64,000 nucleotides of DNA from an uncultured Acidobacteriota bacterium (lineage in GTDB: Bacteria > Acidobacteriota > CAIWXX01). The notes under the pieces were generated by a model. The model was given only the letters and a program-made list of their open reading frames with translations. It was not told the DNA's origin and did not search any database. The stretch covers positions 1 through 64,000 of the forward strand of contig CAIWXX010000165.1 in assembly GCA_903916735.1 (NCBI GenBank), read 5' to 3'. A program made the position numbers and the translations under genes. Below are positions 1-64,000 of this stretch, one piece after another; within the stretch, counting starts at the first letter, position 1, and every line of letters begins with the position of its first letter.

Positions 1-1247
1 ACTGTCGAGTTGCCGGCGAAATCCCGCAACGTGAAAGTGGCATTGGTGGCCCCCGTACGCATGGCCACGGCGAAAATGTAGGTGTACCCACCCACGCGTT
101 TGAGCATCGTGTCTATGGGTATCGCACCATTGCTGGATGTCACGGCAACTCCGTTGGCGACGCTTTGAGTGTTCAATACGGTCGCGAGCGAGGCAATCTG
201 CGCGTTGATCGAAGTGACGGCACTGCTCATCTCAGCATTATGGAGAAGCCCTGTTTCATCGAAAGGAGTAATCTTATGTGCAAAATATCCAATGCCGCGC
301 CCTCCATGAACAAGTGCCATCCAGACCTCGGCCTTGACCTCAGCCGGAGATGGCCCGGGTCCGCCGGAGGAACTGATTCGCGTGCATTCGATCCAGACCC
401 AAACAGGCTTCTGGTAGCTGCTCCATTGGCGCAGCCGGTCTACTCCGTACGCAACAAGCCAGATTTTCTGTTCTACCTCAGAATCGGCGCTGTTCATCGG
501 GTAGATATCATAGGAAAGGATGTCCGCCCCTTTCGCATATTCCGGGTAGTCCTCCGGGTGATTGGTCCGGGTTCCACGGCCATACCAACCGTCCCATGCC
601 ACACCCTGGCCCAGGTTGAGGTAGACCGGGCGTGTAGAATCCGCAGCGCGCATTGTATTGTATTTCGTGATAACCACAGAAGGCAGGATTGGAGGGCCAT
701 ACCCACTGCCCAGAGGCTGTGCGTTATCCGGTTCATCCTGGTGCAGCCAGCCCTTGATGACGCCATTGTTGGCGGAGCTCAGCCCGATGGGGTTCTGTTC
801 GCAGATCACGGGCATCGAGTTGGCTGTGAGCGTCGAGAGCTGCGCTTCCGTCGGACCTTCCCACAGGCCGACGAACTGGTTGATGCCAATGGCCCGGTAC
901 GCATTCGCATTGACGGGCTGTTGCAGCCATACTGCAACGGGGAAGACGTTGGGATCCCTGGAGGGTCCATGGGACCATTGGCCATAATAGGCAGGCCCGC
1001 CTTCCCAAGGAGCCATGACATCTCCTGTCGCGGTGGCCTGTGCCGTGCTGTCGCCTGCGACCATCATCCAACTTTGGGGCTGCTGGATGATGGTGGGCGC
1101 AGCAAGAAATGGCTCGTTCTCATTTCGGGCTGAAGCCTCGCCATCGTCACCCTCTGCCAAGACCTTCGAAAATGGAAGAGCCGCTATCAAGACCACCAAG
1201 AATATGCATCGTCCAGGCAATCCCCAGCCCCATTCACGATGGTTCAT
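1..1247 (-). CDS. Secreted glycoside-hydrolase-like protein (C-terminus beyond window)
   Basis: Reading from the ATG at 1247 there are 415 codons without a stop, running off the left edge, so the gene is partial. The start is supported by GAGGAAATT just upstream. The first ~31 residues form a Sec signal peptide (WGLPGRCIFLVVLIAALPF...LA). The body looks like a TIM-barrel carbohydrate-active enzyme: VFPVAVWLQ, GLWEGPTEAQL, GWLHQDEPDNAQ (a D-E-P turn typical of a catalytic acid position), ILSYDIYPMN, KPVWVWIE and HGGRGIGYFAHK, in the order seen in secreted GH-A-like proteins. The substrate cannot be told. It lies downstream of the beta-helix gene on the same strand, but a terminator at 1462-1499 separates them, so it probably has its own promoter. 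The hydrolase assignment is inferred from pattern, not from a full family match. Confidence 0.75.
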   Translation of the reverse strand, partial: MNHREWGWGLPGRCIFLVVLIAALPFSKVLAEGDDGEASARNENEPFLAAPTIIQQPQSWMMVAGDSTAQATATGDVMAPWEGGPAYYGQWSHGPSRDPNVFPVAVWLQQPVNANAYRAIGINQFVGLWEGPTEAQLSTLTANSMPVICEQNPIGLSSANNGVIKGWLHQDEPDNAQPLGSGYGPPILPSVVITKYNTMRAADSTRPVYLNLGQGVAWDGWYGRGTRTNHPEDYPEYAKGADILSYDIYPMNSADSEVEQKIWLVAYGVDRLRQWSSYQKPVWVWIECTRISSSGGPGPSPAEVKAEVWMALVHGGRGIGYFAHKITPFDETGLLHNAEMSSAVTSINAQIASLATVLNTQSVANGVAVTSSNGAIPIDTMLKRVGGYTYIFAVAMRTGATNATFTLRDFAGNST

Positions 1248-1461
1248 AATTTCCTCTTTCTTATTAAACAGACAAGTGAGATAAGCCACTACATATGATT
1301 TCTCGCTGTGAGTATGACAATATCGTGATGGGACATCTGTGAGGTGCATCACAGAGTTATTCCGCCTCGGTCGGCAGCGATACAACCAAGCAAATGTCGC
1401 AACTTCTGTCCGTCGTGTCCGACTTCAGTCCGGCAAAGGATCGGATGTGTGTTACATCCTG

Positions 1462-1499
1462 AAAAAAAAGCCGGCGGAGCCATGTTGACTCCGCCGGCT
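1462..1499 (-). terminator. Rho-independent terminator of the beta-helix gene
   Basis: A perfect 11-bp GC-rich stem (AGCCGGCGGAG at 1469-1479, CTCCGCCGGCT at 1489-1499) with a 9-nt loop. On the minus strand it is followed by eight U residues (A-run at 1462-1469). It sits 33 bases past the stop codon at 1533. Confidence 0.9.
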
Positions 1500-1532
1500 G
1501 CGTCTCGTTACGAATTCCGGCCCTGGATCAGC

Positions 1533-4154
1533 TCACTGGAATATGACGTTCGGATCGGGTCCGACCCTGCACCCTTGAATGTCGTCATTGTTGAAAGACG
1601 GGAAGGGCGCACAACTGAAATCGCTATATGCATAGCCATGATCCCAGGTATTGCCGATCGCATTCGAAATGATAGTGGTCGATTCGTTGAAAAGATTGCA
1701 CATACCTTTATTGAGGTTGTGAAAAACATTGTTCCCAAAATCGCCATGAACCCCAAGATCAACGCGGCCGGCACTGCTATCAATCCAGACACCGGCTGCC
1801 CAGCAATCTCGAAAGATATTGCTCCTTAACCTTGGCGATGCTCCACCACCAACATCTATACCAATTCGGCAATTGCGAATCGTGTTGTTTGTCACGGTCG
1901 GTGAGCCGGTTCCGTCGAGGAAGATACCGATATTGCAGTCGGTCAGTGAATTGCCGGTGATTGTTGCATCGTAAATATAATCCAACGCATCGTCAAAATT
2001 GCCTCGGATGGTGTTATTGGAGATCGTGGCATCCCCGATGTCATCGATGGCATCATCGGCACTCGCTGCCGTGAAGAGGTTGTTGGAGTATGTGCAAACG
2101 GCACGTGTATCGGAATCAATTCCGGTATATTGGTTGTTCAGGAAAGTCTGGCCGTCGATGACAATCGGGTCTTCACCAAAATATTCGAATCCGTCCTCTC
2201 CATTTGCGCTGAAGGTGCAACCAACCACATTCAGAGAGAAGGCTGCCCGATCCACCGGCAGGGATGAAAAATGTATTCCCCCTGAGACAAGAACTACACC
2301 GTTATCATAATTCGAGGTGACGGTCGTGTGATCAAGCGCGAGTGCTGAGGACTGTATCACAAAGATGCCTTCGGCACTTCCGCTCACCGTGCAATTTTTT
2401 ACCTCGATCGACTCTCCACCAATGGCGGTAAGTGCGCCGCCATAGCCGTAACCTTTCCCTTGAGGATCGTCGATGCAGGAGATGGTGTTGGTTGAAATGC
2501 TCGGGTGATCATCGGCTTCGCCGGGTCCATCAACCGTTGTGCGTCGATTGCCAACTAATTGACTCAACGCGGAGGGGCCTCCACCTAAGTAACCTGAAAT
2601 CTTGCAGTTCTTCACGCTGATCGAGGATTCATAGGCAAAGACACCCATGCTGGCGCCGCCCTGCAATGTGAGCGAACCCAGGGTCGTGTTGTTCTGTGCG
2701 ACGATCGTGCCTGTGATTTCGAAAACAGCAGGGATGTTAGCTGTGACTCCCAAGGCAGGATGATTGACCGGAATGATCGTTTCAGGAATCGGACCGCCGC
2801 CCTCGACGAATGTCCTGCTCCAACCGGCACCGATGACCTTGACCCCCGCGGGTATCGTCAACGGGAACACCTCACCGAGCGATTCGTCGTACAACCCTTT
2901 GGCGACCACGACCACTTTGCCGATTGTCGCAACGGACAGACCCTTCGTGATCGTCTTGTATGGATTTGCCAAGGAGCCAATTCCTGTCGTGTCGTTACCC
3001 AGGCTCGCGTTCACATAAATGGAATTGCCTGTGCCGGTGACGGTGACGGTATCCGAGTCAGAGGCTTTCAACCCGTCGGCATCCGTGACTTCGATGGTGT
3101 AGGTCGTCGTCAGGATGGGATTGACGGAAGTGGAACCGTTCACGTCAACACTCCCAATATCGTTGTCAATGACCGCGGACACGGCATCATGTGAAGCCCA
3201 GATGAGTGTGGTACTCTCTCCAAGCTCAATCGTCGACGGGTTGGCATTCAATGTGACTGAGAGTCCGCCGTTCAGCAACTGGTTGATGAGGCCGATGGCC
3301 AGCTCCTTCAGGTGAGCGCGCGCGTTTCCCGTCAGCGTGGGATCGGTGCAATATTTTAGAAATTTGATAAAGGACTCCAGGGAGGAGACAGCTTTGCGGA
3401 TATTGTTGGCCTTGTAGAATCGCTCTGATCTGTTGCTGTATCTCAACAGATGCTGTTTCGTGGCCCGGCTCATCCCGCCCGTCGAGATGGCATTATTAAT
3501 CTCTGAGTAATCCACGGCTGAACCGGCGTCACCGGCGAAATACGGGGCTGACTGGGAATTGCCGGCAAATGCCATCGTTATGGCCATGTTGAAGCGCCCG
3601 TCGCCACGTCCGGAGGCGCGCGAAATCGTTCGGTCATGATAATTGACGGAAGAAATATCCGCTTTCTTATCTCCGTTGAAATCTTTCGTCGAGATCCTCA
3701 TTGGTCCGGGTCCGACCTTGATTCGAGTATTGTGGCGATAGGTTCCATCGTGTTGTGCTATGTAGACGTCGATTGAGGATTCCAGGAAATCCGCAATGGC
3801 TAAATCAGCGACGCCGTCGTTGTTGAAGTCGGCAACGGCGACGTCCGAGACGGCGCCGGTGACCGGGATCACCTGCAGTATTTTGCTGTCCTGCAGTGAG
3901 CCACGGATATGTTCCTTCGATCGTATAAAAACCCGATCCCAGATGAAATTGGTCGATACATAAATATAGGGCGCTCTGTGTGTGCCGACGCTATGATCCT
4001 GGGGCGTTTGCGGCAGGGTCAACCGCTTCGCGGCGTTGCCCGTCCATTTTCCCCCAAACTCTGATGTGTCCCCTGCGGAAATTGAGACAGCGCAGAGCGT
4101 GAGCATAAGAATCACGAAGCAGCGCCGAATCAATCGATAGTGTGATCCGTGCAT
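1533..4154 (-). CDS. Secreted FG-GAP / parallel beta-helix (DUF1565-like) protein
   Basis: This 873-residue protein is predicted to be exported. An ATG exists 75 bases further upstream, but the start at 4154 has AAGGAGG at the right distance and is followed directly by a signal peptide (YRLIRRCFVILMLTLCAVSISAG). Order of parts: two FG-GAP/VCBS-type repeats (VADFNNDGVADLAIADF, KDFNGDKKADISSV) near residues 130-180; a region resembling a bacterial Ig-like fold (STTLIWASHDAVS, TTTYTIEVTDADG) near 300-370; a DUF1565-like entry (NASLGNDTTGIGSLANPYKT); then a long right-handed parallel beta-helix with repeated NNTI/GNxL ladders to the end. Such folds bind or cleave polysaccharides or serve as surface proteins; no catalytic residues can be named. 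The C-terminus shows no obvious sorting signal. Confidence 0.85.
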   Translation of the reverse strand: MHGSHYRLIRRCFVILMLTLCAVSISAGDTSEFGGKWTGNAAKRLTLPQTPQDHSVGTHRAPYIYVSTNFIWDRVFIRSKEHIRGSLQDSKILQVIPVTGAVSDVAVADFNNDGVADLAIADFLESSIDVYIAQHDGTYRHNTRIKVGPGPMRISTKDFNGDKKADISSVNYHDRTISRASGRGDGRFNMAITMAFAGNSQSAPYFAGDAGSAVDYSEINNAISTGGMSRATKQHLLRYSNRSERFYKANNIRKAVSSLESFIKFLKYCTDPTLTGNARAHLKELAIGLINQLLNGGLSVTLNANPSTIELGESTTLIWASHDAVSAVIDNDIGSVDVNGSTSVNPILTTTYTIEVTDADGLKASDSDTVTVTGTGNSIYVNASLGNDTTGIGSLANPYKTITKGLSVATIGKVVVVAKGLYDESLGEVFPLTIPAGVKVIGAGWSRTFVEGGGPIPETIIPVNHPALGVTANIPAVFEITGTIVAQNNTTLGSLTLQGGASMGVFAYESSISVKNCKISGYLGGGPSALSQLVGNRRTTVDGPGEADDHPSISTNTISCIDDPQGKGYGYGGALTAIGGESIEVKNCTVSGSAEGIFVIQSSALALDHTTVTSNYDNGVVLVSGGIHFSSLPVDRAAFSLNVVGCTFSANGEDGFEYFGEDPIVIDGQTFLNNQYTGIDSDTRAVCTYSNNLFTAASADDAIDDIGDATISNNTIRGNFDDALDYIYDATITGNSLTDCNIGIFLDGTGSPTVTNNTIRNCRIGIDVGGGASPRLRSNIFRDCWAAGVWIDSSAGRVDLGVHGDFGNNVFHNLNKGMCNLFNESTTIISNAIGNTWDHGYAYSDFSCAPFPSFNNDDIQGCRVGPDPNVIFQ

Positions 4155-4562
4155 TAGTGTCCTCCTTGTTTTGACATGATTGTTATTTGAATTGATCTGG
4201 AATTTCTGAGAGATGCGCGAAATGGGCACAGACGATTTCGTGTTGCAGGATGAATTAAAAGGAAAAAGAGCCGTCAGATTTCACCCCCCCGAAGAAATCC
4301 TACAGTTTGGATAAAAGTATCCAGGATGAGTGAAAAAAAGTCAAGGGGGTGTCGCTGCCAGAACGCCATCATCCGGCTATCTGTGATGGTTGAACGGAAA
4401 TTGTTTCTATGGTGTTGAAGTTGAACTACTACGATTGTAGTAAAAATATTACTCACATATGACCATGCATGGCTGTGCCGGCTACTTTTAATCCATGTAC
4501 AAGAATGACCTCCTCAGTGGATTCATGATCGGCAGCCTCTTTGAGCCTTTCTCGAAGAAGCC
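4155..4562. other. Divergent intergenic region with a short palindrome
   Basis: These 408 bases lie between the beta-helix gene and the transposase-like remnant. I see no credible gene. A perfect inverted repeat TACTAC-GATT-GTAGTA (4427-4442) could be an operator or small hairpin. The AAGGAGG site for the beta-helix gene lies at its left end. No convincing -35/-10 pair was found. Confidence 0.4.
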
Positions 4563-4895
4563 ATGAATCCAGCTTTTCGCAACAAGCCATGTGAAATCGT
4601 AGAACCTGAGGATGAGTGGATCAAAGCGAGAAAGAAGACATGGTCGCACCTGATACGGCAAGTTAAAAAAGCAACCCCTTTGCTCAGCGACTGCAGTGGC
4701 ACGATGAAAATCATCTCCGTGATTGAATCCGGGACGCAGTCCGATGACGTGGGGGAAATCATGAAATATTTTCATCAAGGAATTGATTTTATTATTGGCC
4801 ATTTTGAATTTTCGTTGATCCAACCAAGCTTGCGGCTTCCGCGGCAAATAGAATATGATTTTAGTCTTGCCTCGGAAGGGGGACATAGAACATGA
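4563..4895 (+). pseudogene. Possible remnant of an IS91/IS801-type transposase C-terminus
   Basis: The 110-codon reading frame contains KARKKTWSHLIRQV, then DCSGTMKIISVIES near residues 22-58. This follows the C-terminal signature I know from Y2 (IS91/IS801-type) transposases: an (R/K)xxWAxLIxxV stretch, a CPxCxGxMKII knuckle and FIE. The first cysteine of the knuckle is lost and nothing of the upstream catalytic part (HUH motif, Tyr pair) is visible, so it would be a decayed tail. Its stop overlaps the korD start (ATGA). That coupling may be accidental, and the korD promoter may lie inside it. It could instead be a small unrelated gene. The identification is from memory of the family pattern. 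Confidence 0.4.
4830..4859 (+). promoter_or_regulatory. Possible promoter of the korDABC operon
   Basis: TTGCGG, an 18-bp spacer and TATGAT (4854-4859) lie 32 bases before the korD start. The -10 box is good and the -35 box weak. It falls inside the transposase-like remnant. Confidence 0.4.
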
Positions 4896-5182
4896 GTGAG
4901 ATCGAATCAGTAAGGAAGGGCAAGGGGACGATCTTTTTACGGAAGGAAGTCTGCAAGGGCTGTTCATTCTGCATTGATTTCTGCCCGACCCACTGTCTGG
5001 AATTCTCGATTGAATTCAACCAAAAGGGATATCATTTCCCATTGCTTGCCAGACCTCTTGACTGTACAGGTTGTGATCTGTGTGGCCTCTACTGCCCTGA
5101 TTTCGCGATTTTCGGGGTCAAGATCAAGGATCTGGAGAAACGCCGGACTTCGCCGGAACCACTGATTCCCGCCAAGGGATAG
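4892..5182 (+). CDS. korD: 2-oxoacid:ferredoxin oxidoreductase, ferredoxin-type delta subunit
   Basis: This 96-residue 2[4Fe-4S] ferredoxin-like subunit carries two classical clusters, CKGCSFCIDFCP near residue 29 and CTGCDLCGLYCP near residue 64. These pass electrons between the thiamine-diphosphate site of the oxidoreductase and soluble ferredoxin. A GGAAGGGGG element precedes the ATG. Cytoplasmic. It is the first of four kor subunits in the order D-A-B-C, separated from korA by 48 bases. The partner subunits look most like the 2-oxoglutarate (Kor) class, but a branched-chain (Vor) specificity cannot be excluded. Confidence 0.88.
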   Translation: MSEIESVRKGKGTIFLRKEVCKGCSFCIDFCPTHCLEFSIEFNQKGYHFPLLARPLDCTGCDLCGLYCPDFAIFGVKIKDLEKRRTSPEPLIPAKG

Positions 5183-5230
5183 GAATCCGGGAAGCAGAAT
5201 ACATCAACACGCAGAACGAGGGAGGACGCT

Positions 5231-6388
5231 GTGCACGCGGATCCGAAAGGAGTTCTGACGGGCGATCACTTCATTGACGGCGATCATGCCGCATGTGAAG
5301 GTGCCCTGGCAGCCGGCTGTCGATTTGTGGCCGGCTATCCGATCACTCCTTCGACCGAGGTGGTCGAGCGATTTGCGAGTCGCATTCCACTGGTCGGAGG
5401 GCTTTTTATTCAGATGGAGGACGAAATTGCTTCTTCCATCGCCATTCTGGGAGCGGCATGGGCAGGGAAGAAGGTGATGACGGTCACCTCCGGGCCTGGT
5501 CTCTCACTGATGATGGAGCATATCGGCTTGGCGGCCATCACAGAGACGCCTTGCGTCTTTGTGGATGTTCAGCGAGGTGGCCCTTCGACGGGTCTGCCGA
5601 CATTGCCGGCGCAGGCCGATATGATGCAGATCAAATGGGGTTCTCATGGCGACTACGAAATCATCGCCTTGTCGCCGAATTCGCCTCAGGAATGTTTCGA
5701 TCTTATGATCACTGCTTTTAACCTCGCCGAAACATACCGAGTGCCCGTTTTTTTCATGATGGATGAGGTCGTCGGCCACATGACCGAGCGCGTTGTTATA
5801 CCGGCCGCTTCAGAGATCGATGTGATCGATCGCAAATGGACCAGGAAACAGCCCGGCGAGTATAAAGCCTATCAGACCGATGACTCACTGGTGCCGGAAA
5901 TGATTAAAGCCGGCGATGGATATCATGTCCACATCACCGGGCTGACTCACGACGAACGCGGCTATCCGGCCATGAACCCCGTCGCTCAGGAAAAAATGAT
6001 GAAGCGGCTTCTCAACAAGATCCGCCTCAACAAAGATAAGCTCGTTGATGTGCGAGAGGACGGGGTTGACGGCGCCGATATTGTCGTTATTTCCTTTGGG
6101 ATCACATCGCGCGTGGCCGGCGCCGCCATTGAAGTTGCCCGGCAGAAGGGTGTGAAAGTCGGACATCTGCGGATGGTCATCACATGGCCATTCCCAGCTG
6201 ATCGTATTCGGCAGCTTGCATCGCGGGTAAAGGCCTTCATCGTCCCGGAAATTAACATGGGTCAGATGGTGCTGGAGGTCGAGCGGGCTGTCCTTGGGCA
6301 TGCATCGGTTATCTCGATACCTCATGCCGGCGGAACAGTCCACGAACCCGAGGTTATTCTGGAAAAAATCATGGAGGCGGCACGATGA
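5231..6388 (+). CDS. korA: 2-oxoacid:ferredoxin oxidoreductase alpha subunit
   Basis: The 385-residue alpha subunit of a ferredoxin-dependent 2-oxoacid oxidoreductase, probably 2-oxoglutarate + CoA + oxidised ferredoxin to succinyl-CoA + CO2, reversible. GTG start preceded by GAGGGAGGA. Visible family marks: GYPITPSTE near residue 36, QMEDEIASSIAILGAAWAG, TSGPGLSLM, QRGGPSTGLPT, then the C-terminal transketolase-like domain (VVISFGITSRVA, MVITWPFP). The length is typical of an alpha subunit without a fused gamma domain, and a separate gamma follows as korC. It overlaps korB by four bases (ATGA), so the two are translationally coupled. Cytoplasmic. Confidence 0.92.
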   Translation: MHADPKGVLTGDHFIDGDHAACEGALAAGCRFVAGYPITPSTEVVERFASRIPLVGGLFIQMEDEIASSIAILGAAWAGKKVMTVTSGPGLSLMMEHIGLAAITETPCVFVDVQRGGPSTGLPTLPAQADMMQIKWGSHGDYEIIALSPNSPQECFDLMITAFNLAETYRVPVFFMMDEVVGHMTERVVIPAASEIDVIDRKWTRKQPGEYKAYQTDDSLVPEMIKAGDGYHVHITGLTHDERGYPAMNPVAQEKMMKRLLNKIRLNKDKLVDVREDGVDGADIVVISFGITSRVAGAAIEVARQKGVKVGHLRMVITWPFPADRIRQLASRVKAFIVPEINMGQMVLEVERAVLGHASVISIPHAGGTVHEPEVILEKIMEAAR

Positions 6389-7263
6389 GCGACGATCTTG
6401 CCCTCGATATTCAGAATCCGGTCATGCAGCTTTTGCGGCAGGATCGCATTCCTCACATTTGGTGTCCGGGTTGCGGCATTGGAACTACTGTCAACTGCTT
6501 CGTCCGCGCAATGCTCGAATCCGGATTGAATCTTGACAATGTGGCCGTCGTCTCCGGCATCGGCTGCACGGGTCGTGTCGCGGGATACATCAACCTGGAT
6601 TCTTTCCATACAACCCATGGGCGCGCCATTCCATTTGCGACCGGGATGAAGCTGGCTAATCCGAATCTGAAAGTCATCGTCTATTCAGGCGATGGAGATC
6701 TCTCAGCGATCGGTGGAAATCATTTTATCCATGCCGCGCGTCGCAATATGGATCTCATGGTCGTTTGTGTGACCAATTTCACTTACGGAATGACGGGTGG
6801 CCAGGTTGCGCCGACAACACCGCTCGGGCCAACACAAACCACGATGCCGTACGGTAACTTCGAGAATCCATTCAACCTGCCGTTTCTGGCCGATGCATGC
6901 GGCGCCGTCTATGTCGCTCGCTGGACCGTTTTCCATGTCAGGCAGCTTGCGAAGGCCATGAAGGAAGGTCTTTCAAAACGTGGCTTTGTTTTTATCGAGG
7001 CAATTTCACCCTGTCCGACGCTTTATTCACGGCGCAATCGCCTCGGTGATGGCGCCGATCAGCTCAAATATTACAAGGAACGAAGCATCGTCAAAAACGG
7101 CGCCGACACCAAAGATGTTGGACTCACCTTCCAGGGCGACATCACCGTCGGCAAATTTGTCGATCGTGAACGGCCAACATGGCTGGACTCGATGAACGGG
7201 CATTTTTCAACTCATTTCAAGGAAAAATACAAAATTTACGGGGGGTCCCATGGCGAAGACTGA
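6385..7263 (+). CDS. korB: 2-oxoacid:ferredoxin oxidoreductase beta subunit (ThDP-binding)
   Basis: The 292-residue beta subunit holds the thiamine diphosphate site. It shows WCPGCGIG near residue 27, SGIGCTGR, the HGRAIPFATG motif, and the ThDP/Mg signature SGDGDLSAIGGNHF near residue 97, followed by NFTYGMTGGQ. It also has CPTLYSRRN, common to the Kor class. The length fits the family. Its 3' end overlaps the start of korC by 14 bases, which implies coordinated translation. With KorA it makes the catalytic heterodimer. Confidence 0.92.
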   Translation: MSDDLALDIQNPVMQLLRQDRIPHIWCPGCGIGTTVNCFVRAMLESGLNLDNVAVVSGIGCTGRVAGYINLDSFHTTHGRAIPFATGMKLANPNLKVIVYSGDGDLSAIGGNHFIHAARRNMDLMVVCVTNFTYGMTGGQVAPTTPLGPTQTTMPYGNFENPFNLPFLADACGAVYVARWTVFHVRQLAKAMKEGLSKRGFVFIEAISPCPTLYSRRNRLGDGADQLKYYKERSIVKNGADTKDVGLTFQGDITVGKFVDRERPTWLDSMNGHFSTHFKEKYKIYGGSHGED

Positions 7264-7807
7264 GATCCGTGTCGGCGGCCTCGGTGGGCAGGGTGTGATT
7301 CTCTGCGGGATCATCATCGGCAAGGCTGCATCCATTTACGACAAGAAACATGCAACCCTCATCCAAGCATTCGGACCCGAAGCACGGGGAAGCGCCTGCA
7401 GCGCGCAAGTCACCGTTGCCGATAAACCGATTGGATATCCGTACGTGAAAAACCCCGACATTCTGGTGGTGATGTCCCCGGATGCCTATACACAGTTCAT
7501 CCCACAACTGAAGCCGAACGGCATGCTGCTGTATGAGAGCGAGCTCATTACCGCGGATCAGAAGCTGCCCGCCGGAGTCAAGGCGCTTGGCATTCCGGCC
7601 ACACGGTTTGCCGAAGAGCTCGGCCGGCGACTTGTATTAAACATTGTCATGGCCGGCTTCTTTACAGGCGTGACGGATTTGTTATCATTTTCTTCGGTTG
7701 AAAAGGCTGTTCTCGATTCAGTCCCACGGGGCACTGAAGATCTCAATATGCGGGCTTTGCGTAAGGGTTACGAATACGGATGTCAACTGGTCGGAAAAGG
7801 AAACTAG
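7250..7807 (+). CDS. korC: 2-oxoacid:ferredoxin oxidoreductase gamma subunit
   Basis: A 185-residue gamma subunit with the standard N-terminus (VGGLGGQGVILCG, a nucleotide/CoA-binding-like glycine loop), then IQAFGPEARGSACSAQV and the NPDILVVMSPDAY stretch that mark this family. A GGGGGG-rich site within the end of korB serves as ribosome binding site. It completes a KorDABC enzyme, which in anaerobes feeds either the oxidative branch of the TCA cycle or reductive carboxylation; the direction cannot be told here. The acetyltransferase gene follows after 12 bases. Confidence 0.9.
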   Translation: MAKTEIRVGGLGGQGVILCGIIIGKAASIYDKKHATLIQAFGPEARGSACSAQVTVADKPIGYPYVKNPDILVVMSPDAYTQFIPQLKPNGMLLYESELITADQKLPAGVKALGIPATRFAEELGRRLVLNIVMAGFFTGVTDLLSFSSVEKAVLDSVPRGTEDLNMRALRKGYEYGCQLVGKGN

Positions 7808-7819
7808 GGGAGTGTCATT

Positions 7820-8419
7820 ATGTTGAACCTTGATGCTTTCAAGCAAACCATCAAAATGAGAGACGGGACGGAGGTGCTTGTTCGTGCGATGGAAGCAGTC
7901 GATGCATCCGTCGTTCTGGATTTCTTTCGCGAACTGCCGGAAGACGATCGCCTCTTTCTCCGTGCGGATGTCACCAAGCCTGAGGTCGTGGATCGCCTCG
8001 TTCGCGGTGCAAGCGATGGAACAGCCTACACGCTCCTCGCTTTCCTCGATGACAAAGTCATCGGCAACGCGACTCTCTATCGTAATCTCTTTGGATGGCA
8101 AACGCATGTTGCGACGCTGCGAGTGGCCGTTGCTCATCCTTGCCAGCACAAAGGCTTGGGCACTCTGTTCGGCCGATTGCTCATCAGAATGGCGATCAAC
8201 CTTGGGCTCGACAAGGTTGTTGCCGAAGCTGTTGACAACCAGATCTCAGCGAAGCGTGCTCTCGAGAAACTGGGGTTTCACCAGGAAGCCATCCTTAAGG
8301 GTCACGTCAAGGACATCAATGGGACGCGCCGCGACCTGATTATTATGTCCAATGAAGTCGCTCATATATGGGAAACCATGGAGAGAATGGTTGCCGATTT
8401 TTCGCCGCATTCCGGATAA
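7820..8419 (+). CDS. GNAT-family N-acetyltransferase
   Basis: A 199-residue protein of the Gcn5-related acetyltransferase fold. The acetyl-CoA-binding motif A is visible as VAHPCQHKGLGTLFG near residues 104-118 (Q/R-x-x-G-x-G/A), followed by the motif B-like KRALEKLGF near 152. The N-terminal VRAMEAVDAS and FFRELPEDD stretches are common in this superfamily. The substrate is unknown: a protein lysine, an amino acid or a metabolite are all possible. It is the last gene before a terminator and is probably cotranscribed with kor, which might mean it acts on acyl-CoA chemistry or on the enzyme itself. That is an inference from position only. Confidence 0.82.
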   Translation: MLNLDAFKQTIKMRDGTEVLVRAMEAVDASVVLDFFRELPEDDRLFLRADVTKPEVVDRLVRGASDGTAYTLLAFLDDKVIGNATLYRNLFGWQTHVATLRVAVAHPCQHKGLGTLFGRLLIRMAINLGLDKVVAEAVDNQISAKRALEKLGFHQEAILKGHVKDINGTRRDLIIMSNEVAHIWETMERMVADFSPHSG

Positions 8420-8465
8420 TCGACAAGAGTCTGTTCAAGCAAAAAAAGTAGCAAGCTCTATTCAT

Positions 8466-8509
8466 AGCGGCCGATAGAGCCCGATTCGCGGGTTCTGTTG
8501 GCCGCTTTT
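8466..8509 (+). terminator. Rho-independent terminator of the kor operon
   Basis: An outer stem AGCGGCC/GGCCGCT (8466-8472 and 8500-8506) encloses an inner stem AGAGCCCG/CGGGTTCT, and four T residues follow (8506-8509). It lies 46 bases after the acetyltransferase stop. Confidence 0.75.
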
Positions 8510-8653
8510 CCTTACGCACATCTGACAAATCGCGCCTCCATGACAAAGATGACTTTTAAAGCGGAACCACATTCACAGTGCAGCGGATTCACCTCGTCAA
8601 CTTGTCCACGAAGCCGCAACTCATATTGCCGGAATGATGGACATCTTTCATAG

Positions 8654-8683
8654 TTGACACATGAAGCACTCAAGCGTCATATT
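8654..8683 (+). promoter_or_regulatory. Promoter of the pilus-N/TonB-C gene
   Basis: A perfect -35 box TTGACA (8654-8659), an 18-bp spacer and CATATT (8678-8683), 18 bases before the ATG at 8702. AAGGAAG at about 8687-8693 is the ribosome binding site. Confidence 0.55.
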
Positions 8684-8701
8684 ATTAAGGAAGAGTTTTA
8701 G

Positions 8702-9676
8702 ATGAGATTTTTCGGAAATCAGCCACGGTTCGGAATCGCATGTTTTGCGGTGCTCTGCATATTCTGTCTCGCTTCCGCAAAACTGAACGCCGATGAGCCC
8801 TTACTGGTGCTCACCATAGGAGCTTCAACGGAATTTGAGCTTCCATATGCGGTGTCCGAAGTGTATCAGGTTGATGAGAAAGCAATCACTGTCCAGTTCG
8901 CAAAGAAGACGACTTTGGTGCGGATTGAAGGTCAATCGATCGGCGATACATCGATTCTTTTGCTTGATGTCTACGGTAATTATCATCAGACACCGGTCAG
9001 GGTGGTCAGTAGCTCTACTCTTCGCTCGTATCAATGGCTGCGACAAAGCTTCTCGGATATTCCAGGTTTGGTGATAACAGTTGAATCCAATAAAGCACGT
9101 GTTCAAGGGGAGATTTTCAGCCAGCGCATACGCCAGCGGATTATTGAAGGGGCGCGGACGATGGGGTATCAAAACGATGTGCGGCTCCATCCGTACGTTT
9201 ATCAGGTTCTACATCTGCCGCCGGAACCAGAGCCGCTACCACCACCGCCGCCGCCTCCTCCTCCCAAACCAAAACCCGCTGGTGACAGTAAATTTCAGAT
9301 GTCGGAGTTTTGGACGTCGACGACATATCCAGGAGGCGCCTCCGAGGAGATCGGGGACTTGCCGTTTGCGTCGTATCTGAGCGGGGTTCGGGACAAGATA
9401 GCGGGATGTTGGCGCCGCATCATGGATGATGCAGGGTCGCTTAAGAGCGGCCTCAGTGCCACGGCACGCGTCCAAATCAATCGCAGCGGACGGATCAGTT
9501 TTGCCTTGATTGAAAAGTCGAGTGGGATCAAGCAATTCGATCAGAAAGTCCTGGCAGCGATAGACGCCGCGGGCCCGCTTCCGAGGCTTCCGGAACAACT
9601 CGCGGGAGATACCCTTACAGTCCACTACCGCTTCTCGTACAAGGGTGCGGGATCCTCGGGGACTCAAGACAAATAG
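8702..9676 (+). CDS. Secreted protein: secretin/pilus N-terminal-like domain joined to a TonB C-terminal domain
   Basis: 324 residues. Signal peptide FGIACFAVLCIFCLASA, cleaved near residue 27. Residues ~34-100 (LVLTIGASTEFELPYAVS, KTTLVRIEGQSIGDTSILLLD) look like the small domain at the N-terminus of CpaC/RcpA-type secretins (Pil_N type). Residues ~100-160 may be a BON/KH-like segment. A proline-rich linker follows (PEPEPLPPPPPPPPPKPKP, ~179-197). The C-terminal ~100 residues resemble a TonB-C/TolA-like domain (YLSGVRDKIAGCWRR, SATARVQINRSGRISFALIEKSSG, FDQKVLAAIDAAGPLPRLP). The protein would sit in the periplasm, with the proline spacer reaching out. No secretin pore domain is present. It stands alone, one gene away from the Tad locus, and could dock pilus or outer-membrane partners. 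The function is inferred. Confidence 0.72.
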   Translation: MRFFGNQPRFGIACFAVLCIFCLASAKLNADEPLLVLTIGASTEFELPYAVSEVYQVDEKAITVQFAKKTTLVRIEGQSIGDTSILLLDVYGNYHQTPVRVVSSSTLRSYQWLRQSFSDIPGLVITVESNKARVQGEIFSQRIRQRIIEGARTMGYQNDVRLHPYVYQVLHLPPEPEPLPPPPPPPPPKPKPAGDSKFQMSEFWTSTTYPGGASEEIGDLPFASYLSGVRDKIAGCWRRIMDDAGSLKSGLSATARVQINRSGRISFALIEKSSGIKQFDQKVLAAIDAAGPLPRLPEQLAGDTLTVHYRFSYKGAGSSGTQDK

Positions 9677-9928
9677 GCGCTCCCAGTAAAAAAGGGTCGC
9701 AATTTCTTCGAATCCTTCGCTTCAATCTACAGTGAAATGGGGGAGGAGGAGTCTTTAAGCTTACTGTGATGCATTTTTCAACTCGGTTCGCGAATACGCT
9801 CCGGCCCTCTGAATTCGCATCGGATTCGTATTTATAAGCACGATCGCTTCATCGATGGCAAGCCGGTGATAACATGTTGTTAAGCTGCTGCTGTCAGCAC
9901 TGAACCGCTCGACAACCAGAACAGATCG

Positions 9929-11524
9929 CTATTTCAAGCGCTTAAAAACAACACAAGTTTTATCCTGATATTCCGTCTTCCAGTCAGGATCAGCTGCCAT
10001 CGCTATTCGCAACGGCTGTTCCTGTGAGACCAAAGCCCATTGAATCTGATATCGCGCAAACACGCTTTTCCAACTTTCGCTGCCGTTCACATGATCAGGA
10101 TTGCCGATGAGATCCATATACTGCGTCGTAAATTTCTGCCCATAGAAATCCAATCTGCCATCAACAAAGACTTTTATGTGTGGATAGAACTCATAAATCA
10201 AGAATCCGCCCGCCCCCCACTCATTGAATCCATTGCCTTCCGGCATATGAGATCGTAAAAAAGGTATGGCGCCCGTCGGAAACAGGGATGGTTCAAAATT
10301 GAAGTTCATCAATTGAGCTGTTCCGAGGCGGCCGCCGTTGAGAGCTGCAATCCAAAGAAGTGCGCCGACGGCGATGGCGAAAAAGTGTCCTTTGAAGGCA
10401 TGTTCAATCGCGACAACCCGTTCGATGTGCGCAATCACCCGCCTACTGAGATCGAGGAATCGAGGAAGACGATTGAGAAGATCACCGAGTGGTTGTTTCA
10501 CCCCGTCCAGCAAGCGGGCGATAATCGGCGTGCAGATCAGGAACATGACAGGAATATTCCGCGCCGAAATCAACCCCAATGCCGACCATGATGCAAGCAC
10601 GGTGCACTCTTCAAGTGTCGGACGGTGGAGCGAGTACCTCAGCAAGAAGATCAGCATGACGAGCAAAAAGAGAAATGGCTGGAATCCAGTGATCTGGAAA
10701 GTCGGCGAATGGAGCTCGTTATAGGGGTTGATATGATGAACCGCTCTAAAATATCGGAAGAGATAGATGTACATTCCAAAACCATATGGATTTAAAAGCG
10801 TTGCAATTAATCCGGCGATACTCACTGATGTCATGGTCTTGAGCAGCCGTTTTTCGGTTTCATGCTGTGATGGAATGGCCGTCAAGAATCGCAAGAGAGC
10901 ACATCCCAGGAATGTGAGGAGCAGGATGCACCCTGCAATGAACCCTGCATGCAAATTCACCCAGAGAAGCATGAGCGGCGGCAAGAGCCAAACCTGACGC
11001 ATCTGGATTTCTCCGCGGGTGAACCGATCCAACATGCGGAAGAAGATTATGGCAAAAAGGTATGAGACGGGATGAGGGCGTGCGGCCCAATGAAAACCGC
11101 TGCCGGCAACAACGAAAAGCATGAGCGACATGGAAAACACAAATGAATAACCGTCGCGCCTGAGAAAACGATAGAGTAGGGTGTAGCTTGAGGCAATGAC
11201 GAACATGATCATCAGAGTCATACCGTTCAAGCCGGCCAGGCGATCAAAGAGCGCCATGATGACTTCTGTTCCCCATTCATAAGCCACCCACCAGGACTCC
11301 GGCATTGTGAATGAGAAGATGTCCTTGTGGGGAATCGTGTGGTGTTCGATCATGTACTGGCCCGCTCGTATGTGCCACCCGGTATCTCCATCGCGGACGA
11401 AATAGCCCTTTGCTGAACCGAACATCATCGCCAGCAACAGCGCGATGAAAAGCACATCGGCCGTTGAGGGCAAGATCCACATCAGAGACGTATTGAGATG
11501 TTGTGTCTTGGAATCACATTTCAT
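9929..11524 (-). CDS. Polytopic membrane protein, GT-C-like architecture
   Basis: 531 residues with about ten predicted membrane helices. After the first helix comes RDGDTGWHIRAGQYMIEHH and an aromatic IFSFTMPESWWVAYEWG segment, which resembles the first extracytoplasmic loop of GT-C-fold glycosyltransferases (acidic residue, aromatic cluster). The C-terminal ~110 residues form a soluble domain containing GAGGFLIYEFYPHIKVFVDGR and the YQIQWALV stretch. I know this combination from uncharacterised membrane proteins of several phyla, but no enzyme activity is established for it. The start at 11524 has no strong ribosome binding site. The gene points away from the Tad operon, with 76 bases between. 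Confidence 0.7.
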   Translation of the reverse strand: MKCDSKTQHLNTSLMWILPSTADVLFIALLLAMMFGSAKGYFVRDGDTGWHIRAGQYMIEHHTIPHKDIFSFTMPESWWVAYEWGTEVIMALFDRLAGLNGMTLMIMFVIASSYTLLYRFLRRDGYSFVFSMSLMLFVVAGSGFHWAARPHPVSYLFAIIFFRMLDRFTRGEIQMRQVWLLPPLMLLWVNLHAGFIAGCILLLTFLGCALLRFLTAIPSQHETEKRLLKTMTSVSIAGLIATLLNPYGFGMYIYLFRYFRAVHHINPYNELHSPTFQITGFQPFLFLLVMLIFLLRYSLHRPTLEECTVLASWSALGLISARNIPVMFLICTPIIARLLDGVKQPLGDLLNRLPRFLDLSRRVIAHIERVVAIEHAFKGHFFAIAVGALLWIAALNGGRLGTAQLMNFNFEPSLFPTGAIPFLRSHMPEGNGFNEWGAGGFLIYEFYPHIKVFVDGRLDFYGQKFTTQYMDLIGNPDHVNGSESWKSVFARYQIQWALVSQEQPLRIAMAADPDWKTEYQDKTCVVFKRLK

Positions 11525-11538
11525 GGTGCTATTCTAGC

Positions 11539-11568
11539 TTGACTTTGATCGACTTCCGACAGTATATT
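11539..11568 (+). promoter_or_regulatory. Promoter of the Tad-like operon
   Basis: TTGACT (11539-11544), an 18-bp spacer and TATATT (11563-11568), matching sigma-70-type consensus at 5/6 in each box. It lies 33 bases ahead of the first possible start of the first prepilin gene. Confidence 0.6.
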
Positions 11569-11600
11569 TTACGAGCATCATTTCACTCAGGCATATAGCA

Positions 11601-11870
11601 ATGAACGCAGCAATCGCATTTTGCAAACTCTGGAAAGGCAATCCGTTATCATCAATGCGTTCATTTCTCACATCGATCCATGGCTGGGGTTATGTCGCCG
11701 GCCCGGACCGCATTCGCCCCATGTCTCAGAAAGGGCAGGCACTCATCGAATATCTTCTCCTTATGAGCCTGTTTACGATTTTGCTGGCGGCGGCTTTCGT
11801 TAAGTTTCAGGGCCTTCTCCCCGGCTGGTTCAACAACTTTGTCAATGGCGCAAAAGGCCCAACTGTCTAA
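11601..11870 (+). CDS. Flp-type prepilin 1
   Basis: From the ATG at 11601 this is 89 residues. The internal ATG at 11721 would give a 49-residue product closer to the usual Flp size. Neither start has a strong ribosome binding site, so the start is open. The mature part is clear: a prepilin peptidase site KG|QALIEYLLL with glutamate at +5 and tyrosine at +6 (Gly45/Glu50 in the long form), then one hydrophobic helix (YLLLMSLFTILLAAAFV) and a short tail. The EY pair and the tiny size are Flp hallmarks. The protein would be the major or a minor subunit of a Tad pilus, processed at the inner membrane. It is the first gene behind the promoter at 11539; 264 bases separate it from the second prepilin. 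Confidence 0.78.
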   Translation: MNAAIAFCKLWKGNPLSSMRSFLTSIHGWGYVAGPDRIRPMSQKGQALIEYLLLMSLFTILLAAAFVKFQGLLPGWFNNFVNGAKGPTV

Positions 11871-12019
11871 AGCGCAGATACATTAAAGTCATGCCAAAGA
11901 TCTTGAAATGAAAAAGGCGAAAAATAGAAAGTTAATAGCCAATCCAGCGCTTCCATCGATGATTTCAAATCTTGTTTCTCCTTTAGGGCAGTTTTGCCGT
12001 ATCCCTACTCCTTCGCCGC

Positions 12020-12037
12020 AAAGGGTGTCTCCCTTTT
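12020..12037 (+). terminator. Weak hairpin with T-run between prepilins 1 and 2
   Basis: AAAGGG (12020-12025), a 5-nt loop, then CCCTTTT (12031-12037). The stem is only 6 bp. It could trim readthrough so that prepilin 1 is made in excess over downstream genes, as is common in pilus operons, but it is weak. Confidence 0.3.
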
Positions 12038-12134
12038 CCATTTTGTTATTTACTATGTACTTGAGATGGGATTGCTGATACATGATCTCGACTATGCGGT
12101 GGCCATATTATTTAAACGCTAAATGGAGGTGGTT

Positions 12135-12371
12135 ATGAACGACCTTTTTCTCCGTGCATGGCTTGGTGCGATAAATTTACGGGATCGGGTCTTTCGGAGG
12201 AGGAATGAAGAAGGGGCGGTAGCTCTTGAGTATCTTCTCATTATCGGGCTGGTCGTGATTCTTCTGTTCGCGATCCTCTGGCTGTTTATGGATCCGATCA
12301 AGAACATGGTCAACAACGCGCTCAAGAAGATCGACAACTGGCTCACATCAACCAACAACGCGGCTCCTTAG
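12135..12371 (+). CDS. Flp-type prepilin 2
   Basis: 78 residues. The start at 12135 is chosen because GGAGGTGG lies 7-8 bases upstream; an in-frame ATG at 12123 precedes that element. A basic leader (RVFRRRNEEG) ends at a peptidase site EEG|AVALEYLLII with Glu at +5 and Tyr at +6, followed by a 20-residue hydrophobic helix (LLIIGLVVILLFAILWLFM) and a polar tail (NNALKKIDNWLTS). The leader is longer than in prepilin 1. Prepilin 3 starts five bases after its stop, so the two are probably coupled. Confidence 0.85.
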   Translation: MNDLFLRAWLGAINLRDRVFRRRNEEGAVALEYLLIIGLVVILLFAILWLFMDPIKNMVNNALKKIDNWLTSTNNAAP

Positions 12372-12376
12372 CCGTC

Positions 12377-12553
12377 ATGCGCTGGCGGAAGCTGCCGGAC
12401 CCCGTCGCCGGCGAAAAGGGCGCGACGACGATCGAGTACATCATGATTCTCTCGCTGTTTTCCGTCCCTTTGAGCCTCATCGTGGGCACAGCTCTCAGCA
12501 AGATTCTTCGTGAGTTGATCACGGTGATCGTCGAGCATTTCACGCGAGGGTAG
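12377..12553 (+). CDS. Flp-type prepilin 3 (58 residues)
   Basis: A short gene that is easy to overlook. Its protein starts MRWRKLPDPVAGEKG and is cut at EKG|ATTIEYIMILS, again with Glu at +5 and Tyr at +6, followed by a hydrophobic helix (IMILSLFSVPLSLIVGTAL) and the tail RELITVIVEHFTRG. There is no independent ribosome binding site; translation probably reinitiates after prepilin 2. It differs from prepilins 1 and 2 outside the cleavage motif, so the three are not recent duplicates. Role: an Flp-family pilin or minor pilin in the Tad-like system. Confidence 0.82.
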   Translation: MRWRKLPDPVAGEKGATTIEYIMILSLFSVPLSLIVGTALSKILRELITVIVEHFTRG

Positions 12554-12558
12554 AGCCT

Positions 12559-13125
12559 ATGAAAGCGGGGAAGCAGGCTGAATCAGGACAGATCATTATC
12601 GAGACTATTCTGCTGTTGATGGTACTGCTCGCTGTGATCTTCGCTTTCGTCGAGGTCTGTTTGATCGCCGTTGATAAACATGAAGTCGATCGAATCGCTC
12701 GTTATGCCGCTCGCGCATGGTCCGTGCGGCTAAAATGGGATGCTCAAACGGCTCTCTCATCCGCCACAATACTTCGTACATCTTTCGCCGCAAGCAAGTT
12801 CGACCAACTGCAAAAGCAGATTGGACAGGTGAGAGAGACCAGCAGGGTGGATCCCACGGATGGGACTGGGCGGAGTGGACTCGAGTTCCGAACCTTTATT
12901 CCTGTATTGATGCCGTTCACAGAGGAATTCGTCGGCTGGCAGGTCGATCCCCCGGATGGTAATTTGCTGACGGATCCCAGTTGGGCGCCTATCACGCCGG
13001 CCGAAATTCAAGCTCTCACGTCGTTCGGAGTGCGGAGGGTCGTTCGATCGATAACTTTCATTCCAATCGACAGAGAGCCGACGGAAGACCCTTCACAGTA
13101 TGATAATGACTTCAATGATGATTGA
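12559..13125 (+). CDS. TadE-like pseudopilin
   Basis: 188 residues. The N-terminus ESG|QIIIETILLLMVLL has a prepilin peptidase site with Glu at +5, and the following hydrophobic helix continues to an ARYAARAW segment typical of TadE/TadF proteins. The remainder is a small periplasmic domain without recognisable motif. TadE-type proteins are processed by the prepilin peptidase and are needed for Flp pilus assembly. It starts 5 bases after prepilin 3 and ends 6 bases before the cpaB-like gene. Confidence 0.78.
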   Translation: MKAGKQAESGQIIIETILLLMVLLAVIFAFVEVCLIAVDKHEVDRIARYAARAWSVRLKWDAQTALSSATILRTSFAASKFDQLQKQIGQVRETSRVDPTDGTGRSGLEFRTFIPVLMPFTEEFVGWQVDPPDGNLLTDPSWAPITPAEIQALTSFGVRRVVRSITFIPIDREPTEDPSQYDNDFNDD

Positions 13126-13131
13126 GGACAT

Positions 13132-13941
13132 ATGAGACAAGGAATGCGTTGGTTAGTAGCGATTCTTCTGGGATCTTTTGCGGGACTCATCGCTGTCATG
13201 CAGCTCATCCAGAAAGAATCGGAAGTGAAACAGGGACAGAATCCCGTGGAAGTCTACCGTGCCAAAGCGATTATCAAGCCTGGAATCACGATTACGGCTG
13301 AAATGGTCGAGAAAGCACCGATTCCAAACGCCTTTGTTCAGCCCGGGGCCTTACAAACGCCGGACAAAGTCATCGGCCAAGTCACACTTTTGGAGATCGC
13401 GCCCAAAGAGCAGATTGTGGCATCGAAGCTGGCTCCGAGCCTCATGAGACCACTCGCGGAAGTCGTCCCACATGGCATGCGAGGCGTGACGCTTGAAACT
13501 GGACGCGGCCTTGCCGGGCTTGTGCAGGTCGGAGACCGTGTCGATCTGCTGGGAATCTATCAATTTCAGCGTTCAGGATCGTCGCTACTATCAAGCGTGC
13601 GCATGCTTTTCCAGAATGTTCAGGTCATCGCGGTGGGCCAATTCACCGTACCGAATGTGCTCGGTCGTACAAAAAAGTTGTTCGAGGCCGTTGGTGAGAG
13701 CGGCCCGGGAACCGGCGGAACACTGACACTGGCGATGACGCCACCTGACGCTCAGCGTCTCATTCTTGCGCAAGATCTGGGCAGGATCACGATTATCATG
13801 CGTGGAAATGACGAGAGTCCGCAGCCGCTTCAATTCGAAGCCGTCACGGGCGACGATCTACTTGGTTCTCAATACCCCGTCTGGACGCCGGCCACAAAGG
13901 AGTTCAATTTGATGAGCCGTACAGCCCGGGAACAGCATTAA
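13132..13941 (+). CDS. cpaB: Flp pilus assembly protein CpaB/RcpC
   Basis: 269 residues. A single N-terminal membrane helix (WLVAILLGSFAGLIAVMQL) is followed by an SAF-type domain (YRAKAIIKPGITITAEMV, VIGQVTLLEIAPKEQIVASKL) and the RcpC core (RGVTLETGRGLAGLVQVGDRVDLLG), then a C-terminal part with LGRITIIMRGNDES. CpaB is a periplasmic protein anchored in the inner membrane that works with the secretin of Tad systems. No secretin gene is found in this window, so its partner must be elsewhere or replaced. Tightly packed within the operon (6 bases from tadE, 29 from the TadG-like gene). Confidence 0.88.
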   Translation: MRQGMRWLVAILLGSFAGLIAVMQLIQKESEVKQGQNPVEVYRAKAIIKPGITITAEMVEKAPIPNAFVQPGALQTPDKVIGQVTLLEIAPKEQIVASKLAPSLMRPLAEVVPHGMRGVTLETGRGLAGLVQVGDRVDLLGIYQFQRSGSSLLSSVRMLFQNVQVIAVGQFTVPNVLGRTKKLFEAVGESGPGTGGTLTLAMTPPDAQRLILAQDLGRITIIMRGNDESPQPLQFEAVTGDDLLGSQYPVWTPATKEFNLMSRTAREQH

Positions 13942-13970
13942 AGAGAGTCAGCGGAAGAAGAGGTGTCGGC

Positions 13971-15080
13971 GTGCACTGGAACGATCGTCATATGGATGGA
14001 TTAAGAACCAGTGTGACCTCCATCAAGAGGGGCGAATCGGGTCAGATCATCCTCTTCTTCGTCCTCGTCCTCTTCACATTGCTCAGCTTTGCGGCGCTGG
14101 TGATCAGTGTCGGCCAGATGCTCGCGCGCAAAGCGCTCGCCCAGCATCTCGCAGACATCGGCGCATTTGCAGGAGCGAGTCAACAGGCCAGCTCGCTCAA
14201 CTACATCACGGATTTGGATCGAGTCATGTTCAAATTCCTGAGAGCAACGGCATTTGTCACTCGAGCCGGTCCGTTCGATCTGTTTCGCGAGGCAGATAGT
14301 ATTGTTGAACCGGCGCTCGAAGCAGAGCAATACGGGGTTTTCGATCCGCTCAGGGGAGCCGCTGAAGCCGAACTTCTTCAAGCTCCCTCGAAGGCGCGAG
14401 ATCTTGCGACAAGTGTCACTCAGCAGAACATCGCTTCCCTCTTCAAATATGAAAACGCCAACGACTTCACCTATCGAAACCCCGACTTCGATCTGAATCC
14501 CTCTAAATTGACTCAGCTTTTCGAACCGACAGATCCCTATGAACGCTCGGTTTATTGGGGTTATTACACAACCTGCATCCCCTGCCCGGTTCCCTACTGC
14601 GATTGTGCTCCGACGACATGGGCTGATCACTGCATCCAGTATTACGAGTATATGGGCGGAGACCTCCAAAGCTATTCTTTCACGACATACTTCACTCGGA
14701 AATACCGACAGGACTCGCAGCATGAAGATCATTTCTACTGGGAGGTCACGATTCCATCGACTAAGTCGATTCTCGGGATTTTTGGGGATCTTCCTCCTAT
14801 TACAGCCACTGCCAAAGCCAAGCCGTACGGCGGCTACCTGGGAGATGAACCTGAACAAGATGATATCCCGAATGCCTACCTTTACCTGCTTTTGGACTGC
14901 ACATGCATTTTCGGGCAGGAGAATAATATCTATGACAATTTTTACACATACAAAGTAGCGCACGATTTTCAATCGACTTACAAAGCCAAGCTCGATGCCC
15001 TAAATTCCATCGCCGACTCCCAATATCTCGAAGATCTACGAAGCCGTTTCGGAAACGAGTTAGGCTCGGTGATACATTGA
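13971..15080 (+). CDS. TadG-like / TadE-type pilus-associated protein
   Basis: 369 residues starting at GTG with AGAGG upstream; an ATG lies seven codons in. The leader ends ESG|QIILFFVLVLFTLLSFAALVI, a TadG-like N-terminus. The +5 residue is Leu rather than Glu, so cleavage by the prepilin peptidase is doubtful. After the helix comes GQMLARKALAQHLADIGAFAGA, the standard TadG/TadE continuation in which the first surface helix is Ala-rich. The rest is extracytoplasmic and includes a cysteine-rich patch (TTCIPCPVPYCDCAP, near residues 201-215), unusual for this family, which may form disulfides. No von Willebrand factor domain is apparent. Its stop lies at the start of the next TadE-like gene. 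Confidence 0.72.
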   Translation: MHWNDRHMDGLRTSVTSIKRGESGQIILFFVLVLFTLLSFAALVISVGQMLARKALAQHLADIGAFAGASQQASSLNYITDLDRVMFKFLRATAFVTRAGPFDLFREADSIVEPALEAEQYGVFDPLRGAAEAELLQAPSKARDLATSVTQQNIASLFKYENANDFTYRNPDFDLNPSKLTQLFEPTDPYERSVYWGYYTTCIPCPVPYCDCAPTTWADHCIQYYEYMGGDLQSYSFTTYFTRKYRQDSQHEDHFYWEVTIPSTKSILGIFGDLPPITATAKAKPYGGYLGDEPEQDDIPNAYLYLLLDCTCIFGQENNIYDNFYTYKVAHDFQSTYKAKLDALNSIADSQYLEDLRSRFGNELGSVIH

Positions 15081-15082
15081 TA

Positions 15083-15586
15083 ATGACACAGTGGGCGGCC
15101 GCGAAATTCAATGACCGGACGACACGCGAGCTCCGCGGCAACGAACGCGGGGCCACGGCAATCGAGTTGCTCTTTTGCGGCATTTTTTTGCTAATATTGA
15201 TAGCCTTCATTGTCCAACAGGTACATTTTGCGCTGGACTTCACGGAAGCGGCTCTCGATTTACGTTATGATGTGTTGAAGCAATCCCGAACGGATGAGTT
15301 GTCTCACCAGCCTCGCATCATTCCTCCTCTCAGCAAGACCATTAAGTTGCGTTCGAGTCCCTTCCTGAGCTCGTATATTGGGCAGGATCAGAGCGGCATC
15401 GAAAAGACGATTAGCATGACTGCAGCCGGCGGGACTCAAAAGGAAGATGCTCCAGGATTGGTAGAAGTTGCTTACGAACTGGCGGACAATCCAGGGGCGA
15501 CTAATGCTTGGCAACTAGCCATCGCAGGCTTACCCAAGATAGCTGCTTTCGCCTACCTCGCGAGCGGTATTGGATACCGCTTTTAA
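15083..15586 (+). CDS. Second TadE-like pseudopilin
   Basis: 167 residues. ATG at 15083 chosen; a TTG two codons earlier overlaps the previous stop. Leader LRGNERG|ATAIELLFCGIF has the prepilin site with Glu at +5, then a hydrophobic helix (FLLILIAFIVQQVHFAL). The rest is a small periplasmic domain without known motif. Together with the gene at 12559 it makes a TadE/TadF-like pair flanking CpaB and the TadG-like protein. The next gene begins 9 bases after its stop. Confidence 0.78.
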   Translation: MTQWAAAKFNDRTTRELRGNERGATAIELLFCGIFLLILIAFIVQQVHFALDFTEAALDLRYDVLKQSRTDELSHQPRIIPPLSKTIKLRSSPFLSSYIGQDQSGIEKTISMTAAGGTQKEDAPGLVEVAYELADNPGATNAWQLAIAGLPKIAAFAYLASGIGYRF

Positions 15587-15594
15587 GGGTCATC

Positions 15595-17712
15595 ATGGCA
15601 GCTCACGTTATCGGAGTCTTCAGTCAAAAGGGGGGAGTTGGTCGTACACTCATCGCCACGAACCTCGCGCTGACTCTGAAAGAGCGCCTTAAAAAAGAAA
15701 CCATGCTGATCGATTGCAAGGCGCCTTATGCCGGCGACATTCTCCTTGCGCTCGGCGAGCGGAGCGCTCCTAGTCTCATCGACCTTGAAAGCGAGATCAG
15801 TGCTGGAAAAGATGCATGGCTCGGCCGGGTCGCAAGACACGCACAGAATGGGATTTATCTTTTGCCGCTATGCCTGCAGCCTGAACAGCTTTCCCGCCTG
15901 ACTCCGGAGATCCTCGGCGATTCCATCCGATTGGCGTCCGAAGGACTCGATGCCGTCATTATCGATATGGATCTGAGTGATTCCGAGCGCCTAGCAGCGA
16001 CTCTTGATCTATGCACCGAGTTGCTGCTCGTCACGACTCCGGATCTGCTCTGCCTTAATCAAAACTTGAAGGCCATCGACACTCTTCAGACGCACTATTT
16101 TCCGCGCGACAGCATTCTGCTCGTGATCAACCAATACCGGGAGAGCGCGCCGATCAAGTTGAATCTCATCGAGCGTAACCTGAATCTCCAAGCTGCCGCT
16201 GTGTTGCCATTTGACTCGGAAGCGGCTGAGAGCTCGTTGAATCGAGGTGAGCCGCTGGTGACGACTAATCCGAAACACGCCATCTGCCGGGCGTTGTTCA
16301 ATCTCGGGGAATCCATTGCGGCGAGGCCGATTGTGCAGCGAACAGCCGTCGCCAAGAGCTCCAAGACACCTCGCCAGGCAGCAGCGTCGAGCCCGAGCAC
16401 GCCGTTACGGATCTCTTTCGGTCTGCCGATTGCGCAACTCATCCAGCTCAAGCAGAAAATTCACAAGCAGGTCATCGAAGAAATGAACCTGAAACAGATG
16501 GACTATGAGATCCTGTCAAACCCTGATAAGCGCATCGATTTGTACCGTTCCACCGAACTGGTCATCTCACGACTCCTCGATAAGGAAGCGGCGGCCGTCA
16601 CGAATCGTGATCATCGAGTCGTGCTGGGACGGGAAATTTTAAATGAAGCCCTGGGGCTCGGCCCCATCGAATACCTCCTGTCCGATGAGACGGTCACGGA
16701 AATCATGGTCAATGGATCTCATCACATCTACATTGAGCGCAAGGGGAAGATCGAGCTCACACCATATTACTTCACCGGTGAACCGCAGCTACGAGGAATC
16801 ATTGAGCGAATTGTGGTGCAGGTCGGGCGCAGGATCGATGAGAAGAGTCCCATGGTCGACGCGCGCCTCGCGGACGGCTCGCGCGTGAATGCGATCATTC
16901 CTCCACTGGCGCTGGACGGTTCATCGCTGACAATCCGCAAATTTGCCAAAGTACCTCTCAGGGTTGAGTCGCTATTGAAGTACGGATCGCTCAACCAGCA
17001 GATGTCGCGCTTTTTGAACGCGTGTGTGATGGCCCGCAAGAACGTGGTCATCTCCGGAGGCACTGGAAGCGGCAAGACGACTCTGCTCAACATCATGAGC
17101 AGTTTCATCCCCGCCGATGAACGCATCCTGACGATCGAAGATTCCGCGGAACTGCAACTGCCGCAGGAGCATGTCGTGCGTCTCGAGACTCGACCTCCCA
17201 ACATCGAAGGACAAGGTGCCGTGACAATCCGCGATCTCGTTCGCAACTCGTTGCGCATGCGGCCCGATCGGATCGTGGTCGGCGAATGCCGCGGCGCCGA
17301 AGCACTTGACATGTTACAGGCCATGAACACCGGACATGATGGAAGTCTCACGACCGTCCATGCCAATACGCCGCGAGATGCCATTTCCCGACTGGAAACG
17401 ATGTGCCTCATGGCTGGGCTGGATCTGCCGGCGCGCGCCATCCGCACGCAAATCGCATCGGCTGTCCAAATTATCGTTCAAGAGGCGCGACTCAACGATG
17501 GCTCGCGAAAGGTCACTCACATCAGCGAAGTTTGCGGGATGCAGGGAGATATCATCACCATGCAGGATATATTCCTGTTTCGTCAGGATCGCGTTCTGTC
17601 GGATGGGCGGGTCGAGGGCGTCTTCGAGCCGACTGGATATATTCCGACATTCATCGACACACTGCGGCCGAGAGGAATCGATCTCCCGCGTGAAGTGTTT
17701 TTGAGGCAATGA
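15595..17712 (+). CDS. TadZ/CpaE-TadA/CpaF fusion ATPase
   Basis: 705 residues in one chain. ATG at 15595 with AAGGG upstream is used; the frame stays open further upstream but overlaps tadE. Residues 1-260: a MinD/ParA-like domain as in TadZ/CpaE, with deviant Walker A QKGGVGRT (Lys12 kept, the usual second Lys is Arg17) and VIIDMDLSDSE as the Walker B region. Residues ~290-705: a CpaF/TadA secretion ATPase, with an N-terminal helical region, YRSTELVISRLLD, SDETVTEIMVNG, Walker A GGTGSGKTT (488-496), the Asp-box region ILTIEDSAEL, Walker B RPDRIVVGECRG and the His-box region GHDGSLTTVHAN. In most Tad systems these are two proteins: TadZ places the machine at a pole, TadA powers pilus assembly. 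Here both are covalently joined. TadB follows with a 4-base overlap. Confidence 0.93.
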   Translation: MAAHVIGVFSQKGGVGRTLIATNLALTLKERLKKETMLIDCKAPYAGDILLALGERSAPSLIDLESEISAGKDAWLGRVARHAQNGIYLLPLCLQPEQLSRLTPEILGDSIRLASEGLDAVIIDMDLSDSERLAATLDLCTELLLVTTPDLLCLNQNLKAIDTLQTHYFPRDSILLVINQYRESAPIKLNLIERNLNLQAAAVLPFDSEAAESSLNRGEPLVTTNPKHAICRALFNLGESIAARPIVQRTAVAKSSKTPRQAAASSPSTPLRISFGLPIAQLIQLKQKIHKQVIEEMNLKQMDYEILSNPDKRIDLYRSTELVISRLLDKEAAAVTNRDHRVVLGREILNEALGLGPIEYLLSDETVTEIMVNGSHHIYIERKGKIELTPYYFTGEPQLRGIIERIVVQVGRRIDEKSPMVDARLADGSRVNAIIPPLALDGSSLTIRKFAKVPLRVESLLKYGSLNQQMSRFLNACVMARKNVVISGGTGSGKTTLLNIMSSFIPADERILTIEDSAELQLPQEHVVRLETRPPNIEGQGAVTIRDLVRNSLRMRPDRIVVGECRGAEALDMLQAMNTGHDGSLTTVHANTPRDAISRLETMCLMAGLDLPARAIRTQIASAVQIIVQEARLNDGSRKVTHISEVCGMQGDIITMQDIFLFRQDRVLSDGRVEGVFEPTGYIPTFIDTLRPRGIDLPREVFLRQ

Positions 17713-18566
17713 TGACAACAAGAGATTTCATTGTCGTAGGCATTGTGGCATTCTCATTCGGCGCTATCGGATTCCTTCTCTACGACTGGATCGAAATTAG
17801 ATTTCTGCGCTATCTGGACAAGTATGGCGAACAGGTTCGCGAGACCCTTGACGCCATCTTCATTCAGGTCTCCGAACAGCAGGCGCGACGCATCCTGATC
17901 GTCAGCATCATCGGACTTGGGGCTATTGCCTACATTATCTCCTTCAATTTCCTAGTGCTTTTCTATGCGGCCGCCATCGGCATGTTCCTCCCGGTCATGC
18001 TACTCCGATATGCCAAGAAACGCCGGCTGGAGAAGTTCGACCGTCAGATGATGGACATTGTGAATACCGTCAGCAATGCCTTGAAGAGTGGACTGAATTT
18101 GCAGCAGGCGTTCGAATTCCTCGTCAATGAAATGAAACCCCCGATATCGGAGGAATTTGACCTAGTGCTGAAGGAAGTCAGGCTCGGCGCTCAAATTGAG
18201 GATGCACTGGAAAATCTGATCAAGCGAATTCCGCTGCCGGAGCTAGAAATGATGGTCATTGCCATTCAAACACTGCGCCGCACGGGTGGCAACATGATCG
18301 AAACCTTCGATGTGATCGGCCAGGTCATCAAAGAACGGCGCAAGGTCGAAGGAAAAATCAAGGCTCTCACTGCGGAGGGGCTCACTCAAGGGTACATCAT
18401 GTGCGCAATGCCGGCGGTCCTCGGCACCGTCATCTATCTTTTGGATCCCGGATTCATACGGCCCCTCTTCTCTACATTTCTTGGGTGGCTTATGATGAGT
18501 CTCATGGTGGGGCTTATCGCCGTCGGCTGGATTGTGATAAAAAAGATGGTATCGATCGAGGTTTAA
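17709..18566 (+). CDS. tadB: Tad inner-membrane platform protein TadB
   Basis: 285 residues of the T2SSF (GspF-like) family. Two hydrophobic stretches at the N-terminal third (FIVVGIVAFSFGAIGFLLY, ILIVSIIGLGAIAYIISF), a cytoplasmic GspF domain (DRQMMDIVNTVSNALKSG, LQQAFEFLVNEM, LRRTGGNMIETFDVI), and two C-terminal helices. TadB and TadC form the platform that the TadA ATPase acts on. The ATG overlaps the end of the fused ATPase (ATGATGA), suggesting coupled translation in correct ratio. Inner membrane. Confidence 0.92.
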   Translation: MMTTRDFIVVGIVAFSFGAIGFLLYDWIEIRFLRYLDKYGEQVRETLDAIFIQVSEQQARRILIVSIIGLGAIAYIISFNFLVLFYAAAIGMFLPVMLLRYAKKRRLEKFDRQMMDIVNTVSNALKSGLNLQQAFEFLVNEMKPPISEEFDLVLKEVRLGAQIEDALENLIKRIPLPELEMMVIAIQTLRRTGGNMIETFDVIGQVIKERRKVEGKIKALTAEGLTQGYIMCAMPAVLGTVIYLLDPGFIRPLFSTFLGWLMMSLMVGLIAVGWIVIKKMVSIEV

Positions 18567-18567
18567 G

Positions 18568-19425
18568 ATGATACACCTAGGTGTTTTCTTTTTGGCAGCA
18601 GCGGCCGTGGCGGTCGCCGTCTATGGTCTGATACCCGACCAGGAGACACTTGCCGCGATCCGCTCGCGGCAACAGCGAACGCGTGAGATCAAATCGCCCA
18701 TTCTGCGAATTTTCGGCCCACTTCTGACGGCGCTTTCGCCGACCATGTCGAAGTTGGGATCCGAGCGATATCGCAACAAGCTATCTGAGCTCTTGAAATC
18801 CGCTGGGCTTTCCGGCGCCATTGAGATCGAAGAGTTGCTGGCGCTGAAATTCATTTTGAGCGCCGCGCTGGTATTCTTCTGCCTCGTCTATCGGATCCCA
18901 CTCATTTTTTCGCTTATGATCGCGGGCTTCGGCTTCTTTTTCCCTGAGCTCTGGCTTCGGGATCAGGCGAAAGAAAGAAAAGTGAAAATCCGGCGGGATC
19001 TGCCTTTCATGCTCGATCTGCTGACGCTGCTGGTCGAAGCCGGACTCGAGTTCACCGCCGCACTCACGCTCATCACCGACAAATTGAAAGAGGGAGCCCT
19101 TCGACAGGAGCTGCGGATGATGTTGCGAGAATTCCGAGTTGGCGCGCCACGCGTCGAAGCGCTACAAAATCTCGCCGACCGCGTGAATATTCCCGAAATC
19201 AACTCCCTGACGGCGGCTCTTATTCAAGCCTCGGTGATGGGCACGTCCATCGGGAATGTGCTTCGTGTACAGTCCGAGATCATGCGAGCCGAACGCTTTA
19301 CAACCGCCGAAAAAAAGGGAGCCGAAGCTGCCCAGAAAATCATGGTTCCACTTATCCTTTTCATCCTCCCGGCAACCTTGATTGTGATTCTCGGCCCTGT
19401 CCTTATTAAATACCTGTTACACTGA
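18568..19425 (+). CDS. tadC: Tad inner-membrane platform protein TadC
   Basis: 285 residues, the second T2SSF-family platform subunit, starting one base after tadB ends. It shows RRDLPFMLDLLTLLVEAGLEF and TAALTLITDKLKEG near residues 148-180, GAPRVEALQNLADRVNIPE, then TTAEKKGAEAAQKIMVPLI and the terminal helix LILFILPATLIVILGPVL, all typical TadC marks. An N-terminal helix and a central pair (LKFILSAALVFFCLVYRIP) complete the membrane part. Its stop overlaps the next start (TGATG). Confidence 0.92.
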   Translation: MIHLGVFFLAAAAVAVAVYGLIPDQETLAAIRSRQQRTREIKSPILRIFGPLLTALSPTMSKLGSERYRNKLSELLKSAGLSGAIEIEELLALKFILSAALVFFCLVYRIPLIFSLMIAGFGFFFPELWLRDQAKERKVKIRRDLPFMLDLLTLLVEAGLEFTAALTLITDKLKEGALRQELRMMLREFRVGAPRVEALQNLADRVNIPEINSLTAALIQASVMGTSIGNVLRVQSEIMRAERFTTAEKKGAEAAQKIMVPLILFILPATLIVILGPVLIKYLLH

Positions 19426-20558
19426 TGCTGGCACAACTTGAAGTAACGATCGAAGATGTCACCGAGACGATTCCTGTTCTCAAGCCGATATCGATCATCG
19501 GAAAGCGCGAGGGTTGCGATATCGTGCTCAAGCACAAGAGCGTCTCTTCGCAGCATGCGAAGCTCATCGTCACCTACAACTCGGTGACGATTGAAGATCT
19601 TCAGAGCACAAATGGTACGATCATTGGAGGGTTACGGATACAGGCACCGACTGAGCTGAAGGATGGCGAAGAGCTGCAATTCGGCGGCGTCGTCGTGAAG
19701 CTTCGCATTCTCAAACAGGAAGAAAAATCGGCTCAGAGGATGCCTCTATCACAACGACGGCGTCCGAATGAACACAGCGCCAAACAGTCTGAGCTTTTGC
19801 GAGTCCTCGGTGATGGCCTTCCGTTCAAAGAACGGCTCGCGCTCCTCAACAGAGAATTTTCCACGGGTATCTTGAAGCCGAGCTTCCATTGGAAAACTCG
19901 CTTCTTTCTCATCTTGGCGGCTGCGCTCCTTGGTACGGGCCTCTTCCTCATTATCGTTTCTTCCCTCATTGCAGGGAATCGCATCGAACCGGGTTTCCTC
20001 ATGTTGCTCCATGAATTCACGGCTGAAAACCTCCACTCATACGCCCAGCAAGGCGGCGAATTCAGTGCGCGAAGCCTCCATCTGGACCAGCATCCTGAAA
20101 TCATCGGCTACTATCTGCTTGATGATATCGGCCGGCAATTGTTCCCTCGCCGAGATGATGCCAATCCGATAGAGATCAAAGGTTTTTCGGCATCCACCTT
20201 CAACGGCCCTGACATGTTGCCGGGACCGAACGGGAGCTGGTATCTCGCGGAGGTCATTATTCTTGATAACACGCGTAAGGGAATCGCGTGTTTACAATTC
20301 GATGAAAAGCCATCGGAGCGCGGGATCGGACTCTCACCTTTGTTCCTGGCTCTCGCATTGATTTTTCTCATGGTGAGCGGATATCTATTCGTGGGTGCTG
20401 CCGGGCGCATCATCACAAAACCCATAGCACAGATCATCATTGAGATCGACGAGGCTCGCATGGGTCAACGCACTGAATTTTCTCATTTTAAGCATTTCCC
20501 AGAGCTGGATCGTCTCGCTCGTATGCTCGAAAAGATCCTTCTCAAATCTGAGGAATAA
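19425..20558 (+). CDS. FHA-domain membrane protein with periplasmic sensor and HAMP-like segment
   Basis: 377 residues. Residues ~20-100 form an FHA domain: ISIIGKREGCDIVLKHKSVSSQHAKL, then DLQSTNGTIIGG, with the phosphothreonine-contacting Gly-Arg (GKR), Ser-xx-His and Asn positions kept. A membrane helix (FFLILAAALLGTGLFLIIV, ~residue 150) leads to a ~120-residue extracytoplasmic region; a second helix (LFLALALIFLMVSGYLFVG, ~305) is followed by ITKPIAQIIIEIDEARMGQR, which looks like a HAMP linker. The protein then ends without any output domain. The layout (cytoplasmic FHA, periplasmic sensor, HAMP) resembles a receptor whose output is the N-terminal FHA, which could recruit a phosphorylated partner to the pilus machine. 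No Ser/Thr kinase gene occurs in the window. Function inferred. Confidence 0.75.
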   Translation: MLAQLEVTIEDVTETIPVLKPISIIGKREGCDIVLKHKSVSSQHAKLIVTYNSVTIEDLQSTNGTIIGGLRIQAPTELKDGEELQFGGVVVKLRILKQEEKSAQRMPLSQRRRPNEHSAKQSELLRVLGDGLPFKERLALLNREFSTGILKPSFHWKTRFFLILAAALLGTGLFLIIVSSLIAGNRIEPGFLMLLHEFTAENLHSYAQQGGEFSARSLHLDQHPEIIGYYLLDDIGRQLFPRRDDANPIEIKGFSASTFNGPDMLPGPNGSWYLAEVIILDNTRKGIACLQFDEKPSERGIGLSPLFLALALIFLMVSGYLFVGAAGRIITKPIAQIIIEIDEARMGQRTEFSHFKHFPELDRLARMLEKILLKSEE

Positions 20559-20560
20559 TA

Positions 20561-21883
20561 ATGCCGGCCAAGCTGAAAGTCCAAAAAAACGGCCTTGTTG
20601 TCGATGAATATGAAATCAAGAAGCAGGAGATTCTGATCGGCAAGGGCGAACACTGTGACATAGTGCTCAACTACCCCGGCATCGGCCGTGAGATGGCCCG
20701 GTTGACCGCAGAGAAGGATGGATTCTACATTGCCGACGTCAGCGTCCAAGGAGTGTTTATCGACAACCAGAGGATCACGAGACAGAGGGTCAATCCGGGT
20801 CAGGAGATTAATTGCGGGGCAGTCCAACTAGTGCTTGTCGAAGAAGACGGGTTCCGGGATCAGGCCTCCTCGGCAACGATGCTCTGGGAAGCCGCCGGCT
20901 TTGCTGTTCCACCAATCACGGCATATTTGGTTTCAAAGGGAAAACCAGAAGAGGCGCATGTCATTTCAACCGAAGAGTTTGTCATCGGCAGGGGCGTGAA
21001 AGATTGTCAATTGCCGGTTGTTGATAATGCTGCCTCCAAGCGGCATGCACGAATTGCCCGTGCCGGAGAGAAGTTCCTGCTGGCGGACCTCAACAGCACA
21101 AACGGCACGTATCTCAATGCACAGAAAGTGACCGATGTGATCGAGCTCAAGGAAGGGGATGAAATCAGGATCGGGCATGCGGTGTTCATTTTTCGGAAGC
21201 AACTCGATTCGAGTCAGAAGCCCGTATCGCCGCCTCCCGCGAACCTGATCGACATGGAGCAGATCGTCAAGCAGACGGATGACATGCTACCGAAAGCGGC
21301 TCTGCCTGAGACTCCTGCAAAGGCCATCGCTTCGGACAAGAAGCGAATGAGGCTTCTCATCGGGGCGGTCGCCGTGGCCGTGCTTTTTCTCATTCTCATC
21401 ATCGCTCTCAAGCCGCATGGTCCGAAACTCGATCCGGCCCGCGTTTCCGCGATCGAATCGTTGTTCCGCGACGGCAAGCTTGATGATGCTCGCCGGCAAA
21501 TTGATGAGCTGATGAAAACCTTTCCCAGCGACCAGAGACTGAAGTTGCTTGTCGGCCGAATCGAGGACGCGAAAAAGGCCGAAATCTCCGATCGGATCAG
21601 CTCGCTCATCGATCAAGCCAAAGAACGCGAAAATGCATTAGACATCCTCGCCGCCACGGATTTGTGGGCTCAGGTCCTTCAGGCAACCCCCGACAACGCC
21701 GAAATTCAGAAGAAATTCTGCGCCGCTGCCTATCGTATTGCCCTTGTTTACGAGGGCGAGCTTCCTGAGTCGGATAAGGTTAATGCCAGTCGGTATCTCG
21801 AACTGATCCAGAAGCTGGTCAAAAAAGAAAGCGCGTCGGATTATGATACCGCAATGAAGCTTCTCGATACTTTGAAGAAGTAG
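20561..21883 (+). CDS. Double-FHA membrane protein with TPR-like tail
   Basis: 440 residues. First FHA-like domain (~residues 18-90: EILIGKGEHCDIVLNYPGI, IADVSVQGVFIDNQRI) is degenerate, with the Arg/Ser/His set mostly lost (GKGE, GREMA). The second (~residues 137-215: FVIGRGVKDCQLPVVDNAAS, KRHARI, DLNSTNGTYLNAQ) keeps the canonical GRG, SxRH and NG. A proline-rich linker follows, then one membrane helix (LLIGAVAVAVLFLILIIAL, ~residue 264) and a ~150-residue helical tail, partly TPR-like (LFRDGKLDDARRQIDELMK). The tail would lie in the periplasm. It starts 2 bases after the first FHA gene and may stand in for TadD, which is missing here. Function inferred. Confidence 0.75.
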   Translation: MPAKLKVQKNGLVVDEYEIKKQEILIGKGEHCDIVLNYPGIGREMARLTAEKDGFYIADVSVQGVFIDNQRITRQRVNPGQEINCGAVQLVLVEEDGFRDQASSATMLWEAAGFAVPPITAYLVSKGKPEEAHVISTEEFVIGRGVKDCQLPVVDNAASKRHARIARAGEKFLLADLNSTNGTYLNAQKVTDVIELKEGDEIRIGHAVFIFRKQLDSSQKPVSPPPANLIDMEQIVKQTDDMLPKAALPETPAKAIASDKKRMRLLIGAVAVAVLFLILIIALKPHGPKLDPARVSAIESLFRDGKLDDARRQIDELMKTFPSDQRLKLLVGRIEDAKKAEISDRISSLIDQAKERENALDILAATDLWAQVLQATPDNAEIQKKFCAAAYRIALVYEGELPESDKVNASRYLELIQKLVKKESASDYDTAMKLLDTLKK

Positions 21884-21893
21884 CCGACAGCAA

Positions 21894-23678
21894 ATGAACG
21901 AACGGGAATTCGGGATCAAGCTCCTGGATAGCTTGTTGAGAGCGAGGCGCTTGAGTGAGGCGGAAGCGCAGAAGGTAAGGGCACGTATAGAACAGATCCC
22001 TGATTTCGAATCCGCCCTCTATGCATGCACGAATCTGCAGGCTGAGGATCTTCGGCCGGCGCTTGAAGAGGTTTCGGGAACTCGTGCGGTCGACCCTTCG
22101 CTCATGGCTATCGACCCGGACTTCATGGCGAATGTGCTGCAATTGATCCCGGTTCACATCTTGTTACGAGAATCGGCATTTCCGATACGCCATGAAGGCA
22201 ACGTCTTGAGCGTTGCCATCTTCAATCCACTCGACCGGCAACGGCTCGATCGCCTTGAAGGTGTCAGCGGTCTGCAGGTGGTGGGGGTCGCCTGTCACAA
22301 GGACGGCGTCATCGGCGCGCACGAAAAACAATGTGATTTATCGGGCCTTCCGGAGGGGTGGCAATCGCATTCAATCGAAGAGCTCTATTCAGAGGTTATT
22401 AGTGAACGCGAGTCGGTTTCGCTTGAAGAGCTCCAGGAACAGGCTTTGCTCTGCATTAATGTTAACTATGATGCGCTCAGCAAAGGAGGCAAAGCGCTAG
22501 AAATATTTCTGCGCAGGTACCAGTTGATCAGGTATTTCCATCAGACGCTCGTACGGATGGTTCGAGCCGGCTGCAGCGACATTCATATTGAGCCGCAAGA
22601 AGCAAGTCTCCGAATTCGGACTCGTATTGATGGCGTCTTACGGATGGTGGCCGTGCTGCCGGCGAGTTTCGGAAAGCCGCTCCTCTACCGGGTGCAAGCC
22701 ATGAGCGGACTTGAAACAGGACCGTGCGCGGAACCAAAGGATGGCCATATCGGATATAACCTGGTGCCGGGGCAAGCCGTTGAGTTTCGTGTGTCGATAC
22801 TCCCGTCGATTTTCGGAGAGAAAATCGTGCTGCGTGCGCTGCGGCGGAACACGAAGGGCGTGCCGATTGCCGGCTTTGGCATGGACCTGGAAGATGAGCG
22901 CTATGTTCAATCCGTCATCCATGCTCCCAACGGACTTGTGCTCGTGACCGGTCCAACCGGCAGCGGTAAGACATCGACGCTCTATTCAGTCCTTGACGAG
23001 ATCAACGGGAACGGTGTCAACATCGTCACGGCGGAGGATCCGGTGGAGCGTGTGATCGCCGGGACAACGCAAGTACTGTGCGGCGAGGAGAGCAAGATCA
23101 CTTTCGCAGATGCGCTGAGATCGTTTCTACGGCAGGATCCTGATATCGTGATGGTGGGTGAGATTCGAGATGCGGAGACGTGCGACATTGCATTGAAGGC
23201 GGCGCTCACGGGGCACCTTGTGCTGAGTACGCTGCACACCAATGATGCGCCGTCGGCGATTCTACGACTACTGAATCTCGGGATGGAGCCTTTCACCATT
23301 GCCGCAGCTCTGCGGATGATAGTCGCTCAACGTCTCGTGCGAATGCTTTGTAAGAACTGTGCAACGAATGCGCCTTTATCAGAAGAGGCACGGAAGGAGA
23401 TACTTGCGGCCGAATTGAAACCCCCGCAGGAGTTGCCAACGGCACGTGGATGTAGTTCCTGCGGTGGCACCGGCTACTCAGGGCGCACGGGTGTTTTCGA
23501 GGTGCTGCGGGTCGACGATGCGATCCGGGATGCAATAGGCCGTCGCGCCGCTCTGTCTGAGATCCGCGATCTCGCCATTCGCGCAGGCATGCGTCCGCTT
23601 CGCCGGCGCGGTCTGCAGCTCGTCCTGGCCGGTGTTACCTCCATCGATGAAGTCTGCCGCCACACCCTTGCACAATAG
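21894..23678 (+). CDS. GspE/PilB-family secretion or pilus ATPase
   Basis: 594 residues. An N-terminal MshEN/GspE-N-like region (~1-170, LLDSLLRARRLSEAEAQKV) is followed by the hexameric ATPase core: SDIHIEPQEASLRIRTRIDG near residue 225, Walker A GPTGSGKTS (353-361), the Asp box near TAEDPVER, Walker B QDPDIVMVGEIRD, the His-box region GHLVLSTLHTND. A tetracysteine zinc module (CKNC, then CSSC) lies near residues 484-525. These are hallmarks of the type II secretion/type IV pilus extension branch, not of the TadA branch. It closes the Tad-like operon, 10 bases after the double-FHA gene. No GspF, pilin or secretin of the T2SS/T4P type is adjacent, so its role here is open. Confidence 0.88.
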   Translation: MNEREFGIKLLDSLLRARRLSEAEAQKVRARIEQIPDFESALYACTNLQAEDLRPALEEVSGTRAVDPSLMAIDPDFMANVLQLIPVHILLRESAFPIRHEGNVLSVAIFNPLDRQRLDRLEGVSGLQVVGVACHKDGVIGAHEKQCDLSGLPEGWQSHSIEELYSEVISERESVSLEELQEQALLCINVNYDALSKGGKALEIFLRRYQLIRYFHQTLVRMVRAGCSDIHIEPQEASLRIRTRIDGVLRMVAVLPASFGKPLLYRVQAMSGLETGPCAEPKDGHIGYNLVPGQAVEFRVSILPSIFGEKIVLRALRRNTKGVPIAGFGMDLEDERYVQSVIHAPNGLVLVTGPTGSGKTSTLYSVLDEINGNGVNIVTAEDPVERVIAGTTQVLCGEESKITFADALRSFLRQDPDIVMVGEIRDAETCDIALKAALTGHLVLSTLHTNDAPSAILRLLNLGMEPFTIAAALRMIVAQRLVRMLCKNCATNAPLSEEARKEILAAELKPPQELPTARGCSSCGGTGYSGRTGVFEVLRVDDAIRDAIGRRAALSEIRDLAIRAGMRPLRRRGLQLVLAGVTSIDEVCRHTLAQ

Positions 23679-23837
23679 CCGCTCGCAGGAGCTTTTCCAT
23701 TTCGACAATGATCCAAAGCCGAGGAATTTGCCGGCTTCCTGATCCATTGCATCTGCCCGGACAACCGAGTTCTTGTCAATTTCTGAGTGCCCCTGCTCGA
23801 CAAATTTTTCACCAGGACCCAATCTCCATTTCAGTTG

Positions 23838-23866
23838 TTGACAATTATGTCTATCAAACATATTTT
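23838..23866 (+). promoter_or_regulatory. Promoter of the NtrY-like kinase gene
   Basis: A perfect TTGACA (23838-23843), 17-bp spacer and TATTTT (23861-23866), 99 bases before the start at 23966. The rest of the 287-base gap after the ATPase gene shows nothing else I recognise. Confidence 0.55.
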
Positions 23867-23965
23867 TCAAGACGGTTGAGCCCATGAAATCATATTGGCA
23901 TCCGCTTTTCTTTAGATCCAGCCGAGGAATGATCTCTTCGATTGGTCGGTTCCGGAGATAAAAAA

Positions 23966-26900
23966 ATGCATCTCATTCTATTGGCCGCCGGTACATGGTT
24001 CGCCTACACAGGTCAGGTCGGGTCCATGATTTATATTCTCTTCACCCTCGTCTCCGTTGCATGGTTCATCTTTGCACTGCGCCGGAAACGAGATCGTGTA
24101 TTGACAGCTCTCATTGCCACGGCGTTGGCTCTACCGCTGTTTCTCGTGGAAATTGAATTGCGGTTCAATTCATCCACCACTCACCTCGTATCTATTGCTC
24201 GTATGGAAACTCTGAAAATCCAATTTTCCAGAATGAGAGCGTCAATGCTTGGGCTTGCAGATGATGTTTCCAGAAAACTGAATGCCGTCGAACTAAAAAA
24301 ACCCGCAACACGATTCATCCTCCTTCAACATATACTCACAGATGGATCACAAGGCTTCGTTCTCTACCAGGATCATCCAATCGCCTGGGGTGGAAGCATT
24401 CCATTATTGGCGGATGCGCCGCCTGCAAATGAAGGGGAGTCCATCACAAAAACGGAATTTAACTATTATTACAGCATTTGCAGGAAACTTCCTCTCGGCT
24501 ATACGCTGACAATTCACCGCCTTCTTTCCATGCATTCCAGTGCCTTGAATCGATGGCTGATTGATTACGACTTCTTCAATATCCACCCTGAACGGGGTTA
24601 TTCTCCAGCTACCGTTGTTTATTTATCGCCTCACGATAGATTGACAACAAGTGAAAGTATCCCTGGATCGATAACAGCCCTTCTCCCTGAAGGGGCCACC
24701 CCACTCGTCCGCCTTTCCGTACTGCCTCAGAATGTTCCGATTCGGTATAAGACATTATTCTGTTTCCTTCTATTACTTCCATTGACATGGATCGGATTTC
24801 AACTTCACCGAACGCACTCACCATGGCGCAGTGTTCACGCTTTCCTCGCCGTCCTTGTGATTCACCATATCTCCTCAAGACTCAGCGAGAGTGTCGGAGT
24901 GGGACAATCCCATTTCGCTCTGCCTCTCTATTCCGACTGGATGAATTCTCCGCTCGATTTGCTGCTCATCATTCTGTTTATCATCGTCGTCGTCGCGTGC
25001 CTGCCACAGCTCCGTCGTCGACCTCGATCCCGTTTCGTCGGGCAGTCGCTGGCTGTTTTGCTTGTCTGTGCAACTGTTATCGCCGTTGTCGGCTATCAGA
25101 TATTTCTCCACGCCATCGTGGAAAATGTTTCGGGCTCCATCTTATCGGCGCCGCTTTCGTTGTCCGGCAGCATGAGGACCTGGGACCAGCTGGCGTCTCA
25201 CTACGTGCTGTTGATCGCACTGCTGCTGTCAGTCGGTTTACTCATCTATCTGACGGCGGGAATGTTGTGTCTGGCATACAGGCTCATTGGAAACATCCCG
25301 CGAAAGCCGATCATCTTTGCTTCCATACTTGTCATAGCCGTCTCCGCTGGTGCCCTCATTTTCAGGAATATTTCTCTCCCGCTTTACCCTTCGATGCTGG
25401 GTTATGCGTTCCTCGGAATTGGCACCCTCGTCAATGGGGATCATTGGAGTTGGCGCAGAGTGCTTCTTTATAGCCTGCCTGCTCTCGCGTGTTTTGAATT
25501 CTCGATCGATCATTTTGTCGAAAAGACACGCCGCGAGCTTCTGGAGCGGCATACAGTGCCTCGGATCATGGGCGAGCGCCTTTGGGCTGTTCGCCTTCTC
25601 GATTCCTCTCAGATTCAAATCGACCGGTATTTTGATTCTCTGGATAGCCAGGATCCGCATCTGGCCTTCAAACTCTGGTCTCGGACCGAGCTCGCCGTCT
25701 ATGGATTCAGCTCTTCGGTTCAGATCATCGACAAAGACGGCAATGTTCTTAATCGTTTCGACCTTAATATTGGGCCTAGCGTCGAAAAGCCGGCGCCGGC
25801 CATTGTCGGCGCCGGATGGCGTATGCGAGAAATTGAGGACGGGCTGATCGCTGAACGGCCTTTTGAAACCGGCGGCAATCTGCGAGTTGTTCGGATCGTC
25901 GTTCAGATGACTTATGAAAATCTTGCTTTTCTTCTTTCGGGTAACCCCTACCTAGCGGTCTTTCGTGTCCCTCGAACTGAAATTATCGAGGAAAATCTTT
26001 TCAGCGGAAGTCTGTCATTGATTGTCTTTGATACCGAGCAGCGAGTTGTTTTCAATCCGGCTGCAATTGATTACACTCTGACTCCTTCCAACTCCGCACG
26101 CCTTGAACATGAGGAAAGCGGCACCTACTGGACGAGCTTTGTTTCAGCCGGCCGGCGTTATAACGGGTTGATCTTCCGCAACGGCAGTCAAATCTGCTTG
26201 CTCTTCTATCCGAGAGCCACTGCGGCCGGCTATGTCGCAGCCTTTGTGCACCTTCTCCTCGTTTCGTCATTCCTCGGATCGCTCATTTTCCTCTTCAGTC
26301 GTCGAGCCCGGAGGTGGCCCGGAAGTCCCACATACTCAAAAAAGGTATATATCGGTGTCTTATTGGCGTCACTGGCGCCTTTATTGGCCTACAGCGTCCT
26401 CCTTCGAAGTTACCTGGATCAACGGCTACGGACGGAGACAGAGCGAAAAGGTGTGGCTGTGGCACAAGTTGTTCGCACGTTCATCGAGAAGTTCGTCGCC
26501 TATCGGATTGATCGTGGTGAACCTGCTTCGATGATTTTCAACGATGACCTGGCTTTGTGGATACAGCGCATTATGCAGATGGATCTTCATATCTATTCCG
26601 GAAGTCGTCTTCTGGCAACGAGCAAACGTGAGCTCTTCGATTCAGGCTTGTTGCCTTCTTTTGTTGACGGGAGGGTTGTCGAAAAGATCGCTGGTGAGCA
26701 CGCTCCGTTTTTCGTTTCGTACGGGAACATCGGGAATATGCGTCTCTTGAGCGTCAATACTCCGCTCAATATTCCCGGTCTCAGCGAAGCGATGATATTG
26801 AGCGTCCCCATGTCGATTCAGGAGAAAGAAAAGGCCTTGGAACGTGAGGATCTTGGCCAGAGCATCCTGCTGATGGCTTTTGTGATCACACTCTTTACTC

Positions 26901-27778
26901 TTGCCATCGCACAATATCTGGCGCTACGGATCTCAAAACCGATCGAAATCCTCGTCGAAGGAACTTCTCATATTGCACGGGGCGATTTTGATTATCAGAT
27001 CAAAGCTGAAGGGCACGACGAGGTCCGTACATTGATGGATTCGTTCAATAAAATGGCGCTCGATCTGCGGACTTATCAGGAAGAGATCATCAAAGCCAGC
27101 CGTCTGAAGGCGCTCGCAGAACTGGCGCGGCGAGTTGCACACGAAATCAAAAACCCCTTGACCCCAATTCAACTCAGCGTCGAACATGTTCGGAAGGTGT
27201 ATCGAGATGGGAACGCCGACTTTCCGAAAATCTTTGATCAGTGCCTGGATAACATTCTTCGTGAAGTCGATGTTCTTCGAAAACTCTCCAGGGATTTCAG
27301 CCTCTTCAGCCGCACCGATGAGCCGAAGTGGGAGAACCTCGACTTGGAAACTCTTATGAAGGACATCACTGAGCCTTACGCAGTCGGACTTGAAGGCAAG
27401 ATTGAATTCCGCACAAGCTGGAATACACTTCATCGGACATATGTGCTCGATTACGAAAAAACGAGACGAGCTCTTTCGAACATCTTCATCAATGCCGTCC
27501 AGGCCACGAAGCGAGGAACAATCGAATGGCGTCTGGCGGAAGAAGGACGAAGCCTCCTGATTCAATTGTCGGATACAGGTGGCGGCATTCCGCTGGAGCT
27601 CAGGCCCAAACTCTTTCAGCCATATTTTTCGACCAAAGACCGAGGGACAGGACTCGGGCTCGCCATCGCGCGGAAAGACATCGAAGACCAGGGCGGAACG
27701 ATCAACGTCGAAAACTCTACTGAAAAGGGGACAACTCTGACGATCCGATTGCCGGTGAAAAATGACTCGAAGCGGTGA
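23966..27778 (+). CDS. Very large NtrY-like membrane sensor histidine kinase
   Basis: 1270 residues; the start at 23966 follows GGAGATAAAAAA, preferred over a TTG 24 bases earlier. The N-terminal ~850 residues hold about ten or more membrane helices and at least three extracytoplasmic stretches, one between helices 2 and 3 (~65-250), one at ~490-760 and one at ~800-940. Then come a last helix (ILLMAFVITLFTLAIAQYLAL), a HAMP domain (RISKPIEILVEGTSHIARGD), a HisKA domain with phospho-acceptor His1059 in RRVAHEIKNPLTPIQLS (the NtrY/NtrB-type H-E-I-K-N-P), and an HATPase_c with NIFINAVQAT, DTGGGIP and GTGLGLAIAR. No response regulator is adjacent. The length is far above the ~700 usual for NtrY; the N-terminal multi-pass part may sense a membrane-linked signal. 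Probable independent transcript. Confidence 0.85.
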   Translation: MHLILLAAGTWFAYTGQVGSMIYILFTLVSVAWFIFALRRKRDRVLTALIATALALPLFLVEIELRFNSSTTHLVSIARMETLKIQFSRMRASMLGLADDVSRKLNAVELKKPATRFILLQHILTDGSQGFVLYQDHPIAWGGSIPLLADAPPANEGESITKTEFNYYYSICRKLPLGYTLTIHRLLSMHSSALNRWLIDYDFFNIHPERGYSPATVVYLSPHDRLTTSESIPGSITALLPEGATPLVRLSVLPQNVPIRYKTLFCFLLLLPLTWIGFQLHRTHSPWRSVHAFLAVLVIHHISSRLSESVGVGQSHFALPLYSDWMNSPLDLLLIILFIIVVVACLPQLRRRPRSRFVGQSLAVLLVCATVIAVVGYQIFLHAIVENVSGSILSAPLSLSGSMRTWDQLASHYVLLIALLLSVGLLIYLTAGMLCLAYRLIGNIPRKPIIFASILVIAVSAGALIFRNISLPLYPSMLGYAFLGIGTLVNGDHWSWRRVLLYSLPALACFEFSIDHFVEKTRRELLERHTVPRIMGERLWAVRLLDSSQIQIDRYFDSLDSQDPHLAFKLWSRTELAVYGFSSSVQIIDKDGNVLNRFDLNIGPSVEKPAPAIVGAGWRMREIEDGLIAERPFETGGNLRVVRIVVQMTYENLAFLLSGNPYLAVFRVPRTEIIEENLFSGSLSLIVFDTEQRVVFNPAAIDYTLTPSNSARLEHEESGTYWTSFVSAGRRYNGLIFRNGSQICLLFYPRATAAGYVAAFVHLLLVSSFLGSLIFLFSRRARRWPGSPTYSKKVYIGVLLASLAPLLAYSVLLRSYLDQRLRTETERKGVAVAQVVRTFIEKFVAYRIDRGEPASMIFNDDLALWIQRIMQMDLHIYSGSRLLATSKRELFDSGLLPSFVDGRVVEKIAGEHAPFFVSYGNIGNMRLLSVNTPLNIPGLSEAMILSVPMSIQEKEKALEREDLGQSILLMAFVITLFTLAIAQYLALRISKPIEILVEGTSHIARGDFDYQIKAEGHDEVRTLMDSFNKMALDLRTYQEEIIKASRLKALAELARRVAHEIKNPLTPIQLSVEHVRKVYRDGNADFPKIFDQCLDNILREVDVLRKLSRDFSLFSRTDEPKWENLDLETLMKDITEPYAVGLEGKIEFRTSWNTLHRTYVLDYEKTRRALSNIFINAVQATKRGTIEWRLAEEGRSLLIQLSDTGGGIPLELRPKLFQPYFSTKDRGTGLGLAIARKDIEDQGGTINVENSTEKGTTLTIRLPVKNDSKR

Positions 27779-27842
27779 GAGAGAAGCGGGCGGAAATGGC
27801 GTGCGCCACAACAACGTGATCCTCTGATAGGATTTACCTCTG

Positions 27843-29069
27843 ATGATAAAGAAACAGCGCCGGAAAACACCAACTGTGAAAATCGGCAGTGTAGCGATTG
27901 GAAGCAACCATCCGGTTGTGATTCAATCAATGACCAACACCAACACTGCCGATATTGAAGGGACCGTCGAGCAAATCATCTTGCTGGCTGAAGCCGGAAG
28001 CGAACTTGTCCGCATCACTGTTAATAACAAACAGGCGGCCGCCGCTGTCCCAGCCATCGCGGAAAAGCTTGCAGGTCGATGTTGCACGATCCCCATTATT
28101 GGGGATTTCCATTACAACGGTCATCTTCTGCTGAGGGAATTCCCTGAGTGTGCACGCAGCCTAGCCAAGTATCGAATCAATCCCGGCAATGTGGGGGTTG
28201 GACGACAACATGATGATAACTTCCGACAAATGATCGACATCGCCATGAAATATGACAAACCCATTCGCATCGGCGTGAATGGCGGTTCATTGGATCAGCC
28301 CCTCCTCGCGCGCATGCTGGATCAGAACGTGCGCAGCTCACGGCCTCTGGATCCTGACCGGGTTGTCGCGCAGGCCATGATAGCGAGTGCTCTGCAGTCG
28401 GCGCGACAGGCTGAGGTGTACGGCCTCGCGCATGATCGAATCATCCTCAGCGTCAAAGTAGCCGCATTGCAGGATCTTGTTCGAACCAACGATGATCTTG
28501 CATCGCAATGCGATTATCCATTACACCTCGGGTTAACTGAAGCCGGCATGGGGCTGCAAGGAACAGTGGCAAGCGCTGCCGCATTGGCGATCGTGCTCCA
28601 ACACGGTATTGGCGATACGATTCGCGTCAGTTTGACGCCGGCGCCCGGCAGTGATCGCGGTGATGAAGTTCGGATTTGCCGGCAGGTGCTCCAATCCCTC
28701 GGGCTTCGCCATTTCGCGCCACAGGTGACGGCCTGTCCAGGCTGTGGACGAACGACGAGTGCGCGCTTTCAGGAGCTGGCCGACAGGATTCAGCATCATT
28801 TGGCAACACAGATGAAGACGTGGAAGACACAATATCCTGGAGTCGAATGTTTGAATGTTGCCGTCATGGGATGCGTCGTCAATGGCCCCGGAGAATCCAA
28901 GCAAGCGGATATCGGAATTTCGCTGCCGGGAGCAGGGGAGGAGCCTAAGGCTCCTGTCTATGTCAATGGAAAGCTTTTCAAAATAATACAGGGCGAAAAT
29001 ATGATCCAGGAGTTTCAGTCAATTCTGGACGATTATGTCGCCAGGCGTTTCGGCCGCCAAGCATCATAG
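27843..29069 (+). CDS. ispG: 4-hydroxy-3-methylbut-2-enyl diphosphate synthase (IspG/GcpE)
   Basis: 408 residues. IspG converts methylerythritol cyclodiphosphate (MEcPP) to HMBPP with a [4Fe-4S] cluster and ferredoxin- or flavodoxin-type reductant. Marks: [19 protein letters not shown] near the N-terminus, [46 protein letters not shown], and the cluster ligands in CPGCGRT plus [11 protein letters not shown]. The size is that of the compact bacterial form (no plant-type insertion). 64 bases separate it from the kinase gene. IspD and IspF lie on the other strand at 42-43 kb, confirming the MEP pathway in this organism. Confidence 0.95.
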
Positions 29070-29207
29070 GCTGAACGACAAACGGTTTGCCTCTCATCGA
29101 TGAGGTGTTGGTTGATATTCTCTCAGCCATTCCTCGATCATTTAGATGAACAGTCTCTCTGGATCAAGGAATGTGTACATTCCATGCTAAATACTCAAAA
29201 TACTCAT

Positions 29208-30260
29208 TCACAACCGGTAGCTCTCGATCCGTTCTGGATCAGCAGGCATTGCAGATACTTTCATGTCACCCGAATCGAGTCCCTGCAGGTAAAATTCCAC
29301 AGGGATTGTCGTTTGAGGGGCCGTATAGAGTGCAGCGATTGCCGTGACCTTGGCGATATCATCATCGCTTGGCGATCCGAGGATCATTGTCGTAGGACCT
29401 GGAAGCGTCATCGGCTTCATCTGCGGATAGCTCGTCAGGTAGCGTTCAATATATTCGTTCTCACCTTGATCCCTTCCGATAATGATCTTGGTGTTTGGAC
29501 TAATTCGCATATGCCGCCCCAGTTTCAGAATGAGGAAGTCCTCATGCCGAAGATCGGAGAGGGCTCGATGATCAATCAAATCCCTGACGCGCCGTGCATA
29601 ATTTCGGTCCGTCAAGAAGCAGCAACCGCCAGCGGGTTGCGGATAATCTTCAACTCCCCACTCATCCGCCAACTCCATCTGGCGCTTGCGACTGCGACCC
29701 TGTATATCAAGCAAATCATCGCGGCGGATCCAGCCTTCTTTTTCGGGTAGGGTTGGAGGCAATAGCTTCGCTGATAGCGGGCGCAAGAGAAAATCGCCGA
29801 GGCCGCTATTTTTGCTGATAAGGTCCAGCGTCCGACGGTGTTGTGTCATTGGGCGCTGTCCCAGCACTTCTCCCGTGAAAACAAATTGCGCGCCCACCTC
29901 CCGCATATAGTTCATTGCCTTACCAAGCATAAAGATGCGGCAATCGATGCAAGGGTTCATGGCTGAGCCATAACCATATTTCGGATGCGTTACAATCGGA
30001 AGGTAATCCGTGGAAATATCAATGATCTCGATTGGAAATCGGAGATCGGATCCGGCTCGAAGCGCCTCATTGCGCAGATTTCTATCGCGTCGTTTACTTC
30101 CAATCGGGCTGTAATTTGCGATGATTCGCTGATGCTCGGTCAGGCAGAAGCCGGTTGAAAAATTAACCCCCTGGATGTCGATCCCGAGCCTCTGAAGGAG
30201 ATATGCCGCAAGTGTGGAATCAAGTCCGCCTGAGATCATGCCAATCGCTTTGATTTTCAT
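29208..30260 (-). CDS. PP-loop tRNA thiolation-type enzyme with C-terminal NFACT-like domain
   Basis: 350 residues. The N-terminal PP-loop ATP pyrophosphatase motif SGGLDSTLAA (residues ~10-19) and the following GIDIQGVNFSTGFC, CIDCR, FVFTGEVLGQRPMTQHRRTL pattern match the ThiI/MnmA-like class that activates a tRNA uridine for sulfur insertion. The C-terminal ~130 residues (LRHEDFLILKLGRHMRISP, KIIIGRDQGENEYIERYL) resemble the small RNA-binding NFACT-R-type domain found fused to such enzymes. The target nucleoside is uncertain (4-thiouridine and 2-thiouridine are both possible). The gene is convergent with ispG and 297 bases from the next, divergent gene. Confidence 0.72.
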   Translation of the reverse strand: MKIKAIGMISGGLDSTLAAYLLQRLGIDIQGVNFSTGFCLTEHQRIIANYSPIGSKRRDRNLRNEALRAGSDLRFPIEIIDISTDYLPIVTHPKYGYGSAMNPCIDCRIFMLGKAMNYMREVGAQFVFTGEVLGQRPMTQHRRTLDLISKNSGLGDFLLRPLSAKLLPPTLPEKEGWIRRDDLLDIQGRSRKRQMELADEWGVEDYPQPAGGCCFLTDRNYARRVRDLIDHRALSDLRHEDFLILKLGRHMRISPNTKIIIGRDQGENEYIERYLTSYPQMKPMTLPGPTTMILGSPSDDDIAKVTAIAALYTAPQTTIPVEFYLQGLDSGDMKVSAMPADPERIESYRL

Positions 30261-30557
30261 AACTGATTTATTAACGGCAGGCCGGGCTGGAAGTCAAGGG
30301 AAATTGCTGCATGTCGATTCCGGCGGTACAAACCGGCCGAAGACCGACAAGCATTATATCTGACACAATGGAACCCAAAACGTCCGCGCATTCGGATTCA
30401 ACAGTATGACTGTTTTAATTGACTGCTCATCCTCATTTTCACCCGACGTAGTACTCTTTTCCGCTCGCATCGTCGAACAGATGCAAGAATGGCTTGATCA
30501 GGAATCGCATTTTCTGTTATTTCCATTCCAGAACAATTCGAGCTAGGATGTGCACGT

Positions 30558-31532
30558 ATGTGCGTCAAATCAATGCTATGTTTTTTCGGGAGCGGCATTG
30601 CGCTGCTTCTCATTGCAGGGCTCATCATTATGCATCATGAAATGAAATCCAACGATCCTGTATCGGTTCTACGTGACGACATGCCAAAAGATGTCGCCGG
30701 CATCATCTGCATGCGGCCGGGGCCGCTCCTGTCATCACCGATTATCAAAGATCTTTCGGCACTGGTAAGAGATCGGAATGTGATCCCTTCAACACAGCGC
30801 GACCTCATCGCTGAACTCCGTCGCCTGACAATGATTGATCTTGAACATGACGTGGATTGGATTTGCGGCGGTTTCACCGAATCAAAAATGGCATATCTGC
30901 TGGTTCATGGACAATTCAATGATCTTGGCAAAGATGCGCTTGAACAACAGGTCGATGGGTACACCGTCTATACCAGGCATAATATTTCAATTGTCGTTCT
31001 TGATCACAAACTCATTGGATTCGCGCCCGATATTGGATGGATCAATCGACTTATTCAAACTGCCAATGGGTCAGCACCATCCGTGGCTGATAATCATTCA
31101 CTTTCGAGCATGCTCGATAGCATCGATGTCGCTCACACTCTGTGGGGGGTTTACATCCTGCCATCCACACTCATCGGCGATCAAAATGTTCTCATCAAGT
31201 CATTTCTAAAGAGTGTCGCACAAATGCAGTCTGTGATTTTCAATCTCGATTGTCTCGATTCTTTGCGCTTGTCGGTGCAGTGCATCAGTCCTGATGCGCC
31301 TTCAACATCAAAGATCTTTGCAGGTGCGAATCAGCTGCTCGGGCTCGCGCGTCTCTTCTCAACACGGGATCACGAGCTGCAGGATATTCTGAACGCAATC
31401 ACGATTCGACAGGATGAAAATCGGGTGATGATCCAAGCAGAGCTTCATCGAGACGTCATTCTGGCCGCGGCCAGAAAGAATTCCCAATATATCGGGACAT
31501 ATTTGGGCCGATTTATGCCGCTCACGAAATAA
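30558..31532 (+). CDS. Hypothetical membrane-anchored extracytoplasmic protein
   Basis: 324 residues; not recognised with confidence. One N-terminal hydrophobic segment (CFFGSGIALLLIAGLIIMH, residues ~8-27) would anchor it, with the remaining ~290 residues outside. The pattern VAGIICMRPGPLL...LEHDVDWICGGF...HGQFNDLG...YTVYTRHNISIVVLDHKLIGFA...W resembles the DUF3352-like proteins of several phyla, in which a value on gene-wide beta strands precedes a lone Trp (TLWGVY). No catalytic motif is visible. It is convergent with the YfhO-like gene (9 bases between stops). AGGATG is a weak ribosome binding site. Confidence 0.6.
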   Translation: MCVKSMLCFFGSGIALLLIAGLIIMHHEMKSNDPVSVLRDDMPKDVAGIICMRPGPLLSSPIIKDLSALVRDRNVIPSTQRDLIAELRRLTMIDLEHDVDWICGGFTESKMAYLLVHGQFNDLGKDALEQQVDGYTVYTRHNISIVVLDHKLIGFAPDIGWINRLIQTANGSAPSVADNHSLSSMLDSIDVAHTLWGVYILPSTLIGDQNVLIKSFLKSVAQMQSVIFNLDCLDSLRLSVQCISPDAPSTSKIFAGANQLLGLARLFSTRDHELQDILNAITIRQDENRVMIQAELHRDVILAAARKNSQYIGTYLGRFMPLTK

Positions 31533-31541
31533 GCCGAAACG

Positions 31542-34058
31542 TCACCGTCCTGCAGACGAGAAATATCCAACCGGCAGTCCATGTCGACCAAGAAGGCCGC
31601 AAACTACGAGAATTGATAACAACGCCAGTGCCTCAAGACTCATATAGTGAGGCCACATTCGGCACAGCAATTCAACGGTATGATCGCCGGCAGGCGCTTC
31701 GATCACGCGAAAAACACCATTGGCTTGAAAGATAGGAACAGTCGTTCCATCGAGGCATGCGTGCCAGTCAGGATGATAAGTATCGGTGCAGATGAGAAAT
31801 GATGGTGCATCGCAATGTGTTCGGAGAACAATTTTCGTTGGCGTCTCAGAGATGATGGTGACATCTCCAAACGTCGACTTCCGACTATGGTCAAGTCTTG
31901 GTTGACGATCTATGAGCAGGTCCACGGAAGGGAGAAATCCGGAAAATAAAAGGCGAATCTGATTCTTCGGCGTGCATATCCGTGGCTGTTGCACTGTTGA
32001 TATGGAAAAGCGATTTATCCAATCGGAATTCTCGTAGAGATAAAGTTGACTGAGCGGTGGAGTCTGAATTATTTCGCACAAGATCAGGCCTGGCGCCGTA
32101 ATCGGTTCAGGACTCAGAAACCATCGAATGCCGACAAGATCGAATATCGGTTTGGTCTCAGCGAATGTTTTCCCGGCCAATCCATCAATTAATACCTGAA
32201 GTGATGAAGAAAATGATCGATCGATTGAAGGATCGAAAGCGCACTTAATGCCGGAATCGATGGAGGAAAGCGCATAAAGTTCGGCCCGTCCGCCGGCATT
32301 CAGGTATTCGCTGTAGGAATGATAGGGTGGAGGCTGCTCGGCTGCGATGCCACGAAATGGGGCGAGAACCATGACGCGTCCATTTGAGTGGGCAAAACGT
32401 TCAGCCAACGGCTGCCTGCTATAGAAATTCGATGACGTCGTCGGATTGAGAGAATAGTTGGCATGAAGGACATCCAGGATGATGATGGCAATGATCGGCC
32501 AGGAACGATGACGAATAAGAAGTATCAGGGACAATACCGAAGCCATGATAAAGACAGCTGATGTGATGATCTCGCGGCGAATTGCCAAAGAAACAGATGA
32601 TGCAATTGATCCGGCTTCAGGCAGAATTCTCACGACATTGAAGGGTGAATAGGTGAACCAAGCCATCCCAAGGAAAAGAATGGCAAAAATTGCAACGATA
32701 CCGGAACTTAGAAGCGTGAACCTGCTTTGCCTGAGGATGTCAAAGCCCTCGGATGCCCAGAGCGCTGCAAAAAATATCGGGAAGAAAACAAACTTGATTG
32801 GAAATCGAATCATAGAGGCGAATGGAAAGTAGTTCCAATAAATCTCAAATAACGGAGTTGCTCGACCCAGAGCCAACAAGAAAGATATGGCCGATAAGAT
32901 CAGCGGAAGAAAAGGAAGCGGGCGTTGGCTCAAACGAGCACCGGCAAGTAACAGGCACGGAATGCCGATATAAACCGAAAGCAGGTAGGGGAACCGGTGA
33001 CCTGTCAGATAGGCTCCAAAAACCCGCCAAGGAAAATATTGATGGATATCCCCAAATATATTCGGCACGATAAAATTGATGAGCATACGAGGATGGAGAG
33101 AGAAATCAGCGGCCATGTCCAGGGAGAGGCCGCCGAACCTCCCTGAATTTATGAGAAACAGAGCGCGCGGAAAAATGGCGATTAAAAGCAAAATCAATGA
33201 AAGCCACCGAGGATCCCGCGTGATGGTTTTCAGGTGTGCCGTGGCATGTTGAAGGTTTCTCATTTCGGGAAGAAGCAGGATGAGCGCGAGGGCGGCAGTA
33301 TTGAGGATCGTCACAGGTTCTCCGCCGAGGATAAGCAATGAGGCTGCGCCGATCAATGCCCATCGACGGCGAGGGTTGTGTTCATTCCAGTTTCTCAGAA
33401 TTTCGGCCAGAACGATCGGTTGCCAGCACATTGTGAAGAGGAAGGGCATGAAGCTGCCCTGTGCAAGGAAATACCCTCCGCACGAATAGACAAGTGATCC
33501 GGCGCAAGAGGCGGGTCGAGACCTCCCAGTAACTCTACATAAGTAGTAAAATCCTAACATTGCAATTAAAAAATGAGCGGCGAAAAGCAATGAATAGGCA
33601 TGTGCAAAATCGCCCAGGGCAAGGAAAATATTCGGCGGATAGAGCAACGTCCAGTTTGGGTTCGCCAGGAGCGGTTGCCCCATCATTGAGGATGGATTCC
33701 AGACAGGAAGATGTCCGGCTTTAAGCATTTCGAGCGCCAGGTTCTTCAAAGGATAGTATTCCTGGTAGTGATCCCTGAAGAAGAAGACGTCACCGAGAAA
33801 AATCACTCGATGAAAGAAAATCAAAAAGACGAACAGCAGCATCGACGGCCAGAACCAGCGGTTTTTCTCAGGAAGAGCCATCAGTGATACATCTGAATTT
33901 TGTGTTGGCGAATCCGCCAGAAAATATCTCATCCTCTCAACGCTGCCATCCTGTCGCTTCAGATCAGATGATGGCACAGGGTGGCAAAGCGCTTCAAGTA
34001 AATAATCCCAGGAAGAATGCTTGATGGCCAATCGGTAACTGAACCCGAGCTCTTTCAC
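31542..34058 (-). CDS. YfhO-like large membrane protein
   Basis: Up to 838 residues from a GTG at 34058; better-looking ATG starts occur at 33932 and 33881 (MALPEKNRWFWPS, directly before the first helix), and homologues usually begin near there, so the true start is uncertain. About 12-14 membrane helices. After helix 1: FFFRDHYQEYYPLKNLALEM and HLPVWNPSSMMGQPLLAN, the characteristic loop of YfhO/GT-C-like proteins (acidic Asp before the HY, then the NP/QPL stretch). A ~260-residue C-terminal extracytoplasmic domain follows (FDLVGIRWFLSPEP, CTDTYHPDWHACLDGT, YHPDWxAxxDG being common in this family). YfhO glycosylates lipoteichoic acid in Bacillus; in diderms the substrate is unknown. The first codons overlap a gene fragment on the other strand. 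Confidence 0.75.
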   Translation of the reverse strand: MKELGFSYRLAIKHSSWDYLLEALCHPVPSSDLKRQDGSVERMRYFLADSPTQNSDVSLMALPEKNRWFWPSMLLFVFLIFFHRVIFLGDVFFFRDHYQEYYPLKNLALEMLKAGHLPVWNPSSMMGQPLLANPNWTLLYPPNIFLALGDFAHAYSLLFAAHFLIAMLGFYYLCRVTGRSRPASCAGSLVYSCGGYFLAQGSFMPFLFTMCWQPIVLAEILRNWNEHNPRRRWALIGAASLLILGGEPVTILNTAALALILLLPEMRNLQHATAHLKTITRDPRWLSLILLLIAIFPRALFLINSGRFGGLSLDMAADFSLHPRMLINFIVPNIFGDIHQYFPWRVFGAYLTGHRFPYLLSVYIGIPCLLLAGARLSQRPLPFLPLILSAISFLLALGRATPLFEIYWNYFPFASMIRFPIKFVFFPIFFAALWASEGFDILRQSRFTLLSSGIVAIFAILFLGMAWFTYSPFNVVRILPEAGSIASSVSLAIRREIITSAVFIMASVLSLILLIRHRSWPIIAIIILDVLHANYSLNPTTSSNFYSRQPLAERFAHSNGRVMVLAPFRGIAAEQPPPYHSYSEYLNAGGRAELYALSSIDSGIKCAFDPSIDRSFSSSLQVLIDGLAGKTFAETKPIFDLVGIRWFLSPEPITAPGLILCEIIQTPPLSQLYLYENSDWINRFSISTVQQPRICTPKNQIRLLFSGFLPSVDLLIDRQPRLDHSRKSTFGDVTIISETPTKIVLRTHCDAPSFLICTDTYHPDWHACLDGTTVPIFQANGVFRVIEAPAGDHTVELLCRMWPHYMSLEALALLSILVVCGLLGRHGLPVGYFSSAGR

Positions 34059-34062
34059 TCAC

Positions 34063-34314
34063 TTCCATGAGCGCTATGTCTACAATCTGAAAAAAACAGT
34101 CCTGGATCCGTTTCTAGAAAACGAGAACTTTCGCGCTGCTATCAAGGACTACGAAACGGAAGCATTCAAGACATATGACAAGCGAATCTTGAGCGACATC
34201 ACATTCCTCATCAACAACCTCTGCTCCAAACTCTATTACTCTCAAAAAGGCGCAAAAAACGCCTGCATGTACGTGATTGATAATGATCTGGCAAGGAAAT
34301 TCGAGAGGAAATAG
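34063..34314 (+). pseudogene. Orphan C-terminal fragment, possibly of a PrkA-like serine kinase
   Basis: 83 codons ending in TAG show strongly protein-like sequence (FHERYVYNLKKTVLDPF, KTYDKRILSDITFLINNLCS, KGAKNACMYVIDNDLARKF) but have no start codon or upstream coding region: a TAA in frame lies at 34036-34038. It looks like the tail of a larger protein. From memory it resembles C-termini of PrkA-like AAA+ serine kinases in Deltaproteobacteria-type genomes; that assignment is tentative. Its 5' end lies opposite the start region of the YfhO-like gene, so a deletion or rearrangement probably removed the rest. Confidence 0.45.
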
Positions 34315-34386
34315 GGACCTCTATCGATAAAAGCAATCAGCAGAAGTTTCGGACGGGGAGGGCGACACAGTCGATTCGTTGCGAAC

Positions 34387-35742
34387 TCAGGAAAGGGATC
34401 GGATAGGTGCGTTGAGAGCTCCGGGTGCACCTAAGAAGTTGCCCTGACCCAGCTTGACTCCAAGATCGCGGAGCACGGTAAATTCCTCTTCCGTTTCCAC
34501 GCCTTCGGCGATAATCGGTGCGTGCAATTTTTCGGAAAGAGTAAGGATCACTTTCAGCAAATCCTGCTTGATGAGGCTCCGGTCGATATCATGGACGAGT
34601 GACATGTCGAATTTCAGGTACTCAGGTTCCAGTTCGGCGATCGATTGCAAGGATGAGTATCCGCTGCCCATGTCATCGATCGCAATGCAGAAATCATATT
34701 TCCGGAGTTTTTCGACAATTTTCCTGAAGGCGTCCCACTCGTCGATCTTGACCCTCTCTGTGATTTCAAAAACTATGTTCTGCATCCGGATGCCTTTCGT
34801 CCTGATAAGGTCGACGAATTTCTGATCGATGAAGGCTGGATCACGAATGGCGGCTGCCGAGGTGTTGAGGAACAGTCGAGTTGATCCGTTGAAATCGGCT
34901 GAGTGAACAGCCATTTCACGACACAATCGATCCAGAGCGGGCCCGAGATCGGATTTGTCGGCGAAACTGAAGAGTGTTTCCGCATCCTTGAATTGAGCGC
35001 ATTCAGGAACACGTGTGAGTGCCTCATATCCGAGGACTTGACCGTCGTTGAGATAAACAATCGGCTGGTAGACTGTCCGCACATTGCGTTCATTAATGAT
35101 TTTTTTGAGCAGGAGCATCATGGCGAATTCGTCCTGTTCCACCTTGCGTTCGAAATGCTGCCGTGCTTCATTGATCGCCCGATGGAGCTGCCGCTCAATG
35201 CGCAACATCGGATCGAGCTGCACGAAGGCGCTCCCAGTGGCGAGATGAAGCTGCCGAATATTGCTATCCACGGGCAGGCGAGCGAGTTCATATGTCAGAA
35301 CGTTGGAAAATTCCTCGGCGAGCCTTTCCATTTCCAGACGGAAGGAGATATTTCGGTTTTTCCTCTCAGGTGGCGCGATGAAAACGAGAAACTCGTCGCC
35401 ACGAACGTTCATCAACGCAAGAACCGAATCGGGTGGGAGCAATGCCTTCTGAGTCCGTGCGAGGACAGAGCTGAATTCTTTCAAGATTGAGTCATAAGTT
35501 TGCCATCCCCAGATTTCCTCGACGCGGTTCTCACGACTAAGATCGATGTAGATGAGAAGAAGCGAACCCTTCTCTTCCAGAGTCCGCCGAATGTCGTTGA
35601 AGATGGCGGCAAGAGTTGGAAGTCCCAATCCCAGATCAAAAAGCTGGCTGCGATATTGGAGCAGTTGTGTCTTGAGGTGCAGATAATCCGTTGGACGTTC
35701 TTCCTGGCTGCGTGGGGATCTCGTCTCAGAGGATTCCGGCAT
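34387..35742 (-). CDS. EAL-domain c-di-GMP phosphodiesterase with degenerate GGDEF domain
   Basis: 451 residues, soluble. Residues ~30-190 form a GGDEF-like domain whose signature is RGDEF (VRGDEFLVFIAPPE), so cyclase activity is doubtful. Residues ~205-448 are an EAL domain that looks active: YQPIVYLNDG, YEALTR (the EAL), FLNTSA (Asn), VFEITER (Glu), IDDMGSGYSS (Asp-Asp), YLKFDMSL (Lys), AEGVETEEEF (Glu), GQGNFLGAP. It should linearise c-di-GMP to pGpG. The gene follows a receiver-only response regulator (24 bases) and a histidine kinase on the same strand, so the three likely form a signalling operon. No receiver or PAS domain is fused here. Confidence 0.88.
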   Translation of the reverse strand: MPESSETRSPRSQEERPTDYLHLKTQLLQYRSQLFDLGLGLPTLAAIFNDIRRTLEEKGSLLLIYIDLSRENRVEEIWGWQTYDSILKEFSSVLARTQKALLPPDSVLALMNVRGDEFLVFIAPPERKNRNISFRLEMERLAEEFSNVLTYELARLPVDSNIRQLHLATGSAFVQLDPMLRIERQLHRAINEARQHFERKVEQDEFAMMLLLKKIINERNVRTVYQPIVYLNDGQVLGYEALTRVPECAQFKDAETLFSFADKSDLGPALDRLCREMAVHSADFNGSTRLFLNTSAAAIRDPAFIDQKFVDLIRTKGIRMQNIVFEITERVKIDEWDAFRKIVEKLRKYDFCIAIDDMGSGYSSLQSIAELEPEYLKFDMSLVHDIDRSLIKQDLLKVILTLSEKLHAPIIAEGVETEEEFTVLRDLGVKLGQGNFLGAPGALNAPIRSLS

Positions 35743-35766
35743 AAACGGTAAAGCCCTTCCTGTATG

Positions 35767-36147
35767 TCAGGCCGATTGAGCGGCCACGATATTTTCAATT
35801 CGTTTGAGAAGATCCCGTGGAGAAAACGGTTTGCAGACGTAATCGATCGCGCCTTCCTGGAGCCCTCTGACCTTGTCTTTGGCCTCTGTGCGCGCCGACA
35901 GCATCACCACCGGGATTTTGGCTGTTTCCTCATCCAGCTTCAATAGTTTGAGAACTTCCCAGCCATCCATCTTGGGCATCATGATATCGAGGAAGATCAG
36001 CTGGGGTTTTTCGAGTTGCGCCTTGATGAGAGCTTCTTCGCCGGAACTCGCGAGGATCACTTCGAAATTTTTCTGTTTGAGGAAAATGGTGAAGAAATCC
36101 AGGATATCTTTTTCATCATCGACCACCATGATTTTCAAATTCGACAT
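35767..36147 (-). CDS. Single-domain response regulator (CheY-like receiver)
   Basis: 126 residues, only a receiver domain. Acidic pair VVDDEKD (Asp10-Asp11), phospho-acceptor Asp54 in IFLDIMMPKMDGWEVL, the conserved Ser/Thr position in VVMLSARTE, and Lys ~105 in YVCKPFSPRDLL. There is no DNA-binding or enzymatic output. GGAGGTAAGAGCCC precedes the start. It sits between a histidine kinase (19 bases upstream) and the EAL gene (24 bases downstream), suggesting that it relays phosphorylation from that kinase, perhaps to the EAL protein by contact. Confidence 0.92.
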   Translation of the reverse strand: MSNLKIMVVDDEKDILDFFTIFLKQKNFEVILASSGEEALIKAQLEKPQLIFLDIMMPKMDGWEVLKLLKLDEETAKIPVVMLSARTEAKDKVRGLQEGAIDYVCKPFSPRDLLKRIENIVAAQSA

Positions 36148-36166
36148 GGGCTCTTACCTCCGCATA

Positions 36167-37741
36167 CTAAAGGATGGGGATCCGCCGAGATCGCAGTGCC
36201 GAATCCTGAAACGCAAGCGCCGGCAGCGTGAATGAAAATTCACTTCCTTCCCCCTCCTTCGAAGAAACATCGATTCGCGCGCCATGTGCATCCAACAACT
36301 GCTTGACGATCGCCAGCCCGAGCCCGAGACCGCCGAATCTCCGGGTCGAAGACCCATCAACCTGGTGGAAACGATCGAAGATATAGGGGATCTCCTTCTC
36401 AGGAATACCGACCCCGTTGTCGCGCACCGTGACTTTCACTCCATGTTCCGTCCGATGCGCAATGAGCTCGACGGTTCCACCCGGCGGCGTGAACTTGATG
36501 GAATTTGCAATCAGATTCTCCAAAATCTGGGCGATTTTTTCCTGATCAGCCTCAACACTCGGGAGACTCTCCGGCATATTGATCGCCACATCGATCTCCC
36601 GCATTTCGAATTCTTCTCGTAAATTATTCACGATGAGTCTGATCAAAAGTAGTATATCGAACGGACGAATGTCAAGTGAGATCTTGCCGGAAGATAATCG
36701 GGAGAACTCCAGGAGCTGCCCGATCGTCAGAGACAGCCGGTTGAGGCTTCGTTCCATCACCCGAAGGCCTTTTTCCTGATCGGGACTGACGGGCCCGAGG
36801 AGGCTGTCGGCCATCGATTCAGCATAGCCGCGAATGGTTGTGAGCGGTGTTCGGAGTTCGTGTGAGACGTTCGATAGGATATCCGACTTCAGATGATCGA
36901 GTTCTTTCAGTTCTTCGTTGGCTCGGACGAGCTGCTCGTGTGACTCCTGGATTTCGCCGATGCTCTTGCGCAGTTGGAGGCTCATCATGTTAAAGCTGTT
37001 TGCCAGATCCTGCACTTCATCGCGCGTTTGAATGGAAATCGTGCGACCATAATTCCCGCGGGCAATGTCCCGGCTCATGTCGGTCAATTCCAGAAGCGGT
37101 TTGGTGATCTTAGAGCTGAGATAATAAGCCAGCAGTACGGCTGCGAGCAAAGTTGTCATAGAGTAGATGGTCGCCTGGAGGAGGAGGGAAAGAATTCGCT
37201 TCCGAAGCGATACAAAGGAAAAACGATACAGCACCGAGTACTTATGATTGCCCCACTCCTCGACATGAGGAGCGATGATTTCCAGCATCTCTTTCCCATC
37301 AGGTCCAGTCACAAGTCGGTTGGAGGGATCGAGGCTTCTGACCCGCTTTAAGAGATCTGGATCCTGGACCGCCTTCCGCGTCTTCTGGCGAAAGGACTCT
37401 ATGCCCTCCGCCAACTCCATCGAATCAAAGAGCTGCCACCCGTTGACATCCAGGATGGCGACATAAACGAGGTCAAGATTCATCTTCATCAAATCAAGCA
37501 TCAGTTCGCGGAACTTGTAATATCCCGAGTTGTAGTAAAGTTCATAGGCTTCACAAATCGGCTTTCGCGCCAGAAGTGCATAGGATAGCGAATTGACCTC
37601 GATGTCCTTTCGAAATGTGTTTTTTTGAAGCGCCAGTTGCAGACTGGTTGAGAGAAGAAGAAAAATGATGATGAGAATGCTGAAGGAGATGGCATATTTC
37701 GCTTTTATGCTCTTTGGCATATGAATGCGAACGCCTTCCAT
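36167..37741 (-). CDS. Membrane sensor histidine kinase (HAMP-HisKA-HATPase)
   Basis: 524 residues from 37741; an alternative start at 37720 (MPKSIKAKYAISF) is closer to the first helix. Two membrane helices (ISFSILIIIFLLLSTSLQL and LLLQATIYSMTTLLAAVLLAYYL) flank a ~150-residue periplasmic sensor region. Then HAMP (SKITKPLLELTDMSRDIARGN), a coiled stretch, HisKA with SNVSHELRTPLTTIRGYAES, and HATPase_c with N box NLIANSIKFTPPG, DNGVGIP, FGGLGLGLAIV and a C-terminal end LDAHGARI. It is a standard EnvZ/PhoR-like kinase. It is 19 bases upstream of its probable partner, the receiver-only regulator. Confidence 0.9.
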   Translation of the reverse strand: MEGVRIHMPKSIKAKYAISFSILIIIFLLLSTSLQLALQKNTFRKDIEVNSLSYALLARKPICEAYELYYNSGYYKFRELMLDLMKMNLDLVYVAILDVNGWQLFDSMELAEGIESFRQKTRKAVQDPDLLKRVRSLDPSNRLVTGPDGKEMLEIIAPHVEEWGNHKYSVLYRFSFVSLRKRILSLLLQATIYSMTTLLAAVLLAYYLSSKITKPLLELTDMSRDIARGNYGRTISIQTRDEVQDLANSFNMMSLQLRKSIGEIQESHEQLVRANEELKELDHLKSDILSNVSHELRTPLTTIRGYAESMADSLLGPVSPDQEKGLRVMERSLNRLSLTIGQLLEFSRLSSGKISLDIRPFDILLLIRLIVNNLREEFEMREIDVAINMPESLPSVEADQEKIAQILENLIANSIKFTPPGGTVELIAHRTEHGVKVTVRDNGVGIPEKEIPYIFDRFHQVDGSSTRRFGGLGLGLAIVKQLLDAHGARIDVSSKEGEGSEFSFTLPALAFQDSALRSRRIPIL

Positions 37742-38004
37742 ACCTGAGCCCGCTCCCTTTATAAAAGATAGTTTTAGCTTAACACATCCTTCGGAAATTG
37801 ACGAGCCTGCTCTATCCGAAAATGGCGGATTGCGGCGTATCCATCGAAATTCGATCCGAAGCAGGATAGAAGTCCGACTTTCAAAGGCGTTTTTGATCTG
37901 GTTTCACGCACATCGTAGCAGCCGATTGAGTCGAGATCCAATCTCTGGCCTTTCGACAATGGCCGATGCAATAATGTGATTGAAACTCAGAAGAAGAGGG
38001 TTCA

Positions 38005-38439
38005 ATGGAGCCCAGTCATCTCCACAACAAAAAGATACCGATGGTGATCGCCCCAGAACAGTTCCGGGATGAAGAATTGCTGGAGCAGAAGGGCGTGCCG
38101 GAACATGCTGGTGCCAAGGTGACTGTTGTATCCAAGCGACTTGGAAAAGCAACAGGTATGTTGGGCGCCACTTGTCAGCCGAGAAACTGCTTTCAGAGGT
38201 TGGTGGCAGAGAGTTCGACGCTATTCTCGTTGTTGGCGGCAGCGGCTCGCCCGCTCATCTCTGGAACGATGAGACGCTGCAGGATGGTTCACGCGCCAAC
38301 AGAGTGATCGGTGCTATCTGCCTGTCAGGCGCTGTCTTGGCCAACGCAGGCTTGATCGAAGGCAAGAAGGCAACTGTGTCCTCATGTCGCAAAAAGATTC
38401 GGCGAAGAGGTGGCAAATCCGCTCAAAGAGGGGACGTAG
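38005..38439 (+). pseudogene. Decayed DJ-1/PfpI family gene
   Basis: Three reading frames together recall a DJ-1/PfpI-type glutamine-amidotransferase-like protein. Frame one (38005-38172) gives MVIAPEQFRDEELLEQKG, AGAKVTVVSKRLGKATGMLGAT. A frameshift near 38172 moves to LLSEVGGREFDAILVVGGSG, LWNDETL, RVIGAICLSGAVLANAGLIEGKKATV, with the nucleophile-elbow cysteine (AICLSG) kept. Near 38384 the frame changes again, with material lost, to AKRFGEEVANPLKEGT and a stop at 38437-38439. The family is normally ~170 residues, so the sequence has suffered a frameshift and an internal deletion. It lies between the histidine kinase and the end of uvrA (converging). DJ-1/PfpI proteins act as chaperones, deglycases or proteases. 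Confidence 0.7.
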
Positions 38440-38483
38440 TCGCTCGATGTGAACGACCCTGCGCAGCAGATGCTGGACGCGCT

Positions 38484-41330
38484 TCAGCTCTTGCGGGAAG
38501 CCCCTGGATTGGACCTGTTGCGGGAGTTTCGGCCTGGTGAATCGACTCCGCATCCTGCGCTCACGCATCCTCCGTTGGCGACCGCTTTCCTCAGATAGCG
38601 CGCGGTATGTGATGCTGCAAGTTTGCCGGCCGAATATAGCCGGAGCATATCCTCCGGACGACCTTGGAAAAGGACTCGACCTCCCCCCTGGCCGCCTTCA
38701 GGGCCGAGATCTATGATCCAATCTGCCTGCTTGATGATCTCCAGGTTGTGTTCGATGATGACGACTGTATGTTTTTGACGAAGAAGATGTTCAAAGCTCA
38801 TGACCAGTTTCGCGATGTCTTCGAAATGAAGCCCGGTGGTCGGCTCATCGAATAGGAACAAAGTCTCGGCCTGCGATCCTTGTGAAAGGTGATACGACAG
38901 TTTGATGCGCTGAGCTTCACCGCCGCTGAGCGTGTTGAGCGGCTGGCCGAGCCGTAGATATCCAAGCCCGACTTTTTCGAGCAAATTCATTTTTGAGATG
39001 ATGTCCTGCTGATCGGAAAAGAATTGCATGGCCTGATGAACAGTCAGGCTGAGAATATCGCTGACGTTCTTCCCACGATAATGGATATCGAGGACCTGCG
39101 GTTTGTATCGCCGGCCTTGACAGTTCTCACAGGTTAAAAAGACATCTGAGAGGAATTGCATCTCGACACGGATGTACCCAGTCCCTTCACAGGTCGGGCA
39201 CCGGCCTTCGCCCATATTGAATGAGAAAAAGGAGGGTGCAACGCCGAGACGTCTGGCGGCGGGCGTCGAAGCGAGGAGTGCACGCACATGATCGAAAAAT
39301 CCGATATACGTCGCCGGATTGGCTCGCGGTGACTTGGCGATCGCCGACTGGTCAACAAGAACTACATCGTAGATACGAGAGAGGTTTTCAGCCTTCTCCC
39401 AACAAATCGTGAGCGGAGGCTTTCCGCTCACATGGGCCCTGGCGGCTTCGTTGATTCCGTCATAAAGAAGAGTGCTTTTGCCAGAACCGGACACGCCTGT
39501 GATGGTTGTGATGACACCCAACGGGATGTCGGCCTTGATCGATTGCAAATTATTCTTTTTTACACCCCAGAATCGAAGAAATCCTTGTGGCTCACGCCGG
39601 TGTTCTGGAACAGGAATTCGAAGCCGTCCGGAGAGATAGCCGCCGGTGAGCGATTCGCGACATTCATGGATCTTCTGGAAAGAACCCGAGTAGATGACGC
39701 GCCCGCCGCGTTCGCCGGCACCCGGTCCCAGATCGATGACCTGATCGGCGGCCGAAATCATCTCCGGGTCATGTTCGACAACGACAACGGTATTGTTCAG
39801 GCCGACCAAACGCCTCAGAATCTGAATCAGACGATGCGTATCACGAGGGTGAAGCCCGATGCTGGGCTCGTCCAGTATGTAGAGAACGCCGGAAAGAGCC
39901 GCCCCAACTGAACTGGCAAGATGGATGCGTTGAGATTCGCCACCGCTGAGCGTGAAGGTCAGACGATCAAGCGTGAGATATTCAAGTCCCACTTCATGCA
40001 AATAGCGAAGACGCTTGCTGATTTCATCCAAAATCCGAGTAGCGATCGCCGCTTCATTCGGACCCAGGCGCAACTCGTCAAAATACCTTCTGCACTCCTC
40101 CACCGTCATTGCACAGACGTCGCCGATGTTTTTTCCGCCAACAAGGACTCTGAGAGCGCCGGGCTTGAGGCGCCGTCCATGACAGGCGGTGCATGTCCTG
40201 TAAGATCGATACCGGCTCAGAAGGACCCGAACATGGACTTTATATTTTTTTGTTTCGAGCCATTCAAACAGCTTCATGATGCCCGGAAAATCCTCGCTAC
40301 CGTCCCAGAGCAGCTTCTGCTGATCGGTCGTCAGATCCTGGTATGGGATATTGATCGGAATCCGGCGCGTTCTCGCCATCAAGAGAAATTCTTCTGAAAA
40401 TTCCGAGAGAGACGGCAGCCTGAAAATATCAATAGCGCCCTCCCGAATGGATTTGCTTCGATCCGGGATCACCAAGGCTGGGTCGATTTCAATAATATTG
40501 CCGAAGCCATGACAGCGTGGACACGCTCCATGCGGGCTGTTGAATGAAAAGAGGTGAACATCCGGGCGATCGTATTCGATCCCACACCGCGTACATTCGA
40601 ATTTCTCAGAAAAAAGAAAGCGTCTATCGCTGACAATAATATCGACTCGACCGCCACCCTCGCGCAAAGCAGTCTCAATCGAATCCACCGCGCGTTCGCG
40701 CTCGTCTGCGACGATCTCCACGCGATCCACAAGAATGAGTACCTCCCGTGTTGAGGATAAGCGTTCTTCAATCGGAACTACCTTCCCATCAATCCACGTC
40801 TTGCGGAAGCCGCGCTTAAGGAGTTCAGCTCGCAGCCGGTCAAAACTGTCGTCTTCTTCGGTCAAGCGGCGTGTAAAGCAGATCGTGGCCACTTCCTCCG
40901 CAACTGCCGACACCAATTTTTTCCAGATCGTATCGATCGAATCCGCTTGCACCCGCTCTCCGCACTGACGGCAATGAACAGTGCCCGTGCGCGAAAACAG
41001 AAGGCGGAGATAATCGTGGATCTCCGTGACCGTTGCGACGGTGGATCGCGGATTTCGCGAAGGTGCTTTTTGCTGGATCGCAATCGTCGGGGAAATATTC
41101 GTGATGGAATCGAGATCGGGGCGGTCCATGCGTTCGAGGAATTGGCGGGCATACGCTGAGAGTGTTTCGACGTACCTTCTCTGACCTTCGGCGTAGAGGG
41201 TGTCAAAAGCGAGACTCGACTTGCCCGAGCCGCTGACCCCTGTCAAAACAATCAGGCTGCAAGCCGGGAATTCAACAGTGATGTCTTTGAGGTTATGCTC
41301 GCGAGCGCCGACAATTCGTATTGTTTTCAT
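38484..41330 (-). CDS. uvrA: Excinuclease ABC subunit A
   Basis: 948 residues, normal length for UvrA, the damage-recognition ATPase of nucleotide excision repair. First Walker A GVSGSGKSSLAFDTLYAEGQ with the canonical RRYVETLSAYARQFL, then the UvrB-binding/insertion region and zinc-finger cysteines (CTRCGIEYD...CPRCHGFG), first ABC signature LSGGESQRIHLAS; second Walker A GVSGSGKSTL, zinc module CPTCEGTGY...CENCQGRR, second signature LSGGEAQRIKLS, and LFDEPTTGLHFEDI. The C-terminus is slightly extended. It follows rlmB by 37 bases and ends just before the decayed DJ-1/PfpI gene on the other strand. Confidence 0.97.
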   Translation of the reverse strand: MKTIRIVGAREHNLKDITVEFPACSLIVLTGVSGSGKSSLAFDTLYAEGQRRYVETLSAYARQFLERMDRPDLDSITNISPTIAIQQKAPSRNPRSTVATVTEIHDYLRLLFSRTGTVHCRQCGERVQADSIDTIWKKLVSAVAEEVATICFTRRLTEEDDSFDRLRAELLKRGFRKTWIDGKVVPIEERLSSTREVLILVDRVEIVADERERAVDSIETALREGGGRVDIIVSDRRFLFSEKFECTRCGIEYDRPDVHLFSFNSPHGACPRCHGFGNIIEIDPALVIPDRSKSIREGAIDIFRLPSLSEFSEEFLLMARTRRIPINIPYQDLTTDQQKLLWDGSEDFPGIMKLFEWLETKKYKVHVRVLLSRYRSYRTCTACHGRRLKPGALRVLVGGKNIGDVCAMTVEECRRYFDELRLGPNEAAIATRILDEISKRLRYLHEVGLEYLTLDRLTFTLSGGESQRIHLASSVGAALSGVLYILDEPSIGLHPRDTHRLIQILRRLVGLNNTVVVVEHDPEMISAADQVIDLGPGAGERGGRVIYSGSFQKIHECRESLTGGYLSGRLRIPVPEHRREPQGFLRFWGVKKNNLQSIKADIPLGVITTITGVSGSGKSTLLYDGINEAARAHVSGKPPLTICWEKAENLSRIYDVVLVDQSAIAKSPRANPATYIGFFDHVRALLASTPAARRLGVAPSFFSFNMGEGRCPTCEGTGYIRVEMQFLSDVFLTCENCQGRRYKPQVLDIHYRGKNVSDILSLTVHQAMQFFSDQQDIISKMNLLEKVGLGYLRLGQPLNTLSGGEAQRIKLSYHLSQGSQAETLFLFDEPTTGLHFEDIAKLVMSFEHLLRQKHTVVIIEHNLEIIKQADWIIDLGPEGGQGGGRVLFQGRPEDMLRLYSAGKLAASHTARYLRKAVANGGCVSAGCGVDSPGRNSRNRSNPGASRKS

Positions 41331-41367
41331 GGGCTGATTCGAAAGAAAAGAACCTGAAGGAATAGAA

Positions 41368-42153
41368 TCACGAATGCTTCATCTCAGCAATGCGCCGCTG
41401 ACGAAGGGCTTCATAAAGGACAATCGCCGTCGCCACGGAAACATTAAGGGATTGCAGGTGACCCGCCATGGGGATTGAGACAAGAGTTCGACAGGTTTCG
41501 CGGAGGAGACGCCGGACGCCTTTTTCTTCACCTCCCACGATGAAAGCCGTCGGCAGGGTGTAATCAGCATCGAGGTACGAGAGCGTGACGCCGGGAACCA
41601 AGGCCACAGTCTGAATAGATCGATCATTTAATTCCTTTGCCAAGTTGACGAGGTTGCCAACGCGAGCCGTGCGGACAAGATTGATCGCTCCAGCAGATGT
41701 TTTCTCGACAGTCGCCGATATCGGGGCGCTGTGCCGGAAAGGGATGAAGATCCCATCGACACCAACGGCCGCAGCCGATCGGAAGATGCTTCCCATATTT
41801 CGCGGGTCGATAATTTCATCGATCACGAGAAAAAGTCCGGATTCTCGCTGCAGCAGTTCGTCGGGATCAACGAATGTGATCGTCGAAACTTGCGCGACGA
41901 AGGATTGAACGCCCTTTGTCTGGAAAATTTTTTGAAAAAGCGGAGAGGCAAACCGCGTGACAGGGATTCCTCGAGATCGCGCCAGATCCAGGATTTCGCC
42001 GAAGCGCGAGTCGTGGCGCCCTTGCGAGACGAAAATCTTTTCGACACGGTTCTTTTCCCCGAGCAGCGCCTCGCGTATCGGATGGTATCCAAAGATCAGA
42101 TTCGGGGAAGAAGAATGCTTATCACTCATTATCAATCTGCTTCGCCCTGTCAT
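41368..42153 (-). CDS. rlmB: TrmH-family rRNA 2'-O-methyltransferase (RlmB)
   Basis: 261 residues. A start overlapping the ispF stop (ATGA) is used, with AGGGGTG upstream; a later ATG (42129) is possible. N-terminal L30e-like substrate-binding domain (LIFGYHPIREALLG, VEKIFVSQGR), then the SPOUT fold with DEIIDPRNMGSIFRSAAA, NLVRTARVGNL and the knotted cofactor site PTAFIVGGEEKGVRRL...VSIPMAGHLQSLNVSVATAIVLYE. RlmB methylates G2251 of 23S rRNA in E. coli; the same pattern suits this role or another TrmH-type 2'-O target. Cytoplasmic. Confidence 0.9.
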   Translation of the reverse strand: MTGRSRLIMSDKHSSSPNLIFGYHPIREALLGEKNRVEKIFVSQGRHDSRFGEILDLARSRGIPVTRFASPLFQKIFQTKGVQSFVAQVSTITFVDPDELLQRESGLFLVIDEIIDPRNMGSIFRSAAAVGVDGIFIPFRHSAPISATVEKTSAGAINLVRTARVGNLVNLAKELNDRSIQTVALVPGVTLSYLDADYTLPTAFIVGGEEKGVRRLLRETCRTLVSIPMAGHLQSLNVSVATAIVLYEALRQRRIAEMKHS

Positions 42154-42635
42154 CTTTCACCCCTGATAATGAGAACTGTCACCATCGCTGCAATCGCTTC
42201 ACTTCGACCGATCACTCCGACGTTTTCCCCGCTCTTTGCCTTGATTGCAATACGATCTTCCGGAATCCCCAGCATCCGCGCCAGTTCCCTGCGAATGTCC
42301 GGCTTGATGGCACCGAGACGGGGCGCTTCAGCGAAAATGATGCAGTCGACATTTGAGATGCGATATCCCTTTTGTCGAACCATGTCGGCAGCATCGATAA
42401 CAAATCTCTTACTCGATGCACCGGCATATGCCGGATCTGTATCAGGAAAATGAGTGCCGATATCATCTTCACCGATCGAGCCCAAGAGGGCGTCACAGAG
42501 TGCGTGAAGCAGGCAATCGGCGTCGGAATGGCCATCGAGACCGAGGGTCGAGGCGATCTCGATACCGCCAAGAACGAGCCGGCGATTCTTGGCGAGACGA
42601 TGCAGATCGTAGCCGATCCCGGTACGTATATCCAT
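42150..42635 (-). CDS. ispF: 2-C-methyl-D-erythritol 2,4-cyclodiphosphate synthase
   Basis: 161 residues, family length. Converts CDP-methylerythritol 2-phosphate to MEcPP. Metal ligands in GIGYDLHRL (Asp, His) and the later His in LDGHSDADCLLHALCDALLG, plus IGTHFPDTDPAY and IAIKAKSGENVG are all present. 61 bases after ispD and overlapping rlmB at its 3' end. Separate IspD and IspF here, not the fused IspDF form. Confidence 0.95.
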   Translation of the reverse strand: MDIRTGIGYDLHRLAKNRRLVLGGIEIASTLGLDGHSDADCLLHALCDALLGSIGEDDIGTHFPDTDPAYAGASSKRFVIDAADMVRQKGYRISNVDCIIFAEAPRLGAIKPDIRRELARMLGIPEDRIAIKAKSGENVGVIGRSEAIAAMVTVLIIRGER

Positions 42636-42696
42636 TGCTCAAAATTCCAGAAAGAAAACTACAAAGCGAAATCGATTGAGATACCCTGATCCCATT

Positions 42697-43383
42697 TTAC
42701 CTTGACTCGGCAATGAGCCGTTCTGCCAGAATGAGATCATCTTGATAAGTGACTTTGATGTTCCTCGATGATCCATCGACAATATGGACGGCAAAACCGG
42801 CACGTTCCACAATGGATGCTTCATCGGATGCGGCCTCCGTTCCGGTGGCCGAATAGGCCTTCTTGAGCATGTCATATCGAAAAACTTGCGGGGTCTGTGC
42901 CAGAAAAAAACGTTCCCGTTGGTGCGTTTGAATGATTCTCCTGTCGTTGGTAGCCTCTTTCAGTGTGTCGGTCACGAGGACTGCACATATGGCGGCTCCG
43001 CTATTGGCTGCTTTCTCGCACACACGCCTGATGATATCTGCCCCGACGAGCGGTCGATCCGCATCGTGAATCAGGACGAGATCCTCAGGGCTCGCATCCA
43101 ATGTTTCGAAGGCGTTCCGAACCGATTGCCAACGTTCATCAGCACCTGTGACAAATCGAACCGGAAAACTGTTGAATGAGTTGATGACCTTATTTATTTC
43201 ATCGATCGTTTCTGCAGGCGATGCGATCACGGCTTCAGTGATTGCAGCCGCGTCGGAGAATGCCGTGAGGGTTCTCAAAATCATCGGCACTCCAGCAACG
43301 GGAAGAAGGACCTTCGGCCGAGAGAGAATTCCCATTCGGAGTCCCTTCCCGGCCGCTGGAAAAATGGCTAGAAGCCTTGTCAT
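42697..43383 (-). CDS. ispD: 2-C-methyl-D-erythritol 4-phosphate cytidylyltransferase
   Basis: 228 residues from the ATG at 43383, which gives the usual length; an ATG further upstream would overlap the preceding gene by 80 bases. Nucleotide-binding start FPAAGKGLRMG...RPKVLLPVAG, then ADERWQSVRNAFETL, IHDADRPLVGADII (the usual HDAARP is HDADRP here) and QTPQVFRYDML, ending SNNIKVTYQDDLILAE-type (here SSRNIKVTYQDDLILAE). Makes CDP-ME in the MEP pathway. Its start is 10 bases after the stop of the PIN-TRAM gene, and ispF follows. Confidence 0.93.
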   Translation of the reverse strand: MTRLLAIFPAAGKGLRMGILSRPKVLLPVAGVPMILRTLTAFSDAAAITEAVIASPAETIDEINKVINSFNSFPVRFVTGADERWQSVRNAFETLDASPEDLVLIHDADRPLVGADIIRRVCEKAANSGAAICAVLVTDTLKEATNDRRIIQTHQRERFFLAQTPQVFRYDMLKKAYSATGTEAASDEASIVERAGFAVHIVDGSSRNIKVTYQDDLILAERLIAESR

Positions 43384-43393
43384 GAAATGCCGG

Positions 43394-44476
43394 TCACCCT
43401 CTTGTCCCGCTATTCCGCTCATCGTTCGAGTGTGCTGGTGGCATTGAAGAGGTTGATCGATGTCGGGAGTCATCTTCCATTTCTGTGCATTTCCCGAAGA
43501 TCATCTTACCGGCTGTTGTTTGAAGAACCGATGTGACAGCAATATCCAGATTCTTCCCGATATATCGTTTGGCATTATCCACGACGACCATAGTGCCGTC
43601 GTCAAGATAAGCAACCCCCTGGTTGGGTTCTTTGCCTTCCTTGAGGATGAAGACCTTCATGGTTTCTCCGGGCAGCACGACAGGCTTCAGCGCATTGGCC
43701 AGCTCATTGATGTTCAGAACCTTGACTCCGCGGAGCTGCGCCACCTTATTCAAGTTGAAATCGTTCGTCACAATTTTTCCATCGAACTGCTTCCCCAGTT
43801 CAATGAGCTTCATGTCGACTTCCCGAACGTCGGGAAAATCCAGCTCGGAGATTTGGACGTTGAGGTCGGCCATCTTTTGAATTTTTTGCAGGATATCGAG
43901 TCCCCGCCGACCGCGTGCCCTTTTCTGTGAATCGGATGAGTCCGCCACTTGCTGCAGCTCCCTCAAAACGAATTGCGGCACCACCAGTGTTCCTTCGATG
44001 AAGCCAGTCTCACAGATGTCAAAAATGCGCCCGTCAATGATAACACTCGTATCCAGAATCTTGTAGCTGCGACCGACATTCCGTTCCTTGAAAAATGTGT
44101 ACAGGGTCACAGGATCAAACCACTCAGCCTTCTTTGAACCGACACTGAACCCGGTGTAGGGGAGGACAATCATGAAGAAAAGATGGAAAAATTTCGCCGT
44201 TCTCAACTCGATCTCAAGTAAATCAACTGAGTAGATGAGGATGTCGGCAATAATGACTCCGAAAAATGTGCCGATTGTTGCGCCCCATATTGTCTTGAAT
44301 GAGCTGTTCCGGACGACGCGTTCGACAAGGAGAACGAAAAGGCCCAGACAGGCCATTGCAACACCGCCGATCAGCGGCCCCATGACTGGATAATCGTCCA
44401 ACGGAGCAGGATGGTAGAAAAAACCTACCACCCCGAGCAAAATAATAAGAAAAGCCCTGAGAAGGAGAATTGCCAT
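43394..44476 (-). CDS. YacL-like membrane protein with PIN and TRAM domains
   Basis: 360 residues from 44476, where AGAGAGGTGATC gives an excellent ribosome binding site; a start at 44518 overlapping the radA stop (ATGA) is also possible. Four N-terminal membrane helices ([66 protein letters not shown]), then a PIN-type RNase domain ([66 protein letters not shown] with conserved acidic residues) and a TRAM domain ([27 protein letters not shown]). This matches the Bacillus YacL family, usually found near radA and ispD, as here. Probable membrane-bound RNase of unknown target. Confidence 0.9.
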
Positions 44477-44514
44477 ATGATCACCTCTCTGAGGTTTGAT
44501 TGTAACAGAGTTAT

Positions 44515-45876
44515 TCATGAATTCACCATAATGTGTTCGAGAGAATCCTTAAGATTTCGAACGCCAAGGAGCTCGATGTGATCTTCTTCGCGTTCACGAG
44601 TTTGGAGGTTGGTTGCCGGCATCACAATCCGATGGAAGCCGAGAGCTTTGGCCTCTGCTATTCTTTTATCGCAGGAACTGACGGCTCGAACTTCGCCAGC
44701 CAGGCCGATTTCTCCAAAAACTGCCGTATGAGGATCGACGGGCTTGCGCCGGAGGCTGCTCCACACAGCCGCAACAACCGGCAGGTCCAGTCCAGGATCG
44801 TCGATGTAGAGCCCGCCCGGCACATTGATGAATACATCCTCGCCTCCGAGGTGGCATCCCAATCGTTTTTCCATGACCGCAAGGAGCATAGCGACACGAT
44901 TATGGTCCAATCCTTCGGTCATCCGCCGCGGATTTCCGAGAACCCCACTACTGACAAGCGCCTGGATTTCGAAACAGAGCGATTGCGTTCCTTCGATACA
45001 GCATGCGACAACGCTTCCGCTCGAGCCGGCAGGACGTTCCTTCAGAAGGGCCAGCGAAGGGTTTGTCACCGGCTGCAATCCATTTTCCTCCATTGTGAAA
45101 AGGCAAAGCTCCGAGGCCGAACCGAAACGGTTTTTCTGAACTCGCAGGATGCGGTTTGAATGGAGCCGGTCGCCTTCAAAATAGAGGACCGCATCGACCA
45201 TGTGTTCAAGAGATTTTGGACCGGCGATTGCGCCATCCTTCGTTATGTGACCGATAATGAAACATGCCACTCCCTGTTCTTTTGCCAGAACGAGGAGTCG
45301 ATTGGTCGCTTCGCGAACCTGAGTGATGCTGCCGGGCACTGAGAGCATATTCGGATTCATCATCGTCTGGATTGAATCCAGAATGAGAACCGATGGTCTT
45401 AGCCTTGCAACCTCGGCTTCAATGGCATCCATGTCGCGCACCGGCAACATAAACAAGGGATCTCCGGTAAGCCCAATCCGATTCCCACGAAGTTTCACCT
45501 GCGCGGGGGATTCTTCGCCGGAAACATAGAGAACCTTCTGTCCGGATCGTTGCAAGCCACTCGCAACCTGCAACATCAATGTCGATTTCCCAATCCCCGG
45601 ATCTCCGCCGACTAGAACCAATGAGCCGCGAACCAGGCCTCCTCCGAGCAGACGATCAATCTCCGAGAATCCAGTCTCCATCCGGTCCGCCGGGGAGATA
45701 TCTATCTCGGAGTAAGGGATTGCCAAAGTTGCATCACGAGAGGGATGGGCGGCCTTCTTTATTTCAACCGATTCAACGAGCGTCGACCATTCGTTGCAAG
45801 CGGTGCAGCGGCCCATCCATTTGGGGAAACTGACCCCGCAGTTTTCGCAGACGAAGACGACTCGTTCTTTGGCCAT
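44515..45876 (-). CDS. radA: DNA repair protein RadA (Sms)
   Basis: 453 residues, family length. N-terminal zinc finger [21 protein letters not shown], RecA-like core with Walker [15 protein letters not shown], Walker [10 protein letters not shown], the RadA-specific KNRFGSASE motif, and a C-terminal Lon-protease-like domain ([35 protein letters not shown]) without protease function. RadA helps branch migration and recombination repair. It shares TAATG with the preceding MCE gene and overlaps the following gene, so it is in the middle of a coupled run. Confidence 0.96.
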
Positions 45877-47288
45877 TACTTGCTACCGACGCCGAATCCA
45901 AAGTAGAACTGCCGGCGCTTGTCGAGCAGCATGTCGTCACTGCCAACCGTGAGATAGAGTTGTTTGTAGATTCCGAGGCGGGAGCCGATCTTGAGATGTG
46001 GCTGGTCGTCACGGCCGAAATCATAGCCGTCGACAGTGAATTTGATACGGTCCTTGGCAAGCGAATAGTCGATGCCGACTCCGGCTGTCGATTCAGTTAA
46101 ACCGCCCCGGATTCCAAGATGTCCCACAAAAAGTCCCCCTTGAGCATTGATCGAAATAGCCTGACGGGTTGTGACAGTCCGGATCATCGTCGTACCATCC
46201 GGGGTTTCGACGGTTGTTTTCTTCGCCCTTTCTTGGATGGGATCATGCACCAACTCCATAAGAAAATACCGGTTCTTCTTTGATTGTATTCCGAAAGAAA
46301 GGTAGGTCTTTGCCCTTTGGCTATCGAGTAAATACTCAGATCGCAATCCCATTCTGGTTGACGGCATACCGCCAACTTTCCCGAGGGCGGAGCTGACATC
46401 TTTGAGGCTTTTGTCCATCTGGTCAAGCGCTTGATTAAGCTTGTCATGGGTCGTGGGCTCGTTGATGAGTTTTCCGAGAGTCCCTTCTCCAGTGTCGATT
46501 TTCTTGAGGATGCTATTGAGTGTATCGCTTGTCTCCTGGAGTTTCTTTGTCAGATCCACAATCTGAGATGTCGATGTGCGAATGTTGCCACGATTTTCAT
46601 CGAGCATACCCTGGACCGTCACGAGGAGTTTGTCGAATTGTGCGGAAAGCCTCACAAAATCATCTCTGACTTCCACGGTCAGGTTGGAGCCGTTATGGAT
46701 AAATTCGCTGATTGCGGCGCGGTTCTCAGACAGGATCGTCTGCAGCTGCTGCGTGAATATTGAGAAGTTCGTCACGATCGAGTTGAGCTTGGCCTGACCC
46801 TCTTTGCTTCCGAGCACTGATGAGAGAGAGGAGGTCAGTTCCTTAATGTCGCTGGAGATCGAGAGGATCTGCGCACCCATCTGATCGATTGACAGGGGCT
46901 CCTTGCCTTGGATGACCGCTCCGGAGATCATCTCCGGGTCGCCTGGATTTCCGGGGAAAATTTCGACATATTTTTCCCCCATGAGCCCCAATGAGCTGAC
47001 AGCCGCCGTGGCACTGGTTCGCAGCTTGACAGGCTCAACGATGAGGATCTTCACTTCTGCAATACCGTTTGCATTGAGAGAAATGTCCGTGACATCGCCA
47101 ACTCGTACTCCGGCGATTCGTACGGCGGCCTTCTTTTCCAGGCCGGCGATCGATCGGAAAACGGCCGTTGCCTTTAGCCCTTCCTTTTCCCCGAACCAGA
47201 TGTTGCATGAACCTGTTGCAATGATCATATAAGCAAGTATTCCAAGGGCCAAGGCTGTAAAGATGCCAACTTTCAATTCGCTGCTCAT
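45876..47288 (-). CDS. mlaD: MlaD-type MCE protein with long coiled-coil and beta-rich C-terminus
   Basis: 470 residues, longer than E. coli MlaD (~180). One N-terminal helix (VGIFTALALGILAYMIIATG), then an MCE domain (~residues 36-115: LKATAVFRSIAGLEKKAAVRIAGVRVG, GLMGEKYVEIFPGNPGD). Residues ~130-300 are helical heptad-like (many LxxL/DKLL turns), probably a periplasm-spanning bundle. The last ~160 residues are strongly amphipathic beta strands ending in aromatic/hydrophobic (RQFYFGFGVGSK), reminiscent of an outer-membrane beta-barrel. In known Mla systems MlaD is a hexamer in the inner membrane moving phospholipids. A C-terminal barrel would let one protein reach the outer membrane. The gene overlaps mlaF (ATGA) and radA. 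Confidence 0.85.
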   Translation of the reverse strand: MSSELKVGIFTALALGILAYMIIATGSCNIWFGEKEGLKATAVFRSIAGLEKKAAVRIAGVRVGDVTDISLNANGIAEVKILIVEPVKLRTSATAAVSSLGLMGEKYVEIFPGNPGDPEMISGAVIQGKEPLSIDQMGAQILSISSDIKELTSSLSSVLGSKEGQAKLNSIVTNFSIFTQQLQTILSENRAAISEFIHNGSNLTVEVRDDFVRLSAQFDKLLVTVQGMLDENRGNIRTSTSQIVDLTKKLQETSDTLNSILKKIDTGEGTLGKLINEPTTHDKLNQALDQMDKSLKDVSSALGKVGGMPSTRMGLRSEYLLDSQRAKTYLSFGIQSKKNRYFLMELVHDPIQERAKKTTVETPDGTTMIRTVTTRQAISINAQGGLFVGHLGIRGGLTESTAGVGIDYSLAKDRIKFTVDGYDFGRDDQPHLKIGSRLGIYKQLYLTVGSDDMLLDKRRQFYFGFGVGSK

Positions 47289-48055
47289 TGGATAACTCCT
47301 TGATGAGTGCTGCTGGATTCGCCTCGAATAAACTGCCGGACGATGGGCAATGATGTATTTTTAATCTCCTCCGGCGTTCCGACCTCCTCAATCCGGCCTT
47401 CATACAGCATCGCGATGCGGTCGGCGATCTTGTAGGCGCTGACCATATCATGAGTGATCGCAATCGAGGTCACCTTGAGCTTCTCTTGCATTTCCCGAAT
47501 CAGATTGTTGATGACATCTGACATGATGGGGTCCAGCCCTGTTGTCGGTTCATCATAGAGGATGATCTCCGGTTGGAGGGCAATCGCCCGTGCCAGTCCG
47601 ACACGTTTCTTCATTCCGCCGGAAAGCTCGGAGGTCCGCAGTTTTTCGATGCCCGGCATTCCCACCATTTCAAGACACTGCGTGACACGTATTTTGATTT
47701 CGCCGGGAGAGAGGAGAGAATGGCGATTCAGGGCAAAAGCGATATTATCTTCGACATTCAGCGAGTCGAAGAGAGCCGCCCCTTGAAAGAGCATGCCAAA
47801 GCGCCTGCGGAGTAGGTCGAGCTTTTTTTCATTGAGCCGGCCAACCTCCTGGTTGTCGACAAAAACACCGCCTGAATCAGGAGTCAGCAGGCCAATAATG
47901 TGCTTCAGCAGGACGCTTTTTCCAGAGCCGCTGCCACCGATCACGACCATCGTTTCACCACGCTGTATATCAAGATTCAATCCTTGCAACACCTTCTTAA
48001 ACCCGAAGGATTTGTAGAGATCGACCACTTGTATGTACGTTTCGTTAGCCATCAT
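47285..48055 (-). CDS. mlaF: MlaF-type ABC transporter ATPase
   Basis: 256 residues from ATG at 48055, which shares TAATG with mlaE. Walker A GGSGSGKSVLLKHIIGLL, Q-loop GMLFQGAALFDSLNV, signature LSGGMKKRVGLARAIALQPEIILYDEPTTGLDP, H-loop ITHDMVSAYKIADR: the typical Mla/Ttg2A set, including the FQ-GALFDS stretch. It energises the MlaE permease. It works at the cytoplasmic face of the inner membrane with MlaE and MlaD. Confidence 0.95.
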   Translation of the reverse strand: MMANETYIQVVDLYKSFGFKKVLQGLNLDIQRGETMVVIGGSGSGKSVLLKHIIGLLTPDSGGVFVDNQEVGRLNEKKLDLLRRRFGMLFQGAALFDSLNVEDNIAFALNRHSLLSPGEIKIRVTQCLEMVGMPGIEKLRTSELSGGMKKRVGLARAIALQPEIILYDEPTTGLDPIMSDVINNLIREMQEKLKVTSIAITHDMVSAYKIADRIAMLYEGRIEEVGTPEEIKNTSLPIVRQFIRGESSSTHQGVIQ

Positions 48056-48873
48056 TACATCAGCATTTTGGTCAGAAAGAAGTCGGCAATCAACACACAC
48101 ATCGATGAAATGACCACAGCTCCTGTCGTCGCTTTGCCGACACCTTCTGCGCCACCCTCGGTTGCCAGGCCTTTGTAGCAGCCAACAACAGCCAGGATAA
48201 ACCCGAAGGCGGAAGCCTTGATCAATCCGCCGATGATGTCCTTGTTCTCGAGAAAGCTCTTGGTGGAATGAATGTAGATGTAAGGATTTGCCCCGAGGAG
48301 TTTTACGGAAACCATGTAACCGCCAATGATCCCGAAAAAATCCGCGACGGCAGTGAGGATTGGAACCATGAAAAAGCCGGCTGTGACGCGCGGAACCACG
48401 AGATACTTGACCGGGTCGGTGGCCAATGTGTAAAGAGCGTCGACTTGCTCGGTCACTTTCATCGTTCCGATCTCGGCCGCCATTGCCGATGCCGCCCTTC
48501 CAGCCACCATAAGGCTTGTCAGGACCGGGGCGAGCTCCCGCGTAATCGCAAGGCCGACGACCGTCCCTGTCAGGCTTTCCGCTCCGAACCGATGAAACCC
48601 CTCAAAACTGTTGAGAGCAAAAACCATCCCAGTGAAGATAGAAGTGATCAATACGACAGGAAGCGAATTATAGCCAACCTCCTCCATCTGCCTGACGATC
48701 AGATTCAAATCAAACGGCCGTCGGGTCATCCATTTCAGCGTCTTGCCGATGAGAAGAATCAATTCACCGAGCTGAGTCATAAAGATATGGATTCGCCGGA
48801 GTATGATCACGAGTAGATTATGCTCGATGAGAAATTTTGGATTCGTGAGTTTTTCAAATAAAGCAAATACCAT
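48055..48873 (-). CDS. mlaE: MlaE-type ABC transporter permease
   Basis: 272 residues, five to six helices. The DUF140/MlaE pattern is clear: RQMEEVGYNSLPVVLITSIFTGMVFALNSF, ITRELAPVLTSLMVAGRAASAMAAEIGTMKVTEQVDAL, PVKYLVVPRVTAGF, YKGLATEGGAEGVGKATTGAVVISSMCV. It is the first gene of the mla set, 130 bases after dnaB. Inner membrane; transports glycerophospholipids between membranes. Confidence 0.94.
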   Translation of the reverse strand: MVFALFEKLTNPKFLIEHNLLVIILRRIHIFMTQLGELILLIGKTLKWMTRRPFDLNLIVRQMEEVGYNSLPVVLITSIFTGMVFALNSFEGFHRFGAESLTGTVVGLAITRELAPVLTSLMVAGRAASAMAAEIGTMKVTEQVDALYTLATDPVKYLVVPRVTAGFFMVPILTAVADFFGIIGGYMVSVKLLGANPYIYIHSTKSFLENKDIIGGLIKASAFGFILAVVGCYKGLATEGGAEGVGKATTGAVVISSMCVLIADFFLTKMLM

Positions 48874-49003
48874 GATGACAACCGTTCAATAGATATTGTG
48901 ATTCAGCCGCGAATTACAACAACTCCATATGGTCCGACAAAATTCTCTTTGGTGGTAAATGGTTGAAAAATGATACATCGGATTCTCAGGAAGACGAATC
49001 ATC

Positions 49004-50350
49004 TCAGAAAAAGTCCTTCGAGTGAGTATAATCATAATTAAGAAATTTAGTGAACTCGGCGGCAAAGGCAAGAGTAATGGTTTTGCCCGCGGGACCGTTC
49101 CGGTTCTTGGCGATGATCAGTTCTGCAACGCCGCCGGTCTCTTCTTTTAACTCCCGGAACAAGAGACATACGACATCGGCGTCCTGTTCGATGGCGCCGC
49201 TTTCACGAAGGTCTGAGAGTAGCGGCCGTTTGTCGGCGCGACCTTCGGGAGCGCGCGAGAGCTGCGAGACGCAGATGACAGGCAGGTCGAGTTCCTTGGA
49301 GAGACCTTTCAGAGATCGAGTAATAGCGGAGATTTCCTGGTTTTTGTTCTCGTACCGCCCCCCTGCCGAGACGAGTTGGAGGTAATCGATGATGATGAGG
49401 TCCAGGCCATGTTCCATTTTCAGACGGCGACTTTTGGCGCGGATCTCAGTGACCGTGACCCCGGCGTCATCGTCAATGTAAATCGGAGCATCCAGCAGGG
49501 CTCCGAATGCCATCGAAAGCTTGGCCGAATCATCGTGTCGCATGACCTGACGTCGCAGATTCCGGAGATTCACGCGCGCCTCCGAACATAGCAGACGCAA
49601 CGCCAGTTCTTCACGGGACATTTCGAGAGAAAAAATTCCAACCTTTTTCCCCTGCCGGATGGCGACATTTTCACAGATATTGAGACAGAAAGAAGTCTTC
49701 CCGACAGAGGGCCGCGCGCCGACAATAATCAAATTGGCTGGATGCAGTCCCATGAGATCATCGTCCAAATCGACAAAATCGGTCCGAATCCCTGTGGACT
49801 GTTGGACATGTTCGGTCACGGCTTCAGCCGTGGCGAACCTCCCATGCAGGATGTCGCGCATCGAAATAAAACCGGTAGTCAAGCGACCTTCGGCAACCTG
49901 GAAGAGGCTGCTCATGGCCTCTTCAACAACCTCCTGCGGCGAACGATCTCCTCGGAGAACTGCCTCTCGCAATCGGGCCGATGTTTCCATCAGCGTGCGG
50001 AGCTGGGCTTTCTCCTTGACCAGGTCGGCATAGTGCCTCACGTTCATGATGCGTGGGATGCCATCGACGAGAGATGAGACATAGACGGCGCCGCCAACAC
50101 GATCCAGCAATTGATGCTTTCGGAGTTCGGCCGTGAGGGTCACTAGGTCGACAGCCTGGGATTGATCGAGCATTTCTCCAACGAGGCGAAAAATGCGCTG
50201 ATGCGTCTCCAGCAGGAAATCCTCCGCATGAATGACTTCTGCAACGACATTGTAGTGAGGATTGTGAAGCAGAATCGACCCCAGAACACACTTTTCGGCT
50301 TCTGTGTTCTGAGGTAGAGCCGATTCAAAGGCCTGATGTGGAGATGCCAT
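49004..50350 (-). CDS. dnaB: Replicative DNA helicase DnaB
   Basis: 448 residues, full length. N-terminal DnaB domain (PQNTEAEKCVLGSILLHN), linker, RecA-like core with Walker A GARPSVGKTSFCLN, Walker B LIIIDYLQLVS, and FSLEMSREELALRLL, ICVSQLSRAPE, RESGAIEQDADVV. Unwinds DNA ahead of the replisome as a hexamer. It follows rplI, as in many bacteria, but a hairpin terminator lies in the 63-base gap between them. Separated from mlaE by 130 bases, so mla may have its own promoter. Confidence 0.97.
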   Translation of the reverse strand: MASPHQAFESALPQNTEAEKCVLGSILLHNPHYNVVAEVIHAEDFLLETHQRIFRLVGEMLDQSQAVDLVTLTAELRKHQLLDRVGGAVYVSSLVDGIPRIMNVRHYADLVKEKAQLRTLMETSARLREAVLRGDRSPQEVVEEAMSSLFQVAEGRLTTGFISMRDILHGRFATAEAVTEHVQQSTGIRTDFVDLDDDLMGLHPANLIIVGARPSVGKTSFCLNICENVAIRQGKKVGIFSLEMSREELALRLLCSEARVNLRNLRRQVMRHDDSAKLSMAFGALLDAPIYIDDDAGVTVTEIRAKSRRLKMEHGLDLIIIDYLQLVSAGGRYENKNQEISAITRSLKGLSKELDLPVICVSQLSRAPEGRADKRPLLSDLRESGAIEQDADVVCLLFRELKEETGGVAELIIAKNRNGPAGKTITLAFAAEFTKFLNYDYTHSKDFF

Positions 50351-50364
50351 GGGCGATGGTCCCC

Positions 50365-50397
50365 AAAAAGGGAGCGGCTCTGATGAGAGGCCGCTCC
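50365..50397 (-). terminator. Hairpin with T-run between rplI and dnaB
   Basis: On the minus strand GGAGCGGC (50397-50390), an 11-nt loop, GCCGCTCC, C, then five T residues (A-run 50365-50369). It could end or attenuate the rpsF-rpsR-rplI transcript before dnaB. Confidence 0.75.
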
Positions 50398-50413
50398 GCC
50401 GGTTATGAGGGAT

Positions 50414-50872
50414 TTATTCTTTTGGTTCCTCTTGTTGAAGCACCGAGACGAGCAGGTCGGCCGTGACATCCGGATGGACCTTGATTCGGATCGGATGCTC
50501 TCCGAGCTGCCGTATCGGTTCATCCAGACGAATGCGTTTTTTGTCGATATCAAATCCTTTGGACTTAAGGAAGTCGGCGATATCCTGAGTAGTGACCGAA
50601 CCGTAAAGCTGGCCTTTGTCACCGACCTTTCTTTCGAACTTGGCATTCAGCCCGACGATAAGCGACGCCTGTTTTTTGGCATCTTCAATCTCTTTAGCCA
50701 GTGTCTTGGCAATCTTGATCTTGGCGTCTTCAACCTGCTTCAGGTTAAATGGCGTTACTTGAATTCCGAATTTTTTGGGGATCAGGAAATTGCGGCCAAA
50801 ACCATCCGCAACTTTGATAACGTCCCCTTTTCGCCCGAGCTTCTCAACATCTGCAATCAGTACGACTTCCAT
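50414..50872 (-). CDS. rplI: 50S ribosomal protein L9
   Basis: 152 residues, standard. Starts MEVVLIADVEKLGRKGDV with KVADGFGRNFLIPKKF, the L9 N-domain; a long central helix (VEDAKIKIAKTLAKEIED) and the C-domain with LYGSVTTQDIADFLKSKG follow. Binds 23S rRNA near L1. Third in rpsF-rpsR-rplI; 38 bases after rpsR. Confidence 0.97.
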   Translation of the reverse strand: MEVVLIADVEKLGRKGDVIKVADGFGRNFLIPKKFGIQVTPFNLKQVEDAKIKIAKTLAKEIEDAKKQASLIVGLNAKFERKVGDKGQLYGSVTTQDIADFLKSKGFDIDKKRIRLDEPIRQLGEHPIRIKVHPDVTADLLVSVLQQEEPKE

Positions 50873-50910
50873 GTTGTGCCTCCTCTTCTGCCTTTACCAC
50901 AGAGCAGGGG

Positions 50911-51177
50911 TTATTCGCCGACGTAGGGCAGGAGTGCGATTGCACGAGCCCGTTTGATGGCCTTTTGAAGCTCCCGCTGGTGAGGCGCGCAGGTACCGGA
51001 AATACGGCGGGGAAGTATTTTGCCACGCTCTGGGACGAATGATCCGATGAGCTTGATATCCTTGTAATCGATAAAGTCAATTTTATCTGCACAGAATTTG
51101 CAGATTTTTCGCTTCCGCGAAAAAGATCTCTTGCCGCTCCGAGGTTCTTCTTTGGCCTGTCTTCTTTGCATTGCCAT
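50911..51177 (-). CDS. rpsR: 30S ribosomal protein S18
   Basis: 88 residues. Middle part [22 protein letters not shown] and [34 protein letters not shown] identify S18. The cysteine/histidine set CKFC...C..H is the zinc-binding (C+) form. A basic N-terminal extension ([12 protein letters not shown]) precedes it. Eight bases after rpsF; there is no ssb gene between them. Confidence 0.97.
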
Positions 51178-51185
51178 GTTGCCTC

Positions 51186-51593
51186 CTATTCAGCAGCCGC
51201 ACGGGCGTTCGTCGAGGATTCCGATGAAGATGCCGTATCCCGTTTCGCAGCTCTCCTGGCTTCTTCCGCCTGGCGCTGCTTGATGCGTTTCTCAACGGCC
51301 TTATGTTCAATGTCCGTTCGAACAGTCAAAAACCGGATGACCTCATCCGTTTGTTTGAATTTGCGCTCGAGCTCATTGATGGCATCGCCTGCCCCGTTGA
51401 TCACGAACAGATAGTAATAACCCTCTCGGTTTTTTTTGACGGAAAAAGCGAGCCTCCGCTTTCCCCATTTTTCGACCTTCGCAAGTGACGCGCCCTTTTT
51501 CTCCACGGTTTTTTGCATGGAGAGTGCAATCGCCTCGGCATCCTCTTCAGTTAGTTGAGAAGCGAGTATGAAGGTGACTTCGTACTGTCTCAT
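51186..51593 (-). CDS. rpsF: 30S ribosomal protein S6
   Basis: 135 residues from the ATG at 51593, directly after AAGGAGG; the frame runs open upstream without support. [39 protein letters not shown] and [18 protein letters not shown] are the S6 core. The C-terminus carries a charged/Ala-rich tail ([14 protein letters not shown]). Binds 16S rRNA as a pair with S18. The leader upstream contains a large inverted repeat (51655-51703) and a smaller hairpin that may be control elements. Confidence 0.96.
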
Positions 51594-51614
51594 CGTTCTG
51601 CCTCCTTGTGGTTG

Positions 51615-51703
51615 TTCAGCCCCGGTCCTGCAAGACCCGGAGCAAGGATGATGAATTGCCATTGATCTCGATGCAACAATCACGCATCGATTTCAATGGC
51701 AAT
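51615..51703 (-). promoter_or_regulatory. Structured leader of rpsF: large inverted repeat plus hairpin
   Basis: Between pth and rpsF are a 20-bp inverted repeat with two mismatches (51655-51674 and 51684-51703, arms ATTGCCATTG and CAATGGCAAT, loop of 9) and, nearer the gene, a GC-rich hairpin (51619-51628 with 51634-51643, loop TTGCA). Such hairpins in rpsF leaders can bind the S6-S18 pair for autoregulation in other bacteria; here this is inferred. No clear terminator T-run follows either hairpin. Confidence 0.5.
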
Positions 51704-51730
51704 GCGCCGGGCTTCCCGACGCCGGCGGGA

Positions 51731-52354
51731 TTATAGCACATCCTGTGCTCGATTGAAGGTATTCATTGCAGCCGCCATGCCGTTCTGGATCACGCACTCA
51801 ACCGCCCCTTCAGCAGCATCCAGGATTTTGTCCAAACCGGCGGCTTCTTCCGGGCTGAAATCGTCCAGAATAAAATCATGGATCTCGCGGCCTCGTGATT
51901 CATTGGAAACACCAAGACGAAGACGCGGAAATTCCCGAGTCCTCAACAATTCAATAATGGATTCCAAACCACGATGCCCGCCACTGCCGCCACGCGGCCG
52001 AAAGCGGAGACGGCCAAAAGGAAGATCAGCATCGTCATGGATCACGAGGATATTGGCCGGATCGAGATCATATCGGGCGATCATGGCGGCAACGGAACTT
52101 CCACTGCGGTTCATATATGTCTGAGGAGTGAAAATGACCAGGTCTTTTCCATGTGCTGATATCCAACCGGTGGAACGGGCCAGGCACTCCCTTTGCAGCA
52201 ATTTGACACCGAGTCGCTTCGCCAGGAGGTGGGCGACCATGAAGCCGATATTGTGCCGCGTCGATGCATATTCAGGCCCCGGGTTGCCAAGCCCACAAAC
52301 GGCTCGTATATCAATCGAGCCATGCGATGATGACGTCAGAGTCATTGTAGTCAT
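51731..52354 (-). CDS. pth: Peptidyl-tRNA hydrolase
   Basis: 207 residues from an ATG at 52354 (a second ATG is three codons later; a strong ribosome binding site is missing for both, so the start is approximate). AVCGLGNPGPEYASTRHNIGFMVA contains the catalytic His in TRHNIGF; VIHDDADLPFGRLRFRPRGGSGGHRGL has the conserved Asp and GGHxGL. Hydrolyses peptidyl-tRNAs released from ribosomes. It follows rplY on the same strand and precedes rpsF, as in many genomes. Confidence 0.94.
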   Translation of the reverse strand: MTTMTLTSSSHGSIDIRAVCGLGNPGPEYASTRHNIGFMVAHLLAKRLGVKLLQRECLARSTGWISAHGKDLVIFTPQTYMNRSGSSVAAMIARYDLDPANILVIHDDADLPFGRLRFRPRGGSGGHRGLESIIELLRTREFPRLRLGVSNESRGREIHDFILDDFSPEEAAGLDKILDAAEGAVECVIQNGMAAAMNTFNRAQDVL

Positions 52355-52578
52355 CAGCTGAGATGCTGTTGATACGAGCCGCCCGAGATGAGAAACAAGA
52401 ATGGCAAACAAAAAGAGCCACTTCTCATTCTCCGCCCTTTCAGAATTTTCTCTTTTACCTTGTTACGTCACGAAATCGACACATGATGGATGGTGAGATT
52501 GCGATACCGGCAAAGAGAGACACAGCTCATGGCCCTGTTGTCGCTAAAGCTGGCTGGAAAAGCAGCCGATGCGCAGCG

Positions 52579-53256
52579 CTATTTCTTGCCCTCCTCGGCC
52601 TCCTCGGATTCGGTGGCTGCCTTGCCCTTCTTGAGAACTTCAGGTTCAGCTGATTCCTCTGCAGGAGCGGCTTCAGCCGGTACGGCTTCTTCTTCCTTCC
52701 GTGGCATCGCGACCGTTGCGATGACGACATCAGGGTCAACAAGCAATTTCACACGATCGGGCACCTTCAGCTCACGAGCGCGCAGCAATCCGCCAATTCC
52801 CAAACCGGACACATCCGCAATGATGTGATCGGGAATATGGGCCGGAAGGCATTCCACTTTCACATCGCGCAGGACATGCTCGAGTAGCCCACCTTCCTTG
52901 ATGCCAGGCGCCTCGCCTTGGAATTCAATCGGGATATCCAAATGGAGCAGCTTGTCGGCGGCGATGCGTATCAGATCAGCATGCAACAGGGCATATGTCA
53001 CTGGATCCAGTTGATACTCGCGAATCATGCTCTGTACAGGTGTTCCACTCTCTCCAATTTTCAGTTGAAAAATCGAGTTCTCACCCTGTTCCGATCTCAG
53101 AATAGCGACGATATCCTTCGGGTTGATTGACAGGGATTCAGTTTCACCGGGATGCCCATAGAGCACAGCCGGAATTAAGCCGGCTTGACGCATCCGTCGT
53201 GCTTCATTTTTTCCACGTTGTTCACGCCTGCTGGCGGCGAGGGTCACATCTCTCAT
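52579..53256 (-). CDS. rplY: 50S ribosomal protein L25/general stress protein Ctc
   Basis: 225 residues from ATG at 53256; GGAGG lies 12 bases before it. LAASRREQRGKNEARRMR, GLIPAVLYGHPGETESLSIN and YQLDPVTYALLHADLIRI are the L25 domain; residues ~95-185 are the TL5/CTC C-terminal beta domain (LHLDIPIEFQGEAPGIKEGG, VECLPAHIPDHI). A poorly conserved Ala/Glu-rich tail (VPAEAAPAEESAEPE) follows. Binds 5S rRNA. 22 bases after prs. Confidence 0.95.
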   Translation of the reverse strand: MRDVTLAASRREQRGKNEARRMRQAGLIPAVLYGHPGETESLSINPKDIVAILRSEQGENSIFQLKIGESGTPVQSMIREYQLDPVTYALLHADLIRIAADKLLHLDIPIEFQGEAPGIKEGGLLEHVLRDVKVECLPAHIPDHIIADVSGLGIGGLLRARELKVPDRVKLLVDPDVVIATVAMPRKEEEAVPAEAAPAEESAEPEVLKKGKAATESEEAEEGKK

Positions 53257-53278
53257 GGTACTAGTAAATCCTCCACTC

Positions 53279-54214
53279 TTAAACGAACAGCGAGGTGACC
53301 GAGGTCTCCTCATGAATGCGCTTAATCGCTTCGCCGAGCAGCGTGGCAACGGACAAAACGACGAGCTTTTGACATTTCTTCTTGACGGAATCGAGAGGGA
53401 TCGAATTTGAAACGATGACCTTCTCGATCGGACAGTTCTCAAGCCTTTCAATTGAAGGACCGGAAAGCACAGGATGCGTGATGCAGGCAAAGATGCGGTG
53501 GGCACCTTCGCGTGCGAGCAGTGAAGCTGTCTGTGCCATGGTGCCCGCTGTATCGAGAATATCGTCAACGACAATCGTGTTCCGGCCCTGTACATCACCA
53601 ATGATGTTCATGATCTCGGCGACATTGGGGGCCGTGCGGCGTTTGTCAACTATCGCCAGGTTGGCGTTCAGTCTCTTTGCATAAGCCCGAGCGCGTTCAA
53701 CACCGCCCATATCGGGCGAGACGATAGTGATATCCTCAAGCCCCATCTTTTCGATGTATTCGAGCATGATCGGGGCTGCGAAAAGATGATCAACGGGGAC
53801 GTTGAAAAAACCTTGAATTTGAGGGGCATGCAGGTCCATCGTCAAGATGCGCTGGCTCCCGGCTGCCGAGATCAGATCGGCCACGAGCTTGGCACTGATG
53901 GGCACCCTCGGGCGATCCTTCCGATCCTGGCGCGCATAGCCATAGTAGGGGACCGTGGCTGTGATACGTTTGGCCGAGGAGCGTTTGAAGGCATCGATCA
54001 TGATGCAGAGCTCCATCAGATGCGTATTGACATCAAAGCACAGAGGTTGAATGATGAAAACATCCGCGCCCCGCACATTTTCGGAAATCTGGTAATGTAT
54101 CTCACCATCCGAAAACCGCCGCAAGAGATGCTTGCCGAGCGGGATGCCGAGATATTGTGAGATTTCATCGGCCAGTTCTAGATTGGCATTCCCCGAAAAA
54201 ATCTTCAGTTCCAC
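53279..54214 (-). CDS. prs: Ribose-phosphate pyrophosphokinase
   Basis: 311 residues, family length, GTG start with AGGAGGT ahead. ATP + ribose 5-phosphate to PRPP + AMP, feeding nucleotide, His and Trp synthesis. Motifs: FSDGEIHYQISENVRG, GYARQDRKDRPR (ATP-binding flexible loop), LTMDLHAPQIQGFF, SPDMGGVERARAYA, and the PRPP loop VVDDILDTAGTM. First protein gene of the prs-rplY-pth run. Confidence 0.97.
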   Translation of the reverse strand: MELKIFSGNANLELADEISQYLGIPLGKHLLRRFSDGEIHYQISENVRGADVFIIQPLCFDVNTHLMELCIMIDAFKRSSAKRITATVPYYGYARQDRKDRPRVPISAKLVADLISAAGSQRILTMDLHAPQIQGFFNVPVDHLFAAPIMLEYIEKMGLEDITIVSPDMGGVERARAYAKRLNANLAIVDKRRTAPNVAEIMNIIGDVQGRNTIVVDDILDTAGTMAQTASLLAREGAHRIFACITHPVLSGPSIERLENCPIEKVIVSNSIPLDSVKKKCQKLVVLSVATLLGEAIKRIHEETSVTSLFV

Positions 54215-54245
54215 TTTACCCGTCGACCTCCTGCAAAAGCGTTAT

Positions 54246-54274
54246 ACTGTATTAGGGTGTTTCACACCTGTCAA
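54246..54274 (-). promoter_or_regulatory. Promoter of prs with palindromic spacer
   Basis: On the minus strand TTGACA (54274-54269), 17-bp spacer and TACAGT (54251-54246), 32 bases before the prs start. The spacer contains the palindrome GGTGT-GAA-ACACC, which could bind a regulator. Confidence 0.55.
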
Positions 54275-54476
54275 GCTACCCCGCGTCGTGTGAATCATAC
54301 TGCGAGATTCCCTCGTGAGAGTGATGTGCATACTCGGACTCTGATGAGTCTTCGTCGAAAGCAAAGAGATGATAGGCAACTCCATCGTCGATTGTCCTCA
54401 GAGTACCTTCGTGTTCACCCAATGTTTTCGCCGCACTCAGCACAGAAGCCATCCTCTCTCTATTGGCCTATCTGAT

Positions 54477-54551
54477 TGGCTGGGGCGGATGGATTCGAAC
54501 CACCGAATGCGGATTCCAAAGACCCGTGCCTTACCGCTTGGCTACGCCCCA
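54477..54551 (-). tRNA. tRNA-Gln(TTG)
   Basis: The cloverleaf closes with a 7-bp acceptor stem TGGGGCG/CGCCCCA, discriminator G and an encoded CCA (54479-54477). The D arm has AAGCGGTAAGGC, the anticodon loop CTTTGGA contains TTG at 34-36, and the T arm has GGTTCGAATCC. Like E. coli tRNA-Gln it begins with U-A pairing. It is oriented with prs, 203 bases ahead of the prs promoter -35 box. Confidence 0.95.
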
Positions 54552-54881
54552 AACACAAGAAGTATCATATCATGAGTCACCGCTTAGATTGAAATTTTGG
54601 GAAGCACCGAGAATATTCTTTTAGCTAACTTCTTCCTTGGCAGGCGAGAAACGCTCCCGAAATCCGCGGATAAGGAATGGCGGCAAGCCATCAGATAGTC
54701 TCGATAGACCCGGCATGACGGCTCGGCAGGAGTCTCGCCCTCCCAAACCATCGATCAGGGGAAAGCTTGATATACGGAGGGGAGGGATCGGCATCCTCGC
54801 GAGCCGTGCCGCAGAGGCTCCGAAGCCATTTTGTCGCAATAGGCGTTTGCTTACTCGCGGATAGGGGCGCTCTTGCTGCTA
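54552..54881. repeat. Intergenic region with imperfect inverted repeats
   Basis: The gap between tRNA-Gln and the tRNA-Gly promoter contains no credible gene. Around 54720-54822 there are GC-rich pieces (GGCTCGGCAGGAGTCTCG then CCTCCC; GGAGGG then ATCGGCATCCTCGCGAGCCG) forming an imperfect inverted arrangement around an AT-richer centre. It resembles dispersed intergenic repeats seen in some uncultured genomes; copy number cannot be judged from one window. Confidence 0.35.
54564..54593 (-). promoter_or_regulatory. Possible promoter of tRNA-Gln
   Basis: Minus-strand TTCAAT, 18-bp spacer and TATGAT, with the -10 box ending 12 bases ahead of the tRNA. The -10 is good, the -35 weak. Confidence 0.4.
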
Positions 54882-54910
54882 TTGACAGCCTCCTTGCCCT
54901 TTGCTAAAGT
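54882..54910 (+). promoter_or_regulatory. Promoter of tRNA-Gly/tRNA-Cys
   Basis: Perfect TTGACA (54882-54887), 17-bp spacer and TAAAGT (54905-54910), followed by a G+C-rich stretch (CGGG) and the tRNA-Gly 13 bases after the -10 box. Confidence 0.75.
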
Positions 54911-54923
54911 CGGGAATAGCTGA

Positions 54924-54998
<75 letters not shown>

Positions 54999-55010
54999 TT
55001 TTCTTTTTCC

Positions 55011-55086
<76 letters not shown>

Positions 55087-55313
55087 GAAAACGGTTTTCG
55101 AGTTGCTTCCGTTTCTGCTGGGGAAAATGAAAAGAGCGGAACCTGATCGTGGGCTCGTTTCGCTCTCTATCAAAGAGTCATTCGCACACCCGACGAAGGA
55201 CAGAAATAATGAGCAGATCCATTCGAAATCCATGAGTGTGAGCTGAGTTCCTTAATAAGCCGCCAGGGCCTGCGAGCATAAGGAAGCCATCGGAGGGAGA
55301 CGGCCTAAAATCC

Positions 55314-55365
55314 AGCCGGCGGCATGATTCACCGCCGGTTGGGGAATTGTAGCCGGCGGTTTTTT
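55314..55365 (+). terminator. Overlapping hairpins and T-run after the tRNA pair
   Basis: Three arms, CCGGCGG (55316-55322), CCGCCGG (55332-55338) and CCGGCGG (55353-55359), compete; pairing of arms 2 and 3 is followed by six T residues (55360-55365), a plus-strand terminator, while pairing 1-2 would block it. On the minus strand the hairpins can also end the barrel-protein gene. Confidence 0.65.
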
Positions 55366-56035
55366 AATACCAGAAGCTGACGCCAAAATTTGTTTGCAAT
55401 CCACTCAGGTCGAAAGGTTCGAATGCCGGATCGAAATCGCTGGAAAGATTGCCATGAGCTCGTATGTATTTAATCTCGGCATCGATCGTCGCTCTCCCAA
55501 CCGGAACCTGTACACCTGCTTTTACGTGATAGCCCGGGCTTGCCGCTTCAGAGTAAAAAACGCCGGAAATCAGTCTCGGGTTTGTCGCTCTATCAACTAC
55601 AAAATCGCCATTCTCTTCATATTGCCAAAAATAGGCTCCCATACCGGCGCCGACATAGGGAAGGATCGGCCGTTCCCGACCGAGAGGATATATTTTGATG
55701 GAGCCTTCAAACGGCACGATTCTGAGTTTCAATGTCTGGCGGATCGGCTGATCATCGGAGAACTGGAATTCCCGATCTTCCGTTTGGACTTCCTTCTCAT
55801 AGTAGCCGGTCCCGACTTCAAAGTTGACGTAATTGCCAAGGAAAAAATCCGTTTCGGCCATGAAGCTGAACTGGTTGAAATCGGATTTCTTTAGTGTGAA
55901 GTTTTGAATGTTCTGAGCCCACAAATCGCTGTCAGCGCGGGGCATGAAATAGCCGATCTTGAATGAAACGCTTCCGGCGTGAGAAAATGCTGCCAATGAG
56001 AGACCGAACCCCAGAATGATAAAAGCCTTTTTCAT
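55364..56035 (-). CDS. Outer-membrane beta-barrel protein (OmpW/OMP_b-brl-like)
   Basis: 223 residues from the ATG at 56035, 7 bases after GGAGG; an in-frame upstream start lacks this. Signal peptide KKAFIILGFGLSLAAFSHA, cleaved near residue 20. The rest is alternating amphipathic strands (GSVSFKIGYFMPRADS, NYVNFEVGTGYYEKEV, LPYVGAGMGAYFWQYE, PGYHVKAGVQVPVGRATIDAEIKYI), ending with FGVSFWY, an outer-membrane barrel C-terminus with a terminal aromatic. This suits an eight-stranded small barrel; substrate unknown. It stands alone between the tRNA pair and a divergent small gene. Confidence 0.85.
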   Translation of the reverse strand: MKKAFIILGFGLSLAAFSHAGSVSFKIGYFMPRADSDLWAQNIQNFTLKKSDFNQFSFMAETDFFLGNYVNFEVGTGYYEKEVQTEDREFQFSDDQPIRQTLKLRIVPFEGSIKIYPLGRERPILPYVGAGMGAYFWQYEENGDFVVDRATNPRLISGVFYSEAASPGYHVKAGVQVPVGRATIDAEIKYIRAHGNLSSDFDPAFEPFDLSGLQTNFGVSFWY

Positions 56036-56303
56036 AACCAACCTCCTTTCCATATTTAAGCAAACTGCATGCCATGATTTAACTGGCACTTTTTCGGCCG
56101 TGTCTGTACATTGCTGAGGTCATGTGTCCGTCACGAGCGACATATTGCAGGAATCTCCCTTTCGGGATTTTGGGGACATTGCCCACTATAAATGACGCCA
56201 GCAGCCAGCAGCGCTCTGCTGAACCTTCTCCAGTCTAATGATGATTCATCATGTCCATTTTACATTCTTGCGTCCTACCGATGAGATATGTCACATTGCG
56301 GCT

Positions 56304-56594
56304 ATGACAGTGTGTTATCGCTGTGGCAAAGAAGTGGCCATCGAAGGAAAGGTGCCGCGAGAAGGCTACTGTCCGCATTGTCATAGCCCACTCCATTGCT
56401 GCCGCAACTGCCGATTCTATTCCCCGACTTCTCATAACCAGTGTTCCGATCCGTCGGCGGATTGGGTCAGAGACAAGGGAAAAGCAAATTTCTGCGAATA
56501 TTTTACCTATCGGGATCAAGTGGCTGGCAAACCCTTATCGGCATCAGCCAATGCACGAACTGCCTTCGACAACCTCTTTGGCAAGAAGACATAG
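56304..56594 (+). CDS. Small zinc-ribbon protein
   Basis: 96 residues from ATG at 56304, chosen because the conserved part begins at once. Nine cysteines in a regular set: VCYRCGKE, YCPHCHSP, CCRNCRF, NQCSD and NFCEYF, most likely two zinc sites. A pattern of this kind (CYRCG...CPHC...LHCCxNCRFY...HNQC...WVRDKxxANFC) occurs in small uncharacterised proteins of Acidobacteriota- and Deltaproteobacteria-type genomes, from memory. No ribosome binding site is obvious, and no operon partner is visible. 263 bases follow without a recognisable gene. Confidence 0.75.
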   Translation: MTVCYRCGKEVAIEGKVPREGYCPHCHSPLHCCRNCRFYSPTSHNQCSDPSADWVRDKGKANFCEYFTYRDQVAGKPLSASANARTAFDNLFGKKT

Positions 56595-56857
56595 AGGTGG
56601 CATCTCATCCAGCGAGATGTTGTAAACAACCGGCATTTTCTATGCTGCATCTAGAGGAGAACCCAGATGTTCAGACGCTCTGAGTTCCTTCGCCATTTTT
56701 CACCATAGTGTGTTGTCCTGCTGAGTCTTCTCTGGGATGCTCCTCACACACACCGCCGCAATTCCAATAAAGAACCTCATCAAACACGCCGCCGATAAGG
56801 ATTTACCCACATCAATAGTTGCAGATCATTTGCAAAGGCCATAGACGGGCAGTGCCT

Positions 56858-57841
56858 TTATTCCGCGATCGTGGATGGAGGCGGGAGCGCCGGGCGACAT
56901 CGTGCCAGTCCCGACGGGTGACTCGCAAACCACGCGAACGCATCTGCTCGATCTTGCTCCAACTGCAAGCGCAATGAAGCAACGGATTCGAAATTGATTT
57001 CGTCCCGTTTCTTTGCGAGAAAAAAAACCTCAAGTCTTTTACCATAGAGATCGCCGTTGAATCCCAGCAAATGGCTTTCGATTGTCAGCATATTGCCTTC
57101 ACCGAAAGTCGGCCGAAAGCCAATATTGGTCATTGCAGACCAAATTGCACTTCCATCGAAGCAGAGAGTCAGATACACACCAGGTGGTGGTATGATTTCC
57201 TGTTCAGCAGCAATATTGGCTGTTGGAAACCCAAGTCCTGTTCCCCGGCGATCACCGAGGACGACTTCGCCTTCGACGGCATAAGGACGTCCTAGCAACT
57301 CCTCGGCTTCCGCCAGATCCGAGCGAGAGAGACAGGTACGGATCCATGTGGAGCTGACGACATGACCTCGATGGCGAAAAGGCGGAACACCGATGACGCT
57401 GAAACCGTGCATATCTCCGAGCTCTTTGAGAGTGTCAGCGTTTCCTTTTCGATCGTGACCAAAATTAAATAATGTCCCAACCACAACACCGGCTGCCTTA
57501 AGTCGTTTCAGAAGAATCTCCTCCATGAACTGCCTCGGGGAAAGCATTGAGAACTGGTGAGTGAAAGGAAACAAAAGGACATCTGAAAACCCCCAATCCT
57601 TCAGAATCCGAAGTTTCTGTTCTCGCGATTGAAGGAGACGGAGGGAGCCATCTCCCTTCAGTACTTTTGTCGGATGAGGATCAAATGTGAAGACCAGAGT
57701 TGTCAGATTCTTCTGCGCGGTGAGATCCCTGGCACGAGCCAGAATCATAGCATGGCCGCAGTGGAGACCGTCAAAATTGCCGAGAGCGATGACAGAGCCG
57801 CAAGGAAGCTCGGGCGAGTCAAGGGTTCTGTGGATTCGCAT
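56858..57841 (-). CDS. ribF: Bifunctional riboflavin kinase/FAD synthetase
   Basis: 327 residues from 57841; an upstream in-frame ATG lies within the previous coding region. N-terminal nucleotidyltransferase (ALGNFDGLHCGHAMILARA, FTFDPHPTKVLKGDG, GFSDVLLFPFTHQFSML, VVGTLFNFGHDRKGNADTL, HVVSSTWIRTCL) and C-terminal riboflavin kinase (GEVVLGDRRGTGLGFPTANI, PPPGVYLTL, NIGFRPTFGEGNMLTIESHLL). Makes FMN then FAD. The start overlaps the end of the DUF4388 gene by 23 bases, so translation is coupled. Confidence 0.93.
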   Translation of the reverse strand: MRIHRTLDSPELPCGSVIALGNFDGLHCGHAMILARARDLTAQKNLTTLVFTFDPHPTKVLKGDGSLRLLQSREQKLRILKDWGFSDVLLFPFTHQFSMLSPRQFMEEILLKRLKAAGVVVGTLFNFGHDRKGNADTLKELGDMHGFSVIGVPPFRHRGHVVSSTWIRTCLSRSDLAEAEELLGRPYAVEGEVVLGDRRGTGLGFPTANIAAEQEIIPPPGVYLTLCFDGSAIWSAMTNIGFRPTFGEGNMLTIESHLLGFNGDLYGKRLEVFFLAKKRDEINFESVASLRLQLEQDRADAFAWFASHPSGLARCRPALPPPSTIAE

Positions 57842-59099
57842 TCGGTGCTGTTGCAGATGCGGGAGGAGGAGGAGGCGGTGGAGTTGGAGGCGCCGGAAGT
57901 TCAATTCTAATGATGAGGGGATTCTTCACGCCGAGCTCTCTCAGAGCCAGGCCGCCATCCCGCACCTCAAGATCGTATTTCTGCATTCCATTATCGATGA
58001 TTTCTTCAGGAAAGATCAGATCCACCTCCTGCAAAGACACCAGGCTCGTCGGATAGCTGTGCGAGTGTAAGTAATATACCCTGATTTTCTGGGCAATTTT
58101 TTTCATTTCAACAAATCTGGCGGCGCGTTGAGCGTCGGTGCGGTTCAATATTGGAGGATGAATTTTGTAGAAAATGGCGAAGGGTCTCATAATTCCGACC
58201 GCCAAAGAGACGATCGATATCCCCACGAAAATCCAGGTGAGCGTTGGCCGGAAATCCCACCTCCCGCCAGTCGGCACCAGAACAAGGCCTCTGCCAATAT
58301 CAGCAGCGGGCTTCTTCACCTTAAGCTTCCCGATATCGATGATCAGGTTGCGGCTCAGAAGATCGTAGAGGGCTCGACAAGTTTCGAATTCTGTGAGTCG
58401 GCAGCAGTCGATGATAGCCTGGACATTGTGGGTGCCATTGAGGAGTTGGAGAACAAAGTTTTCATTGGAAGAGAGTTTGATCTTGCTTGAGTCCTCGCCG
58501 GAGGTGGCGAGCCCAAGCAAATCAATTGGCTCAGAACCTTCGACGATGTATTCATTCGGCTTCACCGTCGGCTTAAAGATCAGATTGAAGCTCGGGATTT
58601 TCTTGACGATGATCGGCCATTCATCCAGCATCCTCATCCCCTCCATCAGGACATTCTCGATCTGGATGGGATTGATGAATTCCTTGTCATAATCCAGGTT
58701 TTCGCTCTGTGCGAATTCATATTCTCCGTCAGTCCATCGAAAGAGACGGAAAATGATCTGGAGGATCTGTGTTTGTAGGGATTCTTTGAGGGCTTCTGTG
58801 GTGATGAAATTCGAATGAGTCAGAATGTAGCCCATCTTCTGCATGGTTTCCGCTTGAATGACGAGGGCTTTCTCCAGTTGCTCTGCGGTGATCAAGCCTT
58901 TCTTGACGAGCACCTGGCCCAGGTGATCATCGATGCGTTTGGGCAGAGAATCGGCTGAGACAATCGTGCCATTGATCACTGAAACCGTGACGGTGGCGTC
59001 TTGGGATTTGAGCGTTAAAATCCCAGTTTTCCGCTGAAAACTGATGAGCTGGAAAATATCCGCAAGGCTGAAATCACGAAGAGTGCCGGCAAGTGCCAC
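57819..59099 (-). CDS. DUF4388 (PatA N-terminal-like) protein with membrane helix
   Basis: 426 residues. Residues ~1-110 are a DUF4388/PATAN-like domain (GTLRDFSLADIFQLISFQRKTGILTL, GTIVSADSLPKRIDDHLGQVLVKKGLIT), continued by a second half-domain (LQTQILQIIFRLFRWTDGEYEF). One membrane helix follows (TLTWIFVGISIVSLAVGIM, ~residue 285), then ~100 residues with GspG-like pattern (ARFVEMKKIAQKIRVYYLHS...YPTSLVSLQE, as in pseudopilin-type tails) and a Pro-rich end (PPTPPPPPPPASA). PATAN domains mediate protein contacts in gliding/motility regulators. Seven bases after the TPR gene stop (59106); its end overlaps ribF. Confidence 0.82.
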   Translation of the reverse strand: MALAGTLRDFSLADIFQLISFQRKTGILTLKSQDATVTVSVINGTIVSADSLPKRIDDHLGQVLVKKGLITAEQLEKALVIQAETMQKMGYILTHSNFITTEALKESLQTQILQIIFRLFRWTDGEYEFAQSENLDYDKEFINPIQIENVLMEGMRMLDEWPIIVKKIPSFNLIFKPTVKPNEYIVEGSEPIDLLGLATSGEDSSKIKLSSNENFVLQLLNGTHNVQAIIDCCRLTEFETCRALYDLLSRNLIIDIGKLKVKKPAADIGRGLVLVPTGGRWDFRPTLTWIFVGISIVSLAVGIMRPFAIFYKIHPPILNRTDAQRAARFVEMKKIAQKIRVYYLHSHSYPTSLVSLQEVDLIFPEEIIDNGMQKYDLEVRDGGLALRELGVKNPLIIRIELPAPPTPPPPPPPASATAPNANPQNP

Positions 59100-59105
59100 G
59101 TGTGC

Positions 59106-61079
59106 CTACCATTCCGAAGGATCGTTGAATCGAGACGGGTGAAAGATGTTACGAAGATTATGGGAGAAATAATAGATTAAAATCAAGGCGATCAGAAGCG
59201 CCGATGCGAATCGACTGCAGTACATTCCGAAGGGGCCGGATCTTTCGAAGAAGAGTCCTTGGCAGTAAAACGGGGAGAGCAGGAGTAGCCAGCTCGTCAT
59301 CGTAAAAAACCCGCGAACAGGCCGCTCGCCCATGACTTGCTCGGCGCCCGGGAGAATTAGCGATCCCCAGAAAAGCCACCGAGCCGTCGATGCGTTGAAT
59401 TGTTGGATCTGGTTGAACTTCCGAATTCGTGCATCTTCCGATATCCCATCCTTGACGAGGAAGATGTGGGCACATTGCGAACAGTACCGATCGCCGCCGA
59501 CTCCTCGCTGGCAACGCCGGCAATAGGGACGCCCGCATTTCACACAGCTCAACGCGCAATCTTTTCGTTTTGCAAAAAAATAGAAACAACCTCCGGCAAG
59601 GAAGACAGCGAGGAGGGGATAATAAAGAGATTTGATCGAATCACGAAATTCCCGCCGGACCATGAGCTCATGCCAATACCCTGGATCTTGCTCCAGTCCC
59701 TTGGAGATTTTTCCCGAGATCATGCGATGCCAGATCTTGGCAGCGGAGATATCATCGTCGATCACCTTGATCTCATCGTTGGACAGGTAATGTTCGACGG
59801 CACCCGAATCGATCTCCCTCGCCTGGCGCATATACGTTTCAGCTTTGCTAAAATCGAATCTCTCCGAATAGGCCGCCTTGATGTTGAAGTTGATGAGCGC
59901 AGATTGTGAATCGATATCGATGGCACTCATGTAGTTTTTGATGGCGTTTTCGTAATCATGGAGATGAAAAAAGATATTGCCGATATTGACATAGGCCATC
60001 TGATAGGAAGGGGCTTTGTCGATCACTTTCCTGTATATCGCCAGAGCCTCCTCATATCGCCCGCTGTGTAGATACTGGTTTCCAAGTGCAAATTCAACAT
60101 CGACATCATCCGGATGTGCAGACGAATAGAAAACAAGTGAATCAATGAGCGATTTGGTATTTCCTGAGTCCCGGCATGAGACGAGGATCTGGATGGCCGG
60201 ATCCCGATAGGCAGCATAGCAAATGCGATAAATCGGCATCATCAATGGAATCAGGATGGCAAGAAGGAGCATCGCCAGGAGCAGCACTCGTTCCTTCAAG
60301 GAATAGTAGAGACACAGGATGGCTGAGAGATAGCAGACAGCCCACCAGGCGCCGAAGAAAAGCAGAAATGGAAGACCGAGAACCACCACATAGAGGAGTC
60401 TAGTTGACGATTCTTTGTCTCGGGCATTCGAGTGAAATTCCTGGACATCATGGTAGAGGAGTGGGCTGTACTTGTGAAGCAAAGCCAGCGTACAAAGGCC
60501 GAATGCCAGACAGAGAGAGATCACGAGCATGAGGCTCAGGTTTGCCAACAGAGCGAAGGCGTCCCAAAAAGTTGCGATGTAATATCGAATGGCGAGAAAA
60601 TTGTAACGAATGAATGTCACTACGGCCAGCTTGTCGGATCTGATGGTGGCCCATGCCAATGCCGCATAGGCTTCGCTCTGGGATCTGTCAAGAACGATGG
60701 CTGAGCTGAATAGAACTTTCGCTTTCGCCAGGTCGCCACGCTGCATGTAGAGATATCCCTCATAGATCATCGCCTGAGCGATTTCGACGCCCCTCTGAAC
60801 CTGGGCTTGCTTTTGAAGCGCAACGAGTTCAGAAAACTCGGCTGCTGCTTCATCCGGAAGTCCATTGGCGAGATAATTTCTGTAACGGAACCACTTGTCA
60901 GCGAAATCCTCTTCAATTTGTTTCGTTTGAATGGCGGCCGGATTAACCCGGATGATATTGACATGGGAGAAGTCTCTGTTCTCTTCCTTCTCCTGTGCCA
61001 CAGCATTGATCAGGAAGGCGGTCGATGCGAGCAGGAAAACTCCCGCCGTAATTATCAGAAGAGGAAAACGTCTCATCAT
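59106..61079 (-). CDS. Membrane TPR protein with zinc-ribbon
   Basis: 657 residues. Signal-anchor (LLIITAGVFLLASTAFLI), a TPR-like segment (~90-160: LFSSAIVLDRSQSEAYAALAW), five or so central helices (~160-270), then a clear TPR array (~290-410: ALGNQYLHSGRYEEALAIYRK, ANIGNIFFHLHDYENAIKNYMSAI). After a helix near 485 comes a zinc-ribbon (CALSCVKCGRPYCRRCQRGVGGDRYCSQC, ~503-531), then two more helices (SLILPGAEQVMGERPVRGFF). The start may be the second of two ATGs. It overlaps the DUF1844 gene (ATGA). Function unknown; the arrangement suggests a membrane scaffold. Confidence 0.8.
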   Translation of the reverse strand: MMRRFPLLIITAGVFLLASTAFLINAVAQEKEENRDFSHVNIIRVNPAAIQTKQIEEDFADKWFRYRNYLANGLPDEAAAEFSELVALQKQAQVQRGVEIAQAMIYEGYLYMQRGDLAKAKVLFSSAIVLDRSQSEAYAALAWATIRSDKLAVVTFIRYNFLAIRYYIATFWDAFALLANLSLMLVISLCLAFGLCTLALLHKYSPLLYHDVQEFHSNARDKESSTRLLYVVVLGLPFLLFFGAWWAVCYLSAILCLYYSLKERVLLLAMLLLAILIPLMMPIYRICYAAYRDPAIQILVSCRDSGNTKSLIDSLVFYSSAHPDDVDVEFALGNQYLHSGRYEEALAIYRKVIDKAPSYQMAYVNIGNIFFHLHDYENAIKNYMSAIDIDSQSALINFNIKAAYSERFDFSKAETYMRQAREIDSGAVEHYLSNDEIKVIDDDISAAKIWHRMISGKISKGLEQDPGYWHELMVRREFRDSIKSLYYPLLAVFLAGGCFYFFAKRKDCALSCVKCGRPYCRRCQRGVGGDRYCSQCAHIFLVKDGISEDARIRKFNQIQQFNASTARWLFWGSLILPGAEQVMGERPVRGFFTMTSWLLLLSPFYCQGLFFERSGPFGMYCSRFASALLIALILIYYFSHNLRNIFHPSRFNDPSEW

Positions 61080-61471
61080 GTGACCAGCCCGTGTGTGCCT
61101 TTGGAGACATCCACAAATGCCATTCGCAGCTCGTAAAGAAAATCCGTCAGGATTTTATCTTCGGTTGCAGAGAGGTTATTTCGAGTTTTTTCCTTGAGGA
61201 CATTGAGCATATCAATCGAGTAGCCGGTGCTGTGCAAATCAATGTTGGGAATTTGCGTCGAGGTTTCACCGCCTTTGCCTTCCAGCAATCCCATCGCTTG
61301 AATTGCCTGATGGCAAAAGGCGCGAAAAAGCTGGGCAAAATTGGCATTGAATTCCTGCTTTTCAGACGTCATATGCTGGTTGCGCTCAGTCGGCTTGTGT
61401 TCTTCCGGCTGTTCGCCTTCAGAGGCGAAGGGCCTTTTGCCTGTTATCTTGAATTTCGATTCCTTATCCAT
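61076..61471 (-). CDS. DUF1844 protein
   Basis: 131 residues from 61471; an upstream ATG is possible. Core: FAQLFRAFCHQAIQAMGLLEGK, LHSTGYSIDMLNVLKEKTRNNLSATEDKILTDFLYELRMAFVDV, matching the DUF1844 family seen in Acidobacteriota, Deltaproteobacteria and related lineages. Function unknown. First gene of a four-gene minus-strand cluster with the TPR, DUF4388 and ribF genes. Ribosome binding site weak. Confidence 0.82.
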   Translation of the reverse strand: MDKESKFKITGKRPFASEGEQPEEHKPTERNQHMTSEKQEFNANFAQLFRAFCHQAIQAMGLLEGKGGETSTQIPNIDLHSTGYSIDMLNVLKEKTRNNLSATEDKILTDFLYELRMAFVDVSKGTHGLVT

Positions 61472-61927
61472 TGGAAATGCATCGAACTGCCAATTTATGG
61501 CAAGACTATAACATGGCCCTGTTCGGTATTGCAAGTTGGTAGAGAAAGATGTTTACCTGAAGAAAATTCTATTCGATGACCTGTGTGATGATCGCGTCCT
61601 GCAAGTTGAAGGTGATCGCAATACAACCATCGATGATATGCAGCTGATTTCAATTCAGCCGAGGATTCTGAGGATTTGCCGATTCCAAAATGATAAGAAA
61701 GCGATTGGGCGGGAGGAGGGATCTTTCTCCCGCCGTGGGATCGGGCACCGTTTGGAGCCCAGCCTGCTTAATATCCCCCATCTGTTGCCAGATGAATAAG
61801 GACACTCTCCCACCGACCCATTCCGTGGCCGATCTGCCCGCAATTTCCGCTCTTGCTGAAACTCCACAGGCTGAGCTATAAATACAAAGCGATAATTACT
61901 GCATGCATTATTGAAAGCAGGTTCCAC
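61472..61927. other. Divergent intergenic region with GC-rich hairpin
   Basis: 456 bases between the DUF1844 and epimerase genes. I see no convincing gene. It holds the GC-rich hairpin GGCGGGAG/CTCCCGCC (61708-61734), without a following T-run, and the epimerase promoter at 61853-61882. Confidence 0.45.
61853..61882 (+). promoter_or_regulatory. Promoter of the epimerase gene
   Basis: TTGCTG (61853-61858), 18-bp spacer and TATAAA (61877-61882), 45 bases before the ATG at 61928. Confidence 0.5.
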
Positions 61928-62896
61928 ATGAATCAAAAAGCGCTCGTCACGGGAGTTCCCGGGTGGTTGGGTACGCGACTTGTCGAACGGCTGGTGCAAC
62001 AAGGCCGGTCAGTGACCTGTTTCGTTCATCCCCTGGTTGATCCATCTCCGTTGCCATCCGGTGTGACAGTGGCCCATGGTGATGTCCGCGATCAAAAAGC
62101 CGTTTCCGATGCCGCAGCTGGGGTCACAACCATCTTCCATCTCGCAGCCGTCATCCATCCAAAGTGGACTCGTGATTTTGATCAAATCAATGCCATCGGC
62201 ACCAGGAATGTGCTAGAAGCTGCTGCGACGGCGGGCGTCAAGCGTGTGATCTTTGCGAGCAGCAACGCCGTGCAAGGAAGTCTTCGCTCGGGGTTGATGG
62301 ATGAGACCGGGCAATGCCATCCGGAAAGCGCCTATGGACGAAGCAAGATGATAGCTGAGCAAATCATCAAAGAATTCGATCAAAAAATTTCCGTCGCGAT
62401 CATCAGATCCCCCATGTTTTATGGTCCCGGGCAGCCGGCCAGAATGACCCGTCTCATGCGGATGATACGGAATGGGCGAGTGCCTCTCTTCGGCTCGGGA
62501 GATAATCTTCGCAGCATGAGCTACATCGAGAATCTGGTTGACGCCATGCTCCTCGCTGAGCAGAGTCCAAAGGCTGCAGGGGAGGTCTATTGGATCTCTG
62601 ACGAACAGCCCTATACAACAATTGAATTCATGCAAGCAATCGCCGGTGCTCTCGGCGTGCCATTGAAGCTCATCAGGCTTCCCGGCCTTATGGCACGAGG
62701 CAGCGAACTTGCCGACAAAGTCCTCGAAATGTGTGGTTACCACTCTGAGAATATTCATGTTGTGGGCGAATCCACAAAATGGATTGCATGCTCGATCAAT
62801 AAGGCGAAAAAGGAACTGGGATACTCACCAACAATCTCGCTCCAACAAGGCCTGCAGAATGCTGTTGCATGGTGCCGCGAACGGCATCTGCTTTGA
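61928..62896 (+). CDS. NAD-dependent epimerase/dehydratase (extended SDR)
   Basis: 322 residues from ATG at 61928 with AGG upstream; an in-frame ATG 75 bases earlier precedes the -10 box's expected transcript start and is unlikely. NAD(P)-binding TGVPGWLGTRL (TGxxGxxG), GDVRDQKAV, FHLAAVIHP, then the catalytic SSNAV...YGRSK (Ser, Tyr-x-x-x-Lys). The C-terminal half binds the sugar or other substrate (SGDNLRSMSYIENLVDAMLLAE). Likely acts on a nucleotide sugar or a steroid-like/polyprenyl substrate; the exact reaction is open. Its stop overlaps the next start (TGATG). Confidence 0.88.
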   Translation: MNQKALVTGVPGWLGTRLVERLVQQGRSVTCFVHPLVDPSPLPSGVTVAHGDVRDQKAVSDAAAGVTTIFHLAAVIHPKWTRDFDQINAIGTRNVLEAAATAGVKRVIFASSNAVQGSLRSGLMDETGQCHPESAYGRSKMIAEQIIKEFDQKISVAIIRSPMFYGPGQPARMTRLMRMIRNGRVPLFGSGDNLRSMSYIENLVDAMLLAEQSPKAAGEVYWISDEQPYTTIEFMQAIAGALGVPLKLIRLPGLMARGSELADKVLEMCGYHSENIHVVGESTKWIACSINKAKKELGYSPTISLQQGLQNAVAWCRERHLL

Positions 62897-64000
62897 TGGA
62901 GGAAGCCGGGGACTATATGCCCGACCGATGGCGCTGGAGTTTTCGTCTCATTTTGGCGCTCGTCTTGATTTGTGTGTTGGTCTGGGCAGCAGATTCTCTC
63001 TTCCCGGTCTCATTGGGGCCTCGCGTTGTTCTTGAGCCCTGGCTGTTGGCGTCCGGATTTCAGATCTATACGGATGTTGTAGACCAACATGAACCGGCGC
63101 TTCCCGTCCTTGTTGAGTTGTTGATTCGAGCTGGACTGACACCTATATCCGCCGCAAATTTTCTCTTCCTGCTGATCCAATTCGTAACTCTCGTTCTTCT
63201 TTATTTCGCCTCTGAACGGGTGAAAACAGGGAGTGGGCTGCTGAGTCTCCTCTTGTACGGGGCGATGGCCCCCCGGATCATCCAAGGTAAGCTCTGGTAT
63301 GACATGGCCATGGCGCCGTTGTTGATTGCGGCCGCTATGACACTTTTTCATAACCCCCTTTGTCAAAAAGCGTCCCGCTTCTTCTATGCCGGTGTCTTCC
63401 TCGGCGGAGCGTTTCTTGTCAAGCAGCACGTCATTGCCGTCGTTGCCATGGTGATGGTCTGGCTCGCTTTAGAATATGGCATTCGAGCAGCCATGGCATT
63501 GTGTTTCAGGACAGGACTCGGATTTGCATTGCTTCCTGCTCTTCATCTTTTCTGGCGCTGGAAGACTGGATCACTCGCCGCGTATTTCCACTGGTGCTGG
63601 TTCATCAATGACCGTTATCTGGACCTGGCATCGCTCGCGCCGCAACCACATGAAGTGATCGCAATTCTTCCATTGATGCTCCTGGTATTTCTATCCATTT
63701 TCCTGTGGAAACAACCAGGATACCGACTCGTTCTCACCATGGGCGCGGGTGCTGCTAATCTGGCCTTCCCACGCTATGCCCCTTTTCACCTTGCCGCAGC
63801 ATTTCCCTTCTTTGTGATTTCGGCTGCCGGCGTCGTCATTGAATCAATGAAAGATGACGGCGCCTTCACACGGATGCTGGTAAAATTCCGGCTTTCGCGG
63901 CTTGTCCTTACAAGCGGCATCGTGTGCATCGCTCTTTCGACCGCCCATCCCTGGCGATCGGCCGGCAATAGGGTACGAATACTTGAATACGACAATCTTG
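62896..64000 (+). CDS. Partial polytopic GT-C-like glycosyltransferase-type membrane protein
   Basis: 368 codons, running off the right edge. ATG at 62896 overlaps the epimerase stop; ATG at 62917 has GGAGGAAG upstream. N-terminal helix (FRLILALVLICVLVWAADSLF) followed by LLASGFQIYTDVVDQHEPALPVLVELL, which resembles the first loop of ArnT/PMT-like GT-C proteins (Asp-xx-xx-His-Glu-Pro). About eight more helices are visible. With the epimerase it may belong to an envelope glycosylation cluster that continues beyond the window. Confidence 0.72.
   Translation, partial: MEEAGDYMPDRWRWSFRLILALVLICVLVWAADSLFPVSLGPRVVLEPWLLASGFQIYTDVVDQHEPALPVLVELLIRAGLTPISAANFLFLLIQFVTLVLLYFASERVKTGSGLLSLLLYGAMAPRIIQGKLWYDMAMAPLLIAAAMTLFHNPLCQKASRFFYAGVFLGGAFLVKQHVIAVVAMVMVWLALEYGIRAAMALCFRTGLGFALLPALHLFWRWKTGSLAAYFHWCWFINDRYLDLASLAPQPHEVIAILPLMLLVFLSIFLWKQPGYRLVLTMGAGAANLAFPRYAPFHLAAAFPFFVISAAGVVIESMKDDGAFTRMLVKFRLSRLVLTSGIVCIALSTAHPWRSAGNRVRILEYDNL

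Follow-up and report, generated by a model that had tools for sequence, protein, structure and literature searches.

The stretch of DNA analyzed here (the window) comprises 64,000 nucleotides of a contig, C165, from an uncultured Acidobacteriota bacterium. At positions 8702..9676 of its forward strand a single, uninterrupted reading frame of 324 codons, preceded by a ribosome-binding-like AGGAAG, encodes a 324-aa protein with the architecture Pil_N-BON-proline linker-TolA_C, as delineated from the ORF, Pfam matches, homologues, hhalign comparisons and the predicted fold. By eye, its N-terminus resembles a cleavable signal peptide of about residues 1-26 (8702..8779), with cleavage at ASA/K or LNA/D. 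This is followed on the same strand by a Pil_N or VirB9-NTD-like domain homologous to the N-domain of RcpA/CpaC (residues 35-101; 8804..9004; Pfam, profile, hhalign and fold), a BON-like domain with an alpha-beta-beta-alpha-beta arrangement (residues about 104-163; 9011..9190; predicted fold and alignment), the proline-rich linker PEPEPLPPPPPPPPPKPKP (residues 174-192; 9221..9277; from the sequence) and a TolA/TonB_2-type C-terminal domain, with its core at residues 223-313 and an upstream stretch alignable to the organism's own TolA (9287..9640; Pfam, NCBIfam and Foldseek). No transmembrane segment beyond the N-terminal signal was seen by eye. The first-pass annotation, which had described an exported protein with a Pil_N-type N-terminal half, a proline linker, a TonB-C-like C-terminal half and no membrane anchor besides the signal peptide, agrees with this layout; it missed the BON domain, the affinity to TolA, the adjacent Tad locus and the lack of a linked secretin.

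A Tad locus (11601-23678) begins 2 kb downstream of this gene. Between the two sits a divergent gene (9929..11524, reverse strand) coding for a 531-aa multi-pass membrane protein with no Pfam match, which is kept in the Tad loci of two other genomes (G001 and G119). The genes of the Tad locus all lie on the forward strand, beginning with a Flp-like pilin recognized by its motif by eye (pilin 1; 11601..11870; no Pfam match, homologue in G001) and a second Flp pilin (pilin 2; 12123..12371; Flp_Fap E 5e-4, below the cut-off). They are followed by a TadE-like protein (12559..13125), a CpaB/RcpC protein (13132..13941; RcpC domain 4e-18) that lacks the VEVIRG hairpin motif usually seen at the C-terminus, a TadG-like protein with a Tad domain (13971..15080), a small protein in the TadE position that has no Pfam match and is conserved in G001 (15077..15586), a TadZ-TadA (CpaE-CpaF) fusion in one ORF (15508..17712), TadB (17709..18566) and TadC (18568..19425). 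The locus closes with an FHA-domain membrane protein (19425..20558), a double-FHA protein with a transmembrane helix (by eye) and a TPR-like C-terminus (20561..21883), and a GspE/PilB-like ATPase with an MshEN domain (21894..23678). Flp pilin, CpaB, TadZ, TadA, TadB, TadC and TadE/G are all present, the pilin calls being weak. A third small Flp-like ORF of about 58 aa, with the motif GATTIEYIMILSLF, lies between pilin 2 and TadE (12377-12553). The ATPase that follows the Tad and FHA genes is the second of the locus, and relatives take the corresponding position in several sister loci. Just past the locus, 23942-27778 encodes a sensor histidine kinase of 1278 aa, whose N-terminal membrane/periplasmic portion is very large. 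Elsewhere in the window, the product of 57819-59099 has a region resembling DUF4388 by eye, followed by a terminal proline-rich tail, PAPPTPPPPPPP.

A search of 60 genomes of the phylum recovered full-length matches to the 324-aa protein only from G001, recorded as an Acidobacteria groundwater MAG of the same class, which is represented in the set by this genome and our own (G000); a scan of genome contigs likewise found homologues in this one related genome. The two G001 proteins, on contigs C78 (59% identity) and C47 (50%), have the same architecture as the window copy, with the proline linker kept in one and shortened in the other. Its recurrence in a second genome shows that this architecture is no artefact of assembly, and a chimeric assembly was rejected on this ground. 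The C47 gene immediately precedes a TadZ-TadA gene, inside a partly duplicated Tad locus, extending the linkage to Tad genes to two genomes; the C78 gene is solitary and has no Tad linkage.

Affinities of the two halves

The Pfam T2SS-T3SS_pil_N model matches residues 35-101 with an E-value of 2e-3 and 18 bits, under its 23-bit cut-off, and the Pfam BON model makes no call on the sequence itself, where the BON domain was recognized from predicted fold and alignment. Plain HMMER with a Pil_N-secretin profile matched one G001 copy and missed the window copy, so that the homology of the latter rests on profile-profile and reverse-profile comparisons and on fold. A profile of 141 N-terminal residues, built from 3 sequences and searched against 297 genomes, gave nine matches: the three Pil_N-BON-TolA_C proteins, three Pil_N-type proteins (G068, G089 and G098) encoded in Tad loci wherever context was available, and three genuine Tad secretins that had not been preselected (G119, G211 and G146). 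Comparison by hhalign of the N-terminal half with the set of 27 Pil_N proteins that the phylum yielded, of which 26 carry the Pfam Secretin domain and 22 a BON domain, gave 82% (E 1e-5) across both Pil_N and BON. A first AlphaFold model from 3 aligned rows was poor (pLDDT 54), and its N-domain nonetheless matched VirB9 N-terminal domains. The model from 29 rows (pLDDT 91) shows an Ig-like domain and, after it, a BON fold (alpha-beta-beta-alpha-beta); its top PDB match is the Tad-type secretin 9wfd (E 1.4e-6, 134 columns), with the VirB9/DotH N-domains next. The entries 9wfd and 8jvb have a common sequence entry, and a CpaC profile matches 8jvb along its length. The 29-row alignment includes secretins, so they partly inform this fold, and the model is not entirely independent of them. 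The VirB9-like structural match fits the published description of the RcpA N-domain as VirB9-like (PMC10499894). Several independent tests agree, and chance similarity was therefore rejected: the N-terminal half is homologous to the Tad secretins RcpA/CpaC, and the earlier secretin-type reading of it withstood the profile, hhalign and fold comparisons that could have refuted it.

The C-terminal half adopts the TolA/TonB fold, as the first-pass annotation had proposed in its TonB version. Pfam TonB_2 matches residues 223-299 above its cut-off (E 3e-12), the NCBIfam model TIGR01352 matches at E 2e-9 and tolA_full at 8e-7, under its own cut-off, and Foldseek places the C-domains of HasB, TolA and TonB among the matches. 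Its closest relative in the own genome (40% over residues 193-314) is the TolA of a cluster on contig C111 that reads as tolQ-tolR-tolA-tolB-pal-ybgF, a cluster also found in G001, and the alignment to this resident TolA reaches upstream of the domain. The C-terminal domain is nearer to the TolA of its own genome than to classical TonB. By eye, no exbBD or tolQR genes were seen among the window ORFs adjoining the gene or beside the G001 copies. A role as a classical TonB transducer was rejected, as the gene has no exb/tol neighbors and the protein no clear anchor. In both genomes the nearest relative is the TolA encoded by an intact tol-pal cluster, and the alignment to it continues upstream of the domain. 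This raises the alternative that the TolA-like domain binds TolB, Pal or an OmpA-like protein and that the Tad machine is thereby recruited to or positioned at Tol-Pal sites, e.g. the division septum, with no replacement of the pore. However, a domain tree does not resolve the fusion domain beside the resident TolA or as derived from it, and we regard this alternative as improbable.

The missing secretin and the cpaC slot

The first-pass annotation had suggested a survey of the neighborhood for a linked secretin. This survey uncovered the Tad locus and no secretin: PF00263 has no match on contig C165, the contig of the Tad locus. Within the 324-aa protein Pfam likewise finds no secretin barrel, and an hhalign comparison of its C-terminus with the C-terminal part of Tad secretins gave 0.4%; failing this barrel test, the protein falls outside the RcpA/CpaC secretins. 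The own genome, which is 98.7% complete, encodes five secretins, all on other contigs and none with Pil_N; it yielded no other convincing Pil_N match and no CpaC. With no secretin linked to it, the protein is probably a replacement for one and not an adaptor to one encoded nearby. Hence, of the earlier proposal of a periplasmic adaptor between a pilus machine and the outer membrane, the link to a pilus stands, based on the Tad locus 2 kb away and the homologue within a G001 Tad locus, the linked secretin does not, and the adaptor function is one that we infer.

By eye, four of the five unlinked secretins are lipoprotein-type, and the fifth is apparently a type IVa pilus PilQ. The four (L022-L025) begin with a TPR-like part and, if complete, extend far at the C-terminus, again by eye; they are candidates for a borrowed pore. 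It is conceivable that the protein acts as an accessory comparable to CpaI, an RcpA-N-like periplasmic protein that bridges CpaB and CpaC in Caulobacter (PMC13170226), and connects an otherwise conventional Tad machine to one of these unlinked secretins, PilQ or lipoprotein-type, as its pore. Co-option of secretins is said to be common (PMC6668835), and five are at hand. However, not one of them carries Pil_N or lies on the Tad contig, and by eye one appears to be a type IVa PilQ and the remainder are lipoprotein-type; we consider this explanation unlikely, if still a serious competitor.

The wider phyletic context of the locus is provided by the TadZ-TadA fusion, which is limited to a small set of loci. 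In a TadA tree these fusions form one clade, with G211 inside it, marking a clade of Acidobacteriota-type Tad loci. Depending on the lineage, the cpaC slot of the fusion clade is occupied by a canonical secretin, a divergent secretin, a protein with an unknown non-secretin domain or the TolA-C form. G119 has a canonical secretin. In G252, G142, G053, G212, G324 and G366 the slot holds a Pil_N-BON protein with a divergent secretin-like end; the G142 protein aligns with PF00263 positions 133-168 at 26.5 bits (cut-off 27.5), and hhalign of four such C-termini gave 55% (E 1e-4). The proteins encoded at L129 8939-10123, L161 6159-7436, L162 9926-11227, L163 6356-7771, L164 6207-7451 and L165 5762-7060 combine Pil_N-BON and a proline-rich linker with a C-terminus that is secretin-like, strongly divergent and at or below the Pfam threshold. 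In G068, G098 and a contig-edge copy from G089 the Pil_N-BON unit is joined to a C-terminus unrelated to secretins (hhalign 0.2%), and in G068 and G098 the gene of this protein without a secretin domain is located directly between cpaB and tadZA. At L053 850-2208, L054 1241-2431 and L052 3-1043, Pil_N-BON is followed by a non-secretin C-terminal domain of about 210 residues, the L053 and L054 genes lying directly after that for CpaB. G000 and G001 have the TolA-C form. In the motor tree the G068/G098 loci are sister to the G000/G001 loci (support 98/95). As these groups are sisters, the barrel may, on a parsimony reading, have been lost once in their common ancestor.

RcpC/CpaB is known to bind the RcpA N-domain (PMC12307814). 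The ordinary CpaBs that we retrieved mostly have a proline-rich stretch and a VEVIRG-like motif at the end, a plausible counterpart of the beta-hairpin in contact with the N-domain of RcpA (PMC12307814). This motif is missing from the fusion-clade CpaBs, including that of G119, which has kept its secretin; accordingly, the proposal that the CpaB hairpin was lost together with the secretin failed. With the motif missing, the CpaB contact in this clade is not simply transferable from Pseudomonas, and the known CpaB-secretin contact may be unconserved there.

A proposed secretin-derived adaptor and its relation to known systems

These observations suggest how such a protein might have emerged and how it might function. 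An ancestral Tad secretin of the CpaC/RcpA type would have kept its signal peptide and periplasmic Pil_N-BON module and lost the secretin barrel, in place of which a TolA-type C-terminal domain would have been installed on a proline linker. In the neighboring Tad machine, the Pil_N-BON module would sit on the CpaB alignment complex and form or cap a ring in the periplasm, the linker would pass through or along the peptidoglycan, and the TolA-like domain would anchor the machine to a partner at the outer membrane or on the Pal/TolB side. The inner-membrane Tad motor could thereby be aligned beneath a putative exit pore encoded elsewhere. We give an even chance to the central claim that the protein is a secretin-derived periplasmic adaptor, with Pil_N-BON on CpaB and the TolA-like part on an outer-membrane/peptidoglycan or Pal/TolB-side partner, its docking, partner and pore being the conjectural components. 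The Pil_N-BON homology, the TolA-type domain, the adjacency to Tad genes, the lack of a Pil_N-bearing secretin and the barrel-less slot proteins of G068 and G098 argue for it, whereas the 2 kb gap behind a divergent gene, the unlinked C78 homologue and the CpaB without the hairpin motif argue against it. Furthermore, the connection between BON and TolA domains is a long flexible tail, so that an ordered dock at the outer membrane is not guaranteed. Precedents exist for its components, in the form of CpaI as a barrel-less RcpA-N-like bridge and of TonB3 as a TonB protein required for type IVa pili (PMC5285504).

A distinct alternative is that the filament never leaves the cell, i.e. that it is a periplasmic pseudopilus or an envelope sensor, tethered to the peptidoglycan or outer membrane by the TolA-like domain. 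This would be in line with a locus without a secretin, adjoined by FHA proteins and a large sensor kinase, and with the other non-secretin domains in the slot of sister lineages. However, the retention of Flp pilins, TadE/G proteins and the complete motor suggests an exported pilus, making the periplasmic filament rather improbable. Returning to the secretin-derived adaptor, it can be set within a broader and more tentative scenario, in which a diderm Tad lineage lost its secretin stepwise, from canonical through divergent to lost, as the N-domains became a TolA-coupled adaptor and the pilus came to cross the outer membrane by a non-cognate or non-secretin pore, possibly one tied to Tol-Pal. 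Secretins have been regarded as invariant in the Tad and other type IV filament machinery of diderms. A clade of such bacteria in which canonical secretins, divergent secretins and TolA-C or unknown domains all occur would offer a way to ask how a pilus exits the cell without a secretin of its own, and which part of a secretin serves alignment rather than the pore.

A literature search found no fusion of Pil_N with TonB or of TolA with a secretin, an absence that is weak evidence; nevertheless, several known systems share parts of this design. RcpA/CpaC resembles the protein in the VirB9-like Pil_N and BON-type periplasmic module, the Tad linkage and the export, but has the secretin barrel where the latter has a proline linker and a TolA-type domain. 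CpaI of Caulobacter crescentus, too, is a barrel-less Pil_N-type protein that acts in the periplasm as part of a Tad system; however, it is small and works with the CpaC secretin (PMC13170226), whereas the present protein adds BON and TolA-C in a genome where no CpaC was found. The TolA/TonB family, including TonB3 of P. aeruginosa, shares the proline-rich linker and the C-terminal TolA/TonB fold, and differs in that our protein has no clear N-terminal anchor for TolQR/ExbBD, possesses secretin N-domains and is encoded away from tol/exb genes. The Kil system of Myxococcus xanthus is, like the locus described here, a Tad-like machine rich in FHA proteins, and its secretin is unusual (PMC8460266). 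That secretin, KilC, is short and has no N0, whereas here the N-domains are kept and the secretin is gone. Finally, Tad loci without a secretin are known from monoderms, and in the literature consulted such loss goes along with adapting to one membrane (PMC6668835). In contrast, the present organism is a diderm, with PilQ and Tol-Pal, and keeps the secretin N-domains, which suggests a two-membrane bacterium that reaches its outer membrane in another way.

Follow-up and report, generated by a model that had tools for sequence, protein, structure and literature searches.

A 13-gene operon at positions 11601-23678 of the window (the whole 64,000-nucleotide stretch of DNA analysed) encodes the hallmarks of a Tad pilus machine, namely a TadA-type ATPase, TadZ, the half-size platform pair TadB and TadC, and CpaB/RcpC, together with two FHA-domain membrane proteins and a second, PilB-like ATPase. 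The host genome belongs to the Acidobacteriota and is 98.7% complete (called G000 in the comparisons). On balance we favour reading it as a Tad variant that has two motors, is controlled through phosphothreonine and has had its outer-membrane end rebuilt. All thirteen genes reported in a preliminary description of this DNA are present, all on the + strand, and are given here with two upstream neighbours.

8702-9676, + strand: pilN-TonB protein P0017, 324 aa, with pil_N and BON-like domains, a Pro-rich spacer and a TonB_2/TolA-like C-terminus
9929-11524, - strand: polytopic membrane protein P0015, divergent, glycosyltransferase-like by eye only
11601-11870, + strand: Flp-like prepilin A, with a GQALIEY motif (G001 homologue 7e-11); the true start is probably a later ATG, at residue 41
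12123-12371, + strand: Flp-like prepilin B (Flp_Fap 5e-4, below cut-off)
12377-12553, + strand: Flp-like prepilin C (Flp_Fap 0.0094, below cut-off)
12559-13125, + strand: TadE-like minor pilin (PF07811 5.1e-7)
13132-13941, + strand: CpaB/RcpC alignment protein (PF16976 3.7e-18; NCBIfam TIGR03177 above cut-off)
13971-15080, + strand: TadG-like protein (PF13400 1.1e-4, barely above cut-off)
15077-15586, + strand: second TadE/TadF-like protein (PF16964, TadF, 0.027, below cut-off), kept in G001
15508-17712, + strand: TadZ-TadA (CpaE-CpaF) fusion in a single ORF (CbiA 2.1e-8, T2SSE 1.4e-64); the true start is probably the ATG at 15595
17709-18566, + strand: TadB platform protein (PF00482 2.8e-19)
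18568-19425, + strand: TadC platform protein (PF00482 5.3e-16)
19425-20558, + strand: FHA1 membrane protein (PF00498 5.9e-18)
20561-21883, + strand: FHA2 membrane protein (PF00498 8.3e-30, two stretches)
21894-23678, + strand: PilB-like second ATPase, MshEN plus T2SSE (PF00437 4.3e-112, MshEN 1.8e-10)

Pfam matches above cut-off were obtained for the first TadE-like protein, CpaB, TadG, TadZ-TadA, TadB, TadC, FHA1, FHA2 and the MshEN-T2SSE ATPase. All three Flp prepilins fell below the cut-offs, as did the second TadE-like protein, and these four weak calls are based on a G-x4-E-Y motif or a hydrophobic helix together with the gene order shared with G001. From flpB to the second ATPase gene the intergenic gaps are -4 to 29 bases (taking 15595 as the TadZ-TadA start), and flpA and flpB are spaced by 252 bases. 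P0015 had no match in Pfam, NCBIfam or PDB searches; its homologues adjoin Tad loci elsewhere, making it a recurrent neighbour and a possible member of the Tad system.

The nearest relative, G001, has the same 13 genes in the same order, with its contig stopping inside the ATPase gene; this order is shared between two genera. Operons with FHA genes and the ATPase were also found in further Acidobacteriota families: five genomes (G053, G149, G259, G331 and G219) encode a pilN protein, TadZ-TadA, TadB, TadC, three FHA proteins and the ATPase, and the operon in G373, G075, G105 and the named locus L021 is cut by contig ends. The order in relatives is CpaB, a secretin slot, TadZ-TadA, TadB and TadC. 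Where the contig continued, the ATPase gene followed the last FHA gene in 8/9 TadZ-TadA loci of this type. In L021 the gene after the second FHA gene encodes a kinase rather than the ATPase. TadB was present in 11/11 loci checked, using a second ORF pass with overlapping frames. The stretches examined in G149 and G219 yielded no Flp-like pilins, and the nine genomes searched from the class of G075 contained no further member. G096 has pilN, FHA and kinase genes, with TadZ-TadA missing from its recovered sequence. In a TadA tree of 55 full-domain rows (L135, L021 and L056 included, none dropped), all 12 rows of this operon type formed one clade (support 99/95), indicating common descent. G126 was not counted as a member, since its fusion lies outside this clade and a true secretin gene follows its TadC.

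The second ATPase has intact motifs, with Walker motifs and zinc-binding cysteines present in the alignment. Close homologues were found in at least 7 of 396 sampled genomes (G000 included), all with this kind of operon, a count that is a lower bound because whole-phylum searches scored two, three or five candidates per genome (three for this ATPase). Beyond G000 the matches at 4e-139 or better were those of G219, G053, G149, G373, G259 and G331, the next best being 8e-113. In the ATPase tree eight Tad-linked rows grouped together (94/97), indicating common descent of this protein as well; G001 has no row there, as its contig end leaves only 83 residues. The Tad-linked, PilB, PilT and GspE groups were joined by an open fork and several distant G000 paralogues sat on very long branches; for these reasons we rely on the grouping of the eight rows alone. 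The recurrent order, and the restriction of the ATPase to such operons among the matches found, led us to reject the notion that the FHA genes and the ATPase gene lie here by chance. They also bear out the proposal of a single conserved variant Tad system containing FHA proteins and a second ATPase.

Other parts of the preliminary interpretation were not supported. It had regarded the TadZ-TadA fusion as unusual, but fusions occurred in 19 of 80 named loci, a fraction that is not a rate because these were the best 80 of 586 confirmed; the fusion was thus rejected as the oddity of this system. Its TadZ half is a MinD-like N-terminal half, its TadA motifs are intact by eye and its score against TIGR03819 (2.3e-101) is below the model cut-off. 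A hybrid with a T2SS/T4P motor had also been suggested. The motor scores nearest to PilB (TIGR02538, 1.5e-141), then GspE (4.4e-129), both below the family cut-offs; the tree did not single out a sister group for it; and the operon encodes neither a GspF/PilC-type platform nor GspD/PilQ, the platform being the half-size TadB/TadC only. These results do not demonstrate a hybrid.

Both FHA proteins carry canonical FHA motifs. FHA1 has an FHA domain, hydrophobic segments at 157-185 and 298-331 and, by eye, a short HAMP-like tail, and the region between the segments is likely periplasmic. FHA2 has two FHA domains, the first degenerate by eye, a single hydrophobic segment at 261-290 and a TPR-like part (TPR_14 7e-4, below cut-off). 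Ser/Thr kinase and/or PP2C genes lie near the operon in 6/7 of the sister-lineage neighbourhoods examined, and G259 has no more than weak PP2C-like fragments. Homologues of these kinases and phosphatases were absent from the window and the G001 contig; G000 has a Ser/Thr kinase elsewhere, on contig C45. Together, the FHA motifs and the relatives' kinase and phosphatase genes make control by phospho-recognition plausible. Tad loci whose secretin is complete (G013, L138) also carry FHA genes after TadC, so FHA proteins alone do not track secretin loss.

To examine the outer-membrane end, secretin HMMs were built from 46 true Tad secretins (rows of 390-620 residues) and split into N- and C-halves. 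Training excluded the secretins of G000 itself and the pilN loci, which include L021 and L026. An iterated version was dropped, as reduced proteins had been absorbed into its training and hence looked like secretins. G000 encodes five secretins and a single Peptidase_A24 (contig C110), all on contigs other than that of the operon, confirming the earlier claim that neither a secretin nor a prepilin peptidase accompanies it. In other systems the prepilin peptidase gene may lie away from the cluster, or the enzyme may be borrowed (PMC6668835). None of the five G000 secretins or the four of G001 is of RcpA type, and the RcpA N-half was found in none of the five. The genome-wide check that had been called for therefore found no Tad-type secretin in G000 as far as searched. 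A monoderm host was rejected, as G000 encodes six TonB-dependent receptor barrels as well as secretins and is a diderm.

The N-half HMM did detect P0017 (1.6e-16), which lies about 2 kb upstream of the operon, outside it and beyond the divergent gene. This protein was absent from the preliminary description. Its N-terminal hydrophobic segment (7-31) is a signal peptide or anchor, its N-domains are of RcpA/CpaC type (pil_N plus BON-like; pil_N 0.0022, below cut-off), and its C-terminal domain matches TonB_2 (PF13103, 3.1e-12) and TIGR01352, both above cut-off, with TolA (6s3w) matched in the PDB at 3.9e-4. Folded alone it gave a pLDDT of 44, and the model was not used. The C-half HMM scored 1.7 on P0017, like reversed controls, and found PilQ at 1e-52; judged from its sequence, P0017 is without a secretin barrel. 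It is the sole place in G000 matched by PF13629, a model that failed on the pilN-TonB proteins of G001 itself, so that absence by PF13629 is weak. Full-length pilN-TonB proteins occur in at least 2 of 396 genomes, with five candidates scored per genome. G001 has one copy directly 5' of a second TadZ-TadA gene, with an FHA2 gene adjoining, and a further copy far from Tad genes; in G075 the pilN protein is encoded between CpaB and TadZ-TadA. The location of P0017 outside the operon, the unlinked G001 copy and the small number of genomes weigh against a role in the machine. The separating divergent gene and the unlinked copy would fit a scenario in which pilN-TonB is unrelated to the operon and the Tad machine, its secretin lost, is decaying or inactive. 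We consider this improbable, given the intact ATPase motifs (those of TadA too, by eye), the G001 copy adjoining a second TadZ-TadA gene and an FHA2 gene, the match of the P0017 N-domains to Tad secretins and the gene order retained across two genera.

Sister lineages encode, within the operon, a strongly reduced secretin domain. When the L021 protein was folded together with 30 other sequences, confidence was high for its N-part and middling for its C-part; because all but one of the 30 sequences had been counted as full secretins, the model may lean to the secretin fold. Foldseek returned two PDB matches at E <=0.001, a T2SS secretin-like chain and a VirB9-complex chain, and in a second comparison unrelated Ig-like chains matched the N-part at equal Z. 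With a secretin-like predicted fold, a pore may still be used in these lineages. No pore domain was found in the pilN proteins of G000 and G001, which end in a TonB/TolA-type domain. This, with the likely periplasmic part of FHA1, would suit a machine confined to the periplasm, in which a short pseudopilus acts as piston or mechanical linkage to a TonB-held outer-membrane protein, to secrete substrates, sense contact or move over surfaces; GltG of Myxococcus gliding has been described as likewise joining FHA and TonB-like parts (PMC3169522). The reduced domain of the sister lineages, with its secretin-like predicted fold, and the lack of any outer-membrane partner gene seen in the operon make this unlikely. 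The five G000 secretins could serve in trans, and an ordinary Tad pilus might borrow its pore from a TPR-secretin or from the type IVa pilus secretin PilQ, with pilN-TonB merely an adaptor lining the machine up with that pore. In this it would resemble CpaI, a stand-alone protein proposed as the CpaB-CpaC bridge of Caulobacter (PMC13170226). This too is doubtful, because all five lie on other contigs, none has the RcpA N-half and the sister operons retain a reduced secretin of their own.

In the variant Tad machine that we favour, the inner-membrane half would be complete (three Flp-like pilins, TadE/F/G-like tip proteins, a CpaB ring, the TadZ-TadA motor and the TadB/C platform), with control and the outer-membrane end rebuilt. 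FHA1 would serve as a periplasmic sensor and, with FHA2, would recognise phosphothreonines that a Ser/Thr kinase makes and a PP2C phosphatase removes; we propose that a signal thereby turns on pilus assembly, much as in the T6SS kinase-phosphatase-FHA switch. The PilB-like ATPase would be a second motor of this machine, dedicated to assembly (or working in opposition) and probably engaging the TadB/C platform. The secretin barrel would have been lost, its periplasmic N-domains still docking on the CpaB ring, and the Pro-rich spacer and TonB/TolA-type domain may reach an outer-membrane protein or peptidoglycan. The fibre, if it crosses the outer membrane, might exit through a pore from another protein, or might push within the periplasm. 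More tentatively, the secretin of these Acidobacteriota may first have shrunk and, in the family of the window, a TonB-type transducer may then have taken its place on the docking domains, yielding a secretin-free, Tad-derived machine working across the outer membrane, whose two-ATPase, Ser/Thr-gated motor is coupled mechanically or energetically to an outer-membrane protein rather than a pore.

Denise et al. (2019) proposed secretin gain as the founding step of bacterial Tad and linked secretin loss to monoderms (PMC6668835). In the diderm Tad lineage described here, the secretin is reduced in one branch and was not found in the other, with docking domains retained; a likely phospho-switch and an additional motor go with it. 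The amount of secretin that a pilus machine requires, the function of docking domains alone and the firing of a Tad by signal thus become testable, and the operon may show how pilus machines become rewired. Among the published papers covered by a literature search, we recognised none as describing such a Tad variant.

Classical Tad/Flp systems have TadA, TadB, TadC, CpaB, TadE/G and, on weaker matches, Flp-like pilins in common with this operon, which differs in having no full secretin and in adding a PilB-like ATPase and FHA proteins, with kinase and phosphatase in relatives. T4aP and T2SS share the PilB/GspE-type ATPase. CpaF has been reported to drive both assembly and disassembly as one bifunctional ATPase (PMC12019362). 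The Tad-like predation apparatus Kil of Myxococcus xanthus likewise has several FHA proteins alongside its Tad core, and a contact-triggered phospho-cascade has been suggested for it (PMC8460266). However, KilF itself carries FHA, whereas TadZ-TadA here has no FHA match; KilC is a short secretin lacking N0, the opposite of N-domains kept and barrel absent; and TadG, reported missing in Kil, is present here, as is a PilB-like ATPase, of which the parts of the Kil account drawn on make no mention (PMC8460266). CpaI resembles P0017 in having an RcpA N-domain-like predicted fold, no barrel and a proposed bridging role from CpaB to the outer membrane, but acts beside a full CpaC (PMC13170226). P0017 has BON-like, Pro-rich and TonB parts in addition, and its genome yielded no CpaC. 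TonB/TolA transducers and GltG share the Pro-rich spacer and C-terminal domain of P0017 but differ in that P0017 has secretin N-domains before the spacer; the match of FHA2 to the GltG model NF033760 is far below cut-off. The threonine-phosphorylation pathway of T6SS is PpkA-PppA-Fha. It differs from the present system in that the machine here is a Tad and the window holds no kinase or phosphatase homologue. Nevertheless, it places a kinase, a PP2C phosphatase and FHA beside an envelope machine, as do the relatives here. A link between FHA and T6SS has been noted (PMC8460266).

The window, which opens contig C165 of its genome (G000; 5.37 Mb in 183 contigs, 98.7% complete), was found to encode a 13-gene operon on the + strand, its first intergenic gap being 252 bases and all later gaps 29 bases or fewer. 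The operon content of the preliminary description was borne out; Pfam matches exceeded the cut-offs for all its proteins but the three prepilins and the TadE/F-like protein encoded after TadG, which scored below them. The features on which the analysis centres are:

8702-9676, + strand: protein P0017, in which pil_N (the N-terminal domain of RcpA/CpaC) is followed by a BON-like segment, a spacer rich in proline and a TonB domain
11601-23678, + strand: operon, in the order flpA, flpB, flpC, TadE, CpaB, TadG, TadE/F-like, TadZ-TadA, TadB, TadC, FHA1, FHA2, PilB-like ATPase

A membrane histidine kinase of 1278 residues (23942-27778, +) lies 263 bases past the operon and was left out of the operon count. 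The polytopic membrane protein at 9929-11524 (-) has no Pfam, NCBIfam or PDB match; its homologues adjoin Tad loci in several phyla (e.g. loci L007, L036, L049, L080, L140, L142, L143 and L193) and, judged by eye, it is possibly a Tad-linked glycosyltransferase. At 1533-4229 (-) a large protein with FG-GAP and right-handed beta-helix matches is encoded upstream of a 2-oxoacid:ferredoxin oxidoreductase-like operon, which begins at 5231.

Among 60 relatives, only G001 belongs to the same family and the other 58 share the phylum only. A named Acidobacteriota record (L048, Candidatus Sulfopaludibacter) shows full identity along 5067 bases with locus L179 of G299, whose listed phylum is that of G000. 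G001 contains the 13 genes in identical order, its contig stopping within the ATPase gene. Five further genomes (G053, G149, G259, G331, G219) share the arrangement TadG-CpaB-pilN protein-TadZ-TadA-TadB-TadC-FHAa-FHAb-FHAc-ATPase; G149 has two extra ORFs between TadB and TadC, and Flp-like genes, looked for in the G149 and G219 stretches, were not found. Contig ends interrupt the operon stretch in G001, G075, G105, G373 and the named locus L021. The G373 contig stops after TadB, so that its FHA genes are unseen, and its ATPase gene sits on a separate contig, followed by a PP2C gene. In a TadA tree the 12 rows of this group form one clade with support of 99/95. The conserved order, the shared arrangement and the clade indicate that the FHA and second ATPase genes belong with the rest of the operon to one system. 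TadZ-TadA and pilN-TonB genes each occur twice in G001 (loci L134 on contig C47 and L252 on C78), the second TadZ-TadA gene being that of L134.

The TadZ-TadA fusion, initially regarded as an oddity, turned out to be widespread: both halves were matched in one ORF in 19 of 80 named loci retrieved with the TadZ-TadA protein (the best 80 of 586), the fusion-bearing loci coming from Bdellovibrionota, Omnitrophota, Myxococcota, Elusimicrobiota and others. Within the phylum, a TadA match at 1e-120 was obtained in at least 85 of 396 genomes, and at least 10 of these (11 genes) had a match spanning TadZ and TadA in one ORF, both counts being lower bounds because two candidates were scored per genome; in G105 the gene is cut by a contig end. 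The group with this operon type consists of nine of the ten fusion genomes, G105 and L021. The tenth, G126, contains a different Acidobacteriota Tad locus (L193): an FHA gene lies upstream of its fusion, a true secretin is encoded after TadC, and G126 gave no match to the ATPase at 1e-105.

For the second ATPase, matches at 4e-139 or better were found, besides G000, in G219, G053, G149, G373, G259 and G331, the next best in the 396 genomes being 8e-113 (three candidates were scored per genome, so counts are lower bounds). The gene follows the last FHA gene in eight of the nine loci whose contig continues (G000, G001, G053, G149, G259, G331, G219, G105); in the remaining one, L021, a kinase gene follows the second FHA gene. 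The eight Tad-linked rows cluster in an ATPase tree (94/97) that settles no sister ATPase family, and by model score the nearest family is PilB. Alignment showed the Walker motifs and zinc cysteines to be intact. Since it is conserved with the operon, this ATPase is likely to be a working part of the machine.

G000 is a diderm, encoding five secretins and six TonB-dependent receptor barrels. The secretins, identified by PF00263, are one PilQ and four TPR-secretins (L115, L116, L117, L118). All four of the latter have TPR repeats at the N-terminus; two also match cohesin at the C-terminus, and one is truncated where its contig stops. One TPR-secretin gene is near a GspE-type ATPase gene and another near that of a TPR-containing Ser/Thr kinase of very large size. 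The RcpA/CpaC N-terminal domain (PF13629) matched G000 in a single place, 8804-9004 of the window, below cut-off (9.1e-4). The same search of G001 gave no match, though G001 encodes pilN-type proteins, indicating that PF13629 alone is insufficiently sensitive. HMMs were built from the N- and C-terminal halves of 46 true Tad secretins. P0017 was matched by the N-half HMM at 1.6e-16, and its score of 1.7 with the 276-position C-half HMM was on par with reversed sequences. With the latter HMM, scores for the true secretins in G000, G001 and G053 ranged from 4e-23 to 2e-52. The N-half was detected in none of the five secretins of G000 or the four of G001; a secretin of Tad type was found in neither assembly.

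Among the 396 genomes (five candidates scored per genome), full-length pilN-TonB proteins were found only in G000 and G001, thus in at least two. One G001 copy adjoins the second TadZ-TadA gene and the other is unlinked, amid housekeeping-looking genes. The other matches listed covered the TonB part alone, except those in G075 (L189:7437-8792, -) and G096 (L253:3-1040, +), which covered the N-part alone; in these two proteins the secretin N-domains are fused to yet another type of C-terminal part, for which Pfam gave no match. Downstream of the G096 gene lie FHA and Ser/Thr kinase genes.

In seven sister loci (G053, G149, G259, G331, G219, G373, L021) a protein encoded between CpaB and TadZ-TadA matched the N-half at 2e-21 to 5e-30 and the C-half at 3e-8 to 0.76, with no C-half match in G259. 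PF00263 did not match the pilN protein of G053 or L021. In a profile comparison the C-halves of the seven aligned with the secretin half between its positions 88 and 247 (96.7%, 3.8e-10; 0.2 and 0.3% for reversed controls), leaving the first third of that half without counterpart. The predicted L021 C-part resembled secretins with Z scores from 8.7 (RcpA) to 10.0 (InvG complex) over about 117-139 aligned residues and an rmsd near 5-6, although the input alignment was mostly secretins and may bias the fold. As the sister lineages combine the N-half with a weak, partial C-half, we read the path as follows: a full secretin would have given rise to a reduced secretin in one branch, whereas in the other branch its place would have been taken by a TonB domain in G000 and G001 and by some other domain in G075 and G096, a direction that we infer.

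In FHA1, a single FHA domain is accompanied by a pair of hydrophobic segments, which flank a probable periplasmic region, and by a short tail. FHA2 contains two FHA domains along with a single hydrophobic segment and a TPR-like part. The FHA binding motif combines S..H and N-G; by eye it is kept in FHA1 and the second FHA domain of FHA2, and not in the first. In some relatives the FHA proteins show a weak PAS match at their end. In the fetched neighbourhoods, Ser/Thr kinase and/or PP2C genes are present for six of seven sister loci: both in G053, G149, G331, G373 and L021, PP2C alone in G219. The G259 neighbourhood held no clear kinase or PP2C gene, just weak PP2C-like fragments. Calls were Pfam-checked for G053, G149, G331, G219, the G373 PP2C and the G096 kinase, and made by similarity for the L021 and G373 kinases. 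Homologues of these genes were absent from the window and the G001 contig; G000 has a Ser/Thr kinase gene on contig C45. FHA genes after TadC also occur outside the group, in G013, alongside a full secretin. A Tad locus from another phylum (L026, Candidatus Auribacterota) has two FHA genes after TadC, and L026:4017-5216 (+) encodes a pilN protein whose secretin half is only weakly matched and gives no PF00263 match. For the FHA proteins the best reading is a putative phosphothreonine switch, a phospho-switch role having been suggested for those of the Kil system (PMC8460266).

In TonB and TolA, the C-terminal domain reaches outer-membrane partners. With its presumed docking part kept, and its proline-rich spacer and TonB domain predicted to reach outward, P0017 would, on the simplest reading, connect the inner-membrane machine with an outer-membrane partner distinct from a Tad secretin; the fibre might either exit via a borrowed pore or act within the periplasm. 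Taken as a whole, the observation was confirmed and its first interpretation partly supported: a single conserved system and the absence of a detected Tad-type secretin stand, and the fusion is not special. Among the papers listed by our literature search, none was recognised as describing this variant.

Known systems offer several points of comparison. In Pseudomonas, RcpA is reported in direct association with RcpC, the CpaB orthologue, and a bridging role between CpaB and CpaC has been proposed for Caulobacter CpaI, whose predicted fold is that of the RcpA N-domain (PMC13170226); P0017 likewise has an RcpA-type N-part, to which it adds the proline-rich spacer and TonB domain. Denise et al. 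proposed that Tad systems originated when a secretin was acquired, and linked its later loss to monoderms (PMC6668835). Finally, Kil has FHA proteins together with a secretin lacking N0 (PMC8460266), the reverse of the trimming in the window's system, where the N-domains are kept and the pore half is absent.
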